Shown here in pieces: positions 1 to 54,753 of a stretch of DNA of 54,753 bases. This stretch comes from a bacterium BMS3Abin11 (GTDB lineage: Bacteria; Pseudomonadota; Gammaproteobacteria; BMS3Bbin11): positions 1 through 54,753 of the forward strand of contig BDTD01000009.1 in assembly GCA_002897635.1 (NCBI GenBank). The letters run 5' to 3'. Below the pieces are notes generated by a model, which did not search any database, was not told where the DNA came from, and saw only the letters and a program-made list of their open reading frames with translations. The stretch's first letter is position 1; every line of letters begins with the position of its first letter. The position numbers and the translations under genes are program-made.

Positions 1-17
1 TGGCTTGCCACGAAAAC

Positions 18-88
18 TGTAGGTGCGAATTCATTCGCACAATGTGCATAAACATTGGCATCGCTGTGCGAATGAATTCGCACCTACA
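18..88. repeat. Family B palindromic repeat, copy 1
   Basis: A perfect 24-bp inverted repeat: arms 18-41 and 65-88 around a 23-nt centre. Each arm is itself nearly palindromic (GTGCGAAT-tc-ATTCGCAC), so one strand can form either one long hairpin or two small ones. A second, more diverged copy lies at 30385-30437. REP/BIME-like; no transposase is nearby. Confidence 0.85.
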
Positions 89-93
89 TTTAA

Positions 94-128
94 TACCCCG
101 TCAGCTTGCTGCGGGGTAGTTTATTTTT
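94..128 (+). terminator. Hairpin with T-rich tail
   Basis: TACCCCG (94-100) pairs with CGGGGTA (112-118) and is followed by GTTTATTTTT. It resembles an intrinsic terminator for a + strand gene outside the window, and also lies just past the 3' end of the minus-strand CDGSH gene. Confidence 0.5.
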
Positions 129-145
129 CGAAAACCAGTCTGAAT

Positions 146-805
146 CTATTTACTACTAAAACCAATATTCCGGTGACTACCGTCGCAAAAAGGTTTTTTC
201 TCTGAAGCCCCGCAACGGCAAAGGGCCGTTTCGTCACCTTGCCAGGCGTCACGACCGCTGCTGGCGAGAATCCTCATATTACCCTTAATCTTAAGCGGGC
301 CGTCCTGGTGCAGTCGAATATTCAGCTTGCCACCTTTGGCTGTAGCACCTGTCCCTTTTTCACCCACAGCGCCGTAATCTGTAAAACTGGTTTCGATGTG
401 GCTGTTATCACAGAAGGGTTTATTTTTAGATTGCCCGCATCGGCACAATGCCACGCGGTGCTGTATCTCCGGCATATCATTCGCCAGCCCCTCAATTTCC
501 AGATCACCAGTGATGAAAAGAGGGCCATTATAGGAAACAAGTACAGTATTTTCATCCGGGGCCTGTTCAACATTGCCGGATTTGACATTGTAAGTTAAGG
601 CACCACTGGGACAGCGCTCGCAGACTTCAATGACTTCATCGATGGAACTTGTATCAGGCAGACACCAGGGATTTCGCCCTGTGACAAACAGTTCTCCCTC
701 CGCTCTCCCACACTCCGCGATATGGATACACAAACGGCCATCCCATGTCACATCGATCTCGTCACCCGGATATGAAAACACATTATTATTACTCACTTTC
801 AGCAC
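146..805 (-). CDS. CDGSH iron-sulfur domain protein with N-terminal 4Fe-4S-like domain
   Basis: A 219-residue protein with three likely iron-sulfur sites. Residues about 1-75 resemble the divergent Mjl1-type mono-cluster domain (Cys26, Cys32, Cys48 and a CERCPSGAL segment with Cys62/Cys65). Two CDGSH domains follow, each with the C-x-C-x8-C-x3-H ligand pattern: Cys121, Cys123, Cys132, His136 and Cys196, Cys198, Cys207, His211. CDGSH proteins hold a labile [2Fe-2S] cluster and act in redox or cluster transfer; the exact role here is unknown. No signal peptide is seen, so it should be cytoplasmic. It diverges from recJ with about 167 bp between the starts. Confidence 0.85.
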   Translation of the reverse strand: MLKVSNNNVFSYPGDEIDVTWDGRLCIHIAECGRAEGELFVTGRNPWCLPDTSSIDEVIEVCERCPSGALTYNVKSGNVEQAPDENTVLVSYNGPLFITGDLEIEGLANDMPEIQHRVALCRCGQSKNKPFCDNSHIETSFTDYGAVGEKGTGATAKGGKLNIRLHQDGPLKIKGNMRILASSGRDAWQGDETALCRCGASEKKPFCDGSHRNIGFSSK

Positions 806-972
806 CTATTTTTATTCTGGGTTCGTATACTCAACAAACTACCAATTTGGCTTTGGTTCCTGATCCTGTCTTCTATCCATATAATACATATTTTCAAATG
901 ACTGCACAAAGATAACCGGATATCATCCATGACAGGCCACCCACAAACTACATTAGTCCATTTACTACACAG

Positions 973-2709
973 ATGAGTACTCCACCGGTAACTATACGTC
1001 GACGCGAAATACCTTCAGAGATTGGGCTCGATAAAAATCTCACACCTCTACTGAACCGAATATATCTGGCAAGGAATATTACAAGCAACTCTGAGCTCGA
1101 CTACCATCTGAAACATCTTCCTGCACCACTGTTAATGAAAGGGATGGAAGATGCAGTAACACTCGTTGCTGAAGCCCTGTCTACTGATCAGAAAATCCTT
1201 ATAGTCGGCGATTTTGATGCCGATGGAGCGACCTCAACAACTGTGATGATGAAAGGTCTGCGTGCTATGGGGGCAAAACAGGTTTCTTATCTCATTCCGA
1301 ACAGGTTCAAGTTTGGATACGGCCTGACCCCTGAGATCGTTGAGGTGGCGGCACAGCAGAACCCTGACCTGATCATCACTGTGGACAACGGAATTGCCAG
1401 CATTGATGGCATTGTTATAGCAAAAGAAAAGGGGATACGGGTATTGGTCACCGATCATCATCTACCTGGTGATGAGTTACCTGATGCCGATGTCATCATC
1501 AACCCCAACCAGCCGGGTGATGAATTCCCAGGTAAGAATATTGCAGGTGTAGGCGTTGCCTTTTATTTACTACTCGCCCTCAGGTCCAGGCTACGTGACA
1601 ACGGCTGGTTTACTGACCAGGAACTGGCAGAACCAAACCTTGCTGAGCTACTTGATATTGTTGCCCTGGGGACAGTAGCGGATGTCGTACCGCTGGATCA
1701 TTGCAATCGCATACTGGTCAAACAGGGCCTGGCGCGCATCAATAGCGGGCAGGCCTGTCCGGGGATCCTTGCTCTGATTGATGTGGCGAACCGACTACCG
1801 GGCAATCTGGTTGCCTCTGACCTGGGTTTTGCTATTGCGCCACGACTGAATGCTGCCGGTCGCATAGAAAGCATGTCGATTGGTGTTGAATGTTTGCTGG
1901 CTGAAGAGTATGAAACGGCACATGAGATAGCAGTGCGTCTTGACAGCATAAATCAGGAACGGCGAACGATTGAGAGCGAAATGAAGGTACAGGCGCTTAA
2001 TGAGTTAAAAAAAATCCAAATGGATGAAACAAAAGATATGCCTATTGGTCTCTGCATCTATGATCAGAACTGGCATCAGGGCGTCATTGGTATATTGGCA
2101 GCAAGAATCAAGGAACGCTTTCACCGACCGGTTATCGCCTTTGCCCCGGCAGGTGAAGAGCAGGATGGCCTAAAGGGTTCTGCACGCTCAATTCCCGGCT
2201 TACATATTCGAGATGTACTGGCTGCTGTAGATACACAGCACCCCGGTCTTATCAAAAAATTTGGTGGTCACGCCATGGCAGCAGGATTGTCATTAGCGAA
2301 TGAAAGTTTCGAGGCATTCAGTGTGGCTTTTAATAAAGAGGTGGAGCGTCTGCTTGGAGATATGCCCCTGGAAAAAGTGTTTCTGACAGATGGTGAACTG
2401 ACAACTACTGAACTGGACATCAACACCGCCATTTTGCTGCGTCAGGCAGGGCCCTGGGGACAACTGTTTCCCGAACCGCTGTTTGAGGGTGATTTCAAGG
2501 TTATCGATAAACGTATAGTTGGAAAATACCACTTAAAAATGCAGCTTTCGGATGGCAGTACTCTGATAGATGCTATCATGTTTAATATCAGGGAAGGGGA
2601 TGCTGCGATGGCTCGCGACACAGTGCATCTGGTCTACAAACTTGACGTGAACGAGTTTCGTGGAAAAAGATCTGTGCAGATGATGGTTGAGCATATGCAA
2701 GCATGTTGA
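973..2709 (+). CDS. recJ: Single-stranded-DNA-specific exonuclease RecJ
   Basis: RecJ degrades single-stranded DNA 5'-3' in recombination, mismatch and base-excision repair. The 578-residue product has the family's usual length. The DHH-family motifs are visible: GDFDADG at about residues 79-85, VDNG near 137, DHH at 161-163, and the DHHA1 motif GGHAMAAG at about 431. The C-terminal part matches the RecJ OB domain. The ATG at 973 is preceded by an AT-rich stretch with no strong Shine-Dalgarno. It stands alone, divergent from the CDGSH gene. Confidence 0.95.
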   Translation: MSTPPVTIRRREIPSEIGLDKNLTPLLNRIYLARNITSNSELDYHLKHLPAPLLMKGMEDAVTLVAEALSTDQKILIVGDFDADGATSTTVMMKGLRAMGAKQVSYLIPNRFKFGYGLTPEIVEVAAQQNPDLIITVDNGIASIDGIVIAKEKGIRVLVTDHHLPGDELPDADVIINPNQPGDEFPGKNIAGVGVAFYLLLALRSRLRDNGWFTDQELAEPNLAELLDIVALGTVADVVPLDHCNRILVKQGLARINSGQACPGILALIDVANRLPGNLVASDLGFAIAPRLNAAGRIESMSIGVECLLAEEYETAHEIAVRLDSINQERRTIESEMKVQALNELKKIQMDETKDMPIGLCIYDQNWHQGVIGILAARIKERFHRPVIAFAPAGEEQDGLKGSARSIPGLHIRDVLAAVDTQHPGLIKKFGGHAMAAGLSLANESFEAFSVAFNKEVERLLGDMPLEKVFLTDGELTTTELDINTAILLRQAGPWGQLFPEPLFEGDFKVIDKRIVGKYHLKMQLSDGSTLIDAIMFNIREGDAAMARDTVHLVYKLDVNEFRGKRSVQMMVEHMQAC

Positions 2710-2852
2710 TTTTGTTTATTTAGTTTGATTCTAAACGGTGCCCCGATTAATTCATTCGAATAGAAAGATATACTAGAAATGTATAGGATGTGGTGTCTTC
2801 GTTTTCGATTAAGTAAAAAAAATCAATTAAAAAAGGAAAACCCCACTCAGTT

Positions 2853-3728
2853 ATGGCAAACACTCAATCCGTTTCACTTGTCCTCGGAAGTGGAGGCGCT
2901 AGAGGTATGGCACATATCGGGGTCATTCACTGGCTTGAAGAGAATGGTTACGAAATAAAGTCAATTTCAGGCTGTTCCATGGGAGCATTGATCGGTGGCA
3001 TCTATGCTGCAGGGAAGCTGGATATTTATGAACGGTGGTTGCTCTCCATTTCAAGACTGGAGATCATTGCACTGCTTGATCTTTCCTGGGGCAAGAGCGG
3101 GCTGGTAAAGGGCGACAAAATCATCAATACACTGGTTAACCTTGTGGGGGACCAGAAAATCGAAGACCTACCAGTCAATTTTACCGCCGTAGCATCAGAT
3201 TTAAAGGCTGAAAAAGAAGTCTGGATCAATTCAGGAAGGCTGTTCGATGCCATCAGGGCATCGATATCGCTGCCGCTGTTTTTTACACCATTTGACTACA
3301 ATGGAACGCTTCTAATTGATGGGGGTGTTTTGAACCCGGTACCCATTGCACCTACGTTCGGTGATAGCACGGATCTGACTATAGCAGTGAACCTGGGTGG
3401 CCCGTCAGTCCAGATAGACGATCAGGCAGGAATACAGAAAAACCCACCGGTGCAGGATTCTCTCATAAAGCAAAACATCAACCGCTTCATAAAAAGGCTG
3501 CAGCAATCTGTAAAGAGTACAGAAAAAAAAGACTGGGGTGTCTACGATGTTGCCATTCAGGCGTTTGAAGCAATGCAAAGTACCATTGCCCGACAAAAAC
3601 TGGCTGCTTATCCGCCAGACCTGACAATTGAAATTGCAAGAAATGCCTGCAAAATACTGGAATTCGACAGAGCAGAGGAAATGATTAAGCTGGGTTATAC
3701 CAAAGCAAAACTGGCAGGGCTTTCTTAA
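2853..3728 (+). CDS. Patatin-like phospholipase (RssA-type)
   Basis: A 291-residue serine acyl hydrolase of the bacterial patatin family. Visible elements are the oxyanion-hole glycine loop GSGGARG (residues 12-18), the nucleophile elbow GCSMG with Ser42, and the catalytic Asp156 in DGG. The length and a start directly in front of the glycine loop match RssA/RssB-like proteins. AAAAAAGGAAAA upstream is a reasonable ribosome site. The substrate is unknown, probably a lipid acyl ester. The TAA stop abuts a family A repeat remnant. Confidence 0.88.
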   Translation: MANTQSVSLVLGSGGARGMAHIGVIHWLEENGYEIKSISGCSMGALIGGIYAAGKLDIYERWLLSISRLEIIALLDLSWGKSGLVKGDKIINTLVNLVGDQKIEDLPVNFTAVASDLKAEKEVWINSGRLFDAIRASISLPLFFTPFDYNGTLLIDGGVLNPVPIAPTFGDSTDLTIAVNLGGPSVQIDDQAGIQKNPPVQDSLIKQNINRFIKRLQQSVKSTEKKDWGVYDVAIQAFEAMQSTIARQKLAAYPPDLTIEIARNACKILEFDRAEEMIKLGYTKAKLAGLS

Positions 3729-3762
3729 GGAAACCTCTATCTATGAATCGATAGAGGTACCC
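3729..3762. repeat. Family A repeat remnant (terminal inverted repeats only)
   Basis: ACCTCTATC (3733-3741) and GATAGAGGT (3750-3758) form a perfect 9-bp stem within GGAAACCTCTATC / GATAGAGGTACCC. These ends resemble the terminal repeats of the full-length copies at 19271-19431 and 32611-32768, but the interior is only 8 bp. It starts immediately after the patatin stop codon and may serve as a hairpin at the transcript end. Confidence 0.6.
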
Positions 3763-3884
3763 TTTGGCCATCGTTGGGGTTAATATCGCCGACAATATGC
3801 ACCGCTGGCTGGGTAGCAAAGAGTGATAAATTCCTGACAGGCAGTGAACAGGGTTTTTAATATTGACATACTGGAAAATTAATA

Positions 3885-4724
3885 ATGGCTAATGCAGCAG
3901 AAACAGCCTCTGTAATTGAACAGGTAGGTAATGTTTTCGACCCCGGTAAAATGAGTGGGTATTTAGATATTGTCATGGAATTGGCTATACAATACGGCCT
4001 GAAGCTTATCGCTGCCGTTGCCATCTTTATCATAGGGAAGATGGTCGCCAACTGGATAAAGAAGCTCGTTATACGGTTCATGAAAAAGAGTAATGTGGAT
4101 CCGATCATCATCGGTTTTACCAGCAGTATCACCTATATCGCTATATTGACTTTCGTGGTTGTTGCCGCTATCGGACAACTAGGCATACAGACCACCTCAT
4201 TTATTGCCATTATAGGTGCTGCCGGCCTTGCGATAGGTCTTGCTCTGCAGGGTTCTCTGGCTAATTTTGCTGCCGGGTTCCTGTTGATTATTTTTAGGCC
4301 ATTCAAAGTTGGTGATGTAATCGAGGCGGCCGGTGTAACCGGTAAGGTGAATACGATTCATATTTTTACAACGACTTTGACGACGGGTGACAATAAGACA
4401 ATCATCATCCCAAATGCGAAGTTAAGTAATAATAATATAATAAATTATTCCACCCAGGAGACTCGGCGAGTGGATATTACTATTGGTGTATCCTACGATG
4501 CAGATCTCAAGAAGGTACGAACCATACTGGAAGATATTGTCAGCAAAGACGAGCGCATACTGAAAGAGCCATCACACCTGATCGCTGTTTCAGAACTGGC
4601 TGGTAACAGTGTGAACTTCGCTTTTCGTTTGTGGGTAAAAAGTGCCGATTACTGGGGAGTATTTTTTGATATAAATGAGTCGGTAAAAATCAGATTTGAT
4701 GAGGCAGGCATAGGTCTTGCTTAA
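3885..4724 (+). CDS. mscS: Small-conductance mechanosensitive channel, MscS family
   Basis: A 279-residue channel that opens under membrane tension to release solutes on hypo-osmotic shock. Hydrophobic segments lie at about residues 40-60, 80-105 and 110-135. The pore helix (TM3) is recognisable by its small-residue pattern GLAIGLALQGSLANFAAG, followed by the FRPFKVGDVIE segment and the cytoplasmic beta domain. The length is close to E. coli MscS (286). It appears monocistronic, between the patatin gene and cysM. Confidence 0.92.
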   Translation: MANAAETASVIEQVGNVFDPGKMSGYLDIVMELAIQYGLKLIAAVAIFIIGKMVANWIKKLVIRFMKKSNVDPIIIGFTSSITYIAILTFVVVAAIGQLGIQTTSFIAIIGAAGLAIGLALQGSLANFAAGFLLIIFRPFKVGDVIEAAGVTGKVNTIHIFTTTLTTGDNKTIIIPNAKLSNNNIINYSTQETRRVDITIGVSYDADLKKVRTILEDIVSKDERILKEPSHLIAVSELAGNSVNFAFRLWVKSADYWGVFFDINESVKIRFDEAGIGLA

Positions 4725-4762
4725 CCACGGCGCGATGTGCATCTTAATGAACATAAAGTAGC

Positions 4763-5677
4763 TTGATAAAGCGGTTTGTTACAGTGAAAGAACTTGAAGA
4801 CTTTGTCGGCAACACCCCTCTGGTTCGCCTGAAGCATCTGGCGGAAGGGCAGAACAATGCCATTCTGGTAAAACTTGAAGGAAATAATCCTGCTGGATCC
4901 GTCAAAGATCGTCCCGCATTGAATATGATCAATGCAGCGGAGGCACGCGGTGAAATCAAACCGGGTGATACGCTGATTGAGGCGACCAGTGGGAATACGG
5001 GCATCGCACTTGCCATGGTTGCTGCCGTTAAGGGCTATCACATGATCCTTGTTATGCCCGAACACATGAGTGCCGAACGTGTCGTCTGCATGTCGGCCTA
5101 TGGTGCTGAGATTATTTTTGTCAGTCGTGAAGCCAGCGTGGAAGGGGCGCGTGACCTGGCGCTTGAGATGCAGGCAGCTGGCAAAGGCAAGGTTCTGGAT
5201 CAGTTTTCAAACCCGGATAACCCGGATGCACATTACAGGACCACCGGGCCGGAAATCTGGCGAGATACAAATGGACTTATAACACATTTTGTCTCCTCCA
5301 TGGGTACCACCGGCACCATTATGGGCACTTCACGATATCTGAAGGAAGTTAAACCTGACATTAAAATTATCGGTGTTCAGCCTACTGATGGTTCATCCAT
5401 CCCCGGCATACGCCGCTGGTCAAAAGAATATTTACCCTCAATATTTAAAGCAGATGAGGTAGATCAAACGATGGATGTCAGTCAACAACTGGCAGAAGAC
5501 ATCACGCGCATACTGGCAAAAAGAGAGGGCATATTTGCCGGTATCTCCTCGGGTGGGGCTGTGGCGGCAGCAATAGCATTATCACGCGAAATTGAGAACG
5601 CTGTGATTGTCACCATTATTTGTGACCGTGGTGACCGTTACCTGTCTACCGGAGTGTTTCAGGGCCAATCCTCATGA
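4763..5677 (+). CDS. cysM: Cysteine synthase B (O-acetylserine sulfhydrylase)
   Basis: A PLP enzyme making cysteine from O-acetylserine and sulfide or thiosulfate. The Schiff-base lysine is Lys48 in PAGSVKDRP; the substrate loop SGNTG and phosphate loop GTTGT are present. CysM is preferred over CysK because of the GSVKDR context, the length of about 300 and the cysM-exonuclease-rlmD synteny seen in Pseudomonas. The start is uncertain: TTG at 4763 or an in-frame GTG at 4784, which gives an N-terminus more like other CysM proteins. Its TGA overlaps the next gene's ATG by 4 bases. Confidence 0.92.
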   Translation: MIKRFVTVKELEDFVGNTPLVRLKHLAEGQNNAILVKLEGNNPAGSVKDRPALNMINAAEARGEIKPGDTLIEATSGNTGIALAMVAAVKGYHMILVMPEHMSAERVVCMSAYGAEIIFVSREASVEGARDLALEMQAAGKGKVLDQFSNPDNPDAHYRTTGPEIWRDTNGLITHFVSSMGTTGTIMGTSRYLKEVKPDIKIIGVQPTDGSSIPGIRRWSKEYLPSIFKADEVDQTMDVSQQLAEDITRILAKREGIFAGISSGGAVAAAIALSREIENAVIVTIICDRGDRYLSTGVFQGQSS

Positions 5678-6384
5678 GTATTATGTTGCTTGATATTGCG
5701 ACCATTCCTGATTTTGAACTGGGTACACGATTGTACAATCTGCATAATCTATCAGAAAAAGATATTTTCAGAGTAATGTCTACTAAAAGTCGTGAAATGG
5801 ACGATAAAACGGAGGGCCTGGCCCTGCACATGCAGCGTGTTCTGGCGATATCTGTATTTTTCCAGGATAAAGAAAGTATAAAAATATGGTCGGTGGGCGA
5901 TTCTGAGTCAAATGAAGTGGATCTGCTAAAAATTCTGGAGAGATATGCCGATGAATATAAACCTGCTGTAGTCACCTGGTGCGGTGATAGATCTATATTT
6001 CCAGTTTTGAACTTTCGCTATCTGTCACATTGTATCCGATCGGCATTATTCGCAAGTCACACAAATTTAATGTCAGAACTGACTGGGGCTAGTAACAATG
6101 AGCCGGTTTCTCTGCATGAAGTTGCTGTGTTAGCAGGCTCTCCCGGCAATAAAAAAATGACTGATGAAGACACCATGAACCATTACCTGGAAGGACGCGT
6201 CGAACTTATTCGAAACAATCTTGAGCTTAGCAATATCAATACCTGGCTTATCTATCTACGTTGGCAGCTAGTAAATGGAAAGATTGATCAAGCAGGCTTT
6301 GAGGCTGAAAAGAAGTTGTTAATAAAGACGCTAATTCAAGAAGATCGAACACATCTGAAAAATTTTGTAGATGCATTGATGTAA
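5674..6384 (+). CDS. PolB-like 3'-5' exonuclease family protein, probably inactive
   Basis: A 236-residue relative of the predicted 3'-5' exonucleases of the DNA polymerase B exonuclease-like family (DnaQ fold), found in the same place between cysM and rlmD in related bacteria. Fold landmarks are present: LLDIATIPD at the N-terminus, VVTW...FPVLNFR in the middle and NTWLIYLRW near the C-terminus. The acidic metal ligands expected there are mostly replaced: the DIE motif reads D7-I8-A9, the motif II Asp aligns with Ile108, and the motif III Asp aligns with Ser186. This suggests a pseudoenzyme. The residue alignment is from memory of the family. It is translationally coupled to cysM. Confidence 0.75.
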   Translation: MSIMLLDIATIPDFELGTRLYNLHNLSEKDIFRVMSTKSREMDDKTEGLALHMQRVLAISVFFQDKESIKIWSVGDSESNEVDLLKILERYADEYKPAVVTWCGDRSIFPVLNFRYLSHCIRSALFASHTNLMSELTGASNNEPVSLHEVAVLAGSPGNKKMTDEDTMNHYLEGRVELIRNNLELSNINTWLIYLRWQLVNGKIDQAGFEAEKKLLIKTLIQEDRTHLKNFVDALM

Positions 6385-6519
6385 GAGTACTTCTATTCAA
6401 TCTGGATAAACTGTAGCGCGGTCCCCGGCGCTTACAAAAGAAAAGATATCTCCATAATTGAAACCTCTGCCTACCACTGCGTCCTGCGGTAAAGGTTTTA
6501 AGTAATACGGAAAAATACA

Positions 6520-7848
6520 ATGGCACGACGAAGAAGGCACGCACCGCCAATAGAAATGACTGTTTCTATCGAATCAATGACCAATGACAGCCGCGGCGTG
6601 GCACACCATGATGGCAAGGCCGTATTTGTAGACGGGGCATTACCAGGTGAAGTAGTGCTTTGTCAAACCACAAGAAGAAGCAGTAAATATGATGAAGCTA
6701 AGGTGCTGGAAGTACTTGATGCCTCAGACGATCGTGTCCAGCCTCGTTGCTCTGCATCGGGCATTTGCGGTGGGTGCAGTTTGCAGCACATGAGTGATGC
6801 AAGTCAGATTCACGCCAAGCAACAGGTTTTAATTGATAACCTGCAGAAAATCGGCAAGGTCGAGCCTGAGGCGATATTGTCTCCATTGCAGGGTGCCCAC
6901 TGGAATTACCGTCGAAAGGCCAGGCTGGGGGTAAAGCTTGTGCCAAAGAAGGGAGGAGTGCTTGTCGGCTTCAGGGAAAAACAAAGCGGATACCTGGCAG
7001 TGATGGACAGTTGTGAAGTACTTGATGATAGATTTTCGCAACTCATTATTCCGTTAAGAAGATTGATTGAGAAAATTTCCATAGCAAAACGAATCCCACA
7101 GATAGAGATTGCAGCAGGGGACGACCAGGGGATTCTTGTATTCAGGCACCTGGAACCACTGTTAGATTCTGACCTGGAACTCCTTAAGGATTTTGGCCGA
7201 CAAAAAGGCTTATCCATTATGTTGCAGTCAGGTGGTCCTGATTCCATCGTGGCGCTATATCCTGAAACGATCGAACTGCTTGAATACCGACTTGATGAGT
7301 GGGATATTTCTATCCGTTTTCGGCCTTCTGACTTTACTCAGATCAATGCAGGTATCAATAAGCTGATGATTGCTAAAGCAGTGGAATTACTTGCACCTGA
7401 AGAAGATGATGAAGTGCTGGATCTGTTTTGCGGCGTCGGCAACTTTACCTTACCTCTTTCACGCATTACGCATCACGTCATGGGAATAGAGGCTGATTCT
7501 GCCCTTGTTCAAATGGCACGCGAGAATGCCATACATAATGGTATAGCAAATGCAGAATTCATTACGGCAGATCTTTATGATACGCCTCTTGATGGAAGCT
7601 GGCTGCACCAAAAATGGGATCGTATCCTGCTAGACCCTCCACGTAGCGGGGCATTGGAAGTTCTTGAACGATTGCCTGAATTGCAGGCAAAACGAATTGT
7701 ATACGTATCATGCAATCCAGCAACCCTGGCACGTGACAGTGGCATTCTTGTTCATAGGCATAATTATAAGCTAACTGCTACGGGTGTTATGGATATGTTT
7801 CCACATACAAAACATGTTGAATCAATCGCTATTTTTGAACCCACATAA
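6520..7848 (+). CDS. rlmD: 23S rRNA (uracil(1939)-C(5))-methyltransferase RlmD
   Basis: It methylates U1939 of 23S rRNA using S-adenosylmethionine. The 442-residue protein has an N-terminal TRAM domain (about residues 1-65), an iron-sulfur cysteine cluster in CSASGICGGC plus a later DSCEV cysteine, the SAM-binding motif DLFCGVGNFTLPLS and the catalytic motif SCNPATLARD. The highly basic start MARRRRH is typical. It follows the exonuclease-like gene by about 135 bp. Confidence 0.95.
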   Translation: MARRRRHAPPIEMTVSIESMTNDSRGVAHHDGKAVFVDGALPGEVVLCQTTRRSSKYDEAKVLEVLDASDDRVQPRCSASGICGGCSLQHMSDASQIHAKQQVLIDNLQKIGKVEPEAILSPLQGAHWNYRRKARLGVKLVPKKGGVLVGFREKQSGYLAVMDSCEVLDDRFSQLIIPLRRLIEKISIAKRIPQIEIAAGDDQGILVFRHLEPLLDSDLELLKDFGRQKGLSIMLQSGGPDSIVALYPETIELLEYRLDEWDISIRFRPSDFTQINAGINKLMIAKAVELLAPEEDDEVLDLFCGVGNFTLPLSRITHHVMGIEADSALVQMARENAIHNGIANAEFITADLYDTPLDGSWLHQKWDRILLDPPRSGALEVLERLPELQAKRIVYVSCNPATLARDSGILVHRHNYKLTATGVMDMFPHTKHVESIAIFEPT

Positions 7849-8214
7849 TTTATTTTTAAAAAAATGGCCTACTGAATCTGGCAGAAGGCAGATGAATGCT
7901 GCTTAGCTGATCAATACACCTGATGAGCGGGTAAATTAACTGCCTGGTTGGTCCAGGACTATCACCTTATCTCTCTTTTACCTGCTACGATTTAGATAAC
8001 AAAACTTCTATTGTAAAAGTTATGTAAATTATTGAAAGAACTTTTATCTTAATGATTCAAAAGGTGATACTTACATAAATGGTCCGAAAATACTGGATTC
8101 TGCTGTTCGACAGGAGTAGAGTATCCTGATAAGGACTGGGTAATATTGCTAGTTGCATGAGAGGTGCATAAGTATTTAATTTCCATGCAAACTTAATGGC
8201 AAGGGAGATGATTC
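7849..8214. other. Intergenic region upstream of the outer-membrane protein gene
   Basis: 366 bases without a convincing gene. It is AT-rich around 7990-8070, with a loose inverted repeat GTAAAAGTT...AACTTTTAT. AAGGGAGA just before 8215 is a good ribosome site. I could not assign a riboswitch or a clear promoter. Confidence 0.4.
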
Positions 8215-8862
8215 ATGAATTTTAAAAAACTTAAAATTCCCGCTTTAGTGCTGGTTTTTTGGGGTTTGGCAACAACCAGTTTTGCATTTGACGATGACGG
8301 GCTCGAGCAAGCTCAAAAAACACCCGCATTGTATTCCGGTGCACAGTCATTCGGTAGTTCACTGGGCAGTGTGTCCCAGTTTGGCATTGGTCAGGGATGG
8401 CTGAATAATAAATGGCAGGGGCAAAGTAGTCTCTATAAAACAAAGAGCCTGGATGTAGGGTTACCCGATACCAGTCAGTGGAGTGTCGATATCACCAGGC
8501 GTCTGCTGTCAGGTAAGCAAAACACCTATCTTGCTATGGGCCTGGGCTGGAATGATATTGAAATGGCAGCAGGTGAATCAAGCTTCGGTATGAGATTCAT
8601 TGCTGAAGGACGCGTTGGAATCTATGGTCCGACGTATCTTTTTGGCCAGGCGGCATTGTCACCGTGGATGACGAATGTTGGGCAGCTGGTCGACCCTTTT
8701 GGCAAGGAACTTGAATTAGGACTAGCAGTTGATCCTCTCCCATATATGTCTCTCAGAGCGGGATATCGAGGTTACTGGCTTGATTCTGCAGAGTCATCGT
8801 CTGACTCCAGTTTACGAAGTCAGACTGACGGCTTTTTTATAGGCGGTGGACTACGCTGGTAG
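8215..8862 (+). CDS. Predicted outer-membrane beta-barrel protein
   Basis: A 215-residue exported protein. Residues 1-24 form a signal peptide (basic MNFKKLK start, hydrophobic core, TTSFAF cleavage region). The mature part is rich in alternating aromatic and glycine strands and ends in GGGLRW, a terminal aromatic typical of Bam-assembled barrels. Repeated strand-like segments such as YLAMGLGWND and MSLRAGYRGYW fit a small barrel of about 8 strands, loosely like the YfaZ family. Function unknown. It is convergent with rne, with only 22 bp between the stops. Confidence 0.65.
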   Translation: MNFKKLKIPALVLVFWGLATTSFAFDDDGLEQAQKTPALYSGAQSFGSSLGSVSQFGIGQGWLNNKWQGQSSLYKTKSLDVGLPDTSQWSVDITRRLLSGKQNTYLAMGLGWNDIEMAAGESSFGMRFIAEGRVGIYGPTYLFGQAALSPWMTNVGQLVDPFGKELELGLAVDPLPYMSLRAGYRGYWLDSAESSSDSSLRSQTDGFFIGGGLRW

Positions 8863-8884
8863 TGATCGCTTTAGGGTGGCGCCT

Positions 8885-11431
8885 TTATTCTGATTTGGAC
8901 GCTTTTTTTGTTTCAATCTGAATCAATGCAGGCTTTTTCTGCTCCACGAGTTTTCCAGTTTTCTTTGTCTCTTTGACGGTTTCTAGCGTTGTTTTTGTAG
9001 GACTGTCGTCTTTCCCAGTTGATTCCTTCACCGATTTTTTCACCAATTTCTTCGCTATTTTTTCCGTCTTTGGCTGCTTGACCGAAGACTCTTGCCGTTC
9101 TGTTTTTGCTGCATTAGATACTTTATTTTTAACCGGGCCAGCATCTGCCTTTGGCATGTCAGAAACATTTGCTTTATCAGACCCTGTTTCTTTTTTAGTC
9201 TCGCCAGCAGATATATTTTTTACCGTAGATGCTGGTTTTCTGTTTGTTGAACGTGATTTGCTACTGGCTGATTTCTTTTTTGCCACGGGGGCTACATTCC
9301 CATTAACATCAGGTTTTACAGGTACCTCCGCTTTGACCTGTGTTACTACGTTGCCGTCTACTTCTTTTACCTTAGCTTCATTTCCAGCAGGGCGGTTATC
9401 CCCGCCAGTTCTCCGGTTTTGCCTGGGGCTGCGACGACGGCCCCTGTTAGAGCGGCTTTGCTGAAGCGGACGATCCGGTTTGTCCTGCTGACTCCCCTGT
9501 TGATCTATGGCCTGATCATTGCCGGCCTGTGTGTCCGCTTTAGTTGACTGGGCAGATTTCTTTTTTGTATTACGCTGACGATTCTGCTGATTCCCTTTTC
9601 GTTGCCCAGCACGACGATTATTTTGCCGGGTACCCTGGGTTCTTCGGTTTCGTTGCTGCCTTTTACGTTGTTCTGTAGGCCTGGTTTCTTCCTTTACCTC
9701 TTCTACGATTTCAGCTTCACTACCACTGAACAGCTTCTTGACCAGTCCGGTAAACCAGCCGCGTTCCTCACTACCATTTGCGGCAGCCGATGGCGCAGGA
9801 GCGGCAGATGGTGGTGCAGATGTACCGTGAAATTCCGTATTGACAGCAGGTTTTTCAGCCGCAGGCTGCGGCTGATTACCCGGCGCAGGTAATTCATTTT
9901 TAATTTCTTCTATTTGTAGTTTGTAGCTTGGTTTCTCGCCTGCATCATCAAGGTCTTCACTACGTAAACGTTCAATCTTGTAATGAGGTGTATCCAGTGA
10001 AGCAGATGGAATGATCTGTATTCTGGTGCCGAGACGATTCTCGATACCAGTGATTTCATGTCGCTTTTCATTCAATAAAAAAGTAGCAGATTCAATGGGA
10101 AGATAAGCATGAACTACTTCAGTGTTTTCTTTCAGTGCTTCTTCCTGAATGATACGAAGGATACTCAAAGATGAAGATTGTATACCGCGAATTTGTCCGG
10201 TGCCTTCACAGCGGGGACATATCTGATGGTTTGACTCTCCCAATGATGGGCGTATCCTCTGCCGCGACATTTCCATCAGACCAAAACGGGAAATACGACC
10301 GGTCTGGATGCGCGCACGATCGGATTCCAGTGCATCATTTAGTCGATTTTCGACATTGCGCTGATTTTTGTGTGATGTCATATCGATGAAGTCGATCACG
10401 ATCAGCCCGCCCAAATCACGCATACGCAATTGTCTGGCGACCTCATCTGCAGCTTCCAGGTTAGTCTGTAAAGCAGTTTCTTCAATGTCGCTGCCCTTGG
10501 TTGCGCGGGCAGAGTTTACATCGATACTTACCAGTGCCTCAGTATGATCAATGACCAGGCTGCCCCCTGAAGGCATTTGTACAGTACGGGAAAAGGCAGA
10601 CTCAATCTGGTGCTCAATCTGGAAACGAGAGAACAGAGGTACTGTGTCCTCATAAAGCTTCAAACGCGCAAGATTCTGCGGCATTACCTGTTCCATGAAA
10701 CGTTTGGCACGTTCATAGACTTCTGCATTATCAATAAGAATCTCAGTGATGTCAGAGCGTAGATAGTCGCGCATGGCACGGACTACGAGATTACTTTCCT
10801 GATAAATCAGAAATGGAGCCGGGCGTTCTGCTGAAGCCTTGTCGATGGCTTGCCATAACTGCATTAAATAATCGAGATCCCATTGCATACCCTCCAGACT
10901 TTTACCAATGCCGGCAGTGCGGGCGATTAGTGCATGATCGCCAGGAACCTCAAGCTCATTCATTACTTTGCGTAGTTCGGTGCGCTTTTCCCCTTCAATG
11001 CGGCGAGAAATTCCTCCACCTTTAGGGTTATTTGGCATTAGCACCAGATAGCGCCCCGCCAGACTTATGAAAGTTGTTAAGGCAGCACCTTTATTGCCGC
11101 GCTCTTCCTTTTCAACTTGCACAACAAGTTCCTGACCTTCCTTGATGACATCCTGGATACGGGTCTGGGAGATGGGCGCATTTTTCTTATCGCCGGTGAA
11201 AAAGCGGCGAGAGATTTCCTTCATTGGCAGGAAACCCTGACGGACAGCGCCATAATCTACAAAACAGGCCTCGAGGCTGGGTTCTACCCGGGTCACTTTC
11301 CCTTTGTAGATATTGCTCTTTTTTTGCTGAAAACTTGCAGATTCTATATCGAGGTCAATCAACCTCTGGCCATCAACGATGGCGACTCGCAACTCTTCTG
11401 AATGAGTTGCGTTAAATAACATTCTTTTCAT
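8885..11431 (-). CDS. rne: Ribonuclease E
   Basis: Essential endoribonuclease for mRNA decay and rRNA/tRNA processing, scaffold of the degradosome. I start it at 11431 ([15 protein letters not shown]), which matches E. coli Rne, rather than at an ATG 24 bases upstream. Visible: S1 domain about residues 35-125, the catalytic DNase I-like region with [11 protein letters not shown] and LIVIDFIDM, and the Zn-link CPRCEGTG at about 404-407. The C-terminal half is disordered and rich in K, R, Q and N. A segment at about 550-570 ([11 protein letters not shown]) looks like an amphipathic membrane anchor. A long structured leader lies upstream. Confidence 0.95.
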
Positions 11432-11600
11432 TTTGTATGTTCCGACGCAATGCACGTCAGGACTACTGTACTACTACCTGTTTCCGGCTTCGTAAAAAAC
11501 CGGACATCTAGGTCATTACCTTGTTATATATTCAGTAGTGGCGAGTAGCCTGTCTGCTTACGTCACAGGTGCCTGTTGCGTTTACTCACTACTGAGCGAG
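11432..11600 (-). promoter_or_regulatory. Structured 5' leader of rne, candidate autoregulatory element
   Basis: Read on the minus strand, the leader holds two clear stem-loops: an 8-bp perfect inverted repeat (11587-11594 with 11533-11540, CAGTAGTG/CACTACTG) and a smaller hairpin TCCGG/CCGGA (11500-11504 with 11483-11487). In E. coli the rne leader folds into hairpins that RNase E itself recognises to control its mRNA level. A similar role here is inference from position and structure, not from sequence identity. Confidence 0.55.
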
Positions 11601-11926
11601 GGCACAGGCTGTCGTTTTTTCAATGGGAAATCTGGCCAGTTTAATGGCTGTAGTAAAGCTATATCTGTATTGTTCTGGCACTGAAACTGATAATCAGAGG
11701 TCATGTGCTCACTATTACGATTACAGTCTATCAATATTGATGCAATCTAACATTTACAGAGATAGCCAATTCCAGAATGCATCGGTGGACAGTCTTTTTC
11801 TGTCATCTTCCCGGCATTGCCTGGATGGTATCCCATTACCGTAGCTGCAGACTTCATGTGTGCAGCCAATATTCATTCAATCTTTGTTAATTCGTTCTTT
11901 CTAAAGTGAGCCTGTAAAATGTTTAT

Positions 11927-11954
11927 AAAATACATTAACGGGTGCTCACGTCAA
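11927..11954 (-). promoter_or_regulatory. Candidate rne promoter
   Basis: On the minus strand TTGACG (11949-11954) and TATTTT (11927-11932) are separated by 16 bases. Transcription from about 11920 would give a leader of about 490 nt, similar in kind to the 361-nt leader of E. coli rne. Confidence 0.4.
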
Positions 11955-11986
11955 TATACTATACCAGTCTCTGCATACAGCCACAA

Positions 11987-12014
11987 TAGAGGCTCCCACA
12001 TAGAGGCTCCCACA
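11987..12014. repeat. Tandem 14-bp direct repeat
   Basis: TAGAGGCTCCCACA occurs twice in immediate succession (11987-12000 and 12001-12014), between the rne promoter region and rluC. No function is evident. Confidence 0.85.
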
Positions 12015-12087
12015 TGCTGATAGACAAACTTATGTTTTTCAGAGGTTTACTATCTCTTTAGCAGACGAAACCCTGTATTATTCTCAG

Positions 12088-13065
12088 ATGCCACAAAGCA
12101 GGAAAATAGTGAAATCAGAAAAACCGGCAAAAGTGCGCCTTATAGAGGTAAATAGTGGTGGCAGCGGCCAGAGAATAGACAATTTTCTGCTAGGGCAGCT
12201 AAAAGGTGTGCCACGTAGTCTGATTTATCGATTACTTCGGACCGGGCAGATCAGGGTCAACAAAGGACGAAAAAAACCACATTACAGACTAATTGCCGGG
12301 GATATGGTAAGAATTCCACCGGTAATTGTTTTCGAGAGAGAGCCATCTCAGGCTAGTTATTCGGCAAAAGAACTGCTTTCCAACAGTATTTTGTTTGAGG
12401 ATAAATCACTCATCATACTGAACAAGCCAGCTGGTATGGCGGTCCATGGTGGTAGTGGTATTAATTATGGTGTCATTGAAGCCTTCCGGCAATTAAGACC
12501 GGAATGCCTTTTTCTCGAACTGGTTCATCGTCTGGACAGGGAAACGTCAGGCTGCCTGGTGCTGGCAAAAAAACGCTCGGCGCTGGTTAACATGCATGAA
12601 ATGCTAAGGCGTGAGCACGGTAAGAGTATGGACAAAACCTACCTGGCGTTGTTACGTGGTGTTTGGCAGGGTAAAAAGAAGAAGATAAATGCCTCCCTGG
12701 AGGTAAACAGTCGACAATCCGGTGAACGTTTCGTTACCGTTTCAAGTAATGGCAAACCTGCAATGAGTATTTTCGTACCAGAGAGGAACTTTCCCGGGGC
12801 AGGCGCATGCCTGGTCAGCATCAGGCTGCTTACCGGGCGCACACACCAGGCACGTGTCCATGCCCTGTCGATCGACCAGCCAATTGCTGGTGATGAGCGC
12901 TATGGCGACCGAGCTTTTAATCGACGGATGAAACTGGATGGCCTAAAACGCCTTTTCCTGCATGCCAGCAGGTTGCGTTTCAGACATCCAATTGACGATA
13001 AACAGATGGATGTCGAAGCACCTTTACCAGAATCCTTAGCTGGACTGCTGGACAGGCTTTCATGA
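12088..13065 (+). CDS. rluC: 23S rRNA pseudouridine(955/2504/2580) synthase
   Basis: It isomerises uridines at positions 955, 2504 and 2580 of 23S rRNA. The 325-residue protein has an N-terminal S4 RNA-binding domain (about residues 25-85) and the RluA-family catalytic motif HRLDRETSG, whose Asp is the catalytic residue. Its placement divergent from rne and ahead of a HAD phosphatase is the usual arrangement in gammaproteobacteria, which favours RluC over RluD. It overlaps the HAD gene start by 4 bases. Confidence 0.93.
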   Translation: MPQSRKIVKSEKPAKVRLIEVNSGGSGQRIDNFLLGQLKGVPRSLIYRLLRTGQIRVNKGRKKPHYRLIAGDMVRIPPVIVFEREPSQASYSAKELLSNSILFEDKSLIILNKPAGMAVHGGSGINYGVIEAFRQLRPECLFLELVHRLDRETSGCLVLAKKRSALVNMHEMLRREHGKSMDKTYLALLRGVWQGKKKKINASLEVNSRQSGERFVTVSSNGKPAMSIFVPERNFPGAGACLVSIRLLTGRTHQARVHALSIDQPIAGDERYGDRAFNRRMKLDGLKRLFLHASRLRFRHPIDDKQMDVEAPLPESLAGLLDRLS

Positions 13066-13727
13066 ATAATAATAAACCTGATAAATCTGTGGAGCTGATT
13101 ATTTTTGACTGGGACGGCACCCTGATGGATTCAGAAGCGAAGATCGTGAACTGTTTTCGCAAGGCCGTAGCAGATGTAGGAATCGATTACCCGGGTGATG
13201 AGTCAACCCGGAATATTATCGGCCTGGGATTGAAAGAGGCTCTTGATATTCTGCTGCCTGGTTTTACTGGTGCTATCCGCCAGCAGGTCGTTGACAGCTA
13301 CCGCGAACACTTCCTGCACCTGGATGAAACCGAGATGCTCTTGTTCAAGGGTGTAGAAGAGGGGCTAAAGCGACTGCAGAGTAACAACTACTCTCTTGCC
13401 ATTGCAACCGGAAAAGCCCGAACAGGCCTGGATAGAGTTCTCGAATACACCCAATTAGGAGAGTATTTTGTTGCCAGTCGCTGTGCCGATGAAGCAAAAT
13501 CGAAACCACACCCCCGTATGGTGCTGGACTTACTTGCTGGAACTAGAGTGTCTGCTGATAATGCGATAGTCGTCGGTGATACCACCTACGATATACAAAT
13601 GGCCCACCGTGCCGGAACCGACGCACTGGCTGTTTGTTATGGCGTACACAGCAGCGAGAAATTGAAAGCAGAAAACCCACTCGCATGTGTTGATGATTTT
13701 GATTCTGTTATTGAGTGGTTTGTATAG
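13062..13727 (+). CDS. HAD-IA family phosphatase (phosphoglycolate phosphatase-like)
   Basis: A 221-residue haloacid dehalogenase hydrolase. Motif I is DWDGTLMDS (residues about 12-20) with the nucleophile and acid Asp pair, motif II lies in AIATGKAR, motif III is the Lys in SKPHP, and motif IV is VVGDTTYD. A helical cap domain lies between motifs I and II. It resembles Gph but the natural substrate is not determined. Translationally coupled to rluC. Confidence 0.88.
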   Translation: MNNNKPDKSVELIIFDWDGTLMDSEAKIVNCFRKAVADVGIDYPGDESTRNIIGLGLKEALDILLPGFTGAIRQQVVDSYREHFLHLDETEMLLFKGVEEGLKRLQSNNYSLAIATGKARTGLDRVLEYTQLGEYFVASRCADEAKSKPHPRMVLDLLAGTRVSADNAIVVGDTTYDIQMAHRAGTDALAVCYGVHSSEKLKAENPLACVDDFDSVIEWFV

Positions 13728-13730
13728 ATA

Positions 13731-13757
13731 TTTCACCACAGAGTAACTGTGGTGAAA
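13731..13757. terminator. Perfect 11-bp stem-loop between the HAD gene and yajD
   Basis: TTTCACCACAG (13731-13741) and CTGTGGTGAAA (13747-13757) pair perfectly around AGTAA. On the + strand no T-tract follows, so it may be a pause, processing or 3'-end-stabilising hairpin. An upstream GTG (13749) of the next gene would fall inside it, which argues for the ATG at 13770. Confidence 0.6.
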
Positions 13758-13769
13758 AAAGGTTTTAGA

Positions 13770-14162
13770 ATGACAAATGACAAAAACAAATACAGCAGTG
13801 ATAAATTAGACAAAATCGTTGCTGAGGCACATCGCAATCGCGATGAACGAGAGTTGGGCTATCGCGAAAAGGCATTGAAAATGTATCCCTGGATATGCGG
13901 CCGTTGTTCGCGTGAGTTTACACAGACCAATGTGCGGGAACTGACTGTTCACCACCGTAACCACGATCATGACGATAACCCTGAAGACGGCAGTAACTGG
14001 GAACTTTTATGTGTCTATTGTCATGATAATGAGCATTCTCGTTTGATTGATGGAGAATATGGAGAAGTCAGTTCGAGTACCGAGAAGACAAAAGAGGCCA
14101 CCAATAATCCATTTGTTGGACTTGCGGGGTTGATAAAAGAAAAAAAGAGAAAGGTTCCTTAG
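13770..14162 (+). CDS. yajD: HNH nuclease family protein YajD
   Basis: A 130-residue protein with a compact HNH (beta-beta-alpha metal) domain: CGRC at about residues 39-42, VHHRNHDHDDNP with the catalytic histidines, and CVYCHDNEH as the second zinc knuckle. It matches the YajD family in length and layout. I start at the ATG at 13770, preceded by AAAAAAGG, rather than at a GTG 21 bases upstream inside a hairpin. The last codons and stop lie in a repeat shared with the tatD 3' end. Confidence 0.85.
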   Translation: MTNDKNKYSSDKLDKIVAEAHRNRDERELGYREKALKMYPWICGRCSREFTQTNVRELTVHHRNHDHDDNPEDGSNWELLCVYCHDNEHSRLIDGEYGEVSSSTEKTKEATNNPFVGLAGLIKEKKRKVP

Positions 14163-14169
14163 GGATTAA
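14152..14169. repeat. Gene-tail repeat shared with tatD (copy 1)
   Basis: AGGTTCCTTAGGGATTAA here and AGGTTCCTTAAGGATTAA at 33559-33576 differ at one base. Each encodes the last Val-Pro of the gene and its stop codon. Downstream, purine-rich tracts of the AAAGATAAAGGATGAAG type follow in inverted orientation (about 14195-14236). Confidence 0.7.
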
Positions 14170-14244
14170 GAACTAAGGAGTATAACTTGGGTCTCTTTTT
14201 TTCCTTTATCTTTAATTCTTCATCTTTAGATCTTTAGTCTGGTT

Positions 14245-14832
14245 TTATAAAACATTGACGCCAAATTTTTCCAACATACGAATCAATCGAATCAACGGCA
14301 GGCCGATTAGCGTGTTGGGGTCTTCTCCTTCGAAGCGTTCCAGCAGAGCGATGCCCAGTCCTTCAGATTTGACACTACCAGCGCAGTGGTAAGGTTGTTC
14401 CTTTAGTAAATATGACTCGAGTTGTTGCTCGGTCAGTTTTCGGAATACCACATGAAAGGGGATGACTTCTGTTTGTGCCTCGCCCGTATCCGCATTTACC
14501 AGTGATAATCCGGTATATAACATAATCTCTTTACCATTGGCCTCTCTTAGCTGCTGCATGGCTTTATCGTGCGTATGAGGCTTACCTACAATCTTGCCGC
14601 CGTGCATGGCAACCTGATCTGAGCCAATGACCAGACTGCCCGGGTTGTTGCTGGCAACTGAACGAGCCTTCTCAACTGATAGACGTTCAACCAGTTTTTG
14701 TGGTGACTCATTCTCGAATGGTGTTTCATCAATATCCGGGGCTTCGACGCGGAATGGGATTTTTAGTCTTTCGAGTAATTCCCGTCTATAGATTGATGTA
14801 GAGCCAAGGATTAATTCGGGGTGGGTCGTCAT
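14245..14832 (-). CDS. yceF: Maf-like nucleotide pyrophosphatase YceF (7-methyl-GTP pyrophosphatase)
   Basis: A 195-residue Maf/Ham1-type house-cleaning enzyme that hydrolyses modified nucleoside triphosphates to monophosphates. Family marks: LILGSTSIYRRELL at the N-terminus, EKARSVA, the catalytic segment SDQVAMHGGKIVGKP, and the C-terminal GSVKSEGLGIALLE. The SDQV context and position next to rpmF match the YceF subgroup, whose E. coli member prefers m7GTP. The ATG at 14832 is clear. Confidence 0.9.
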   Translation of the reverse strand: MTTHPELILGSTSIYRRELLERLKIPFRVEAPDIDETPFENESPQKLVERLSVEKARSVASNNPGSLVIGSDQVAMHGGKIVGKPHTHDKAMQQLREANGKEIMLYTGLSLVNADTGEAQTEVIPFHVVFRKLTEQQLESYLLKEQPYHCAGSVKSEGLGIALLERFEGEDPNTLIGLPLIRLIRMLEKFGVNVL

Positions 14833-15239
14833 TTTCTGATATTCCTGTCATGAATTAATAAGGGACCCCATATTTAAAGACCGTATCTTACTTGTCAACA
14901 TTTGATCCCACGACTATTTTTATCTGCTCATAAAATGTTTTTCGTGTTTTTTAATGCCATTAAAGAAATAATCGCTGACTTTACTTACAATTGCTATCAG
15001 CAGCATGGAAAAGAATAGATAAGGAAACACCTTAGCCTCTTGCATGTACACACATTCCCTGGTGTTGAGTAGCTGGAACATGACAATAATACGCTGATTT
15101 TTCGCTCCATTTCGGAGAAATCACTTTGACACAAACAGCATGAATCCGTATCATTACACGGTTCAGTTTTATTAATACGTACGCCACTACTGTCTTTGCG
15201 ATGTTAGATGGTCGTTACTACACAGGCAGGGTAATTCCA
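14833..15239. other. yceF-rpmF intergenic region lacking yceD
   Basis: About 400 bases with no coding frame of useful length. Most relatives have yceD (DUF177, about 170 codons) here, co-transcribed with rpmF; there is no room for it and no recognisable remnant. The region holds the rpmF promoter. Confidence 0.7.
15126..15154 (+). promoter_or_regulatory. Strong sigma70-type promoter for rpmF-plsX-fab
   Basis: TTGACA (15126-15131) matches the -35 consensus exactly; TATCAT (15149-15154) matches 5 of 6 bases of the -10; the spacer is 17 bases. Transcription would begin near 15161, about 80 bases before rpmF. Confidence 0.7.
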
Positions 15240-15419
15240 ATGGCAGTTCAACAAAATCGCAAGACACCATCAAAGCGCGGCATGCGTCGTTCGCATGACA
15301 GCCTGAGCAATCCGGCTCTTACCACTGATCCGGTCACCGGTGAAACACACCGACGTCATCATATCACTGCAGATGGGTTCTATAAGGGCCGTAAATTCGT
15401 CAATACTGAGTCTGAGTAG
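15240..15419 (+). CDS. rpmF: 50S ribosomal protein L32
   Basis: A 59-residue basic protein with the invariant L32 start [20 protein letters not shown], and a C-terminal half with [16 protein letters not shown]. It binds 23S rRNA near the peptidyl-transferase region. The ATG at 15240 is fixed by homology. Lying directly upstream of plsX is standard and links ribosome and lipid synthesis. Confidence 0.96.
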
Positions 15420-15446
15420 AAGTTTCGGCTATCATTATCTGTTGTC

Positions 15447-16481
15447 GTGCTTAGTGTGCCGGTCTCTATAGCCATAGATGGCCATGGCGGCGATTATGGT
15501 GTTTCGATAACTGTCCCTGCTGCACTTGCTGCATTAGCCGGTAATCCTGATCTGTCCCTGATCCTGGTAGGCCAACAGGATGTACTGGCAGCAGAACTGG
15601 CCAGACACGATAACAAATATCCTGACAGGCTGAGTATTCACCATGCCTCGCAAATTGTCGACATGGATGAACCCCCGGCTTCTGCATTGCGTGGCAAAAA
15701 AGATTCTTCCATGCGGATTTCTATTAACCTGGTCAAGGAAGGTAAAGCAGGCGCCTGTATAAGTGCCGGCAACACGGGTGCCTTGATGGCAACAGCCCGT
15801 TTCGTACTGAAAACATTATCAGGTATCAAACGTCCTGCCATTATCAGTGCCATCCCTACAATGCATGGCCATGTCCATTTTCTGGATCTTGGTGCCAATG
15901 TTGATAGCTCAGCAGAGGTCCTTCAGCAATTCGGTGTCATGGGATCCATACTTGTTCAGGCAAACGAGAAGATAGATTCACCAAAGGTAGGCTTGCTGAA
16001 TATCGGGCATGAAGATGTGAAAGGTAACGAAACGGTTAAAGCAGCTGCTGAATTACTGAAAAACAGCCCGGTAAATTATGTTGGCTTTGTAGAAGGGGAT
16101 GATATTTTTACTACAGATCTTGATGTTATTGTCTGTGATGGTTTTGTCGGCAATGTTTCACTGAAGACCATGGAAGGTCTGGCACAGATGATTACATCTA
16201 CCATGAAAGAAGAGTTCAATAAAAATATCCTGACAAAAATATCAGGACTCCTTGCCACGCCTGTTATCAAGTCCTTGCGCAGTCGACTGGATAATCGTCG
16301 TTATAATGGCGCTATTCTACTCGGGCTTCGAGGGACGGTGATTAAAAGTCATGGTTGTGCAGACATCTTTGCCTATTCACAGGCTATCAATGAAGGATAT
16401 AGAGCAGTTCAAAATCAGGTGCCTGAAATGATTGAAAAGGTGTTATCAGCTACAGATTTAAGCAATGAGACAGAGAACTAG
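15447..16481 (+). CDS. plsX: Phosphate acyltransferase PlsX
   Basis: It converts acyl-ACP to acyl-phosphate for the first step of phospholipid synthesis (PlsX/PlsY route). The 344-residue protein starts with the family block [11 protein letters not shown] and contains [20 protein letters not shown] and [19 protein letters not shown] at 15447 is the likely start, as plsX often starts with GTG; an in-frame GTG lies at 15456. It lies 27 bp after rpmF and runs into fabH. Confidence 0.94.
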
Positions 16482-17478
16482 GCTAGAAACTATAGTGAAC
16501 AACTCGGTCAAATCTTACTCCAGGATAATTGGCACAGGTAGCTATCTACCTGAAAAGGTATTGACAAATGCTGATCTCGAAAACATGGTCAATACCAGTG
16601 ACGAATGGATTACTAGCCGAACGGGTATTCGAGAGCGTCATATTGCGGCTGAAGGTGAAACCACCTGCGATATGGCAACGCATGCTGCCCGAATGGCATT
16701 GGAGTCTTCAGGACTTGGCCATTCAGACATCGATTTGATCATTGTCGCCACCACTACACCTGATCTGGTGTTTCCATCAACGGCCTGCCTGTTACAGGAG
16801 CGACTGGGCATACATGGTTGTCCGGCATTTGATGTGCAGGCGGTGTGCACAGGTTTTATCTACGCCCTGACCGTCGCAGATAAATTTATTCGCAGTGGCA
16901 GCTCGAAAAAAGCACTTGTGATTGGTGCAGAAACACTCTCACGCATAGTCGACTGGACAGATCGCGGTACCTGTATCCTGTTTGGTGATGGAGCCGGAGC
17001 GGTAATCCTTGAGAGCTCGGAAGAACCCGGCATCATATCAACGCATATACACTCTGATGGCCAGTTTAAGAACCTGTTGCAGGTACCGACAGGTATCTCC
17101 AGTAATTATCAGGATATCATAGAAGGGAATACCTTCATCGAGATGAAAGGAAATGAAGTATTTCGCATGGCCGTCAACACCTTAGGCCGGATAGTTGATG
17201 AAACACTTGACTATAACAACATGAAAAAATCAGATATAGACTGGCTTGTTCCACATCAGGCAAATATCCGCATTATTATTGCAACTGCAAAAAAGTTGGG
17301 GATGTCGCTGGACAACGTTGTAGTCACCATTGACAGGCATGGAAACACCTCTGCAGCCTCGGTTCCACTGGCATTTGATGAAGCTGTACGCGATGGCCGC
17401 ATCAAACAGGGCGAAACAGTTCTGCTGGAAGCATTTGGTGGTGGGTTTACCTGGGGTTCAGTACTGTTGAAGATGTGA
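16465..17478 (+). CDS. fabH: 3-oxoacyl-ACP synthase III (KAS III)
   Basis: It starts fatty acid synthesis by condensing acetyl-CoA with malonyl-ACP. The catalytic triad is visible: Cys128 (numbering from ATG 16465) in AVCTGF, His in VPHQANIRI and Asn in HGNTSAASV. An in-frame GTG at 16495 gives an N-terminus closer to other FabH proteins and removes the 17-base overlap with plsX; neither start has a strong ribosome site, so the start is open. Followed by a purine-rich 48-base gap and fabD. Confidence 0.95.
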
Positions 17479-17483
17479 CGTAC

Positions 17484-17526
17484 AAAAGAAGACGAAAGAT
17501 AAAAGGTTAAAGAGAAAAGATAAAAG
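17484..17526 (+). repeat. Purine-rich AAAGATAAAAGG tract
   Basis: The fabH-fabD gap is almost pure purine with repeats of the AAAGATAAAAG type, the same low-complexity motif found inside family C repeats and beside yajD and tatD. It includes the weak ribosome site of fabD. Confidence 0.5.
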
Positions 17527-18459
17527 ATGCGTGTAGCTTTTGTATTTCCTGGGCAGGGTTCTCAGTCTATTGGCATGATGAATTCGCTGGCTGAGTCAAA
17601 CTCAGTGATTCAGGAGACCTTTAGCGAGGCTTCATCAGTTCTTGGTTACGATTTATGGGAGCTGGTAGTTGGCGGGCCTGCGGAAAAACTGAATTCAACT
17701 GAATACACCCAGCCTGCAATGTTAGCGGCTGGTGTCGCTAGCTGGCGGGCATGGCTGGCTGCAGGTGGTACTGCACCGGCTATGATGGCAGGCCACAGTC
17801 TGGGTGAATACACCGCTCTGGTATGCGCCGGGGCGTTGGACTTCTCCGACGCGGTTGCACTAGTTTCGGATCGAGCGCGTTTCATGCAGGATGCTGTGCC
17901 GGCAGGTGCGGGTGCAATGGCTGCGATTCTTGGACTTGATGATGAACAGGTGGTAAAGCTTTGCCAGGATAATGCCTCCGGTGAAGTACTGGAAGCAGTT
18001 AATTACAATGCTCCCGGCCAGGTTGTTGTAGCTGGTACCCGCGCAGCCGTTGCTCGTCTGATTGAAAATGCCAAATCGGCTGGCGCTAAACGTGCTCTAG
18101 CATTACCAGTGAGTGTTCCATCCCATTGTGCGTTGATGAAACCAGCTTCAGAACGCATGACAGAGAGATTAAATGTAGTAGCCATAACTCAGCCTGAAAT
18201 ACCTGTAATTCACAATGTAAATGTTCAGGCTACTACAAATGAGGCTGAAATTCGTGAATTGTTGGCACGCCAGATTTCTGAGCCGGTACGTTGGGTTGAA
18301 ACTATCAACAATATGCATAATCATGGAGTTGCCCAACTGATTGAATGCGGGCCTGGCAAAGTTCTTTGTGGCTTAGCCAGGAGAATAAATCGAGATATCG
18401 GATGCATCCCACTGATTACGCAGGATTCTATTTCCGAGGCAATGGAGAGGAAAGAATGA
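17527..18459 (+). CDS. fabD: Malonyl-CoA:ACP transacylase
   Basis: It loads malonyl units from malonyl-CoA onto ACP. The 310-residue protein has GQGSQ at residues 9-13, the nucleophile elbow GHSLGE with Ser91, and the partner His in VPSHCALM. The C-terminal ECGPGKVLCGL is also typical. Its stop overlaps the fabG start (ATGA). Its substrate, malonyl-CoA, would also be the product of the MatB-like enzyme encoded further along this cluster. Confidence 0.96.
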   Translation: MRVAFVFPGQGSQSIGMMNSLAESNSVIQETFSEASSVLGYDLWELVVGGPAEKLNSTEYTQPAMLAAGVASWRAWLAAGGTAPAMMAGHSLGEYTALVCAGALDFSDAVALVSDRARFMQDAVPAGAGAMAAILGLDDEQVVKLCQDNASGEVLEAVNYNAPGQVVVAGTRAAVARLIENAKSAGAKRALALPVSVPSHCALMKPASERMTERLNVVAITQPEIPVIHNVNVQATTNEAEIRELLARQISEPVRWVETINNMHNHGVAQLIECGPGKVLCGLARRINRDIGCIPLITQDSISEAMERKE

Positions 18460-19199
18460 AACTTGAAGGAAAAATTGCTTTAGTCACTGGCGCCTCACGA
18501 GGAATCGGTGCAGCGATAGCAGATACACTGGCAGCTAATGGTGCCTTCGTTATTGGTACGGCCACCACACATGGGGGTGCGCTGGCAATTGAAGAACGTA
18601 TCACCTCAGCAGGTCAACAGGGAGTTGGTCGTGAGCTGGACGTTACCTCACAGGAGTCCATCGATGCCATTATAAAAGCCTGTGCAGAAATAAAGGGCGC
18701 GCCGGGCATACTCATAAACAATGCAGGAATTACCCGTGATAATTTGCTGATGCGAATGAAAGAAGAAGACTGGCAGGCCATTATTGATACCAACCTGTCT
18801 TCAGTATATCGAATGAGTAAGGCAGTACTGCGCGGCATGATGAAAGCAAAACAGGGTAGAATAATCAGTGTGACTTCGGTGGTGGGTGCCACTGGTAATC
18901 CAGGGCAGGTCAATTATTCTGCTGCAAAAGCAGGGGTAGCGGGATTTTCCCGCGCAATGGCGAGGGAAGTAGCCTCACGCAATATTACCGTCAATACGGT
19001 AGCGCCGGGTTTTATCGATACTGATATGACACGCGCTTTAGCAGAAGAACAACGCGAAAAATTAATTGCTGAAATTCCACTGTCGCGACTTGGTACAGTT
19101 GAAGATATCGCAAATGCTGTCTTATTTCTGGCCTCGGATGATGCATCATATATCACTGGCACAGAAATTCATGTAAACGGCGGCATGTATATGGGGTAG
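18456..19199 (+). CDS. fabG: 3-oxoacyl-ACP reductase
   Basis: NADPH-dependent reduction of 3-oxoacyl-ACP. A 247-residue short-chain dehydrogenase with the cofactor motif TGASRGIG (about residues 12-19), NNAG, a catalytic Ser in SVTSVVG and the YSAAK active site. The ATG at 18456 overlaps the fabD stop and has GAGAGGAAAG upstream; longer in-frame starts would intrude deep into fabD. Confidence 0.96.
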   Translation: MKLEGKIALVTGASRGIGAAIADTLAANGAFVIGTATTHGGALAIEERITSAGQQGVGRELDVTSQESIDAIIKACAEIKGAPGILINNAGITRDNLLMRMKEEDWQAIIDTNLSSVYRMSKAVLRGMMKAKQGRIISVTSVVGATGNPGQVNYSAAKAGVAGFSRAMAREVASRNITVNTVAPGFIDTDMTRALAEEQREKLIAEIPLSRLGTVEDIANAVLFLASDDASYITGTEIHVNGGMYMG

Positions 19200-19270
19200 A
19201 ATACCCACACAGGCCGGTTGAGTTGGACTGGCAATTGCAATTATGGTTAAAATGCCATTTTGAACAATCA

Positions 19271-19431
19271 GGGAACCTCTGATTAATTCTGGACGAAGTA
19301 GATTGCGATCTAAAATATTCAGGTTTGAGGCGCAAATCGCACGTAATAGCTGGCTATTGCGAAGGTTTGCAACGAAAAAACTGGATATTTTAGGCGTAAG
19401 ATACGAGTTCATGAATTGATCAGAGGTTCCC
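19271..19431. mobile_element. Family A MITE-like element, copy 2
   Basis: A 161-bp element with 19-bp terminal inverted repeats (19271-19289 and 19413-19431, one mismatch; GGGAACCTCTGAT... ends). The core CGCACGTAATAGC-tg-GCTATTGCGAAG (about 19339-19364) recurs inverted in the copy at 32611-32768. It encodes no protein and sits between fabG and acpP, so it may separate their transcription. Confidence 0.75.
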
Positions 19432-19458
19432 AAGTTTACTAGAGAGGATAAAAATCAA

Positions 19459-19695
19459 ATGAGTAGTGTTGAAGAACGCGTCAAGAAAATTGTTGCTGAA
19501 CAACTCAGTACCAGTGAAGACCAGATTTCAAGCACGTCTTCTTTCGTCGATGATCTGGGCGCAGATTCACTCGATACAGTTGAACTTGTTATGGCTCTTG
19601 AAGAAGAATTTGACCTCGAGATTCCGGATGATGAAGCCGAGAAGATCACCACAGTACAACAGGCTGTCGATCACATAAATGCTGCTACCAGCTAG
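19459..19695 (+). CDS. acpP: Acyl carrier protein
   Basis: A 78-residue acidic carrier of the growing acyl chain. The phosphopantetheine site is Ser37 in [10 protein letters not shown]. Length, acidity and helix pattern match gammaproteobacterial ACP. AGAGAGGA lies upstream of the ATG. A MITE-like element separates it from fabG and an intrinsic terminator follows, so acpP may be expressed more independently here than in E. coli. Confidence 0.97.
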
Positions 19696-19713
19696 TAGTT
19701 ATTGATCAGACAA

Positions 19714-19747
19714 AGTCGCTGCTCCTTCAAGGGCGGCGGCTTTTTTT
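19714..19747 (+). terminator. Intrinsic terminator after acpP
   Basis: GTCGCTGC pairs with GCGGCGGC (using G-T pairs) around CTTCAAG and is followed by seven T residues (19741-19747). Partial termination here would leave acpP mRNA in excess over fabF. Confidence 0.75.
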
Positions 19748-19787
19748 CTGATTTTTTGACTATCAATGAATTATTAAAGGTACCCAC

Positions 19788-21029
19788 GTGAGTAATCGTC
19801 GTGTTGTCGTCACAGGAATTGGGATACATTCACCGGTAGGACTAGGACTGGATGCAAACTGGCAAAATATTACTGCCGGCAGAAGCGGCATCAGTCGTAT
19901 TGAGAGTTTTGATACCACAGGTATGCCGGCTTCAATAGCGGGCCAGCTTGATGGTTTCGATCCAGAACACTGGATGGACAGGAAATCCTGCCGCAAAATG
20001 GACAGGTTTATTCAGCTTGGTATGGCTGCCGGACTTGATGCCATGGCAGATTCCGGCCTGGAAATTACCGATGAAAATTCTCATCTTATTGGTGTCCATA
20101 TAGGCGCAGGCATTGGTGGTCTGGCGACCATTGAAAAGCAGACAAAGTTATGGCTGGATCGCGGTCCACGACGTATTTCACCGTTCTACATACCCAGTAG
20201 CATCATCAATATGATTTCCGGCAATCTGTCTATTGCACTGGGTGCAAAAGGGCCAAATCTTGCCATTGTCACCGCCTGTGCAACCGGTACCCATTCAATT
20301 GGCGATGCAGCCAGGCTGATTGAATATGGCGATGCGGATGTAATGTTTGCTGGCGGTGCTGAAAGTTCGATTACACCGACCGCGATGGCAGGTTTTGGTA
20401 ATGCACGTACACTGAGTTCCCGCAATGATGATCCGCAGTCGGCCTCTCGTCCATGGGATATGGGGCGGGATGGATTCGTCATGGGTGAGGGTGCTGCTGT
20501 GCTGGTATTGGAAGAACTGGAGCATGCACGCAATAGAGGTGCGGAAGTTTATGTAGAACTGGCAGGATTCGGCTTAAGTGGTGATGCATACCACATGACC
20601 AGTCCTGCACAGGGAGGAGAAGGTGCCGCGCGCTGTATGGGAAATGCCATGCGCAATGCTGGCGTGAATCCACAGGATATTGATTACATCAACGCACATG
20701 GTACATCTACACCGCAGGGTGATATTGCAGAAACTCATGCCGTGAAAAGGGCAATGGGTGATCATGCAGGGGTTGTTGCAATAAGTTCAACTAAATCTAT
20801 GACAGGGCATCTGCTAGGTGCTGCGGGTGCGATTGAAGCCGTCTACACAATAATGGCCATTAGAGACCAGATTGCACCGCCAACTATCAATCTTGACGAC
20901 CTGGATCCTGAATGTGACCTGGATTTTGTCCCCGGAACTGCAAGAGATATGAAGATCGATGTCGCAATGTCGAATTCATTCGGTTTTGGTGGCACCAATG
21001 GCACACTGATTTTGAAACGTATGTCCTGA
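19788..21029 (+). CDS. fabF: 3-oxoacyl-ACP synthase II (KAS II)
   Basis: It condenses acyl-ACP with malonyl-ACP in elongation. The 413-residue protein carries the catalytic Cys in VTACATGTHS and the two histidines in NAHGTSTPQGD and KSMTGHLLGA. The start is GTG at 19788 with AAAGG upstream, giving MSNRRVVVTG. pabB begins three bases after its stop. Confidence 0.96.
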   Translation: MSNRRVVVTGIGIHSPVGLGLDANWQNITAGRSGISRIESFDTTGMPASIAGQLDGFDPEHWMDRKSCRKMDRFIQLGMAAGLDAMADSGLEITDENSHLIGVHIGAGIGGLATIEKQTKLWLDRGPRRISPFYIPSSIINMISGNLSIALGAKGPNLAIVTACATGTHSIGDAARLIEYGDADVMFAGGAESSITPTAMAGFGNARTLSSRNDDPQSASRPWDMGRDGFVMGEGAAVLVLEELEHARNRGAEVYVELAGFGLSGDAYHMTSPAQGGEGAARCMGNAMRNAGVNPQDIDYINAHGTSTPQGDIAETHAVKRAMGDHAGVVAISSTKSMTGHLLGAAGAIEAVYTIMAIRDQIAPPTINLDDLDPECDLDFVPGTARDMKIDVAMSNSFGFGGTNGTLILKRMS

Positions 21030-21031
21030 TC

Positions 21032-22426
21032 TTGTCATCGCACAGTCTTTTACGACAACTGAGTAACTGCCCTGATCTGTTTGATCTGGCAGAACACAAT
21101 CCTGAGAGATACCCCTTCCTGCTGGAAAATTCCGGTGAAACATCTGAACTGGGTCGCTATGATATTTTATTTGCCTTTCCGGGCGTACGATTATCGGCTC
21201 TGCCAGATGGTAGTTTATTGCATGATGGTAGTAATCTGGGCAAAAAACCTTTTCTTCACCAGCTGGATACAATCTATAGACATCGGGAAAATCAAACAGA
21301 AAATCAAACAGATATAGCCCGTGAACCCGGTCTGCCATTTTGTGGTGGCTGGTTCCTCTATTTAGGCTATGAGCTGGCAGCAGAAATAGAGCCTGTGCTG
21401 ACATCATCCCTGCATCGTCCTGAACTCCCTCGAGCAATAATGACAGAAATCCCTGCGGGTATAGTCCGCGATAAGCAGACAGGAAAAGATTATGTTTTTG
21501 CCTGCGGCATTGATGCAGAATCCATGCTTGGGTGCATTATTCAGGATATTCAGAAACTGGCGTACTCATCAGGATTCAGACAACAGAAAAAAAGCACGGC
21601 AAGTTGCGAAATACAGGAAGAAGAAAGCGAATCTTATCTAGCGAGTGTCAATCATATAAAAAGATACATCCGTGAGGGTGATGTGTTTCAGGTAAATCTC
21701 TCGCGCCGCTGGCAAGCTAATTGTAATGATGGGATTGCTGTCAATGAAGCCTGGCGCAGACTGCGAGTCGCTAACCCCGCACCGTTTGCAGCCTGGGCAA
21801 GAATAGATGACGCCACAACACTGTTGTCATCATCACCGGAACGTCTGATCGAACATCGCCAGGGAATCGTTCACACACGGCCAATTGCAGGCACCTATCC
21901 GCGCAGTGAAGATCTTCAACAGGACAGGGAATTCTCAGCGGAACTGTTGATGCACCCGAAAGAGCGGGCTGAACACATAATGCTGCTAGATCTTGAACGT
22001 AATGACCTTGGCCGAATCTGTCGGCCCGGATCCATAGCGGTCGATGATCTGATGGTGCTGGAGAGCTACACCCACGTTCACCACATCGTTTCATCTGTCA
22101 GTGGCAAGCTGAAGAAAGGCATTTCACCGGGCGACATCATCCGTGCTGTTTTCCCCGGCGGCACCATAACGGGTTGTCCAAAAGTACGCTGTATGGAGAT
22201 TATTGCCGAACTGGAGCAGGAAGCCCGCGATGCCTACACCGGCTCAGTCGGCTACCTGTGTTACAACGGTGATATGGATTTGAATATTCTCATTAGAACC
22301 ATCACTCACAAGAATAATTTCTACAGCTTTCGTGCCGGCGCAGGGATAGTCGCAGATTCCGATCCAGCGAAGGAATTATGTGAAACACGCTCCAAGGCCA
22401 AAGGGTTGAAGAAAATATTTGAGTGA
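21032..22426 (+). CDS. pabB: Aminodeoxychorismate synthase component I
   Basis: It makes 4-amino-4-deoxychorismate from chorismate with ammonia supplied by PabA, for folate. The 464-residue protein has the chorismate-binding fold: DVFQVNLSRR, LLSSSPERL, RPIAGT, FPGGTITGCPK and the C-terminal RAGAGIVADSDP. The PIAGT and GGTITG context fits PabB better than TrpE. The start appears to be TTG at 21032, directly after the fabF stop. Followed by a family C palindrome. Confidence 0.9.
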   Translation: MSSHSLLRQLSNCPDLFDLAEHNPERYPFLLENSGETSELGRYDILFAFPGVRLSALPDGSLLHDGSNLGKKPFLHQLDTIYRHRENQTENQTDIAREPGLPFCGGWFLYLGYELAAEIEPVLTSSLHRPELPRAIMTEIPAGIVRDKQTGKDYVFACGIDAESMLGCIIQDIQKLAYSSGFRQQKKSTASCEIQEEESESYLASVNHIKRYIREGDVFQVNLSRRWQANCNDGIAVNEAWRRLRVANPAPFAAWARIDDATTLLSSSPERLIEHRQGIVHTRPIAGTYPRSEDLQQDREFSAELLMHPKERAEHIMLLDLERNDLGRICRPGSIAVDDLMVLESYTHVHHIVSSVSGKLKKGISPGDIIRAVFPGGTITGCPKVRCMEIIAELEQEARDAYTGSVGYLCYNGDMDLNILIRTITHKNNFYSFRAGAGIVADSDPAKELCETRSKAKGLKKIFE

Positions 22427-22441
22427 GGAACAAGATAGCAC

Positions 22442-22590
22442 TGTAGGAGTGTCGCCCGGCGCGATTGTTTTAAATAAAAGATAAATGACTCGGGACTAAG
22501 GATGAAAGATAAATAATATATCAACTTCATGTTCTTTCATCCTTAGTCAAGAGTCCTTTGTCTGATACATCACACCGAGCGGCACCTACA
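22442..22590. repeat. Family C palindromic repeat, copy 1
   Basis: Outer arms TGTAGGAGTGTCGCCCGGCG... (22442-22465) and ...ACCGAGCGGCACCTACA (22569-22590) enclose a second, perfect 16-bp inverted repeat (GACTAAGGATGAAAGA 22494-22509 with 22533-22548). The nested layout recurs at 39571-39748 and, without the inner repeat, at 49827-49907. It separates pabB from the transporter module. Confidence 0.8.
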
Positions 22591-22755
22591 ATATTTTGAA
22601 GATCAACTCATAGACTCTCAGAAATAAATGGTTTACTCTTTCTGCGCACCATCGACAATAATCACAATCTCGTTCTGTGCGATCTATATCCTAAAAGATA
22701 AGTACCGGCCGGACATTAAAAGCTTGCAAACAAGCACATATCCAGGAGAAAACGA

Positions 22756-23763
22756 ATGAAACTCATAAGAAATATACTCACAAGCTTTGTAGTTGCCAGC
22801 ATGCTGCTAATCCCATTGGGTACTGCTCAGGCAGCAGAAATCAAACTTAAGGCCTCGCATCAGTGGCCTGGGGGTAAGGGTGATATTCGCGACGAAATGG
22901 TGCAGATGATCGCACGCGATATGAAGGCTGCAAATGTTGGCGTCGATATTAAGGTCTATCCCGGGAAATCACTCTTCAAGCCAAAAGAGCAATGGGCCGC
23001 AATGACCAAAGGCAAGCTGGATATTACAGCATTCCCATTAGCCTATGCAGGTGGCAGGCATCCAGAGTTTAATCTGACTTTAATGCCTGGACTGGTAAAA
23101 AATCACGATCACGCCAGACGTCTGAACAAATCACCATTCATGCAGCGCATTAAGGACATTATGGATAAAGCCGGTGTCATGGTTCTCGCCGATACCTGGT
23201 TGTCCGGCGGCTTCGTATCGAATAAAAAATGTATTCTTGAACCTGATGATGTAAAGGGCCAGAAGTTCCGTGCGGCAGGCAAGGCTTTTAATCAGATGTT
23301 AAAGGCAGCGGGTGCTTCAATTACTTCTATGCCATCCTCTGAAATCTACTCAGGTTTACAGACTGGCGTGCTCGATGGCGCTAACACATCGTCATCATCA
23401 CTGGTCTCCTATCGAATCTATGAACAGGTAACCTGTTTAACAGCCCCGGGTAAGAACGCACTATGGGTTATGTATGAGCCGATACTGATGGCGAAGAAAA
23501 GTTTTGCCAAATTAAACAAGGTACAGCAGAAAGCACTGTTGAAAGCCGCAGCAAAGGCAGAAGCATTCGCCTATCAGGCCTCTATAGAAGCAGATCAGAA
23601 GCTGGTCGATGCGTATAAAAAAGCAGGCGTTAAAGTGGTTGAAATGACCGCTGAACAGGCTGCAATGTGGCGTAAGATAGCCGATAAATCCAGTTATAAG
23701 GACTTCAGTGATAGTGTAAAAGGTGGAAAACAACTATTGGATATGGCACTTAGCGTCAAGTAA
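22756..23763 (+). CDS. dctP: TRAP transporter solute-binding protein (DctP family)
   Basis: A periplasmic binding protein of a tripartite ATP-independent periplasmic transporter. Residues 1-26 are a signal peptide ending AQA-A. The 335-residue protein follows the DctP pattern, with a conserved Arg in GQKFRAAGK that usually binds the substrate carboxylate. dctQ and dctM follow. Because a MatB-like malonyl-CoA synthetase lies downstream, malonate is the best guess for the substrate, as for MatPQM of Sinorhizobium. An AGGAGA ribosome site precedes the ATG. Confidence 0.9.
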   Translation: MKLIRNILTSFVVASMLLIPLGTAQAAEIKLKASHQWPGGKGDIRDEMVQMIARDMKAANVGVDIKVYPGKSLFKPKEQWAAMTKGKLDITAFPLAYAGGRHPEFNLTLMPGLVKNHDHARRLNKSPFMQRIKDIMDKAGVMVLADTWLSGGFVSNKKCILEPDDVKGQKFRAAGKAFNQMLKAAGASITSMPSSEIYSGLQTGVLDGANTSSSSLVSYRIYEQVTCLTAPGKNALWVMYEPILMAKKSFAKLNKVQQKALLKAAAKAEAFAYQASIEADQKLVDAYKKAGVKVVEMTAEQAAMWRKIADKSSYKDFSDSVKGGKQLLDMALSVK

Positions 23764-23777
23764 TTAGAAACTCTAGC

Positions 23778-23808
23778 AGGTTGGGCTTCCCTGCACTCAG
23801 CCCAACCT
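23778..23808 (+). repeat. Family D hairpin between dctP and dctQ
   Basis: AGGTTGGGCT (23778-23787) pairs perfectly with AGCCCAACCT (23799-23808), followed by ACAAAAATG. A hairpin here would be expected to raise dctP transcript over the membrane genes, as for other binding-protein operons. A related but longer palindrome lies at 51989-52069. Confidence 0.75.
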
Positions 23809-23853
23809 ACAAAAATGTTTGATTAGCTTTTTAACCACTAGAGTCTCCGCACT

Positions 23854-24378
23854 ATGAACGCCTTGATCCGATTTATCAGCGGACTCTCACGATTGCTGGG
23901 TATTCTGGCCGCCTTGCTACTAATAGCGGGTGTGCTGGTCGTAGTGCAAATGGTATTTCTTCGCTATGCACTGAGTGAATCCACAAGCTGGCAAACTGAA
24001 TTTGTCACTTATGCATTGATAGCATCTACTTTTTTAGGCGCTCCCTACGTGCTGTTAACTCGTGGACATGTCAATGTAGAGCTGGTGCCATTGATGCTTG
24101 GACCGAAAAGTCGGTTCGTTCTGGCACTATTTGCCTACAGCACTTCAGCATTACTGTGCTTTATTCTGACCTATTACAGCTACCTGTTCTGGTATGAGGC
24201 ATGGAGCGCAGGCTGGACTTCGGATACCATCTGGGGTCCAAAACTGTGGAAGATATACCTTTCTATGCCTGTGGGATTTTTTGTCATCAGCCTGCAGTAT
24301 TTAGTCGATCTGCTGTGCCTGGTTACGGGTAGAGAACTGCCATTCCATATTGCTGATGTCAATGAGGAGGCGGCCTGA
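23854..24378 (+). CDS. dctQ: TRAP transporter small membrane subunit (DctQ family)
   Basis: A 174-residue protein with four predicted membrane helices (about residues 13-35, 48-68, 88-110, 130-152). VFLRYALSESTSWQTEF matches the DctQ pattern, in which an aromatic-acidic segment follows the first helix. It pairs with DctM in the membrane. Its TGA overlaps the dctM start. Confidence 0.88.
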   Translation: MNALIRFISGLSRLLGILAALLLIAGVLVVVQMVFLRYALSESTSWQTEFVTYALIASTFLGAPYVLLTRGHVNVELVPLMLGPKSRFVLALFAYSTSALLCFILTYYSYLFWYEAWSAGWTSDTIWGPKLWKIYLSMPVGFFVISLQYLVDLLCLVTGRELPFHIADVNEEAA

Positions 24379-25694
24379 TGGATCCTTTGATTCTCGGTCT
24401 GCTGGCGGCTGTTGTTCTGATTATGCTATTGCTGAGCGGCATGCCCGTTGCCTTTGCTCTCGGTTTTACCGCTATTTTCTTCCTCATTATCGATGACGGT
24501 ATAGGTGCCTTCGATGTTGTGGCAGATACACTGTTCGGCTCTTTAGATGAATTCGCTCTGCTGTCTATCCCGATGTTTCTTCTGATGGGTTCCGCCATCG
24601 CGGCATCGCGTGCCGGTTCTGATCTCTATGAAGCGCTTGATCGCTGGCTGTATCGTATTCCCGGCGGGCTATTAATCTCCAATATTGGAGCCTGCGGCGT
24701 GTTTGCCGCCCTGACAGGCTCATCACCAGCCACCTGTGCGGCAATCGGTAAAATGGGCATCCCGGAAATGCGCAAACGCGGTTACCCGGCCAGTCTGGCG
24801 ACCGGAGCCATTGCTGCAGGCGGCACGCTGGGTATCCTGATACCACCTTCTATCACCATGATCGTCTACGGTATAGCCACCGAAACCTCCATTGGACGTC
24901 TGTTCATGGCAGGTGTTCTACCGGGGGCCATGTTGATGCTGCTGTTTATGTCCTGGTCATGGTTTTATGCCTACAAAAATGGCTATCACATTGTCGAAAG
25001 GAACAAACATTACAGTTTACGTGACAAATTCATTGTTCTACCCAAAATCCTGCCTTTCCTGTTATTAATCGTATTAGTACTCTGGGCCTTGTATGGTGGT
25101 GTGGCTACTCCCTCTGAAGCCTCAGGAGTCGGGGCTTTTATCAGCATTATTCTGGTCATGATTATTTATCGTGTCTGGCAACCGAGCGTATTGTGGGAGA
25201 TAGTGCGCAGTGCCACCCGTGAATCCGTGATGCTGCTGATGATTATCGGTATGGCTGGCCTGTTCAGCTATATGATGTCCAGCCTCTATATCACGCAAGG
25301 AATTGCCGAATGGATAGCGGCAATGGATGTCAATAAATGGCAACTTTTAATATACATCAATATCTTCCTTTTGGTGGCAGGCTTATTCCTGCCGCCAGTA
25401 GCCGTCATCCTGATGACCTCTCCCACACTCGTTCCGATCATTACACAGGCGGGTTTTGACCCAATCTGGTTCGGAGTAATGCTGACGCTGAATATGGAAA
25501 TAGGTCTGATCACCCCGCCAGTAGGACTCAACCTCTATGTGATTAATAGCATCGTCAAGGATGTCGAACTGAAAACGGTATTGTGGGGGGCCTTGCCGTT
25601 TATGCTTTGTCTGGTTTTCGGTATTTTTCTACTAACCATGTTTCCGGCCATCGCCACCTGGTTACCCGATTATCTGATGGGACCTGTAAACTGA
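24378..25694 (+). CDS. dctM: TRAP transporter large membrane subunit (DctM family)
   Basis: A 438-residue polytopic permease of about 12 helices carrying the sodium-coupled transport path. Family marks: LLSGMPVAFALGF, LLSIPMFLLMGS, SPATCAAIGKMGIPEM, GGTLGILIPPSI and the C-terminal GLITPPVGLNLYV. Translationally coupled to dctQ. Substrate inferred only from neighbours. Confidence 0.92.
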   Translation: MDPLILGLLAAVVLIMLLLSGMPVAFALGFTAIFFLIIDDGIGAFDVVADTLFGSLDEFALLSIPMFLLMGSAIAASRAGSDLYEALDRWLYRIPGGLLISNIGACGVFAALTGSSPATCAAIGKMGIPEMRKRGYPASLATGAIAAGGTLGILIPPSITMIVYGIATETSIGRLFMAGVLPGAMLMLLFMSWSWFYAYKNGYHIVERNKHYSLRDKFIVLPKILPFLLLIVLVLWALYGGVATPSEASGVGAFISIILVMIIYRVWQPSVLWEIVRSATRESVMLLMIIGMAGLFSYMMSSLYITQGIAEWIAAMDVNKWQLLIYINIFLLVAGLFLPPVAVILMTSPTLVPIITQAGFDPIWFGVMLTLNMEIGLITPPVGLNLYVINSIVKDVELKTVLWGALPFMLCLVFGIFLLTMFPAIATWLPDYLMGPVN

Positions 25695-25738
25695 GTGTGC
25701 TCTATCGCTGATTGTCAATTTACTCAGGGGGAGAGTTA

Positions 25739-26527
25739 ATGGACCTGACCATGCTACTGCTTTCCGGCGCTATCGCCGGGACCCTGGCGGGTCTACTGGG
25801 CATAGGTGGTGGTATAGTAATTGTTCCTATCGTCGTTTTATTTTTCGAAAGCCAGGGGCTGGATAATGCTCTGGCGATAAAGATGGCATTGGGCACCTCT
25901 CTGGCAACAATCATTTTTACAGCCATGTCCAGCATCTACACCCATCACCGCAAGCAGGCTGTGCAGTGGGGAATAGTAAAAATCATGACGCCGGGTATTC
26001 TAACAGGCTCTCTCACAGGCGCCTGGCTAGCGGATATAATTCCGGGAACTACATTGTACATCGCCTTCATCGTATTTCTATTTCTGGTGTCACTGCAAAT
26101 GGCAGTTAGCAGGGTTTCTGCACATCGCAGTCTGCCAGGCCGTTTCGTCATGAACGGCATCTCTTTTAGCTTTGGTACAGTATCGGCATTGATGGGAGTT
26201 GGTGGCGGTTCTTTGAATGTCCCTTTTCTCAGCTACTGCGGAATACCTATTAAAAAGGCAATTGCTACGGCGGCCGCAATCGGCCTGCCTATCGCAATCA
26301 GTGCGACATTGGGCTACATCATTGGTGGCCTGAATGAAGAAGGTTTGCCTTCTGGCAGCATTGGTTATGTGAATCTGCCCGTCTTTGGTGGTGTGGTGGT
26401 GGCCAGCCTGGTCTTTGCTCCAATCGGCGCAACACTCGCGCACAAACTTCCGGATCTGGTTTTACGGCGCTTATTTGCTGTTTTTATTTTTGTTCTGGCT
26501 ACTAAAATGAGCCTGAAGTTTCTGTGA
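25739..26527 (+). CDS. TSUP family permease (TauE/SafE type)
   Basis: A 262-residue membrane protein with two repeated halves of about four helices, each starting with a glycine-rich loop (GLLGIGGGIVIVP near residue 20, LMGVGGGSLNVPFL near 155). TSUP proteins move sulfite, sulfonates, sulfoacetate or other small organic anions. I start at the ATG at 25739 with GGGGGAGAG upstream. Lying between a TRAP system and a malonyl-CoA synthetase, it may handle the same or a related anion; direction of transport is not evident. Confidence 0.85.
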   Translation: MDLTMLLLSGAIAGTLAGLLGIGGGIVIVPIVVLFFESQGLDNALAIKMALGTSLATIIFTAMSSIYTHHRKQAVQWGIVKIMTPGILTGSLTGAWLADIIPGTTLYIAFIVFLFLVSLQMAVSRVSAHRSLPGRFVMNGISFSFGTVSALMGVGGGSLNVPFLSYCGIPIKKAIATAAAIGLPIAISATLGYIIGGLNEEGLPSGSIGYVNLPVFGGVVVASLVFAPIGATLAHKLPDLVLRRLFAVFIFVLATKMSLKFL

Positions 26528-26539
26528 ACATCTGAAAAA

Positions 26540-28057
26540 ATGAGTAACAAAAATCTCTATACATTATTTCTTAAGCATTCTCCGAAAGATGGCAATGCCG
26601 TATTTCTTGATGTTGTTGATGGTCGAAATCTGACCTATACGGAATTACACACCCAAACTGGTCAAATGTTAAATCTTCTAACGCAGAAGGGTGTTCTCAA
26701 GGGTGATCGCGTTGTGGTTCAGGTTGATAAATCCATAGAGGCGGTCGTATTGTATCTGGCCTGTCTGCGTGCCGGTGCTGTCTACATTCCACTCAACACT
26801 GCCTATACTTCTGCTGAGGTTGCTTACTTCCTCGGCGATGCATCACCGCAACTATTCGTTTGTGCGCCGACCCGAAAAGGTGAGTTAAAAAAGATAGCTG
26901 ATAAGCAGAACGTGCCTGAAACACTGACTCTCGGCATGGTCGCTGAGGGTGATCTGATGCAGGCCCTGACATCCTTGCCTGTGAGTGATGAGATTGTTGA
27001 TGTTGATGAAGATGACCTGGCGGCAATACTTTATACCTCCGGCACCACAGGGCGGTCCAAAGGCGCTATGCTGAGTCATCACAATCTGGCCGCCAATGCG
27101 CAGGTGCTGTTTGATTTCTGGCACTGGCAGGATGATGACGTGTTACTGCATGCTTTACCCATTTTTCACGTACACGGGCTATTTGTGGCATTGCACTGCG
27201 CCTTACTGGGTGGCTCAAGAGTCATCTTTATGCCACGCTTTAATGTTGACACCGTATTAGAAAAATTACCTGATTCCACAGTGATGATGGGAGTGCCGAC
27301 CTTTTACACACGCCTGCTTGAGCGGGATGATTTTACACGTGAAATATGCAGCGGAATGCGCCTGTTCATCTCCGGTTCCGCACCACTACTAACCGAGACC
27401 CACCGTGAATTTGAACAACGCAGTGGCCAGAAAATTCTTGAACGCTATGGCATGACCGAGACAGGCATGATCACCTCCAATCCATATGAAGGTGATCGAA
27501 TCGCAGGAACGGTTGGCTTTCCTTTACCCGGTATCAGTGTGCGGGTCGCAGATAAAATGGGCAATGCATTATCTCATGGTGTAGCCGGCATACTGGAAAC
27601 TACCGGTCCGAATGTATTTTTAGGCTACTGGCAGATGCCGGATAAAACAGCTGAAGAATTCCGGCCTGATGGCTGGTTTATTACCGGCGATATTGCTGAG
27701 ATCGATAAAGAAGGTAGAGTAACCATTGTGGGTCGTGCCAAAGATCTGATCATTTCTGGTGGCTTTAATGTTTACCCGAAAGAAGTCGAGGCAGAAATTG
27801 ATGATCTACCGGGGGTCAGTGAGTCTGCCGTTATTGCAGTCCCACATCCAGACTTTGGCGAGGCAGTGGTCGCTGTTATTGTGCCGGATGACAGTAGCGG
27901 CATTACAGAGCAGAACATAATAGATGCACTGCGCGACCGGCTGGCACGATTCAAACAACCTAAGAAAATCATGTTCCTCAATGAACTGCCACGCAATAGC
28001 ATGGAAAAGGTACAAAAAAATATCCTGCGTGATACTTACAGGGGACTTTTTATATGA
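26540..28057 (+). CDS. matB: Malonyl-CoA synthetase (MatB-like acyl-CoA ligase)
   Basis: A 505-residue ANL-family ligase that should form malonyl-CoA (or methylmalonyl-CoA) from the acid, ATP and CoA. Motifs: P-loop LYTSGTTGRSKG, A5 ERYGMTETGM, A8 GRAKDLIISGGFNVYPKE and the catalytic Lys in NSMEKVQKN. The stretches ALPIFHVHGLFVA and MMGVPTFYTRLL, and a Met-Gly-Lys-like end, are very close to MatB of Rhodopseudomonas rather than to acetyl- or long-chain CoA ligases. Specificity is inferred from memory of that sequence. No malonyl-CoA decarboxylase (MatA) is nearby. The stop overlaps the thioesterase start. Confidence 0.8.
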   Translation: MSNKNLYTLFLKHSPKDGNAVFLDVVDGRNLTYTELHTQTGQMLNLLTQKGVLKGDRVVVQVDKSIEAVVLYLACLRAGAVYIPLNTAYTSAEVAYFLGDASPQLFVCAPTRKGELKKIADKQNVPETLTLGMVAEGDLMQALTSLPVSDEIVDVDEDDLAAILYTSGTTGRSKGAMLSHHNLAANAQVLFDFWHWQDDDVLLHALPIFHVHGLFVALHCALLGGSRVIFMPRFNVDTVLEKLPDSTVMMGVPTFYTRLLERDDFTREICSGMRLFISGSAPLLTETHREFEQRSGQKILERYGMTETGMITSNPYEGDRIAGTVGFPLPGISVRVADKMGNALSHGVAGILETTGPNVFLGYWQMPDKTAEEFRPDGWFITGDIAEIDKEGRVTIVGRAKDLIISGGFNVYPKEVEAEIDDLPGVSESAVIAVPHPDFGEAVVAVIVPDDSSGITEQNIIDALRDRLARFKQPKKIMFLNELPRNSMEKVQKNILRDTYRGLFI

Positions 28058-28503
28058 AAAACACTGCAATCACCCTGCAAGAAAAGATCTACCAGGCTAT
28101 TCCATTAAGTAAAGCAATGGGTTATCACATTGTGGAACTCAGTAGTTCAAATATTATCGCCGAAGGGCCATTGGAACCAAATATTAACATCCATGGCACC
28201 GGCTTTGCAGGTAGCATCTATTCTCTGGCCACACTCAGTGCATGGACTCTGGTTTATCATGTTCTCACTGAACAGGAACTTGATGCTGAACTTGTCATTG
28301 CCAGGGCTGATATAAAATACCGCGCACCAGTAATAGGGACCATTCGTTGCGAATGTCAGCTCAGCAAATATCAGTTGCAGGCGTTTGTCGATGAGTTAGT
28401 CAAAAAAGATCGCGCTCGCATAGAGGCTGAAGTAACTATTGGAAAATTGCCTGAAGCACATTTGCATGCAACGCTGTTTGCCAGTCAGAAGGAAAGTAAA
28501 TGA
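28054..28503 (+). CDS. YiiD C-terminal-like hot-dog thioesterase
   Basis: A 149-residue protein matching the putative thioesterase domain found at the C-terminus of YiiD: IPLSKAMGYHIVELS at the N-terminus, NIHGTGFAGSIYSLATLSAW on the long helix with the usual HGTGFAGSL core, and VIARADIKYRAPV. Hot-dog thioesterases release acids from acyl-CoA or acyl-ACP. It overlaps matB by 4 bases and pabC by 4 bases, so all three are translationally coupled. Substrate unknown. Confidence 0.75.
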   Translation: MKNTAITLQEKIYQAIPLSKAMGYHIVELSSSNIIAEGPLEPNINIHGTGFAGSIYSLATLSAWTLVYHVLTEQELDAELVIARADIKYRAPVIGTIRCECQLSKYQLQAFVDELVKKDRARIEAEVTIGKLPEAHLHATLFASQKESK

Positions 28504-29339
28504 CATCTGAACAGACAAGATATCTGGTAAATGGTGAGAAAACAGACAGCATTTCTGTTACTGACCGCGGCCTGCAGTTCGGCGATGGTGTTTTTGAAAC
28601 CATAAGGATTCATCAGGGCAAACCGGTCTGGTGGCAACAGCACATCAATCGCCTGCTGGATGGCTGTCATCGTCTACGCTTTGCTGATCTGCCAGATGTT
28701 GATACCTTGCAACAGGAAGTCACCGCCCTGGCATCTGACTGCGTAGCTGGGGTACTTAAAATCATCATCACACGTGGTTACTCAAACAGTGGTTATGTTG
28801 CACCTGTAAATACACCAGCAAACAGAATATTGAGCTTGACACCAGGCATAAGACATCAGTCCAGAGCGGGGCAGGGAATAGTTATGGGTGTCTGCAGCCA
28901 GCGCCTTGCTGGTCATGATTCACTGTCAGGTATTAAACACCTCAATCGGCTTGAACAGGTGCTTGCCCGTATACAATGCCAGGCAGAAGGCTGGGATGAG
29001 GGCATAATGCTGGATGACCAGGGAACTGTCATAGAAGGCAGCATGAGTAATCTATTTGTCTGGCGGGAAGATCATTTATTCACACCGTCCCTGCAGAAAA
29101 CAGGCATAAAAGGTCTTTGTCGTAAGATAATTATCTCTCTGGCAGAAGAGAATGGAATAACATTGGAAAAAACGAAACTTCGATTAGAAGACCTGACAAA
29201 TAGTAGCGGAATCTTTGTCACAAACAGTCTTATCGGTATCTGGCCAGTAATTAACTTTAATCAGCAACAACTTACTGTCTGTGCAAATACCCGTTTATTA
29301 CAGGAGAGTCTTGAGGGTTCGATATGCTCGGCAGACTGA
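28500..29339 (+). CDS. pabC: Aminodeoxychorismate lyase
   Basis: A PLP fold-type IV lyase producing 4-aminobenzoate and pyruvate from aminodeoxychorismate. The 279-residue protein begins with VNGEKTDSISVTDRGLQFGDG, whose RGLQFGDGVFET block is diagnostic, has the cofactor Lys in GIKHLNRLEQ and the EGSMSNLF motif. It works after PabB; normally pabC follows fabF directly, but here six genes intervene. Confidence 0.92.
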   Translation: MTSEQTRYLVNGEKTDSISVTDRGLQFGDGVFETIRIHQGKPVWWQQHINRLLDGCHRLRFADLPDVDTLQQEVTALASDCVAGVLKIIITRGYSNSGYVAPVNTPANRILSLTPGIRHQSRAGQGIVMGVCSQRLAGHDSLSGIKHLNRLEQVLARIQCQAEGWDEGIMLDDQGTVIEGSMSNLFVWREDHLFTPSLQKTGIKGLCRKIIISLAEENGITLEKTKLRLEDLTNSSGIFVTNSLIGIWPVINFNQQQLTVCANTRLLQESLEGSICSAD

Positions 29340-30358
29340 TCGTATTATTTTTCATCCTGTCTGTGATTTTAGGATTGATTACTCAGAACTGGCTGCAGAA
29401 TGCTGAAACCAGAGTGGTGACGATTCAACCGCGTAATATCACCGTAGCAAACGGGGTCACAATGCGTGGCTTCGCAGAACAGCTGGTGCAGGAAGGACTG
29501 CTGGAGGAGAAGTGGTCTTTTCTATTCTGGGCACGCTACAGAAATTTGTCTTCATCCCTGAAAGCCGGTGAATATAAGGTTCCTGCTGATGCTACGATGA
29601 ATGATTTACTTCATCTGGTAACCTCTGGTCAGGTCATCGATTACCCAGTCACATTTATCGAAGGCTGGAATTTCAAACAATTGCGTAAAGCTTTGGCAAA
29701 ACAAAAAAATCTCAGGCAAACAATAGGAAAAATGGACGATAAGGCAATAATGAAAGCCATCGATGCAGAAGGCCAGTCCCCGGAAGGGCGCTTCTACCCG
29801 GACACCTATCACTATACCTCAACCATGACTGACCTGGATATTCTGCACCAGGCCTATGGAAAAATGAAACGCCTGCTCAACTACGAGTGGGAAAAACGTG
29901 CACCAGACCTGCCGCTGAAAAACAAAAGTGAAGCGTTAACATTGGCGTCGATTATTGAAAAAGAAACGGGAGTGGAAATCGAGCGCCCGTTAATTGCCAG
30001 TGTATTCATAAATCGACTGAGAAAAGGTATGCTATTGCAGACTGATCCAACAGTTATATACGGTATGGGAGACAGTTATAATGGCAATATACGAAGAAAA
30101 GATCTACGCAAGGATACGCCCTACAATACCTATACTCGAGCTGGCCTGCCGCCAACCCCGATAGCGATGCCGGGCGGAAAGGCAATAAAGGCAGCCTTAC
30201 ATCCTGCGCTGACAGATGCACTGTATTTTGTTGCAAAGGGGGATGGCACGCATTATTTTTCATCATCATTGCGTGAACATAATAATGCGGTAAATAAGTA
30301 CCAGATTAATAAAAGAAAAAATTATTCATCATCTAAGAATGTAGCTATAAAGAAATGA
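29324..30358 (+). CDS. mltG: Endolytic murein transglycosylase MltG
   Basis: It cleaves nascent glycan strands and sets their length. The 344-residue protein has an N-terminal membrane helix (about residues 4-20), a LysM-like region and the YceG domain with the catalytic Glu in ASIIEKETG, plus LQTDPTVIYGMG and the NTYTRAGLPPTPI block. Overlaps pabC by 16 bases; GAGGG precedes the ATG. Confidence 0.94.
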   Translation: MLGRLIVLFFILSVILGLITQNWLQNAETRVVTIQPRNITVANGVTMRGFAEQLVQEGLLEEKWSFLFWARYRNLSSSLKAGEYKVPADATMNDLLHLVTSGQVIDYPVTFIEGWNFKQLRKALAKQKNLRQTIGKMDDKAIMKAIDAEGQSPEGRFYPDTYHYTSTMTDLDILHQAYGKMKRLLNYEWEKRAPDLPLKNKSEALTLASIIEKETGVEIERPLIASVFINRLRKGMLLQTDPTVIYGMGDSYNGNIRRKDLRKDTPYNTYTRAGLPPTPIAMPGGKAIKAALHPALTDALYFVAKGDGTHYFSSSLREHNNAVNKYQINKRKNYSSSKNVAIKK

Positions 30359-30384
30359 ATATTCAATCTGGCCTATGCGTGCAA

Positions 30385-30437
30385 TGTAGGTGCGAATTCA
30401 TTCGCACAGCTTTAGTCCGAATGAATTCGAACCTACA
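30385..30437. repeat. Family B palindromic repeat, copy 2
   Basis: The left arm (30385-30408) is identical over 24 bases to the left arm at 18-41. The right arm (30416-30437) is a diverged inverted copy with a 7-base centre. It lies between mltG and tmk. Confidence 0.85.
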
Positions 30438-30484
30438 GAAACCATACTGCAAACTGTTTGAAATGAAAACAACATGAGATCGAA

Positions 30485-31135
30485 ATGACAGGAAAATTCA
30501 TCACTTTAGAAGGCGGCGAAGGGGCGGGTAAAACAACCTGCCTGAAACATGTCGAGAAACGTATCAAAGAAGCCGGCATTGACCTTTGCGTAACACGCGA
30601 ACCGGGAGGTACACGAACCGGTGAGAAAATCCGCGAAATTCTGCTTGATAGGGGTAATTTCGACATCCTTGATGAAACGGAGCTGTTATTAATGTTTGCT
30701 GCGCGTGCGCAACACCTGAATGAATTGATTAGGCCCACTTTGGCTGCAGATACCTGGGTACTCTGCGACCGCTTCACAGACGCGACCTATGCCTATCAGG
30801 GTGGTGGTAGAGAGATTGCACATGAAAGGATTGCTGAACTGGAACAATGGGTACTGCAGGGCTTAAAGCCGGATTTGACATTTTTGCTTGATCTCCCTGT
30901 TGAGGTAGGACTAGAACGGGCAGGCCAACGCAGTTCCCCCGACCGCTTCGAATCGGAAAACATTGCATTCATGGAACGAATAAGATCTTCATATCTAGAT
31001 ATTGCCAGGCAGGAACCGGAAAGGGTAAAGATTATCGATTCTTCACAAGCCCTTGAGAATGTACTGCTGCAGATTGATGAAGTACTGGACGATGTGTTGA
31101 TTGTGATGTACCTGCAGGCAAATGAAAGTGACTAG
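30485..31135 (+). CDS. tmk: Thymidylate kinase
   Basis: It phosphorylates dTMP to dTDP. The 216-residue protein has the P-loop EGGEGAGKTT (about residues 8-17), the DR-x-Phe/Tyr motif CDRFTDATYAYQG and the lid region AGQRSSPDRFE. Overlaps holB by 14 bases, the usual tmk-holB pairing. Confidence 0.95.
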   Translation: MTGKFITLEGGEGAGKTTCLKHVEKRIKEAGIDLCVTREPGGTRTGEKIREILLDRGNFDILDETELLLMFAARAQHLNELIRPTLAADTWVLCDRFTDATYAYQGGGREIAHERIAELEQWVLQGLKPDLTFLLDLPVEVGLERAGQRSSPDRFESENIAFMERIRSSYLDIARQEPERVKIIDSSQALENVLLQIDEVLDDVLIVMYLQANESD

Positions 31136-32192
31136 CCACGAATTATTGCCCTGGACAGAGGCGGCCTTTGATACTTTTTTCAGCTCTCAGGAACGAAGGG
31201 CCCATGCCTATATGCTGGCAGGTCATTCAGGCCTGGGCAAGACCATATTCGCACAGCAGTTAGCAAAATCTTTACTCTGTCAGGAGGAGGAAAAACATGC
31301 CTGTGGCCAATGCCAGTCTTGCAGATTATTCGAAAGCGGCAGTCATCCGGACCTGCATGTACTGCAGTGTGAAAAAAGGATGGTGGAGATAGAGGATCTA
31401 TTTGCCATCTACGCTCCACGTTATCTTGAAGATGAAAATAAGAGGAAAAAACGCAAGAAACCTTCGGCTATTATTGCCATAGATCAGGTCAGGAGAGTCA
31501 TTCCGGATATAAATACACGCCCACATCTTTCTGCCTGCCGTCTAATCCTTATCAATACTGCAGAAGACTTGAACATCAATGCGGCTAACAGCCTGCTCAA
31601 GTCACTGGAAGAACCCCCATCGGACAGTTATTTTATTCTCATCAGCCATGACCCGTGTCGTTTACTACCTACCTTGCGTAGTCGCTGCAACTGGATTGAT
31701 TTCCGGCCACCTGATAAGCAGCAGGCAATGCATTGGCTAAGTACACAATTAGCTGATCAGGTAGATATCAGTCAATTACTTGATCGGGCATCAGGAATCC
31801 CGTTACGTGCACTGAAAATAGCAAATGGTACACGACATTCTGATGAAAGGCAGGTAACACAACAGATGCTACAACTGGCACATAGACAGATAGATCCTAC
31901 GTCTGCCGCAGCTGTAATGATAAAAACCGGCGAGTTAAAAAGCATCCTTGAGACCATTCAGCTATGGCTAAGCAGACTTATTCGACTGAAAATCAGCTCT
32001 CAAAATACTACATTGCCAAAAAAAGAAGGTGATAAACCCTTGATCGATCTTGGAAACAGGTTAAACTTCAGACAGTTGTATGCTTTTCTTGATAAAGTTT
32101 CTAAAAGCAAGCAACTGGCAGGTGGTCCCCTGGATCCGCTACTTGCACTGGAGGACGATTTGATTAGCTGGCAGGCAATGTTCAGCAAATGA
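31122..32192 (+). CDS. holB: DNA polymerase III subunit delta'
   Basis: Part of the clamp loader. The 356-residue AAA+ protein has a P-loop-like GHSGLGKTIFAQ, a four-cysteine zinc module ending CGQCQSC, the sensor/SRC-type motif RSRCNWIDF and LLKSLEEPP. A lysine-rich stretch NKRKKRKK (around residue 107) lengthens the loop before IAIDQVR relative to what I recall of the family. Coupled to tmk. Confidence 0.92.
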   Translation: MKVTSHELLPWTEAAFDTFFSSQERRAHAYMLAGHSGLGKTIFAQQLAKSLLCQEEEKHACGQCQSCRLFESGSHPDLHVLQCEKRMVEIEDLFAIYAPRYLEDENKRKKRKKPSAIIAIDQVRRVIPDINTRPHLSACRLILINTAEDLNINAANSLLKSLEEPPSDSYFILISHDPCRLLPTLRSRCNWIDFRPPDKQQAMHWLSTQLADQVDISQLLDRASGIPLRALKIANGTRHSDERQVTQQMLQLAHRQIDPTSAAAVMIKTGELKSILETIQLWLSRLIRLKISSQNTTLPKKEGDKPLIDLGNRLNFRQLYAFLDKVSKSKQLAGGPLDPLLALEDDLISWQAMFSK

Positions 32193-32220
32193 TCATATAA
32201 GAAAATACGAGGGAGTATAT

Positions 32221-32580
32221 ATGTCAAACAATGACAATAACGTAAAACGTCCTGGGGTTCTGTCCCTCAGCATCAAAGATAAAAACGCCCTGTATGCTGC
32301 CTACATGCCTTTCGTAAAAAATGGCGGTTTGTTTATACCCACTACACGTAAATATAAACTCGGTGAAGAAGTTTTCATGCTGCTTAATCTACTGACCGGC
32401 AATGAGAAAATTCCCGTTGCCGGTAGAGTAGTCTGGATCACGCCACAGGGTGCACAGGGTCAGAAACATGCAGGCGTAGGTATACAGTTCAACCAGAAAG
32501 ACTCGGGGCCTGCCAGGAACAAGATCGAAACTCTATTGGGTGGTGCACTTAAATCAACTCGTTCGACACATACAATCTGA
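32221..32580 (+). CDS. PilZ domain protein
   Basis: A 119-residue protein of the type found between holB and tatD in Pseudomonas-like genomes (PilZ proper, type IV pilus assembly). It has the beta-barrel pattern GGLFIPTTRKYKLGEEVFML and AGRVVWITPQG...HAGVGIQF. The N-terminal RxxxR c-di-GMP motif is not seen, as in pilus-type PilZ proteins, so c-di-GMP binding is doubtful. GGGAG precedes the ATG. Confidence 0.85.
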   Translation: MSNNDNNVKRPGVLSLSIKDKNALYAAYMPFVKNGGLFIPTTRKYKLGEEVFMLLNLLTGNEKIPVAGRVVWITPQGAQGQKHAGVGIQFNQKDSGPARNKIETLLGGALKSTRSTHTI

Positions 32581-32610
32581 CAGCTCTTTCTTTTCCATCA
32601 TTTATATAAA

Positions 32611-32768
32611 GGGCACCTCTATATATTCATGAATAATCATCTTGAATCCAAAATCAGCCATCTCTGCGTTAAGAATCTTCGCAATAGCTCGCTATTACGT
32701 GCGTTTCTTGCCTTGATCTGGCAGATTTTGAATCCAATCTGTATTATCCAGAATAAATAGAGGTGCCC
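32611..32768. mobile_element. Family A MITE-like element, copy 3
   Basis: A 158-bp element with 18-bp terminal inverted repeats (32611-32628 and 32751-32768, one mismatch; GGGCACCTCTATATATTC). The core CTTCGCAATAGC-tc-GCTATTACGTGCG (32678-32704) is the inverted counterpart of the core in copy 2. TAAA directly flanks both ends and may be a target duplication. It lies 18 bp upstream of the tatD start. Confidence 0.8.
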
Positions 32769-32786
32769 TAAAGTCATGGCTTAGCT

Positions 32787-33569
32787 GTGCTCGTAGATTC
32801 TCATTGCCATATCAACTTTGACCCGCTGTCTGAGGATACCGATGGTGTGATCCAGCGTGCATATGACATGGGCGTCGATCATATGCTTTGTGTTTCTGTA
32901 AACATGGAAGATTTTCCTCAGGTGTTAACGCTGGCAAAAGAACATGACTTTATTTTTGCCTCAGTGGGTGTCCATCCGAACCATGATGAGGGTAAAGAAC
33001 CAACTGCTGAAGAACTGATCGTACATGCACAGGACCCCTATGTCGTCGCAATCGGTGAAACCGGCCTCGATTATTTTCGCTGCAGCGGTGATATGACCTG
33101 GCAAAAAGAGCGCTTCGTTCGCCATATCCACGCAGGTATCGAATCAGATAAACCGCTTATTATTCACTCGCGGGAGGCAGCTGCCGATACCATGGACATA
33201 CTGGTAGCCGAAGAGGCACGTGATTGTGGTGGGGTTATGCATTGCTTTGGAGAAGGCTGGGCAACAGCAAAAAAAGCGCTGGATATTGGTTTTTATATCT
33301 CCTTTTCAGGTATTCTCACATTCAAAAACGCCGAGGACATGCGGAAAGTGGCCAAAAAGGTTCCTCTCGACAGGGTACTGGTAGAAACAGATTCACCGTA
33401 CCTGGCCCCCGTTCCTATGCGCGGCAAAATCAACGAGCCTGCGTTTACCAGCTATGTGGCAGATGTACTCGCCGAGGTGAAGGGCGTAAGTAAAGAAGAA
33501 ATAAGCATGATAACCACAGATAACTTTTTCAATCTGTTTCAGACCGCCCAAAGAAGGGAGGTTCCTTAA
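32787..33569 (+). CDS. tatD: TatD family metal-dependent deoxyribonuclease
   Basis: A 260-residue TIM-barrel hydrolase with the metal ligands in DSHCHINF, GETGLDYFR, IHSREA, MHCFGEG and ETDSPYLAP. It likely acts in DNA repair or turnover; the holB-pilZ-tatD neighbourhood fits the YcfH branch. The start is GTG at 32787, close behind a MITE-like insertion that probably replaced the original upstream region. The last two codons and stop belong to the tail repeat shared with yajD. Confidence 0.92.
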   Translation: MLVDSHCHINFDPLSEDTDGVIQRAYDMGVDHMLCVSVNMEDFPQVLTLAKEHDFIFASVGVHPNHDEGKEPTAEELIVHAQDPYVVAIGETGLDYFRCSGDMTWQKERFVRHIHAGIESDKPLIIHSREAAADTMDILVAEEARDCGGVMHCFGEGWATAKKALDIGFYISFSGILTFKNAEDMRKVAKKVPLDRVLVETDSPYLAPVPMRGKINEPAFTSYVADVLAEVKGVSKEEISMITTDNFFNLFQTAQRREVP

Positions 33570-33576
33570 GGATTAA
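33559..33576. repeat. Gene-tail repeat shared with yajD (copy 2)
   Basis: AGGTTCCTTAAGGATTAA, 17 of 18 bases identical to 14152-14169, covering the final Val-Pro codons and stop of tatD. The 3' end of the convergent glycosyltransferase gene begins 17 bases on. Confidence 0.7.
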
Positions 33577-33592
33577 AGAAGGCTCTCGGTAG

Positions 33593-34579
33593 TTAGTCTT
33601 TGGATTTTCCTCTTTTACCTTTGACCTTTCCTCTTTTTTTTACAGCCTCTACAGATGCCGATTTCTGCAGTTCATTTACCAGATACAAAGGACGTTGCTT
33701 GCTTTCCGAAAATATACGGCCCAGATATTCTCCTATGATGCCTAGTGCAAGTAACTGAACACCGCCAAGGAACAGGATTACGACCATCATGGTCGGATAG
33801 CCTGCAACGGGGTCACTGTAAATAAGAGTTTTGACGATAATCCAGAGACCGTAAAGGAATGCACCTGTAGCGGTGAGTAACCCTAAATAAGTAGATAGTT
33901 TCAATGGTGCTACAGTAAACGAAGTTATTCCTTCTATGGCTAAATTCCACAATGAAAGATAACTCCATTTTGATTCACCTGCATAGCGGGGATCACGATG
34001 ATATAAAACTGCAGTTTGTGAATAGCCGATCCAGGCAAACAGGCCTTTCATGTATCGGTTTCTTTCACGCAAGCTATTAAGGGCATTAACCGCTCTACGG
34101 CTCATCAACCGGAAGTCGCCGGTATCTTCTGGAATAGGTACGTGGCTAACACGTTTTATTACACGATAAAAAGCCTTAGATGTGAGTTTTCTTAGCGCCG
34201 ATTCACCTTTTCGTGAGATACGTTTAGCATAGACCACATCATAGCCAGCTTGCCATTTCTGGACTAATTCAGGAATGAGTTCTGGTGGGTCCTGCAGATC
34301 AGCATCAATAATTACTACGGCATCACCTTTGCAGTAATCAAGGCCGGCAGTCATGGCAATTTCTTTACCAAAATTCCTGCTTAGATCAACAATAGAAATT
34401 CTTGGATCATGCTCTTTTAGCTGGTTTAGAATATCGAGCGTAGAATCAGTGCTGCCATCATTGACGAAAAATATTTCAGAATCAAAAGACAGGGTATCCA
34501 GCACTGATGTGGTTCTCTGAAGAAAAGATTTAATAACTTCTTCTTCGTTAAAGACTGGTACTATTACAGACAGTAGCAC
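33593..34579 (-). CDS. GtrB/DPM1-like family 2 glycosyltransferase
   Basis: A 328-residue membrane-attached glycosyltransferase that probably moves a sugar from a nucleotide donor to undecaprenyl phosphate. The GT-A domain carries VNDGSTDST and the metal-binding DADLQDPPE, RKGESALR and the DTGDFRLM acceptor region. Two membrane helices lie at about residues 230-255 and 268-290, followed by a basic Lys/Arg-rich tail. The start is GTG at 34579 with TTAAGGAG upstream; that ribosome site lies inside a 36-bp inverted repeat of element E. Confidence 0.88.
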   Translation of the reverse strand: MLLSVIVPVFNEEEVIKSFLQRTTSVLDTLSFDSEIFFVNDGSTDSTLDILNQLKEHDPRISIVDLSRNFGKEIAMTAGLDYCKGDAVVIIDADLQDPPELIPELVQKWQAGYDVVYAKRISRKGESALRKLTSKAFYRVIKRVSHVPIPEDTGDFRLMSRRAVNALNSLRERNRYMKGLFAWIGYSQTAVLYHRDPRYAGESKWSYLSLWNLAIEGITSFTVAPLKLSTYLGLLTATGAFLYGLWIIVKTLIYSDPVAGYPTMMVVILFLGGVQLLALGIIGEYLGRIFSESKQRPLYLVNELQKSASVEAVKKRGKVKGKRGKSKD

Positions 34580-34850
34580 TAGTGCTCCTTAAACCTGATA
34601 ATGACGGGTTCAGTTAGCTTGTCAAGGCGCATGGCAAGGCGCGCCTCGCAGGCAATGGTTATTCCCTTGTCAAGAGGCGCAACGTAGTCCATGGGCGTTG
34701 ACAAGCTAACCCAAAGGGCGTCCCTGTGGCGTCTCGCTGCTTCGTTCCAGCGCTTGCCAAGGGATATAACCATTACCTTCGCACTGCGCCTTGCTGCGAA
34801 ACACCACAGGGACGCTGAACCCGTCATTATCAGGTTTAAGGAACACTAGT
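34578..34850. repeat. Element E: cloverleaf-like nested inverted repeat
   Basis: A 273-bp structure. Outer arms 34578-34613 and 34815-34850 are 36-bp inverted repeats with one mismatch. They enclose two hairpins without gaps: 34613-34710 (13-bp perfect ends GTTAGCTTGTCAA) and 34719-34814 (11-bp perfect ends CGTCCCTGTGG), joined by CCCAAAGGG. The two hairpin centres are diverged inverted copies of one another: GCAAGGCGC at 34634-34642 recurs inverted at 34786-34794, and AATGGTTATTCCCTTG at 34654-34669 at 34758-34774. It codes for nothing convincing. Confidence 0.85.
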
Positions 34851-34880
34851 ACCTCCAGATACTATTATAATTATTTAATT

Positions 34881-36347
34881 ATGGATGCCTTACGTAGTTT
34901 TCTTCCCTGGAATAACACGCTTTATACTCTGCAGAATGCGCTGTACCTGGTATTGTTTGTGCTATTTATTGCAGCGATCATACCATTTTTTCTTCTTATA
35001 TTTTACGCACACCCCAGTGCCGATGATTTTTCTTATGCAGCCGCATATAGAACAGGCGGTCTCTGGGATCACGTAGTTGGCGAATACCTGACCTGGAAAG
35101 GGCGCTACTTTGCCATTTTTGTTACCGTTTTATTCCATCAAAGTGGGGACATGATCGTAAATTATAAATACCCTTTGTTACTTTTCCTTACATCGTTATT
35201 TTTTGCTCTCTATTACCTTGTCAGAACCGTATTCGAGGAAAAAGCTTCATTCTGGCAGACACTATTCTGTACCCTTGCATTTGGTGCATTTTACATCATC
35301 ACCTTACCCAGGGTGTCTGCGGCTCTGTACTGGGCTGATGGTGCATTTCAGTACCAGGTAGGCAGTATCTTTTTTCTCCTTTCGGTTGCATCATTACTCA
35401 GGCTTTATCGGGAAGTGAATAATCCATTTTTACCTACATTAACCTCTGTACTTTTTATTTTTGCAGCAATTGGTTCAACCGAAATTTTCATGATTTCACT
35501 ATCAACCCTGGTTGGTCTGATATTCCTGCATAAATTTTTCATCCTGAAGCAAAATCGTTTGCACTGGTCAGTTGTGCTGGCTGTGACCGTAAGCTCTTCA
35601 GCACTGCTGATCCTTGCCCCGGGAAATGCAATTCGGATGCGATTAGCATCTGAAAATAGTCAACAATTCTGGTTTTCTGTGAGCCGTTCAATCTATCACG
35701 GAGGGGAAGCCCTGATTAACTGGATTAGCCATCCCACATTGTGGTTTTTATCCATTGTTTTTATTCCTGTAGCTCTCTACCTTTTCTATATCAAAGGCAT
35801 TAGAAAGGATGCAAGCTGGACTCGGTTATTCCTGATCCTGGCATTGCTCATAGGACAGATATGGATAAGTTTCTTCGCAACCTGGTGGGCTGCGGCAAAT
35901 CCTGCTCCATGGAGAACGCTAAATGTCATTTATCTGGTGTTCCTCGTTGGCTGGTTCTTCCTTTTACTCGAATTTATTGCAGTCATGTCAAAAAATCGGA
36001 AGCTAGTTTATATAGACAGGTTATTTTCAATTCCAACTAGAGTGATGATGCTGACGTCAATAATTCTTCTCAGTGTATTACTTATCAGTAAAAGTCACGT
36101 GAGTGATGCATATATCGATCTATTTGGTGGTGGTGCAGCCGCATATGATAATTTTATGAAAGAACGATACGCGTCTATTGAACAACAAAAAATGAATGCC
36201 GGGCAAGAATCGGCAGCGGTAATTGTTGAAGCAATCAAAAATCCTCCACGCATTTTGGTATATACAGATATATCCAGAGATAAAAGCGACTGGCGCAATA
36301 GCGGTTATGCAAAATATTTTGGTTTGAGTTCTATCGTTACAAAGTAG
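34881..36347 (+). CDS. Polytopic membrane protein, DUF6056-like (GtrC-type candidate)
   Basis: A 488-residue protein with about ten hydrophobic segments and an early luminal HPSADDFSY motif, as in the DUF6056 family and O-antigen glucosyltransferases of the GT-C type. Such proteins use lipid-linked sugars on the outer face of the membrane. It is divergent from the GtrB-like gene, its likely partner; no GtrA-type flippase is nearby. I start at the ATG at 34881, since longer reading frames run into element E. Family assignment is moderate. Confidence 0.65.
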   Translation: MDALRSFLPWNNTLYTLQNALYLVLFVLFIAAIIPFFLLIFYAHPSADDFSYAAAYRTGGLWDHVVGEYLTWKGRYFAIFVTVLFHQSGDMIVNYKYPLLLFLTSLFFALYYLVRTVFEEKASFWQTLFCTLAFGAFYIITLPRVSAALYWADGAFQYQVGSIFFLLSVASLLRLYREVNNPFLPTLTSVLFIFAAIGSTEIFMISLSTLVGLIFLHKFFILKQNRLHWSVVLAVTVSSSALLILAPGNAIRMRLASENSQQFWFSVSRSIYHGGEALINWISHPTLWFLSIVFIPVALYLFYIKGIRKDASWTRLFLILALLIGQIWISFFATWWAAANPAPWRTLNVIYLVFLVGWFFLLLEFIAVMSKNRKLVYIDRLFSIPTRVMMLTSIILLSVLLISKSHVSDAYIDLFGGGAAAYDNFMKERYASIEQQKMNAGQESAAVIVEAIKNPPRILVYTDISRDKSDWRNSGYAKYFGLSSIVTK

Positions 36348-36377
36348 TGCGCTGAATAATAGACTAGTGATAAGTAA

Positions 36378-37364
36378 ATGATTAATGAACAAAAGCAGGG
36401 ATCACCAGAACCTGATGTATATGACTTGTTCCTCAGTGCCGTCACTGAAATGGAAGCTGGACATCAGCTCTGGCGAAAAAATCAATATGAGGAATTCATA
36501 AAAGCACTTCAGACATCAGCCATTTATTTAGCCAGGGCACTTCTTTCAGCCAGGGGAGTTTCAGTAGATGGATCGATAGGGAATCTACTCAGTGAGATAA
36601 ATGCTGCAGATGATTCGAACCATCCGGTTTGTAAAGGTATTCTTGACGTGCTCTCATTTAATGCTGGAACTGAAGTAAAAAAAGAGCATATCAGGGAAAT
36701 ATACAAGGATTACCAGAGCACCCTAACAAACGCGCGTAAAATACTCGTGCGTGACCTAAACTATAACGAAAAGATCTGGCAAAAACTTACTGAAATATTT
36801 TATACCAGGGCTGGCCTCAAACAACTTTCTGTTGTGATATTGCCCCTTATCATTTTGATAATTTTACCCGTTGCCATCTATCGATATATCGAGCCAATGG
36901 CTATATATGATCTAGATGGTCAGATATTCTGGAAGAGCAAACCGGAAGTACCCTTTAGCGCTCAAAATTCCAGACATTTCAAGGTGATTGCTGATAATCA
37001 ATCACGAGAATACACGGTTGATTTAACGAATCCTGAAGATATCTTCATGCTTCGACTGGATCCGGTCAATAAGCAATATTTGACTGAAATCAAAATTCAG
37101 TCGATTCGTCTGTTGGGACAGGGTGATGTTTTACTGCGACAACTAGTATTCGACAATAGTATGTACTGGTCATGTGACAATTGTATTGGCCTTGAGAAGA
37201 ACTCAAACGGCTACCGGATGCGTCCAGTAAATAATGATCCTTTTTTGACCAGCTCAGCGATCAATGAGGAAGGGGTCAAAAAGATAACTATCAAAATGCG
37301 TGTAGTTTCGAAGAAAACATTCTGGGAGTGGATTTTAGGAATCGAGAAGAATTTAGAGTATTAA
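36378..37364 (+). CDS. Unknown membrane-anchored protein with helical N-terminal domain
   Basis: A 328-residue protein I do not recognise. Residues about 8-135 are helical and resemble HEPN-type bundles only in general pattern (EEFIKALQTSAIYLARALL). A single membrane helix lies at about 152-172 (VVILPLIILIILPVAIY). The C-terminal 150 residues, rich in beta strands and with a CDNC motif, would be periplasmic. It follows the membrane protein gene by 30 bp and probably shares its transcript, suggesting a role in surface glycan modification. Confidence 0.55.
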   Translation: MINEQKQGSPEPDVYDLFLSAVTEMEAGHQLWRKNQYEEFIKALQTSAIYLARALLSARGVSVDGSIGNLLSEINAADDSNHPVCKGILDVLSFNAGTEVKKEHIREIYKDYQSTLTNARKILVRDLNYNEKIWQKLTEIFYTRAGLKQLSVVILPLIILIILPVAIYRYIEPMAIYDLDGQIFWKSKPEVPFSAQNSRHFKVIADNQSREYTVDLTNPEDIFMLRLDPVNKQYLTEIKIQSIRLLGQGDVLLRQLVFDNSMYWSCDNCIGLEKNSNGYRMRPVNNDPFLTSSAINEEGVKKITIKMRVVSKKTFWEWILGIEKNLEY

Positions 37365-37384
37365 GGAACCAGGGCCAACCATGC

Positions 37385-39334
37385 TCAACTCTCTTGCTGT
37401 GGCAAACTGTCGTATTTGCGGGAGCAAACAATTGCCCGATCGTACTGTGTATCTTCTGGGAATGACTGTGCAATTACCCATATCTGTCGTATTTCTTCGC
37501 TAAGTTTAGGTAGAATCGCCATTGCATTTCGGGTGCGGGTTTCGTCGAAAAAAGCAAAAGGTTCATCCAGAAAGATGAACTGGTCGCTGCCACCTGTGGT
37601 ATTCACCAGTTCCTGTGACAGGGCAAGCCTGACGGCAAGCATTATCTGACGTTGTGTACCGCTGGAAATTTCTTCCAGATCCATATAATCACGTTTAAGG
37701 CTGGAGAACGCACGCACGCTGAGGTCGTCACCTATATGCAAATGTTCATAGCGTTCCTCAGTAAATAAGGGCAGGGTGCGGCTGGCCATTTCACGTAAAT
37801 CCTTGTTAAATCGTTGTGAGAAATGTCGGGTAGCGGCGATGATGAGTTCTTCTGCGATTTCGCGCAGCTGGATACGGTGCTTTACTTCATCCAGTTTCTC
37901 CTTCAGATTGCTGGTGACCCCCATTAGTGCATCGGCCTTTGCAAGTCTGTCCTGCTCATTACTGAGCGATGATTCCAGCGCTTCCTGAGTGTCTTGTTGT
38001 GCCGACAATCTATTTTGTAATTGCTCCCGTATATTCCTGACTAACACATCGGTTCTATCCTTACTAAGTTTGCACTTACGAATGGCAGACAGATCAACCG
38101 TACTTATAGACTGAATACTACTCTCTGTACTACTTTCAATTGTTGTCTCAGCTTGCACCGAATCAGTCAATTTCTCAGAGTTCTCATCTACAGTTTCAGT
38201 ATTAATTATTTCTTCGTTTTCTGGAGAATCATCAGCTTTGGGTTCAACAAAAGAATCCGAATTCTGATCAACAGGAAGATCAAGTGCATCGCTGGCCGCC
38301 TGTACCTGCTCTGCCAACAGTACGCAGTTCTTTTTCAATATGGAAATCTTTCTCTTCATCACTGATCTGATCAACCAGAATAGCAGTATAAATAAGGCTG
38401 AAACATAAAATGCCAGTTGCAGTTGAGAGATGTACTGATTTCTCCATAGAGGGACATATTGCTCAATCAAAACAGTAAGCTGGCTGGTGTATGTTGAGTC
38501 AGGTATTCTATTGAACAAATACCAGGCCGCACCTGTAGCTACGGTGGCAGCCAGGGATAAAAAAGAAAACAATTCTGCGAAACGTTTTATTAATTGTGCT
38601 GATTTATAGCGGGGCAGGGCATTGCGATAGTTCTGTGAGGCTTTGTTCAGGGCTTCATTATTCTTTTGCAGAGAGCTTCCACGCTGTCTGATTGTATCGA
38701 GGTCTATTTCCAGTCCATTCAGTTTTCCCGGTTTAATCTTCAGTGCCTCAATATCTGCCTCAACCGCATTAATCTGTTCATCGATATCTGGTTGTTTGCG
38801 CTGCTCATTCTTCAAGCCAGCAGACAATTCATCCGCCACCTTTTCCAGTGCCGAGATACCGGCCATGGTCTTAATCGCAAGGCTATGCGGGTGGGGAGTG
38901 GTGATTTCACGTTGCGCCAGGTAAAAGGATTCAACAAATTCTTCAAACTGATAACCAAGTAAGCCATCCAGTGCCTCACTGACGGCATTGATGCCTTTTG
39001 CGAAAGGGTGCTCTTCCTCACCAGCAGGATAAAGACGTGCACCGTGATTACCCTCGTTATCGAGGAAGCGGGCAATCTCGTAATCTTTGTCACCTATGGC
39101 AAAGCCCAGGTGGACACTGCAGCGCGACTCACCCCAGCGGATAACGCGCGTGATTTCCTCTTCGCCGATAGAAAAGGTGCGTCCGAACAGGGCAAAACAA
39201 ACCGTTTCACCGATGGTGCTTTTACCGGATTCATTCTCGCCGCTAATGGCAATAACACCCTGACGAGGGATGTCAGTAAGCTCAAGGTGGGTGTATTTGA
39301 GAAGATTGTCTGCTTTGATATGGGTAATGATCAT
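37385..39334 (-). CDS. Membrane-spanning Rad50/SbcC/YhaN-like ATPase
   Basis: A 649-residue ABC/SMC-type ATPase. The Walker A motif is SGENESGKST (residues 31-40), followed by a Q-loop region; near the C-terminus come the signature-like ISSGTQRQIMLAVRLALSQE and Walker B FIFLDEPFAFFDETR. Coiled coils flank the middle, where two membrane helices (about residues 255-280 and 303-325) interrupt the arms, as in YhaN rather than SbcC. A Ser/Glu-rich low-complexity stretch follows. No SbcD or YhaO-type nuclease is adjacent; a 61-residue gene precedes it. Role probably in DNA repair or defence at the membrane. Confidence 0.8.
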   Translation of the reverse strand: MIITHIKADNLLKYTHLELTDIPRQGVIAISGENESGKSTIGETVCFALFGRTFSIGEEEITRVIRWGESRCSVHLGFAIGDKDYEIARFLDNEGNHGARLYPAGEEEHPFAKGINAVSEALDGLLGYQFEEFVESFYLAQREITTPHPHSLAIKTMAGISALEKVADELSAGLKNEQRKQPDIDEQINAVEADIEALKIKPGKLNGLEIDLDTIRQRGSSLQKNNEALNKASQNYRNALPRYKSAQLIKRFAELFSFLSLAATVATGAAWYLFNRIPDSTYTSQLTVLIEQYVPLWRNQYISQLQLAFYVSALFILLFWLIRSVMKRKISILKKNCVLLAEQVQAASDALDLPVDQNSDSFVEPKADDSPENEEIINTETVDENSEKLTDSVQAETTIESSTESSIQSISTVDLSAIRKCKLSKDRTDVLVRNIREQLQNRLSAQQDTQEALESSLSNEQDRLAKADALMGVTSNLKEKLDEVKHRIQLREIAEELIIAATRHFSQRFNKDLREMASRTLPLFTEERYEHLHIGDDLSVRAFSSLKRDYMDLEEISSGTQRQIMLAVRLALSQELVNTTGGSDQFIFLDEPFAFFDETRTRNAMAILPKLSEEIRQIWVIAQSFPEDTQYDRAIVCSRKYDSLPQQES

Positions 39335-39336
39335 GC

Positions 39337-39522
39337 TTAACCCTCTTCCGTCGAAGCAATCAGTTTCCGTAGCACAAGTTCCATTGCTTCCTGATAGGAA
39401 ATTTCATCAAAAGGGCTATCAGAGTTTCTTCTACGTTCAAATTCTGCCTCGCAGAAGTCAGCAAAGTCGCGTGCGGGCCCCTGTAGGTCTGACTGACTTA
39501 AGGGTTTTTCTATATCTGTCAT
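39337..39522 (-). CDS. Small acidic protein, partner of the Rad50-like ATPase
   Basis: A 61-residue acidic protein beginning MTDIEKPLSQSDLQGPARDF, helical, no signal peptide, no cysteine cluster (one Cys). Its stop lies two bases before the ATPase start, so the two are surely one operon and the product may bind or regulate the ATPase. AAGGAATAAG precedes the ATG. No family recognised. Confidence 0.7.
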   Translation of the reverse strand: MTDIEKPLSQSDLQGPARDFADFCEAEFERRRNSDSPFDEISYQEAMELVLRKLIASTEEG

Positions 39523-39570
39523 TGTTCTTATTCCTTTCGTTAAATTATCGGCAGATGCTTATTAGCTTTC

Positions 39571-39748
39571 TGTAGAAGCGTCGCTCGGTGCGATTTTTTT
39601 TAGATAAAAGACGAAGGATTAAAGATAAAGGATGAAGGTTATAAGGGCAAGACGTACAATTGTTTCTCTTTTTCATCCTTGATTTTTTACCTTTAGTCCT
39701 TAATCCTTCGTCCTGCGTCGAAAAAACGCACCGAGCGACGCTCCTGCA
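39571..39748. repeat. Family C palindromic repeat, copy 2
   Basis: Outer arms TGTAGAAGCGTCGCTCGGTG... (39571-39599) and their inverted copy (39721-39748) share the core GCGTCGCTCGGTGCG. Inside is a perfect 13-bp inverted repeat GACGAAGGATTAA (39610-39622 with 39700-39712) and AAGGATGAA-type tracts. It lies between the aminotransferase 3' end and the start of the ATPase operon. Confidence 0.8.
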
Positions 39749-39796
39749 AGATACACCGAGATGCCGACCGTATAAACTGATCATATGCATTTCAGA

Positions 39797-40972
39797 TCAA
39801 TTACTGAAATCATTTGCTATTATAAGTGCATTTATAATTTCTTCATCTGTATTATAAACATGTGGTGAAAACCTCACGCCACCACCTCTTTCTGCACACA
39901 TGATGTTTTGCTCACGCAGGTATTTGAACAATTGTGGAGCAGGGCAGTTATGGTGCCTGAATGTGACTATTCCTGACTTCATTGATGCTTTATCCGTATA
40001 TATAGCATCAAGATTGCTACTTTTAACGATAAATTCATGCATAAGCTCTGTATGGCCCAGTATTCGCCGTTCGATCCTTTCTATACCAATATCATTGATC
40101 AATGATAATGACGCGGCAAAACCACGAATACCAAGTATGTTCGGGGTGCCACACTCAAAACGTCGTGAACTTGCTGCTGGCCGCCAGGTTTTGATATCAA
40201 AATCCCCATAATTTTCAGTCATATGCCAGCCATATTGAAAGAGATTTATCATGCCTTGCCATTTTTTTCGGCAATAGAACAGGGCGATGCCTTCAGGTCC
40301 TAAAAGCCATTTATGGCTGTCAGCCATCAAAAAATCGATATTTGCGGCCTCTACATCTACAGGCAGGGCCCCCAGTATCTGAATCGCATCAACACAAAAA
40401 GCTATATCACGCTCCAGACAGGCTTTTCCGAGTGTTTCCAGATCCAGACGCAGACCACTGGCGTATTGGACGGCGCTGATAGCCAGCATCCTGGTGGTGT
40501 CTTCCATGGCGTCAATAAGAGCCTGTTCAGGGCTTTTCCCAGCCTGTCTGAGGGGAATTTCCTTAAACTGGACACCCTGATCGGCCAATGCCTGCCACGG
40601 TATGCGGTTGGATGGGAATTCTTCATTACTGCTTAATACGGTGTCACCAGACACCCAGGGGAAACCCATAGCGACAACAGAAATACCTTCAGAGGTGTTT
40701 TTCAGCAGGGCAATCTCATCTGTCGATGAAGCATTAATAAAAATAGCAAGATCGGCGTGAAGTTGATCGGCATGTTCTGACCATTCCAGGTAGTTCTTCG
40801 TGCCAAGATGTACGTATTCATCAACGAAAGATTTAACGGTGTCACCACAACGCCGCGGAAGCGGGGAAACTGCTGCATGATTCAGATAGATGAGGTTATT
40901 GCGCACCGGGAATTCATATGTGAGTAGACTATCCAGTTCTACTTCTGTTAATGACATTGTGGACATCTCCAT
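39797..40972 (-). CDS. Class V PLP-dependent aminotransferase (cysteine desulfurase-like)
   Basis: A 391-residue fold-type I PLP enzyme related to SufS/CsdA and isopenicillin N epimerase. The cofactor Lys is in MADSHKWLLGPEG; FCVDAIQILGALPVDV carries the Asp that contacts the pyridine nitrogen; FECGTPNILGI is also typical. A conserved catalytic Cys loop of true SufS proteins (RxGHHCA) is not seen, since the equivalent region reads MCAERGGGVRFSP, so desulfurase activity is uncertain. Several in-frame ATG codons lie within the first six residues. Monocistronic. Confidence 0.8.
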   Translation of the reverse strand: MEMSTMSLTEVELDSLLTYEFPVRNNLIYLNHAAVSPLPRRCGDTVKSFVDEYVHLGTKNYLEWSEHADQLHADLAIFINASSTDEIALLKNTSEGISVVAMGFPWVSGDTVLSSNEEFPSNRIPWQALADQGVQFKEIPLRQAGKSPEQALIDAMEDTTRMLAISAVQYASGLRLDLETLGKACLERDIAFCVDAIQILGALPVDVEAANIDFLMADSHKWLLGPEGIALFYCRKKWQGMINLFQYGWHMTENYGDFDIKTWRPAASSRRFECGTPNILGIRGFAASLSLINDIGIERIERRILGHTELMHEFIVKSSNLDAIYTDKASMKSGIVTFRHHNCPAPQLFKYLREQNIMCAERGGGVRFSPHVYNTDEEIINALIIANDFSN

Positions 40973-41326
40973 TTCTTGCAGGGCTCTTGTGTTGAGGCTT
41001 ATGTATTTGTTTGGCAGAGTATAATACTGAACTTACGGTTTGAAGAAATGGCAATTTTAATGAGTGCGTATAATGTATATTATGTTAAATAATGAAAGGA
41101 AGTCGATCATAACTCGCTGTCAGCTTGCCTGCTTCCCACCCTGTGGAGTTGTGCTTATTTGTTCAGATCGCCCTTTCAGAGGGGGTCAGTCCGTTTGATT
41201 CCGGTAAGGTTTTGGTGTTATCAGGGTGGAAAGCGTTGGCAGCGATAGCTCAATAGGCGTAGGATTCAGAGGACAAGGACGTTAATTCGTCCTGTTAAGC
41301 ATAAATTTTTAATGGAGGATTGAGAT
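40973..41326. other. Divergent intergenic region upstream of the solute-binding protein
   Basis: 354 bases without a gene. A short palindrome AGGACG-ttaatt-CGTCCT (about 41275-41292) precedes the ribosome site GGAGGA by some 20 bases and could be an operator or hairpin. I compared the region by eye with common riboswitch consensus motifs and found no match. Confidence 0.4.
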
Positions 41327-42319
41327 ATGTTAAAAGCAGTTTTTGTTGGCCGTATGGCGACCCTATCTGTGTTTTTTGGAGCGCTCATTTTTATGAGTGC
41401 TCCCGTATTGGCCGGCAAAGATGTCGGCAAAGGCGACGACCACCGGACGTTTCATTCCAATGGCAAGATCGACTATGGCAAAGTTGGCGATTCCTATAGT
41501 GCAGATTTGGTCATGTACCTGGCGGGCAACCAGTTTATGGTTATGCAGGATCTGATCGGCGCTTTCCAGAAGCGTAACCCGGACATCAAGTCGATTTTTG
41601 TGGAAACCATACCACCGGGGCAGATTCTCAAAGGGCAGATTCTCAAACAAGGCGAAATCGCAGGGCAGAAAATCGCCATGAACCCTGATCTGTTCGCTAG
41701 CGTCAACGTCAACCACCTCAAAAAGTTACACACCAAGGAAATGATGAACGATTTTATGATTTACACTCATAACAAGCTGGCGCTGGAAGTATTGAAAGGT
41801 AACCCCAAACATATCAAAGGCCCGAAAGATTTAGCCCGTGACGATATTGTAGTGACCCTGCCGAACCCGCTGACTGAGGGTATATTTAAGTTTTATGGTT
41901 CTCAAATGCTGAAGGATCTTGGCATCTACGAAAAAGTGACCGGTGACAAAAAGTGTAAAAGCTGCTGGGCCATTAAAGGTAAGACCTGGTTTACGTCGCG
42001 CCACCACCGGGAAACACCGATCCGTTTACTGGAAGGCAAGACGGATGTCGGTGTGGTATGGGTGACGGAGATCATTTATCAGCAGGAGATTGGCCGCAAG
42101 ATCGAAGGCGTGGATATTCCTGCACCTTATAATATGGAGCACAAAGTTGGCTATGCTATCGGTGCCTTAAAAAGTGGCCACAATCCCTATAATGCCATGC
42201 GTTACCTGGCTTTTCTGGGGACCGATGAGGCGCAGAATATTTATGCCAAACACGGTTTCATCAAAGCCACCCAGGAAGAGCTACGGTTAAAGCCACTGCC
42301 GTTGGTCGCCAAAAAATAA
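41327..42319 (+). CDS. Orphan ABC-type solute-binding protein (ModA/sulfate-like)
   Basis: A 330-residue exported protein: signal peptide residues 1-29 (VLAG cleavage region), then a type II periplasmic binding fold with ALEVLKGNPKHIKGPKDLARD, TLPNPLTEGIFKFYGS and DVGVVWVTEIIYQ. The layout resembles molybdate/tungstate or sulfate-binding proteins, but it carries an unusual CKSC motif near residue 208. No permease or ATPase gene is adjacent. A strong hairpin follows it. Ligand unknown. Confidence 0.75.
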   Translation: MLKAVFVGRMATLSVFFGALIFMSAPVLAGKDVGKGDDHRTFHSNGKIDYGKVGDSYSADLVMYLAGNQFMVMQDLIGAFQKRNPDIKSIFVETIPPGQILKGQILKQGEIAGQKIAMNPDLFASVNVNHLKKLHTKEMMNDFMIYTHNKLALEVLKGNPKHIKGPKDLARDDIVVTLPNPLTEGIFKFYGSQMLKDLGIYEKVTGDKKCKSCWAIKGKTWFTSRHHRETPIRLLEGKTDVGVVWVTEIIYQQEIGRKIEGVDIPAPYNMEHKVGYAIGALKSGHNPYNAMRYLAFLGTDEAQNIYAKHGFIKATQEELRLKPLPLVAKK

Positions 42320-42338
42320 TAGGCTATTTGTGGTATTC

Positions 42339-42364
42339 GAAAGCGGCCCTCGCGGGCCGCTTTC
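42339..42364 (+). terminator. Perfect 11-bp hairpin after the solute-binding protein gene
   Basis: GAAAGCGGCCC (42339-42349) and GGGCCGCTTTC (42354-42364) with a TCGC loop. The stem is GC-rich and ends in TTTC; it should end the upstream transcript. Confidence 0.8.
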
Positions 42365-42464
42365 ATCGGATTCACCACAGGATTTCGCTGGCACAAGATA
42401 CCAGCGAGTTCACAATCGCCAATTTACCACCATTCAGCGCTTCGATTATCAGGGCTGTCGTCAA

Positions 42465-43598
42465 TTATCTACTGGCAGAGAACTGACCATTGTCTGGGCA
42501 GCACTGTTCATGAAGCATAATGCCGTCACGGCTTTCGTACCAACCACGGCTACGATTGACCACCTTAACTGCAATCAGCATTACCGGCACTTCAATGAGT
42601 ACACCGACAACAGTGGCAAGTGCAGCACCCGAGCCAAAACCGAATAATGCAATAGCTGTAGCCACAGCCAGTTCAAAGAAATTACTTGCGCCGATGAGAG
42701 CGGATGGCCCGGCAACACAGTGCGGCGAGCGTACTGCCCGGTTCAGCAGATAGGCCAGACCAGAGTTAAAAAATACCTGGATAAGTATGGGTACAGCCAG
42801 CAATAGAATGATTAAAGGCTGTTTGATTATCTGTTCTCCCTGAAAACCAAACAGCAAGATAAGGGTTGTAAGTAAGGCAATCAGTGAGACCGGATGCAGT
42901 CTATCTAGTAGTCGCTGTAACCGTATTTCTCCATTTTCCTGTTTCAGTAACCACCTGCGCCATAGACTTGCTAAGGTCAGTGGTATAACGATATAGACCA
43001 GTACAGATAGTAGCAGCGTATCCCATGGCACAACGATAGCAGATAAACCCAACAGCAACCCGACAACCGGGGCAAAGGCAAATAACATGATTACATCATT
43101 GAGTGCTACCTGGGACAGGGTGAAATGTTGCTCACCTTTCATTAGATGGCTCCAGACAAAAACCATGGCAGTACAAGGTGCGGCTGCCAGGATGATAAGT
43201 CCGGCAATGTAGCTGTCGATTTGATCAGCTGGCAACCAGTCACGAAACAGCCAACCGATAAACAACCAGGCCAGTGCGGCCATGGAAAAGGGCTTTACTG
43301 CCCAGTTAACAAATAAGGTAACAGTAACACCGCGCCAGTGCTGCCCTACCCCTTTTAATGCACGCAAATCGATCTTCAACAGCATAGGGGTGATCATCAG
43401 CCAGACCAGCACAGCGACAGGAAGATTGACTTTAGCAATCTCAAGGCTACCAATTTCATAGAAAGTATCACTAAAAAAATGTCCAAGCAGGATACCAATA
43501 ACTATACACAGCAATACCCAGGCAGTGAGGTATCGCTCAAACAGCCCCATTTCAGCATCTTCTGCTTTATTTACCGTTGTTTCACATTGTACGTTCAT
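42465..43598 (-). CDS. acr3: Arsenite efflux transporter, ACR3 family
   Basis: A 377-residue membrane transporter exporting As(III). It has about ten helices and the essential family Cys in AAPCTAMVFVWS; also PMLLKIDL and GASNFFELAVATAIALFG, typical of ACR3. It lacks the ArsB fold. Last gene of the arsR-arsC-acr3 operon, 16 bp after arsC, and convergent with the solute-binding protein gene. Confidence 0.94.
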   Translation of the reverse strand: MNVQCETTVNKAEDAEMGLFERYLTAWVLLCIVIGILLGHFFSDTFYEIGSLEIAKVNLPVAVLVWLMITPMLLKIDLRALKGVGQHWRGVTVTLFVNWAVKPFSMAALAWLFIGWLFRDWLPADQIDSYIAGLIILAAAPCTAMVFVWSHLMKGEQHFTLSQVALNDVIMLFAFAPVVGLLLGLSAIVVPWDTLLLSVLVYIVIPLTLASLWRRWLLKQENGEIRLQRLLDRLHPVSLIALLTTLILLFGFQGEQIIKQPLIILLLAVPILIQVFFNSGLAYLLNRAVRSPHCVAGPSALIGASNFFELAVATAIALFGFGSGAALATVVGVLIEVPVMLIAVKVVNRSRGWYESRDGIMLHEQCCPDNGQFSASR

Positions 43599-43614
43599 GT
43601 CACACCTTCAAGTT

Positions 43615-44028
43615 CTACGGATACTTCCTGGCAATTAAATCTTTTACACGCTGGTGAACTTCATCACGCGTAGCTCGAAAAACATCAAGGTTTTCATCTA
43701 CTGTACCGCTTGCCTTTGCCGGATCATCTAAAGGCCAGTGCTCCTTGCGGGTTCCTGCAGGCAAAACCGGGCAATGTTCATCCGCATGACCGCAGACGGT
43801 AATCACCAGATCGGCCTGATTAAGCATTTCATCAGTCAGGCGAGTCGATTTCTGATTCGAAATGTCAATACCTGCTTCTGCCATAACCTTGATGGTATGC
43901 AGGTTCTTGCCATGCTCCTCAATACCTGCAGAGGTGATATTCCAACCTGTGGGAGCATACTGTTTGCCCCAACCTTCAGCCATCTGTGAGCGACAGGAAT
44001 TGCCGGTACAAAGAAATAGTATGTTCAT
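43615..44028 (-). CDS. arsC: Arsenate reductase, thioredoxin-coupled low-molecular-weight phosphatase type
   Basis: It reduces As(V) to As(III) for export. The 137-residue protein has the phosphatase loop [15 protein letters not shown] with Cys7 and Cys12, plus the redox pair in VCGHADEHC (about residues 82 and 89) used by the thioredoxin-linked group, and the DDPAKASG loop. Family and operon place agree. Confidence 0.94.
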
Positions 44029-44108
44029 ATCAAATCCAGGTTTTAGCAGAAAGAAAGTTCGTTAACCACAGAGGTCACCGAGGCACGTAGTGGAAGTATT
44101 TAATAAGT

Positions 44109-44462
44109 TTATGCACAGCACGCAGCACTTGGGCGGTTTGGCATATCTGTCAGAGTGGTTCGGTCTTCATCATACGGTAACTCGCCAGCAACCCCCTTTG
44201 CTGTGACAGCCATTACCTGCATCATCCATTCGGGTAACTCGTCGTTCAAACGGTAGTAGACCCATAGCCCCTGTCGGCGGTCGCTAACTATTTGCCATTC
44301 ACGGAGATGGGCGAGGTGACGAGAAATCATTGGCTGCGAAACCCCGAGAGCATAAATAAGCTCGCAGACACACAACTCCCCTTCCGCCTGCAACAGCAGT
44401 AGCGAACGTAAGCGCAGCGGATGAGAAAGTGCGTTAAAGAATTGTTCTGATTCAATGTTCAT
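44109..44462 (-). CDS. arsR: Arsenic-responsive ArsR/SmtB repressor
   Basis: A 117-residue winged-helix repressor with the metal-binding pair ELCVCEL (Cys31, Cys33) in helix 3 and the recognition helix VSQPMISRHLAHLREWQIV. A third possible ligand is in the C-terminal CCA. It should release the DNA on binding As(III). Its ATG lies about one base from the predicted transcription start, so the message may be leaderless. Confidence 0.93.
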   Translation of the reverse strand: MNIESEQFFNALSHPLRLRSLLLLQAEGELCVCELIYALGVSQPMISRHLAHLREWQIVSDRRQGLWVYYRLNDELPEWMMQVMAVTAKGVAGELPYDEDRTTLTDMPNRPSAACCA

Positions 44463-44469
44463 AGTACGT

Positions 44470-44498
44470 AATATATGCTATTCCATATATAACGTCAA
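44470..44498 (-). promoter_or_regulatory. ars promoter overlapping an ArsR operator
   Basis: On the minus strand TTGACG (44493-44498), a 17-base spacer and TATATT (44470-44475). The spacer and -10 overlap a perfect palindrome ATATATG-n6-CATATAT (44471-44490), of the AT-rich type bound by ArsR. Transcription would begin near 44463, next to the arsR start codon at 44462. Confidence 0.75.
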
Positions 44499-44577
44499 CC
44501 ATATATTATAATATCCATATACGCTCAGTACACAATAAAAAAGAAATATTCATTGTGCAAATACAGGCCTGTTAAAA

Positions 44578-44853
44578 TCAAGGCTCAGTAAAGATTCCAA
44601 CCAGCCCATGCTCCATGTGCCAGGAATAATATTGCGGGGGGGGGGATCCGTTAAAAAATACAGCCAGGATAAACAGGCTGATTAACAGGGTGGTACGGCT
44701 AAACCAGACTGTAAGCAGATTCTGACAACAGGCGCGTTTCTCTTTTAACTGATGAGTTCGTACAGAAAAAAGGGTATGGGCAGCAAAGTTACATGGCTAG
44801 GAATAGACCAGCCAGCCCAGCAAAGCTGCTGTGATAAGTAGTATATCGGTCAT
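44578..44853 (-). pseudogene. Small membrane-protein reading frame interrupted by an amber codon
   Basis: A 92-codon frame reading MTDILLITAALLGWLVYS, then TAG at codon 19, then 72 more codons with a clear hydrophobic helix (TTLLISLFILAVFF) and no other stop. A run of ten G residues (44636-44645) lies in it. Length is conserved in one frame, so decay is recent or the TAG is a sequencing or assembly error. It starts five bases after the thioredoxin-like gene and looks like its operon partner. Family unknown. Confidence 0.5.
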
Positions 44854-44858
44854 GCACC

Positions 44859-45134
44859 CTACTCCTGGCTTTCATCATTTAATCTTTTTAACAATTCACT
44901 GTGCAGTCTTTTTTCCGAGGGTAAGCTTGTAAAAATCAAAACACCATCAATGGCAATCGATGGCGTAGATAATACCCCTAGCTGGATCGCATAATCTATC
45001 TCGTCAAGGATGTTTACTTCATGCCAGTCGATCCTGTTACCTCCGATTTCCTTAGCAATATCTTCCAGCACATACTTTGCTTTGCCGCACTTGCTGCAGC
45101 CGGGAGACGAAAACACCTCTACTTTTATACTCAT
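44859..45134 (-). CDS. Thioredoxin-like small protein with CSKC motif
   Basis: A 91-residue thioredoxin-fold protein with SSPGCSKCGKAK near the N-terminus (Cys15, Cys18) and the cis-Pro loop STPSIAIDG. Such proteins are often encoded beside metal or metalloid resistance genes and probably reduce or chelate a metal or a partner protein. No signal peptide. Divergent from merR. Confidence 0.8.
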   Translation of the reverse strand: MSIKVEVFSSPGCSKCGKAKYVLEDIAKEIGGNRIDWHEVNILDEIDYAIQLGVLSTPSIAIDGVLIFTSLPSEKRLHSELLKRLNDESQE

Positions 45135-45293
45135 AACCCTCTACTCTATGAGATTTCACAAATCAATATTTTGATGAAAGCCTACACCATGGAGATGGTT
45201 CCAGGCCAATCGGTATCTGAAACTTTTCCTGTTACTTAAGGTCTGTAATTAACAACGGTATAATACTACTGGAATTAATATTGGTGATGATAT

Positions 45294-45689
45294 ATGAATA
45301 AACCTCTCACGATTGGTCATATCGCCCAGAATGCCGGTGTAAATGTGGAAACCATACGCTACTACCAGCGTATTGGCATACTTATCGAACCTGCTAAACC
45401 AGTAGAAGGTTATCGAATCTATCCATCTGATACAGTTGATCGTATTCGTTTTATTAAGCGAGCGCAGCAACTGGGGTTTAGTCTGCAGGAGATAACGGAA
45501 CTATTGGAACTTGGTGACGGACATTGTGATGATGTCCGACACCGCGCCGAAGAAAAACGAACCATCATTGATCAGCAAATCAAGGATCTCCAGAACCTGC
45601 AAGAAACGCTGGATACCCTAATCCAGGCCTGCCAGTGTGATGGCGACACTAGTCATTGCCCCATTGTTGAAACACTGGCAGGGAAATAG
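45294..45689 (+). CDS. merR: Mercury-responsive regulator MerR
   Basis: A 131-residue MerR-family activator/repressor: helix-turn-helix with VETIRYYQRIGIL, then the dimer helix, with the Hg(II) triad Cys78, Cys113 and Cys122, spaced as in Tn21 MerR (82, 117, 126). Upstream TATAAT at 45259-45264 is a good -10. Unlike in Tn21 it points the same way as merT, and its operator lies downstream, between merR and merT. Confidence 0.93.
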   Translation: MNKPLTIGHIAQNAGVNVETIRYYQRIGILIEPAKPVEGYRIYPSDTVDRIRFIKRAQQLGFSLQEITELLELGDGHCDDVRHRAEEKRTIIDQQIKDLQNLQETLDTLIQACQCDGDTSHCPIVETLAGK

Positions 45690-45761
45690 TCCGATTTGAA
45701 TTCCTGTCTACCAGGTTACGTAAAACATAAACGTAAATCATAATACTTTTTTAGAACATCC

Positions 45762-45792
45762 TTGACTCTGTACCCACGTACAGGGTTTACAG
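45762..45792 (+). promoter_or_regulatory. merT promoter with MerR operator
   Basis: TTGACT (45762-45767) and TTACAG (45787-45792) are 19 bases apart, the stretched spacing used by MerR-type promoters. The spacer holds the perfect dyad CTGTAC-ccac-GTACAG (45768-45783), the same arrangement as the Tn21 mer operator. Confidence 0.85.
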
Positions 45793-45822
45793 TTGTATTT
45801 GCTTTTTGATGGCAGAGACACA

Positions 45823-46242
45823 ATGACTGAACAAACACCTACCACAACACCGGACGTAGTTTCTGATACAACTTCAGAGACCATGCCCGACTCAGCACCG
45901 AAGACCGGCATGGCAACCATGGTCACTGCAGCCGCTGCCACCATCGGTGCATCTCTGTGTTGCATCGGCCCGCTGGTTCTTTTATCACTGGGTATCGGTG
46001 GCGCCTGGGTCAGCAGTCTGACAGCACTTACGCCCTATCGGCCCTATTTTATTGGCATAACTCTGTTATTTCTGTTCCTGGCATTTCGCAAACTATATCT
46101 GGTGCCGAGAAGTTGCAAGCCTGGAGCTGTCTGCGCCATCCCCGGCACACTGCGCAACCAACGCATTATTTTCTGGGTTGTCACCGTAATTCTGGTCGCG
46201 CTTCTTACCTTCCCCTATTACGGCACTATTTTCTTTGAATAG
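45823..46242 (+). CDS. merT: Mercuric transport protein MerT
   Basis: Inner-membrane protein passing Hg(II) from MerP to MerA. The 139-residue protein has three hydrophobic helices, the vicinal cysteines Cys46-Cys47 (SLCCIGP) in the first, and a cytosolic-loop cysteine pair in SCKPGAVC. It has an extra Thr/Ser-rich N-terminal tail of about 28 residues absent from Tn21 MerT. The start is the ATG at 45823 behind GGCAGAGA. Confidence 0.92.
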   Translation: MTEQTPTTTPDVVSDTTSETMPDSAPKTGMATMVTAAAATIGASLCCIGPLVLLSLGIGGAWVSSLTALTPYRPYFIGITLLFLFLAFRKLYLVPRSCKPGAVCAIPGTLRNQRIIFWVVTVILVALLTFPYYGTIFFE

Positions 46243-46276
46243 TGGATGATAGAAATTTATTTATGAGGAATTAAAC

Positions 46277-46570
46277 ATGCTTAAACGAATAACACTGCCC
46301 TTCTTCCTGGTACTGTCTCTACTGGCAAGTATCAACACTGTTTACGCTGCCGAACCCCAAACAGTGGTGCTGGACATACCCAACATGACCTGTAACTTTT
46401 GTCCAATCACCATTCGTAAAGCATTAAATAAAGTCGATGGTGTCATCGAAGCTAAAGCGAGTTTTGATACAAAAACTGCCACTGTTACCTTCGATCCAGC
46501 TAAAACCAATATAGAAGAATTAATCAAGGCGACTACCAATGCCGGTTATCCCGCGACAGTAAAGAAATAG
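46277..46570 (+). CDS. merP: Periplasmic mercury-binding protein MerP
   Basis: A 97-residue protein with a signal peptide (residues 1-24, cleaved near VYA-A) and one heavy-metal-associated domain: MTCNFC with Cys39 and Cys42. It collects Hg(II) and hands it to MerT. GAGGAA precedes the ATG. Confidence 0.94.
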   Translation: MLKRITLPFFLVLSLLASINTVYAAEPQTVVLDIPNMTCNFCPITIRKALNKVDGVIEAKASFDTKTATVTFDPAKTNIEELIKATTNAGYPATVKK

Positions 46571-46653
46571 TCACCCGGTATGCAGGCAATGAAAACCATC
46601 ACACTAAAATACTGTAATCGAGGCCTTGACCATGACTCAATGGAGGTGCTCAG

Positions 46654-48072
46654 ATGACTAAATTACCTGATGATAAAAGCCTGCACATTGTCATAATCGG
46701 TAGCGGCTCAGGGGCATTTGCCGCTGCTATTAAGGCTGTCGAGCGTGGTGCACGCGTGACCTTTATTGAGGGGGGGGATGTGATTGGCGGTACCTGTGTC
46801 AATGTCGGTTGTGTGCCATCAAAGATACTCATTCGTGGTGCCAATATTGCCTACATTCAGGCACATCACAATTTTGCAGGTATCCCATTTAATACTCCCA
46901 ACATCGATCGCAAGCAGATGGTGGCGCAGCAACAGAAAATGGTCGAAACGCTGCGTCATACCAAATATGAAGCCATTATCGAGAGCAATCCCGATATTAA
47001 TCTAATGCGAGGCATGGCTAGCTTTAAAAATGCCAGCACGCTGATTGTAAAAAATAATGACGGGTCGGGAAAAGAGGTATTTGCTGATCGTTTTTTACTC
47101 GCTGTTGGCGCACGACCGATGATTCCAGCAATTGATGGACTGGACAACACCCCCTACTGGACATCAACTGAAGCCCTGATAGCCAAGAACATTCCTGATC
47201 ATCTGGTAATACTGGGTGGTTCAGTCGTAGCGCTGGAACTGGCACAGGCATTTCATCATCTTGGCTCTAAAGTCACAGTAATGGCCCGCAGTACCCTGTT
47301 GTCAAAAAAGGATCCGGAAATTGGTGATGGCCTTAAGACAGCTTTTGAAGGCGAAGGCATTAATATTGAATTACATACCGTACCAATTACTATCCATCAT
47401 GACGGTAATGCTTTTACCGTAAGCACTGAAACAGGCGATGTAGTTTGTGACCAGTTACTGATTGCAACCGGTCGCCAGTCAAATGCCGATAGTCTGGCGC
47501 TAGAAAATGCAGGAGTAGAAATCAGCAATAGCAGCAATATTCTCATTGATGATCACATGCGGACAAATGTAAAACATATTTATGCGGCTGGTGACTGCAC
47601 CAATCAACCACAGTATGTTTATGTTGCAGCAGCTGCCGGAACCCGTGCTGCCATCAACATGACTGCTGGTGACAAGGCTCTCGATTTATCCACCATGCCG
47701 GCGGTAGTCTTCACTGATCCACAGGTTGCTACGGTCGGTCTGGATGAGCAACAGGCAAAAAACCATGGACTGGATGTTGAGAGCCGGAAGCTTGGGCTGG
47801 AAAATATACCTCGTGCCCTGGCCAACATGGATACGCGCGGATTCATTAAACTGGTAGCAGAAAAAGACAGTGGGCAGATTGTCGGTTGCCAGGTATTGGC
47901 AAAGGAAGGCGGAGAAATTATTCAGACTGCTGCCCTTGCGATCCGTAATCACATGACTATTGAAGAACTGGCGGATCAACTCTTCCCTTACCTGACCATG
48001 GTGGAAGGACTGAAATTAACGGCACAAACCTTTTACAAGGATATAAAAGAATTATCCTGCTGTGCAGGCTAA
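46654..48072 (+). CDS. merA: Mercuric reductase
   Basis: A flavoprotein reducing Hg(II) to Hg(0) with NADPH. The 472-residue protein has the FAD site IGSGSGAFAAA, the redox pair GGTCVNVGC (Cys48, Cys53), an NAD(P)H-binding GGSVVALELAQ and the C-terminal vicinal pair Cys469-Cys470. It lacks the N-terminal MerP-like domain found in some homologues. TGGAGG lies before the ATG at 46654. Confidence 0.95.
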   Translation: MTKLPDDKSLHIVIIGSGSGAFAAAIKAVERGARVTFIEGGDVIGGTCVNVGCVPSKILIRGANIAYIQAHHNFAGIPFNTPNIDRKQMVAQQQKMVETLRHTKYEAIIESNPDINLMRGMASFKNASTLIVKNNDGSGKEVFADRFLLAVGARPMIPAIDGLDNTPYWTSTEALIAKNIPDHLVILGGSVVALELAQAFHHLGSKVTVMARSTLLSKKDPEIGDGLKTAFEGEGINIELHTVPITIHHDGNAFTVSTETGDVVCDQLLIATGRQSNADSLALENAGVEISNSSNILIDDHMRTNVKHIYAAGDCTNQPQYVYVAAAAGTRAAINMTAGDKALDLSTMPAVVFTDPQVATVGLDEQQAKNHGLDVESRKLGLENIPRALANMDTRGFIKLVAEKDSGQIVGCQVLAKEGGEIIQTAALAIRNHMTIEELADQLFPYLTMVEGLKLTAQTFYKDIKELSCCAG

Positions 48073-48077
48073 GGAAA

Positions 48078-48254
48078 TTCTCCAGTCAGGGTGACAGCGG
48101 AATCCCATTGTTTAAACCCGGGAAATTTGTTCGTCAGGGTAAGGTCGACAAGCATCACGAGATTATGACAAAGGAACAGGAGCAACGGATACTTGATAAA
48201 GCCCATGAGATGTTAGAACCAGAATGCCTGAGATTTCTTGAGCCGGACAACTGA
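48078..48254 (+). pseudogene. C-terminal gene fragment, possibly sulfotransferase-like
   Basis: An open frame without a proper start directly after merA reads SGIPLFKPGKFVRQGKVDKH and continues as a charged helical segment to a TGA at 48252. The FVRQGKVDKH part and the following helix resemble the C-terminal end of PAPS-type sulfotransferases. Only about 58 codons remain, so this is likely a truncated remnant joined to the mer operon. Family call is weak. Confidence 0.35.
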
Positions 48255-48581
48255 TATTTTCACAAACATTGCTACCCCAGTAACTCACCATTCCTGCAAA
48301 TGCCAGAATCCAGTGGCGTTGATATTAGTAATAATAGTAAAGATATTACTCGCAAAATTAGTGTCGTCTACCCAATATTTTAAACAGGTCATTTTTCGCA
48401 GAGTTAGCAGGACGCAGGGAGTTAATTCCAGTTGAATATAGAAAACGTAAACTTGAAAGAAACTGACAGAATCTTTCTTTAGCTTTGGCAACTAACCACT
48501 TTTCACTTTTAACTTTATAGTTTCTCAGTGTACTCTTTGACCTCTGTGAGAAATTCTTAGATTCAATGCTAGAATCAGCCG
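48255..48581. other. Non-coding stretch after the mer operon
   Basis: No gene seen. It includes a 7-bp inverted repeat TTTCTCA...TGAGAAA near 48530-48556 and short CGCAGAG-type motifs common in intergenic repeats. Confidence 0.4.
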
Positions 48582-49226
48582 ATGAAATACAAGCGCCCTG
48601 ATCCCCACGCTATTATTCTCTCTCTCATCCCTGCCCTCTTCATATCAGTACTTTTCGTGATGAATAGCAGCCAGTCTTTTGCAGATGAACCTGTGGTAGA
48701 AACTGGAGAGAATCCAGAAACCAGATTGAAATACTGGTTATATGATAACAATGGCTTTTTCTTAAAGCTGACACAGAGACTGCCCGACCAGACCAGGGCC
48801 TATTTTGAGGCCAGGGGCTTTGATCAGGCCTCGTCGGATATCGCCGGGACATCCTGTATATTTCAAACCATGATCAAAAACACGGGGACAGATTCGGGCG
48901 TTGTAATGAACGCTGACTTATCTGAATGGAAAGTTGTCTCAGGGGGAAACAGCAAATCACTGTTGCTTCGTGAATACTGGAAAAAACTCTGGCTGGATCG
49001 AAAGCAGTCACAGTCTGCCAGAGTGGCTTTTGAGTGGTCGTTACTGCCCACCAATATTCAGTATGATGTGAATGACTATAACTGGGGCATGTCCAGCTAT
49101 GGCCTTCCTCCGGGTAGCCATTTTGATTTGTTGTTTAGCTGGACTCGTAAAGGGGAACACTACAACGGTAAAATTTCTGATGTTATTTGCCCAGATGACA
49201 TTCACCCGGAACCACTATCACAATAA
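48582..49226 (+). CDS. Unknown secreted protein upstream of a TlpA-like gene
   Basis: A 214-residue protein with a signal peptide (about residues 1-35, cleaved near SFA-D). The mature part contains two cysteines (one in AGTSCIFQT, one in DVICPDD) that could form a disulfide. No domain recognised. The adjacent periplasmic thioredoxin, 35 bp away at most, might act on those cysteines; that link is inference. Confidence 0.6.
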   Translation: MKYKRPDPHAIILSLIPALFISVLFVMNSSQSFADEPVVETGENPETRLKYWLYDNNGFFLKLTQRLPDQTRAYFEARGFDQASSDIAGTSCIFQTMIKNTGTDSGVVMNADLSEWKVVSGGNSKSLLLREYWKKLWLDRKQSQSARVAFEWSLLPTNIQYDVNDYNWGMSSYGLPPGSHFDLLFSWTRKGEHYNGKISDVICPDDIHPEPLSQ

Positions 49227-49261
49227 TAGAGCACTTTTCTATACCAATGGTAAGCATAAAC

Positions 49262-49789
49262 ATGAACAATCGTATATATAAATCACTGTCCATAGCTTTA
49301 GTCCTTATCCTGACTAACTTCCTGAATATTCAGGGTGTGTCAGCTGCCCAGACTTTGACAGAGGTGAAGGGTAAACCAGCCGCTGTAAACTTCAAGCTGG
49401 AGGATCAGGAAGGAAAATTCATCCAACTGACGGACTATAAAGGCAAGGTGGTGATAGTCAATTTCTGGGCAACCTGGTGTCCGCCTTGCCGAAAGGAAAT
49501 GCCATCCATGCAACGAGCATGGGAGAAGCTGCAGAAAGAAGACATAGTTATGCTTGCCATTAATATTGGAGAAGACAGTGATGCCATATTTACCTTTACA
49601 GCTGAGTACCCGGTGGATTTCCCACTGCTGATGGACAAAACATCAAGTGTTTCCAGAGAATGGCATGTACGCGGCCTGCCCTCGACTTATGTCATTGACC
49701 CGCAAGGGAGAATTATCTATCAGGCGATAGGTGGGCGTGAATGGGATGCACCTGAGATACTTGAGAAGATCAGGAAGTTGAAAAAATAG
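49262..49789 (+). CDS. TlpA/ResA-like periplasmic thiol-disulfide oxidoreductase
   Basis: A 175-residue thioredoxin-fold protein with an N-terminal signal or anchor helix and the active site FWATWCPPCRKEMPSM, cis-Pro in GLPSTYVID. Proteins of this kind reduce periplasmic disulfides, for example of apocytochromes. The ATG at 49262 has GGTAAG upstream; an ATG 15 bases earlier is possible. Followed by a family C repeat. Confidence 0.88.
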   Translation: MNNRIYKSLSIALVLILTNFLNIQGVSAAQTLTEVKGKPAAVNFKLEDQEGKFIQLTDYKGKVVIVNFWATWCPPCRKEMPSMQRAWEKLQKEDIVMLAINIGEDSDAIFTFTAEYPVDFPLLMDKTSSVSREWHVRGLPSTYVIDPQGRIIYQAIGGREWDAPEILEKIRKLKK

Positions 49790-49826
49790 AATTATATCTT
49801 TTTTTGAGACCCCCCTTATTTAATTC

Positions 49827-49907
49827 GTAGGAGCGTTGTCCCGGCACGATTCTTTTTCATAATATTGTTAGTTTCTGAAAAAATCACGCAGAGAGCGGTG
49901 CTCCTAT
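49827..49907. repeat. Family C palindromic repeat, copy 3
   Basis: Arms 49827-49859 (GTAGGAGCGTTGTCCCGGCA...) and 49877-49907 (...GCGGTGCTCCTAT) form an imperfect inverted repeat ending in ATTCTTTTTC/GAAAAAAT. This short copy lacks the inner repeat of copies 1 and 2. It lies between two convergent genes and could end both transcripts. Confidence 0.75.
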
Positions 49908-49934
49908 ATGAATATCATTAAGACGCGATATGTA

Positions 49935-50204
49935 TTAAGTCTTTTTTTCTAATTGCAGGTCTTTTTCCGTAATTTCAGCGTAAAGTCCCACTAGTTTTGA
50001 AGCTAGCTCCTGGTATTCCTTATGTCTGCCAATCAATGGTATCGCTTTTTTTGCATCCGACATCACCTTTTCCAGAAAATCAAGATCAGATTCATCAAGC
50101 GCCTCCCCTCTATCCACCTTCTCTTTTAATGAAAGAATTCTTGGTAACCGCTGTTTCTCCAGTCTTTCCATAAGAACGACTAAAAGACCGATATCTTTAT
50201 CCAT
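49935..50204 (-). CDS. Small helical protein of unknown function
   Basis: An 89-residue, charged, helical protein with heptad-like Leu spacing (ERLEKQRLPRILSLKEKV) and no signal peptide. The ATG at 50204 has AGGA 7 bases upstream and is preferred to a longer frame from 50255. No family recognised. Confidence 0.6.
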   Translation of the reverse strand: MDKDIGLLVVLMERLEKQRLPRILSLKEKVDRGEALDESDLDFLEKVMSDAKKAIPLIGRHKEYQELASKLVGLYAEITEKDLQLEKKT

Positions 50205-50258
50205 GAATATTCCTGCGGTCAGTTGTGTGCTTATGGCAATTCTACCAGCTGGCAATAT

Positions 50259-50505
50259 TCATTTCTCAGCTGATAAGCACCGGACCGTGGTTCGTCCGGT
50301 CCTTTTAATTCGATAATCGCTGCCTTCCAGGTCTTCAGGCTGGACAGTAGTTGCCGACATCATATTACGGAACGCACCACGTATCTCTGGTGTGCGTGAC
50401 CGATAACAGGCTCTGTAGTCGGTATCTGGGAAACAGGTTATATCGATAGCCGATTTTTGTTTAAGTAAGTCAACAAGGCTATAGGGTTCCTTGTTGTGAG
50501 GCAGT
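50259..50505 (-). pseudogene. Possible gene remnant
   Basis: An open minus-strand frame of about 80 codons reads KEPYSLVDLLKQKSAIDITC and later GAFRNMMSATTVQPEDLEGS before a stop at 50259-50261. It has protein-like composition but no plausible start codon at its upstream end. Could be the 3' end of a decayed gene or chance. Confidence 0.25.
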
Positions 50506-50582
50506 TTTCAATCGTAATGGCCTGTGCGAACACCAGGCCCTCGCAATGCTGTTATGGATGGGAGACAACCAGGCCCTCTGAA

Positions 50583-51038
50583 CTACCTGGTCTTCCAGCT
50601 TCCATCAGCCTGGCGGCAGGCGGTGCCATAAATATTTTCAGGTTTACCACCAACTATGGCATCGATTGTATATTCCCTGCATGGACCTGATGTTGTTTCA
50701 TAGGTCTTTGTCGGAATTACAGAATAAGCATTGCCCGAGTCCGGGTTTGTCCATCTACTAGGTACGCCAGTGCGTACTGTTTCCAGTGCATGATTGACCT
50801 TCAGGCGATCCGTATCGTCCATTGATTTTCCGACCGAACCGCCGATCCCTGCGCCTAACATTGTGCCTACGATTATAGCCGCTGTCCTGCCTTTACCTTG
50901 GCCTACCTGAGATCCCAGTACACCACCCAACAAACCACCGATAACCATGCCTGCATCCTGTTTTGTCGGTTCTGAAGTACAGCCTCCAATAATAAGGAGT
51001 GATGAAATTGCTGCGGCTGATAAAATTTTTCGTTTCAT
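50583..51038 (-). CDS. Glycine-zipper outer-membrane lipoprotein (17-kDa antigen type)
   Basis: A 151-residue lipoprotein: signal peptide with lipobox LIIGGC (Cys near residue 20), a glycine-zipper two-helix segment (GGLLGGVLGSQVGQGKGR and GTMLGAGIGGSVG), then a C-terminal domain with a CREYTIDA/GTACRQADGSW cysteine pair typical of the Rickettsia 17-kDa antigen family. The ATG at 51038 has AGGAGA upstream. Likely an envelope-stability protein. Confidence 0.82.
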   Translation of the reverse strand: MKRKILSAAAISSLLIIGGCTSEPTKQDAGMVIGGLLGGVLGSQVGQGKGRTAAIIVGTMLGAGIGGSVGKSMDDTDRLKVNHALETVRTGVPSRWTNPDSGNAYSVIPTKTYETTSGPCREYTIDAIVGGKPENIYGTACRQADGSWKTR

Positions 51039-51171
51039 AACTGTCTCCTGCAAATAAATAACCCTTTACCTGTCTATTATAATAAAGTATTAATAGGCAT
51101 CCTGCCATTGATATATGTCACCTTTCAGGCGATGAATTATCCCTTAAAACTCTTATCAGGAGATTAAGAGC

Positions 51172-51966
51172 TTGCCATTTATATTATTTTTTTCAAGAGT
51201 AGATGCATACCCTATCCTGCTGCTGACATTGATTCTCGCCAGTTTTTACCCGGATCCTGCCATTAGTGATCCAGAAGAACAGGCCAGAGACATTATAAAG
51301 CAGGCTATTGAACATTATAGAGGATTAAGCTCCTACTCTGAAATGACAATGACCATTCATCGACCGGACTGGGAGAGAAGGATGTCATTGCAGGGCTGGT
51401 CCAGTGGTGGGAAAAAAACACTGATCCGCGTGACTGCTCCGCCGCGTGACAAGGGTAATGCTACTCTGGTTCTCGATGATAATAAAGTCTGGAGCTTTGC
51501 ACCAAAGATAAACCGGGTGATACGTATACCCTCCAGCATGATGAGTCAGAGCTGGATGGGTTCTGATTTTTCCAACAAGGATGTCTCACGTACAGATGAG
51601 ATCGTTGATAAGTATACACATACACTACTTCGTACTTACACTGTAGGCGGACATGATGTTTATGTCATTGAATCGATTCCTCTTGAAGAATCAGCCATCG
51701 TCTGGGGAAAGGAAATTGCTTATATACGCGATGATTTCGTTGAGCTGGAACATGAATTTCTTGATCAGGATATGAAACTGGTGAAGAGCCTGAAAACACT
51801 GGTAATTAAAGAGATGAGCGGACGTATGTTTGCAGTTCGGCAACGTATGACAAATACTGAAAAGAAAGATGAATGGACTGAAATAAGTATAAATGTGCTT
51901 GATTTTGACCGCAATATTCCGGATTACATTTTTACTCTGTCGAATTTACGTAATCCAAGAAAATGA
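51172..51966 (+). CDS. LolA-like outer-membrane lipoprotein-sorting protein
   Basis: A 264-residue exported protein with an N-terminal hydrophobic segment (about residues 13-28) and a LolA/LolB-like half-barrel: SYSEMTMTIHRPDWERRMSL, KTLIRVTAPPRDKGNATL, KVWSFAPKINRVIRIPSSMM. It belongs to the group encoded beside MacB/LolCDE-type ABC transporters and probably carries or senses a lipidic substrate. The start is TTG at 51172 with AGGAGA upstream. Confidence 0.82.
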   Translation: MPFILFFSRVDAYPILLLTLILASFYPDPAISDPEEQARDIIKQAIEHYRGLSSYSEMTMTIHRPDWERRMSLQGWSSGGKKTLIRVTAPPRDKGNATLVLDDNKVWSFAPKINRVIRIPSSMMSQSWMGSDFSNKDVSRTDEIVDKYTHTLLRTYTVGGHDVYVIESIPLEESAIVWGKEIAYIRDDFVELEHEFLDQDMKLVKSLKTLVIKEMSGRMFAVRQRMTNTEKKDEWTEISINVLDFDRNIPDYIFTLSNLRNPRK

Positions 51967-51988
51967 AAAGCGTCGTACAATTCTTTTG

Positions 51989-52069
51989 TAGGTCGGGCTA
52001 AAGAATGAAGCCCAACAATCTGTACCTGATTATTATCTATGTTGGGCCTCATTCATCAACACCAACCTA
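51989..52069. repeat. Family D palindromic repeat, copy 2
   Basis: TAGGTCGGGCT...GAAGCCCAACA (51989-52017) and an inverted diverged copy (52040-52069, TGTTGGGCC...CCAACCTA). Same GGTTGGGCT/AGCCCAACC motif as the hairpin at 23778-23808. It separates the LolA-like gene from the permease genes. Confidence 0.75.
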
Positions 52070-52105
52070 TGGAGATATGAATATATATATTGGTAAGTCG
52101 GCTCT

Positions 52106-53335
52106 ATGACCAGTACAACATACACTCTCGCATGGAGGAATATCTGGCGTCACCCTCGCCGAACGCTACTAACAATAAGCGCAATGGTTTTTGCGGATGT
52201 CCTGCTGGTGTTTATGCTGGGTCTACAACTTGGTCAATACCGCATGATGATAGATAATTCACTCGCCCTTGTCAGCGGCCAGATGCAGGTGCAAGTTGCA
52301 GGCTATCTTGATGATCCTCAGATGTATCGCTCTATCCCGGAAGCAGACCAACTGGCAGTACAAATTAGAAAGGCCATTGACCTGGAAGCTGTCTCACCCA
52401 GGGCATATGGTTTCGCACTTGTTTCCTCCGAGAAGCGCACACTCGGTGTACAAATCTCTGGAGTTGAACCGTATTATGAGCAGCTGATATCTACCATACC
52501 GGGTCTAATCTCGTCAGGTCGTTATCTATCCTCGGCCAGTGCAAATGAAGCTGTTATCGGCAGCACCCTGGCACGAAATTTAAAACTCGCTGCAGGCGAT
52601 GAACTGACTTTGCTAGGCAGTGGACGTGATGGTTCGATGGCCGCAGCAGTGCTGCCTGTAGTGGGTATATTCAATACCGGAAACCGCGAAATTGACCGGC
52701 AGATAATTGCTATTCCACTGAATAGCTTTCGTCAGATTTTTTCCATGGGCAATGATGCCCACAGCATTATCATCGGTGGGCAGCGTGACAGGGAAGAACA
52801 GTATAAGAAGGCTATTTCTACTCTGATAAAAGACCGTGACAAACTCGTACTGCTAGACTGGGAAACATTGCTGCCAGGACTTAAACAGGTTATCGAAGCA
52901 GATTTCTTCAGTGCATGGTTCATGTATGCTGTGCTGATTATTCTTGTTGCCTTCAGCATGCTAAATACCATTTTGATGTCTGTACTTGAACGCACCCACG
53001 AGTTTGGCATCCTGCTGGCTCTCGGTGTCAGGCATAGCAAACTGGGTAGAATTATTCTTACTGAATCTACGCTACTAGCACTGACGGGCATGGTTATCGG
53101 CATTGTTGCCGGTTCGCTACTGACATTCTATTTTTCAAAAACAGGCATTAGCTACCCCGGTATGGAAGAGATGTCCGCACGTTTCAACCTGCCACCATTA
53201 ATACTGCCGGAGGTCTCATTGCGTACCGTGATTCCCGGACCCCTGGCAGTTTTTCTTGCCAGTGTGCTGTCGTCACTCTATCCCGTCTGGCACATGCGAA
53301 AACTTAATCCTGTCCAGGCCATGCAGGCAGCATAA
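52106..53335 (+). CDS. FtsX/MacB-type ABC transporter permease 1
   Basis: A 409-residue permease with an N-terminal membrane helix after LAWRNIWRHPRRTLLT, a large periplasmic domain (about residues 45-270) and three C-terminal helices with LNTILMSVLERTHEFGILLALG, the coupling motif of the FtsX fold. Works with the next permease and ATPase in a LolCDE-like or MacB-like system moving lipidic or hydrophobic substrates. Confidence 0.9.
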   Translation: MTSTTYTLAWRNIWRHPRRTLLTISAMVFADVLLVFMLGLQLGQYRMMIDNSLALVSGQMQVQVAGYLDDPQMYRSIPEADQLAVQIRKAIDLEAVSPRAYGFALVSSEKRTLGVQISGVEPYYEQLISTIPGLISSGRYLSSASANEAVIGSTLARNLKLAAGDELTLLGSGRDGSMAAAVLPVVGIFNTGNREIDRQIIAIPLNSFRQIFSMGNDAHSIIIGGQRDREEQYKKAISTLIKDRDKLVLLDWETLLPGLKQVIEADFFSAWFMYAVLIILVAFSMLNTILMSVLERTHEFGILLALGVRHSKLGRIILTESTLLALTGMVIGIVAGSLLTFYFSKTGISYPGMEEMSARFNLPPLILPEVSLRTVIPGPLAVFLASVLSSLYPVWHMRKLNPVQAMQAA

Positions 53336-53336
53336 G

Positions 53337-54590
53337 ATGATGCATACACCCAGGACTCCCTGGTTGATGATCAGCCGTATTGCCTGGCGCAACCTGTGGC
53401 GAAATCGCCGGCGCAGTATTATCATGCTGTCAGCGATTAGCCTTGGTATCTGGGGAATGATCTGGATGACTGCCTTATTGCGCGGCATGGTCGACCAGAT
53501 GATCGACAGTTCCATCGAAACCCTGTCTGGCCATATCCAGATCCATGCACCGGGATATATGGATGACCCATCGATAGAATATCTTTTACCACCACTAAGC
53601 AAATCCCCTGCCCTGCAGAAACTTCTCGCATCGGACGAGGTTGTCGCCTGGTCAGAACGTATAAGAGTGCCGGCAGTCATTCGCAGTGAGCGGGATGTGT
53701 ATGCGGTCACCCTTGTGGGAATTGATCCTGCCAGGGAACGTGGCCTTTCATTTATTGCTGAAAGTATCACGCAAGGCAGCTATCTCAGTTCGGTAAATGA
53801 TAACAGACTGTTGTTGGGTAAGAAGTTGGTCGAGCGACTGGAGACCCGTTTAAATAGACGGGTCGTACTGATGAGCCAGGATCCGGACAATAATATCGCT
53901 GAGCGTGGTTTTCGTATTGGCGGGATTTTTGAAACCAATCTACAGGCAACAGAAACGACTTATATGTTTGCCGGCATCGAAACCGTGCGGGAACTTCTGA
54001 AATCCGGCCCAGGTGTTTCGGAAATATCACTGCTGGGTCAGGATTATCATAATCTGGACAGCCTGTTAGAAAAAACACGATCCGCAGCTAGCTATGCGGA
54101 TGTACAAACATGGTTGCAACTCGACCCGTATTTGGGGTCACTACTCGGTGTCATGGATGGTTTTGTACTGATCTGGTTTATTGTTATTTTCCTGGCCCTC
54201 TCTTTTGGCCTGGTCAACACTCTGATGATGGCCGTATTCGAGCGTACACGTGAGATTGGCCTTATCCAGGCACTGGGTATGAAACCTTCCTACATCCTGC
54301 TGATGATTTTGATTGAATCGATTGCCATGCTACTGATAGGCCTGATTGCAGGCAATGTTCTGAGCTGGCTGACTATTCTTCCACTAAAGAATGGTATTGA
54401 TGTATCCGCCGTCGCCAGCGGGCTGGAATGGGCCGGTATGAGCAGTACCCTTGTGCCGGCGGTTAAAGTCTATGATGTGGTACTGGCCAATGTAGTCGTA
54501 CTCGTACTGGGTTTACTGGCAAGCCTGTTTCCGGCATGGCGCGCCTCGCGCAAGGTACCTATAGAAACAATCACGAGAGTATGGCAATGA
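53337..54590 (+). CDS. FtsX/MacB-type ABC transporter permease 2
   Basis: A 417-residue paralogue of the preceding permease with the same layout: [19 protein letters not shown] before helix 1, a periplasmic domain, then [20 protein letters not shown] and two last helices. The ATG at 53337 lies one base after the previous stop. Having two different permeases suggests a LolC/LolE-like heterodimer. Its TGA overlaps the ATPase start. Confidence 0.9.
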
Positions 54591-54753
54591 AAAATACGGC
54601 AGTAGAATGTCACCACCTGGACAAGGTTTTCAAACAGGGCAATCTATCAGTTAATGCCCTGACCGGCATCGACATTGAAATCCATTCCGGTGAGTTTGTC
54701 TGCCTGTCCGGACCATCCGGTTCCGGCAAAACGACCCTGCTAAACATGGTCGG
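54587..54753 (+). CDS. ABC transporter ATP-binding protein (partial, cut by window end)
   Basis: The first 55 codons of a LolD/MacB-like ATPase: [20 protein letters not shown] and the Walker A motif [12 protein letters not shown]. It overlaps the second permease stop (ATGA) and completes the LolCDE-like set. The rest lies beyond the window. Confidence 0.9.

Follow-up and report, generated by a model that had tools for sequence, protein, structure and literature searches.

A malonate uptake and activation module inserted in the fab-pab cluster of a gammaproteobacterium, with a putative link to fatty acid synthesis

The DNA analysed here (hereafter the window) is a single contig (C9) of 54,753 nucleotides from bacterium BMS3Abin11, a member of the Gammaproteobacteria with a 2.67 Mb genome that is 99.92% complete. 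Six codirectional genes, matP-matQ-matM-TSUP-matB-yiiD (the last referred to below as madB), sit in the interval between pabB and pabC, downstream of a block of fatty acid genes. The features, delimited by open reading frames and matches to family profiles unless otherwise given, are as follows:

15447-21029, + strand: plsX-fabH-fabD-fabG-acpP-fabF, the fatty acid block upstream of pabB
21032-22426, + strand: pabB, left neighbour of the insertion (NF006563, 564 bits, cut-off 514)
22427-22755, + strand: pabB-matP intergenic region (three-species alignment, repeat matches, and a scan for terminator-like elements)
22756-23763, + strand: matP, TRAP solute-binding protein, probably malonate-binding (PF03480)
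23854-24378, + strand: matQ, TRAP small permease, DctQ (PF04290, 93.5 bits)
24378-25694, + strand: matM, TRAP large permease, DctM (TIGR00786, 380 bits, cut-off 268)
25739-26527, + strand: TSUP (TauE/SafE) permease (PF01925, 178 bits; TTG at 25712 could serve as an alternative start)
26540-28057, + strand: matB, malonyl-CoA synthetase (NCBI malonyl-CoA synthase model NF005702, 793 bits, cut-off 558)
28004-28006, + strand: codon GAA, giving Glu at the position of the conserved Gly that precedes the MatB catalytic Lys
28054-28503, + strand: madB (YiiD_C), standalone hot-dog protein of 149 residues (PF09500, 119.5 bits, cut-off 27)
28500-29339, + strand: pabC, right neighbour of the insertion (TIGR03461, 273 bits)
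28500-30358, + strand: pabC and mltG together

This gene content, the position of fabD, fabH, and fabF upstream of pabB, and the overlaps among the last genes agree with the initial annotation, which was made from the sequence without database searches. The overlaps measure 4 nt between matB and madB, 4 nt between madB and pabC, and 16 nt between pabC and mltG, which suggests translational coupling of the module to pabC and would favour co-expression. All six reading frames of the module are open. In related gammaproteobacterial mat loci, the TSUP gene lies after matM or matA.

Between pabB and matP, a REPIN-like palindrome at approximately 22442-22590 is found in this genome only, being absent from G003 and G005, two same-genus genomes that carry the insertion; the approximately 150 bases that follow it are partly conserved in a three-species alignment of the window, G003, and G005. 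A small hairpin (22722-22735, GCTTG-CAAA-CAAGC) directly precedes the ribosome-binding site of matP and reads GCCTG-CAAA-CAGGC in G005, a paired change relative to the window. Boxes of the MatR type (TTGTATACAA-like) were searched for upstream of matP and were found in neither the window nor the gammaproteobacterial loci, the two rhizobial controls alone being positive. The REPIN-like elements of the window, at 22442-22590 and 39571-39748, have inverted TGTAGGAGYGTCGCYCGG-like ends around a palindromic core.

The nearest structures to MatP in a sequence search were 4mco/4mev of Rhodoferax (237 bits, the next match scoring 93), to which it is 38% identical over 307 residues, and a model of the protein likewise matched 4mco/4mev best (Z 38.9, the next entry scoring 33.8). 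The 4MCO structure has malonate in its binding site (PMC4086125, a software paper), a ligand that could stem from crystallisation. A scan of 84,980 species was made for relatives of MatP, and among the best 80, which include loci of Rhizobium, Agrobacterium, and Ancylobacter, both matB and matA were present in the flanks at 48. These neighbourhoods, together with the kinship of the protein, place MatP in the MatPQM family, a Sinorhizobium member of which has been linked to malonate uptake in work cited in PMC5237526. By homology, then, malonate is the predicted ligand and MatPQM the predicted importer.

MatB has as its best PDB match 4fuq, the MatB of R. palustris (RpMatB; 589 bits), and keeps the catalytic Lys aligned to RpMatB K488 as well as the ERYGMTE and LPxxHxHGLF motifs, features from which it is predicted to make malonyl-CoA. 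The Gly before the catalytic Lys, which is conserved without being a strict definition of the family, is present in G003 and G005 and missing from the window: MatB here reads MEKVQK, where all other relatives examined, G003, G005, and G002 among them, have MGKVQK (the G008 contig stops before this codon, so G008 is absent from the comparison). The substitution may reflect an error in the consensus sequence or a genuine mutation, with or without harm to the enzyme; standing beside the catalytic Lys, it possibly weakens the window MatB, and it lowers the claim of activity for this copy. A Thr of RpMatB, which we take to line the substrate pocket, is Val in the window MatB. The same Val occurs in MatBs adjoining matA (L021, L011, and L022), so it does not speak against malonate as the substrate. 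Methylmalonate is a further substrate of R. palustris MatB.

The last gene of the module had been read as a YiiD-type thioesterase. Its family assignment stands, and the thioesterase name does not, being an old annotation of the family; the MadB-type catalytic loop of the protein is complete, and members of PF09500 annotated as thioesterases are in fact malonyl-ACP decarboxylases (PMC8666670). Asn45 is the key residue of these enzymes, mutants of N43, H47, and T49 lose activity tenfold, and F51 is invariant (PMC8666670); Arg124, in P. putida numbering, is also required (PMC12093956). At MadB numbering, the window protein has N43, N45, H47, T49, F51, and S54, with the loop N43-I-N45-I-H47-G-T49-G-F51, and pairwise alignment places its Arg122 at the position of Arg124. 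The same loop residues are found in mat-linked relatives, and a model of the window protein superposes on 8ayv, the P. putida MadB, with a TM score of 0.88. An acyl-CoA thioesterase, an identity suggested by the family annotation only, is less likely; the characterised PF09500 members are decarboxylases (PMC8666670). The protein is probably MadB, a malonyl-ACP decarboxylase that would make acetyl-ACP primer.

The window genome has one PF09500 copy, and G001, which is without the mat module, has none. In a draw of 369 gammaproteobacteria, MadB homologues adjoining matB or matA occurred in other families too, and in a family tree the mat-linked MadBs fell on one 96/84 branch together with two unlinked copies. 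Because MadB accompanies matB also in loci that retain matA, its presence does not mark the anabolic form alone; its distribution points to a long-standing partnership with matB, matA-bearing loci among them. A literature search found no paper that treats MadB, malonate, and a malonyl-CoA synthetase together. At L130:553-1929 (family f154), a MadB of the mat branch directly follows a gene that by eye resembles a D-2-hydroxyacid dehydrogenase, not matB, and at L129:579-1265, near a mat-type MadB without an adjoining matB, an open reading frame resembles, by eye, a REP-associated transposase.

The module is without matA, as the initial annotation had stated, and a protein search of eight genomes of the order matched G002 only, with none in the window genome. 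Malonyl-CoA decarboxylase (PF05292) was detected in neither the window genome nor G003, G008, and G009, while ten comparison genomes were positive; MdcA of malonate decarboxylase was found in none of 21 genomes, a weaker negative in that the sole control match lay below the cut-off; and the window genome has only two carboxyltransferase domains, read by position and size as AccA and AccD, with no further carboxyltransferase-type decarboxylase beyond them. A malonyl-CoA decarboxylase encoded elsewhere, which the initial annotation held would make malonate a purely catabolic substrate, was thus searched for across the genome as three known decarboxylase types, and none was found. A search of 18 genomes likewise gave no methylmalonyl-CoA mutase, with 8 controls positive, a result that sets aside methylmalonate catabolism through the mutase. 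No protein of the window genome matched the GntR-type MatR of G002 at 1e-10, and a MatR-like protein was present in G002 only. Malonyl-CoA made here is without a known catabolic exit.

The absence of the tested decarboxylating routes and of the mutase strengthens the proposal, also made in the initial annotation, that external malonate is fed to fatty acid synthesis. The accompanying claim of a bypass of acetyl-CoA carboxylase (ACC) did not hold: ACC has not been lost, and since AccA and AccD are present, malonate would be a parallel supply that supplements the carboxylase and does not replace it, with no genetic need for malonate. At the loci L012-L016 and L020, which form a second gammaproteobacterial group, matB lies beside, and divergent from, a GntR-PQM-TSUP operon, and matA is absent wherever the contig is long enough. 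The corresponding genomes (G012-G016 and G019) gave no malonyl-CoA decarboxylase match and, bar a weak match in G014, lack MadB, both results being tentative as completeness is not reported.

pabB and pabC are adjacent in five of the seven other genomes of the order (G001, G002, G004, G006, and G007). A survey of genomes for the same insertion, named as a check in the initial annotation, found it in few related species only: besides the window, it is present in G003, whole and in identical gene order, and in G005, where both ends are seen on two contigs (L009 and L100), giving three species of the genus in all (G009 and G005 were taken as one genome because of their identical contig coordinates). 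The recurrence of the order in G003 and of both junctions in G005 indicates that the arrangement is not due to chance. Between the window and G005, the solute-binding protein is 87% and MadB 73% identical. Seven genomes represent the genus, and four of them lack the insertion, which is thus dispensable. G002, of the same genus, has the order GntR(matR)-PQM-matA-TSUP-matB-yiiD at another site, not between pabB and pabC, with strong PF05292 and PF17408 matches in its matA; relative to this form, the inserted form is missing matA and matR. In the genus tree, G003 is basal, the window genome and G001 are sisters, and G005 comes next, and in the matP tree the window, G005, and G003 group together. 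An old insertion followed by losses and repeated transfer would both fit these trees. For matP, dN is approximately 0.07-0.08 against a dS of approximately 1-2 in the pairs giving estimates, several other pairs being saturated and yielding no dS, which indicates clear purifying selection, at least on matP.

We favour, with a probability of roughly 0.6, the reading that a malonate-salvage operon has been turned from catabolism to lipid synthesis, with scavenged malonate serving as both starter and extender in parallel to ACC and FabH. MatPQM would import external malonate and MatB would convert it to malonyl-CoA, which, as no malonyl-CoA decarboxylase was found, would leave mainly via FabD, encoded approximately 8 kb upstream in the cluster, through transfer of the malonyl group to ACP. 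MadB would then decarboxylate part of the malonyl-ACP to acetyl-ACP, which is usable as a primer by elongating synthases (PMC8666670) and would here be elongated by FabF, and the remaining malonyl-ACP would act as chain extender. This supply would run beside ACC and FabH, both of which the genome keeps. Placement in an operon alone does not prove flux. At somewhat less than even odds, the locus may represent a natural route in which malonate, as primer through MadB-made acetyl-ACP and as extender, spares acetyl-CoA, ACC, and FabH, with MatB-MadB as a recurrent and undescribed gammaproteobacterial pair.

The malonyl-CoA could also be burned. A catabolic malonate operon might merely have landed in the cluster, with a hidden decarboxylase, or MadB acting slowly on malonyl-CoA, supplying acetyl-CoA for energy, as the matA of the G002 operon and the ability of MadB enzymes to decarboxylate malonyl-CoA (Km above 5 mM) would allow; however, these enzymes prefer malonyl-ACP (PMC8666670), and with malonyl-CoA decarboxylase, MdcA, extra carboxyltransferase proteins, and MatR not found in the genome, we consider this unlikely. 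A similarly low likelihood attaches to the relief valve that the initial annotation ascribed to the thioesterase, by which MadB, or a putative thioesterase activity of it, would mainly avert a build-up of malonyl-CoA or malonyl-ACP and lipid carbon would be a side effect. MadB does travel with matB even beside matA, and its family is annotated as thioesterase, but the decarboxylase-type catalytic loop argues against a valve, and the product would be acetyl-ACP, a usable primer (PMC8666670). Moreover, gammaproteobacterial relatives that have matB and no malonyl-CoA decarboxylase match are mostly without MadB, so a valve is not required.

We give very little weight to a recent selfish or decaying insertion that is functionless in this genome: the Gly-to-Glu change beside the MatB catalytic Lys and the lack of the insertion in the sister genome G001 would fit decay, but the open frames, the low dN relative to dS where it could be estimated, and the upstream DNA conserved in three species would not. 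It would be just as surprising if the true substrate were methylmalonate or another small diacid. The use of methylmalonate by R. palustris MatB and the Val at the presumed pocket position lend themselves to such a reading, against which stand the missing mutase, the same Val in MatBs adjoining matA, and a solute-binding protein nearest to the malonate-holding 4mco.

Bacterial malonate operons are known for catabolising malonate, and most known cases of malonate-fed fatty acid synthesis are engineered strains. The window module shares the PQM TRAP genes and MatB with matPQMAB of Sinorhizobium/Rhizobium (with matR/gtrA), its solute-binding protein and MatB being approximately 58% and 57% identical to the rhizobial ones; it differs in being without matA and the GntR regulator, in the locus or the genome, in the addition of madB and TSUP, and in its position inside the fab-pab cluster. 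The window MadB has the same standalone hot-dog fold and catalytic loop as the MadBs of Shewanella oneidensis (1T82), Pseudomonas putida (8AYV), and Xanthomonas, but unlike these it is genetically coupled to matB, and it lies on a branch of the family tree separate from the S. oneidensis enzyme. The malonyl-CoA synthetases ACSF3 and AAE13 feed mitochondrial fatty acid synthesis and likewise activate malonate for malonyl units outside ACC, although they work in a eukaryotic organelle on endogenous malonate and without a dedicated importer operon; the ACSF3 reaction is given in PMC13228397. The engineered MatB-MatC of E. coli replaces ACC and leads from external malonate through malonyl-CoA to fatty acids, as in the favoured reading: in a strain without bioH, matBC and malonate restore biotin-free growth, which shows that external malonate can carry fatty acid synthesis (PMC12303837). 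The window system, in contrast, is natural, uses a TRAP transporter instead of MatC, adds MadB, and retains ACC.

The matB-madB pairing offers a clear metabolic setting for the recently discovered malonyl-ACP decarboxylases and makes the idea of a malonate-to-lipid route directly testable. Related species also provide a natural comparison between an operon with matA and matR (G002) and a form without both in the fatty acid cluster (the window, G003, and G005), with the uninterrupted fab-pab cluster of G001, G002, G004, G006, and G007 as a third state. Elsewhere in the window, an open reading frame of 649 residues at 37385-39334 is without an NCBIfam match at 1e-20, and a gene for MerA mercury(II) reductase lies at 46654-48072 (551 bits, cut-off 454).

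What the first reader, a model, noticed from the sequence alone, without database searches (positions are those of the whole stretch)
34578..34850. Seamless 273-bp cloverleaf-like inverted-repeat element (element E)
A 36-bp outer inverted repeat encloses two hairpins of about 97 bp with no spare bases except CCCAAAGGG between them. The two hairpins have different arms but share inverted, diverged centres (GCAAGGCGC, AATGGTTAT...CCCTTG). Conserved loops with varied, still-complementary arms imply selection for structure. It could be a composite MITE, a structured RNA or a recombination substrate.
Basis: seen in the sequence. Interest (0 to 1): 0.75.

Follow-up and report, generated by a model that had tools for sequence, protein, structure and literature searches.

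The report
Widespread cloverleaf-shaped jumping DNA element
This stretch is a 265-base jumping DNA element without genes that inserted between two bacterial genes, and it belongs to a very large family in which the folded clover-leaf shape and a small internal motif are conserved while the sequence of the ends is not, the reverse of ordinary mini-transposons.

Summary
The structure is real (both strands fold 15-16 SD below shuffles) and it is a mobile element. Congeners G003 and G004 hold the empty site: AGTAGCAC-TA-AYACCTCC is interrupted here by 265 bp (34582-34846) with the TA duplicated. Two other insertions, one from a second family, show the same 2-bp duplication; the preferred target is CTAG. 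The genome holds 115 matching hairpins, including 17 complete two-hairpin elements and many one-hairpin ~160-bp relatives; two of these lie in the window.

Such hairpins occur in 126 of 369 species of the class and 102 of 398 of the phylum. Most elements are 265-271 bp. Terminal and hairpin arms differ between families but stay complementary (94% of cells paired; shuffles 58%), while mismatched internal-loop nucleotides (CAAGGC...AACGcnG) are nearly invariant. Ordinary MITEs conserve their ends instead.

Best reading: a non-autonomous TA-target element moved in trans by an unidentified enzyme that needs the folded arms and internal loops. No autonomous relative was found. IS630 transposases are absent from three copy-rich genomes, and a RAYT/TIRYT clade I tested is not its partner. 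No Rfam family or searched paper matches. Selection versus arm homogenisation by template switching is unresolved.

The parts
34582..34846 (.). Mobile element E proper (265 bp, no gene)
   Evidence: Absent at the orthologous site in G003 and G004, with a single TA there
34580..34581 (.). Left copy of the TA target duplication
34847..34848 (.). Right copy of the TA target duplication
34578..34613 (.). Left arm of the outer stem (terminal inverted repeat plus TA and flank)
   Evidence: 15 of 32 outer-stem pairs have compensated changes among 12 copies
34815..34850 (.). Right arm of the outer stem
34613..34710 (+). Hairpin 1 (98 nt); internal-loop motif CAAGGCG 34635-34641 and CAACG 34680-34684
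   Evidence: (model R1, 82.8 bits)
34710..34718 (.). Linker CCCAAAGGG, a mini-hairpin between the two long hairpins
   Evidence: A short C-rich/G-rich linker of this kind (5-8 nt between the scored hairpins) in 25 of 26 hairpin pairs examined
34718..34815 (-). Hairpin 2 (98 nt), inverted relative of hairpin 1; on the - strand CAAGGCG 34793-34787 and AACG 34746-34743
   Evidence: (84.4 bits)
34585..34590 (-). AAGGAG at the element end, 5 nt before the GTG start of the glycosyltransferase gene; takes the place of the native GGAGG that the insertion displaced (role inferred)
   Evidence: Sequence; native GGAGG-TGTTA-GTG at the empty site of G003
33593..34579 (-). Neighbour: family 2 glycosyltransferase gene
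   Evidence: Pfam PF00535, E 5e-36
34881..36347 (+). Neighbour: DUF6056 gene (listed ORF starts at 34791; likely start ATG 34881)
   Evidence: Pfam PF19528, E 7e-22
32610..32769 (-). Related one-hairpin element (~160 bp), hairpin 32641-32737
   Evidence: R1 57.1 bits, E 6e-13; terminal repeat; similar elements elsewhere in the genome
19271..19431 (+). Related one-hairpin element (~161 bp), hairpin 19303-19400
   Evidence: R1 47.8 bits, E 2e-10; terminal repeat

Best explanation
Element E is a non-autonomous, MITE-like mobile element of a very large superfamily. Shown: it inserted at a TA with duplication of the TA, and its family has many dispersed copies. Inferred: an enzyme supplied in trans, not encoded by any element seen here, moves it and inserts it at TA, preferably in CTAG. 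The enzyme recognises the element in folded or extruded form (outer stem plus two hairpins) through the mismatched internal loops CAAGGC/AACGcnG that sit about 52-55 nt from each end, so the arms may change freely as long as they pair. The one-hairpin (~160 bp) and two-hairpin (~267 bp) forms are two sizes of the same device.
For: Empty sites and TA duplication for E, for copy L003 and for a second family, L013. CTAG target: C before TA in 25/45, G after TA in 34/45, both in 22/45. Dispersed copies; 115 hairpins in the genome. Fixed geometry: core at offset 51-58 in most halves that carry it, hairpins about 88-110 nt and mostly 97-101, most elements 265-271 bp. Covariation: 33 of 90 pairs among 12 E-type copies, 0/500 shuffles as high, slid controls about 40% paired; 99 hairpins, 94.1% paired versus 58.3% shuffled. 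Key internal-loop positions 96-100% constant while arms use all pair types. 126/369 species of the class and 102/398 of the phylum.
Against: No enzyme identified. No autonomous element with matching ends seen in G000, G022 or G032. The IS630-type domain PF13358, the expected partner for TA/CTAG insertion, is absent from copy-rich G000, G022 and G032. Complementary arms could partly reflect template switching: an orthologous pair shows two double changes. Recognition of a fold is inferred from conservation only. The A4 alignment was fitted to the model, so its pair counts lean towards the structure.
Confidence: 0.6

Rival explanations
1. Ordinary MITEs derived from IS630/Tc1-mariner-type elements: the transposase recognises only the terminal repeats, and the inner hairpins are passengers.
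For: TA duplication and CTAG preference match IS630-family behaviour: TA duplication is described in PMC2170065, and CTAG preference in the title of Tenzen & Ohtsubo 1991 in its reference list. Size, lack of genes and copy number are MITE-like.
Against: Terminal sequences vary widely between families while inner loop positions are nearly constant; a passenger interior should decay first. No PF13358 in G000, G022, G032. No IS with the same ends found.
Confidence: 0.25
2. The arms stay complementary because replication template switching homogenises them within each copy, not because the structure is selected (compatible with either mode of movement).
For: Template switching can create and maintain hairpins (PMC8794818). 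Orthologous copies E6 and L026 of G006 differ by two double, compensated changes at one site. Centre-deleted remnants show that the palindromes are unstable.
Against: Key internal-loop positions stay mismatched and constant in nearly all of 99 hairpins; unchecked homogenisation would turn them into perfect palindromes. Fixed spacing across families is not explained.
Confidence: 0.3
3. A single-strand (HUH/Y1) enzyme such as a RAYT or TIRYT moves the element by excising and inserting a folded single strand, as is proposed for REP sequences.
For: Structure-based recognition fits. Y1_Tnp (PF01797) is in 19/20 copy-rich versus 9/18 copy-free genomes (Fisher p 0.003). The A3 clade is in 81/126 element-bearing versus 83/243 other genomes. 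Neither test corrects for relatedness or genome size.
Against: 18 of 55 copy-rich genomes lack the A3 clade. Most A3 genes examined carry their own GGGGTCAGA-type terminal repeats, the TIRYT pattern of PMC3733652 and PMC6006769, and an element lies near only 2 of 30 of them. Both target sides show the CTAG preference and empty sites show a TA duplication, whereas IS200/IS605-type insertion makes none (established knowledge).
Confidence: 0.12
4. The conserved unit is a functional RNA (useful to the host or selfish) spread by transposition.
For: Constant internal loops and covarying helices are typical of structured RNA.
Against: No Rfam match at E<=0.1. The two hairpins are inverted copies, so any one transcript shows the motif once and its complement once, which suits DNA better.
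Confidence: 0.1

Closest known systems
TA-target bacterial MITEs (Correia/NEMIS, ERIC, RUP; RUP is linked to IS630-Spn1)
   Same: Small, terminal inverted repeats, TA at the termini, dispersed, stable stem-loops (PMC2229807).
   Different: Those are described as about 100-200 bp with one long stem-loop, and each family keeps its own terminal sequence. Here terminal sequences vary between families while inner hairpins with a near-invariant internal loop are kept across about 100 genera; no parent IS was found.
CIR repeats of Caulobacter and Brucella
   Same: Two long inverted-repeat arms joined by a linker (PMC2229807).
   Different: About 110 bp, no terminal inverted repeat, GANTC motif; element E is 265 bp, has an outer stem and contains no GANTC.
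REP/REPIN sequences and RAYT/TIRYT transposases
   Same: Non-autonomous palindromes thought to be moved in trans by an enzyme that recognises a fold.
   Different: REPs are 20-40 bp with a GTAG or CGTC end (PMC3733652). E begins GTGC, ends ACAC, is far longer and duplicates TA; the Y1 genes tested are not flanked by it.
MRSC-65-2 motif (mobile/repeat sequence candidates of PMC11109978)
   Same: Very abundant covarying stem in dozens of copies per genome, proposed to be selfish and possibly relevant as DNA.
   Different: Described as a single long stem with a UYCCGG repeat; ours has CAAGGC/AACGcnG loops and often two hairpins in an outer stem. That paper counts 250 such candidates; its supplement could not be read, so an unnamed one could overlap ours.

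Membership tests
MITE (TA-target) | Short, gene-less, terminal inverted repeats, multi-copy | tested here: met
   265 bp, 36-nt inverted repeat, dispersed copies
MITE (TA-target) | Target-site duplication shown by an empty site | tested here: met
   TA duplicated at three insertions in two families
MITE of an IS630/Tc1-mariner element | Autonomous relative with the same ends, or its DDE_3 transposase, in the host | tested here: not met
   No PF13358 in G000, G022, G032; no longer element with the same ends found. Either may have been lost, so origin from IS630 is not excluded.
REP/REPIN moved by RAYT | 20-40 bp palindrome with GTAG (or CGTC) end | tested here: not met
   265 bp; ends GTGC...ACAC
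REP/REPIN moved by RAYT | Copies flank a Y1 transposase gene | tested here: not met
   1 of 30 PF01797 loci and 2 of 30 A3-clade loci have an element in about 1.5 kb either side; the two sets overlap
Rfam structured RNA | Match to a curated covariance model | tested here: not met
   None at gathering score or at E<=0.1
Structured RNA | Transcribed and processed | not testable with these tools
   No transcriptome data
CIR repeat | GANTC motif, no outer inverted repeat | tested here: not met
   No GANTC in E; outer stem present
Integron attC site | R'/R'' core sites and an integron integrase | not tested
   Considered only as an analogy for recognition of a fold

The most novel reading that the evidence does not exclude
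A phylum-wide class of mobile elements defined by a conserved DNA fold rather than by terminal sequence, moved by a still unknown enzyme that reads the mismatched internal loops of extruded or single-stranded hairpins and then inserts at TA.
Probability: 0.3. Interest if true: 0.85.

Novelty: new variant of a known kind. Interest (0 to 1): 0.7.

Why it matters
About a third of the sampled species of the class carry these hairpins, with 115 hits in this 2.67-Mb genome, yet no Rfam family and none of the papers I searched describes them. If fold and loops are what the enzyme reads, this is a bacterial mobile element whose specificity sits in structure while its ends drift freely, and its mobilising enzyme is still to be found. 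The elements also often sit at the very ends and starts of genes, supplying stop codons and possible ribosome-binding sites, so they bear on how operons evolve.

Tried and rejected
RAYT/TIRYT as partner: a co-occurrence signal exists but is not obligatory, and the flanks do not carry the elements. IS630 transposase as resident partner: absent from copy-rich G000, G022, G032. Autonomous copy with the same ends: none seen in G000, G022, G032. A 4-bp CTAG duplication: rejected, because the fourth bases differ left and right in several copies. Known RNA family: none. Plasmid or phage origin: few plasmid hits (Azotobacter, Pseudomonas, Halomonas, weakly Variovorax), no phage or E. coli hit for the queries tried; one viral contig carries a copy. 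A slip of mine: the single genome-contig scan used a pattern with one base too many, so most hosts remain unnamed. Searching the literature by sequence strings and by terms led to no description.

Full report
Observation. The outer 36-nt repeat, the two 98-nt hairpins and the CCCAAAGGG linker are present as described. Both strands fold 15-16 SD better than dinucleotide shuffles; with DNA parameters 14.7 SD.

Mobility. BLAST of the region in the genus found the two flanks contiguous in G003 and G004. The junctions read AGTAGCAC-TA-ACACCTCC and AGTAGCAC-TA-ATACCTCC, whereas the window reads AGTAGCAC-TA-[265 bp]-TA-GTACCTCC. Copy L003 (empty in G004 as AGCAT-TA-GTGCCC) and copy L013 of a different family (empty in G001, G002 and G005 as AATGCG-TA-...) give the same 2-bp duplication. 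L004 fits with base changes at the target; L007 is rearranged at its left junction. Over 45 copies from many genomes the bases outside the TA favour C on the left (25/45) and G on the right (34/45), both together in 22, so the target is CTAG-like. That is the preference reported for IS630 (title of Tenzen and Ohtsubo 1991, in the reference list of PMC2170065).

Copies. Including the window copy, the genome has five close copies (88-100% identity), three at about 70%, and truncated or centre-deleted remnants. At one site this genome keeps a 46-bp remnant where G003 keeps a longer, differently deleted copy, so the centre has been deleted more than once. One copy (L002) lies inside an element of another family. 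A covariance model of the hairpin (R1) finds 115 hairpins in the genome. My pairing script counts 17 complete two-hairpin elements, nearly all with 6 nt between the scored hairpins, and 81 hits with no scored partner; on contig C16 a weak extra hit chains two neighbouring structures, so the count is approximate by one. Of 20 unpartnered hits that I read, about half belong to 260-270-bp elements whose second hairpin does not score and about half to one-hairpin elements of 160-167 bp. Two one-hairpin elements lie in the window.

Anatomy across families. I examined 27 elements from about ten families. Nearly all fold into the same plan; the minimum-energy fold of the G006 copy opens differently. 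Most elements are 265-271 bp, with outliers from 251 to 343 bp. In halves that keep the core it starts 51-58 nt, mostly 52-55 nt, from the end of the stretch taken as the element; a few with truncated or extended ends deviate. Terminal sequences include TAGTGCTCC, TAGTGTCC, TACTAATCC, TAGTGTAGTG, TAGGGTCTG, TATTAACCC and TAGGGAAGC. In 99 hairpins, 31 of 32 helix pairs have compensated changes, 94.1% of cells pair against 58.3% after shuffling, and slid controls give about 40%. At the internal loop the first C, AGGC and AAC...G are 96-100% constant, and several of these positions have no pairing partner in the consensus structure. This is the reverse of a normal MITE, where the ends are constant. 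The 99-hairpin alignment was fitted to the model, so its pair counts lean towards the structure; the 12-copy alignment, which was not, gives 33 of 90 pairs compensated with 0 of 500 shuffles as high.

Range. 126 of 369 species genomes of the class (E<=1e-5) and 102 of 398 of the phylum (E<=1e-6) have matches. The E-values are rough because calibration is short, and I did not measure a false-positive rate on unrelated genomes; that most hits read here keep the loop motif and an inverted partner argues that they are real. Named carriers: Azotobacter chroococcum, a Pseudomonas aeruginosa PA83 plasmid, Halomonas sp. PA16-9 and a Sulfurimicrobium MAG.

Enzyme. No longer element with the same ends was seen in G000, G022 or G032. 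The IS630 domain is absent from these genomes. Y1 transposases are commoner in element-bearing genomes, but most genes of the tested clade are bounded by their own GGGGTCAGA-type repeats, and elements lie near only 2 of 30 loci. The enzyme is therefore unknown. A DDE-type insertion is inferred from the TA duplication only.

Selection or homogenisation. Orthologous copies E6 and L026 differ by two double compensated changes, two wobble changes and two pairs that break. Template switching can do that (PMC8794818). It would also erase the mismatched loops, which it has not, so the loops are best explained by selection, while the complementarity of the arms may owe something to both.

Gene boundaries. 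Here the element end places AAGGAG five nt before the GTG start of the glycosyltransferase gene, at the spacing at which the native GGAGG stands in G003. Of 38 long reading frames that run up to an element edge, 20 are in the frame in which the TA begins a codon; 17 of these stop at TAG made of the target TA and the first element base, and 3 at TAA one codon later. Against one third, p is 0.011; leaving out four second frames at ends that already have one gives 20 of 34 and p 0.002. A TTGACA-16-CATTAT promoter-like site points at the glycosyltransferase gene, but such sites are expected by chance.

Verdict. It is a real and mobile element, part of a very large and apparently undescribed family. 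I file it as a new variant of the MITE kind, with a 0.3 chance that it is a distinct class recognised by structure.

Noticed in passing
Element edges in 45 copies; window 34577-34590: Elements often abut genes without spare bases: the edge gives incoming genes an in-frame TAG stop more often than frame chance, and the E end carries AAGGAG just before start codons of neighbouring genes in several copies.
   Followed up: partly
L005 (G000:C5:100597-100868) and L039 (G003:C114): At this shared site the left half of the element in G000 matches the young E type while the right half matches the old G003 copy, as if half the element had been overwritten by conversion.
   Followed up: partly
window 18-88, 22479-22563, 39577-39742, 14132-14210: Other inverted repeats in the window (arms 19-31 nt) with no significant match to the hairpin model; nature unknown.
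   Followed up: no
L050 (IMGVR_UViG_2811995032_000003): A copy of the superfamily lies within a few hundred bases of CRISPR-like repeats on a contig classed as viral.
   Followed up: no
G022 and G032 contig ends (e.g. L041, L042, L090, L100): Near-identical copies lie at contig ends and probably break these assemblies, which suggests recent spread and that copy numbers in draft genomes are underestimates.
   Followed up: no
L178-L207: About 240-aa Y1 proteins (MPRKPRF...), most of them bounded by GGGGTCAGA-type terminal repeats: a TIRYT-like clade found in 164 of 369 sampled species of the class.
   Followed up: partly
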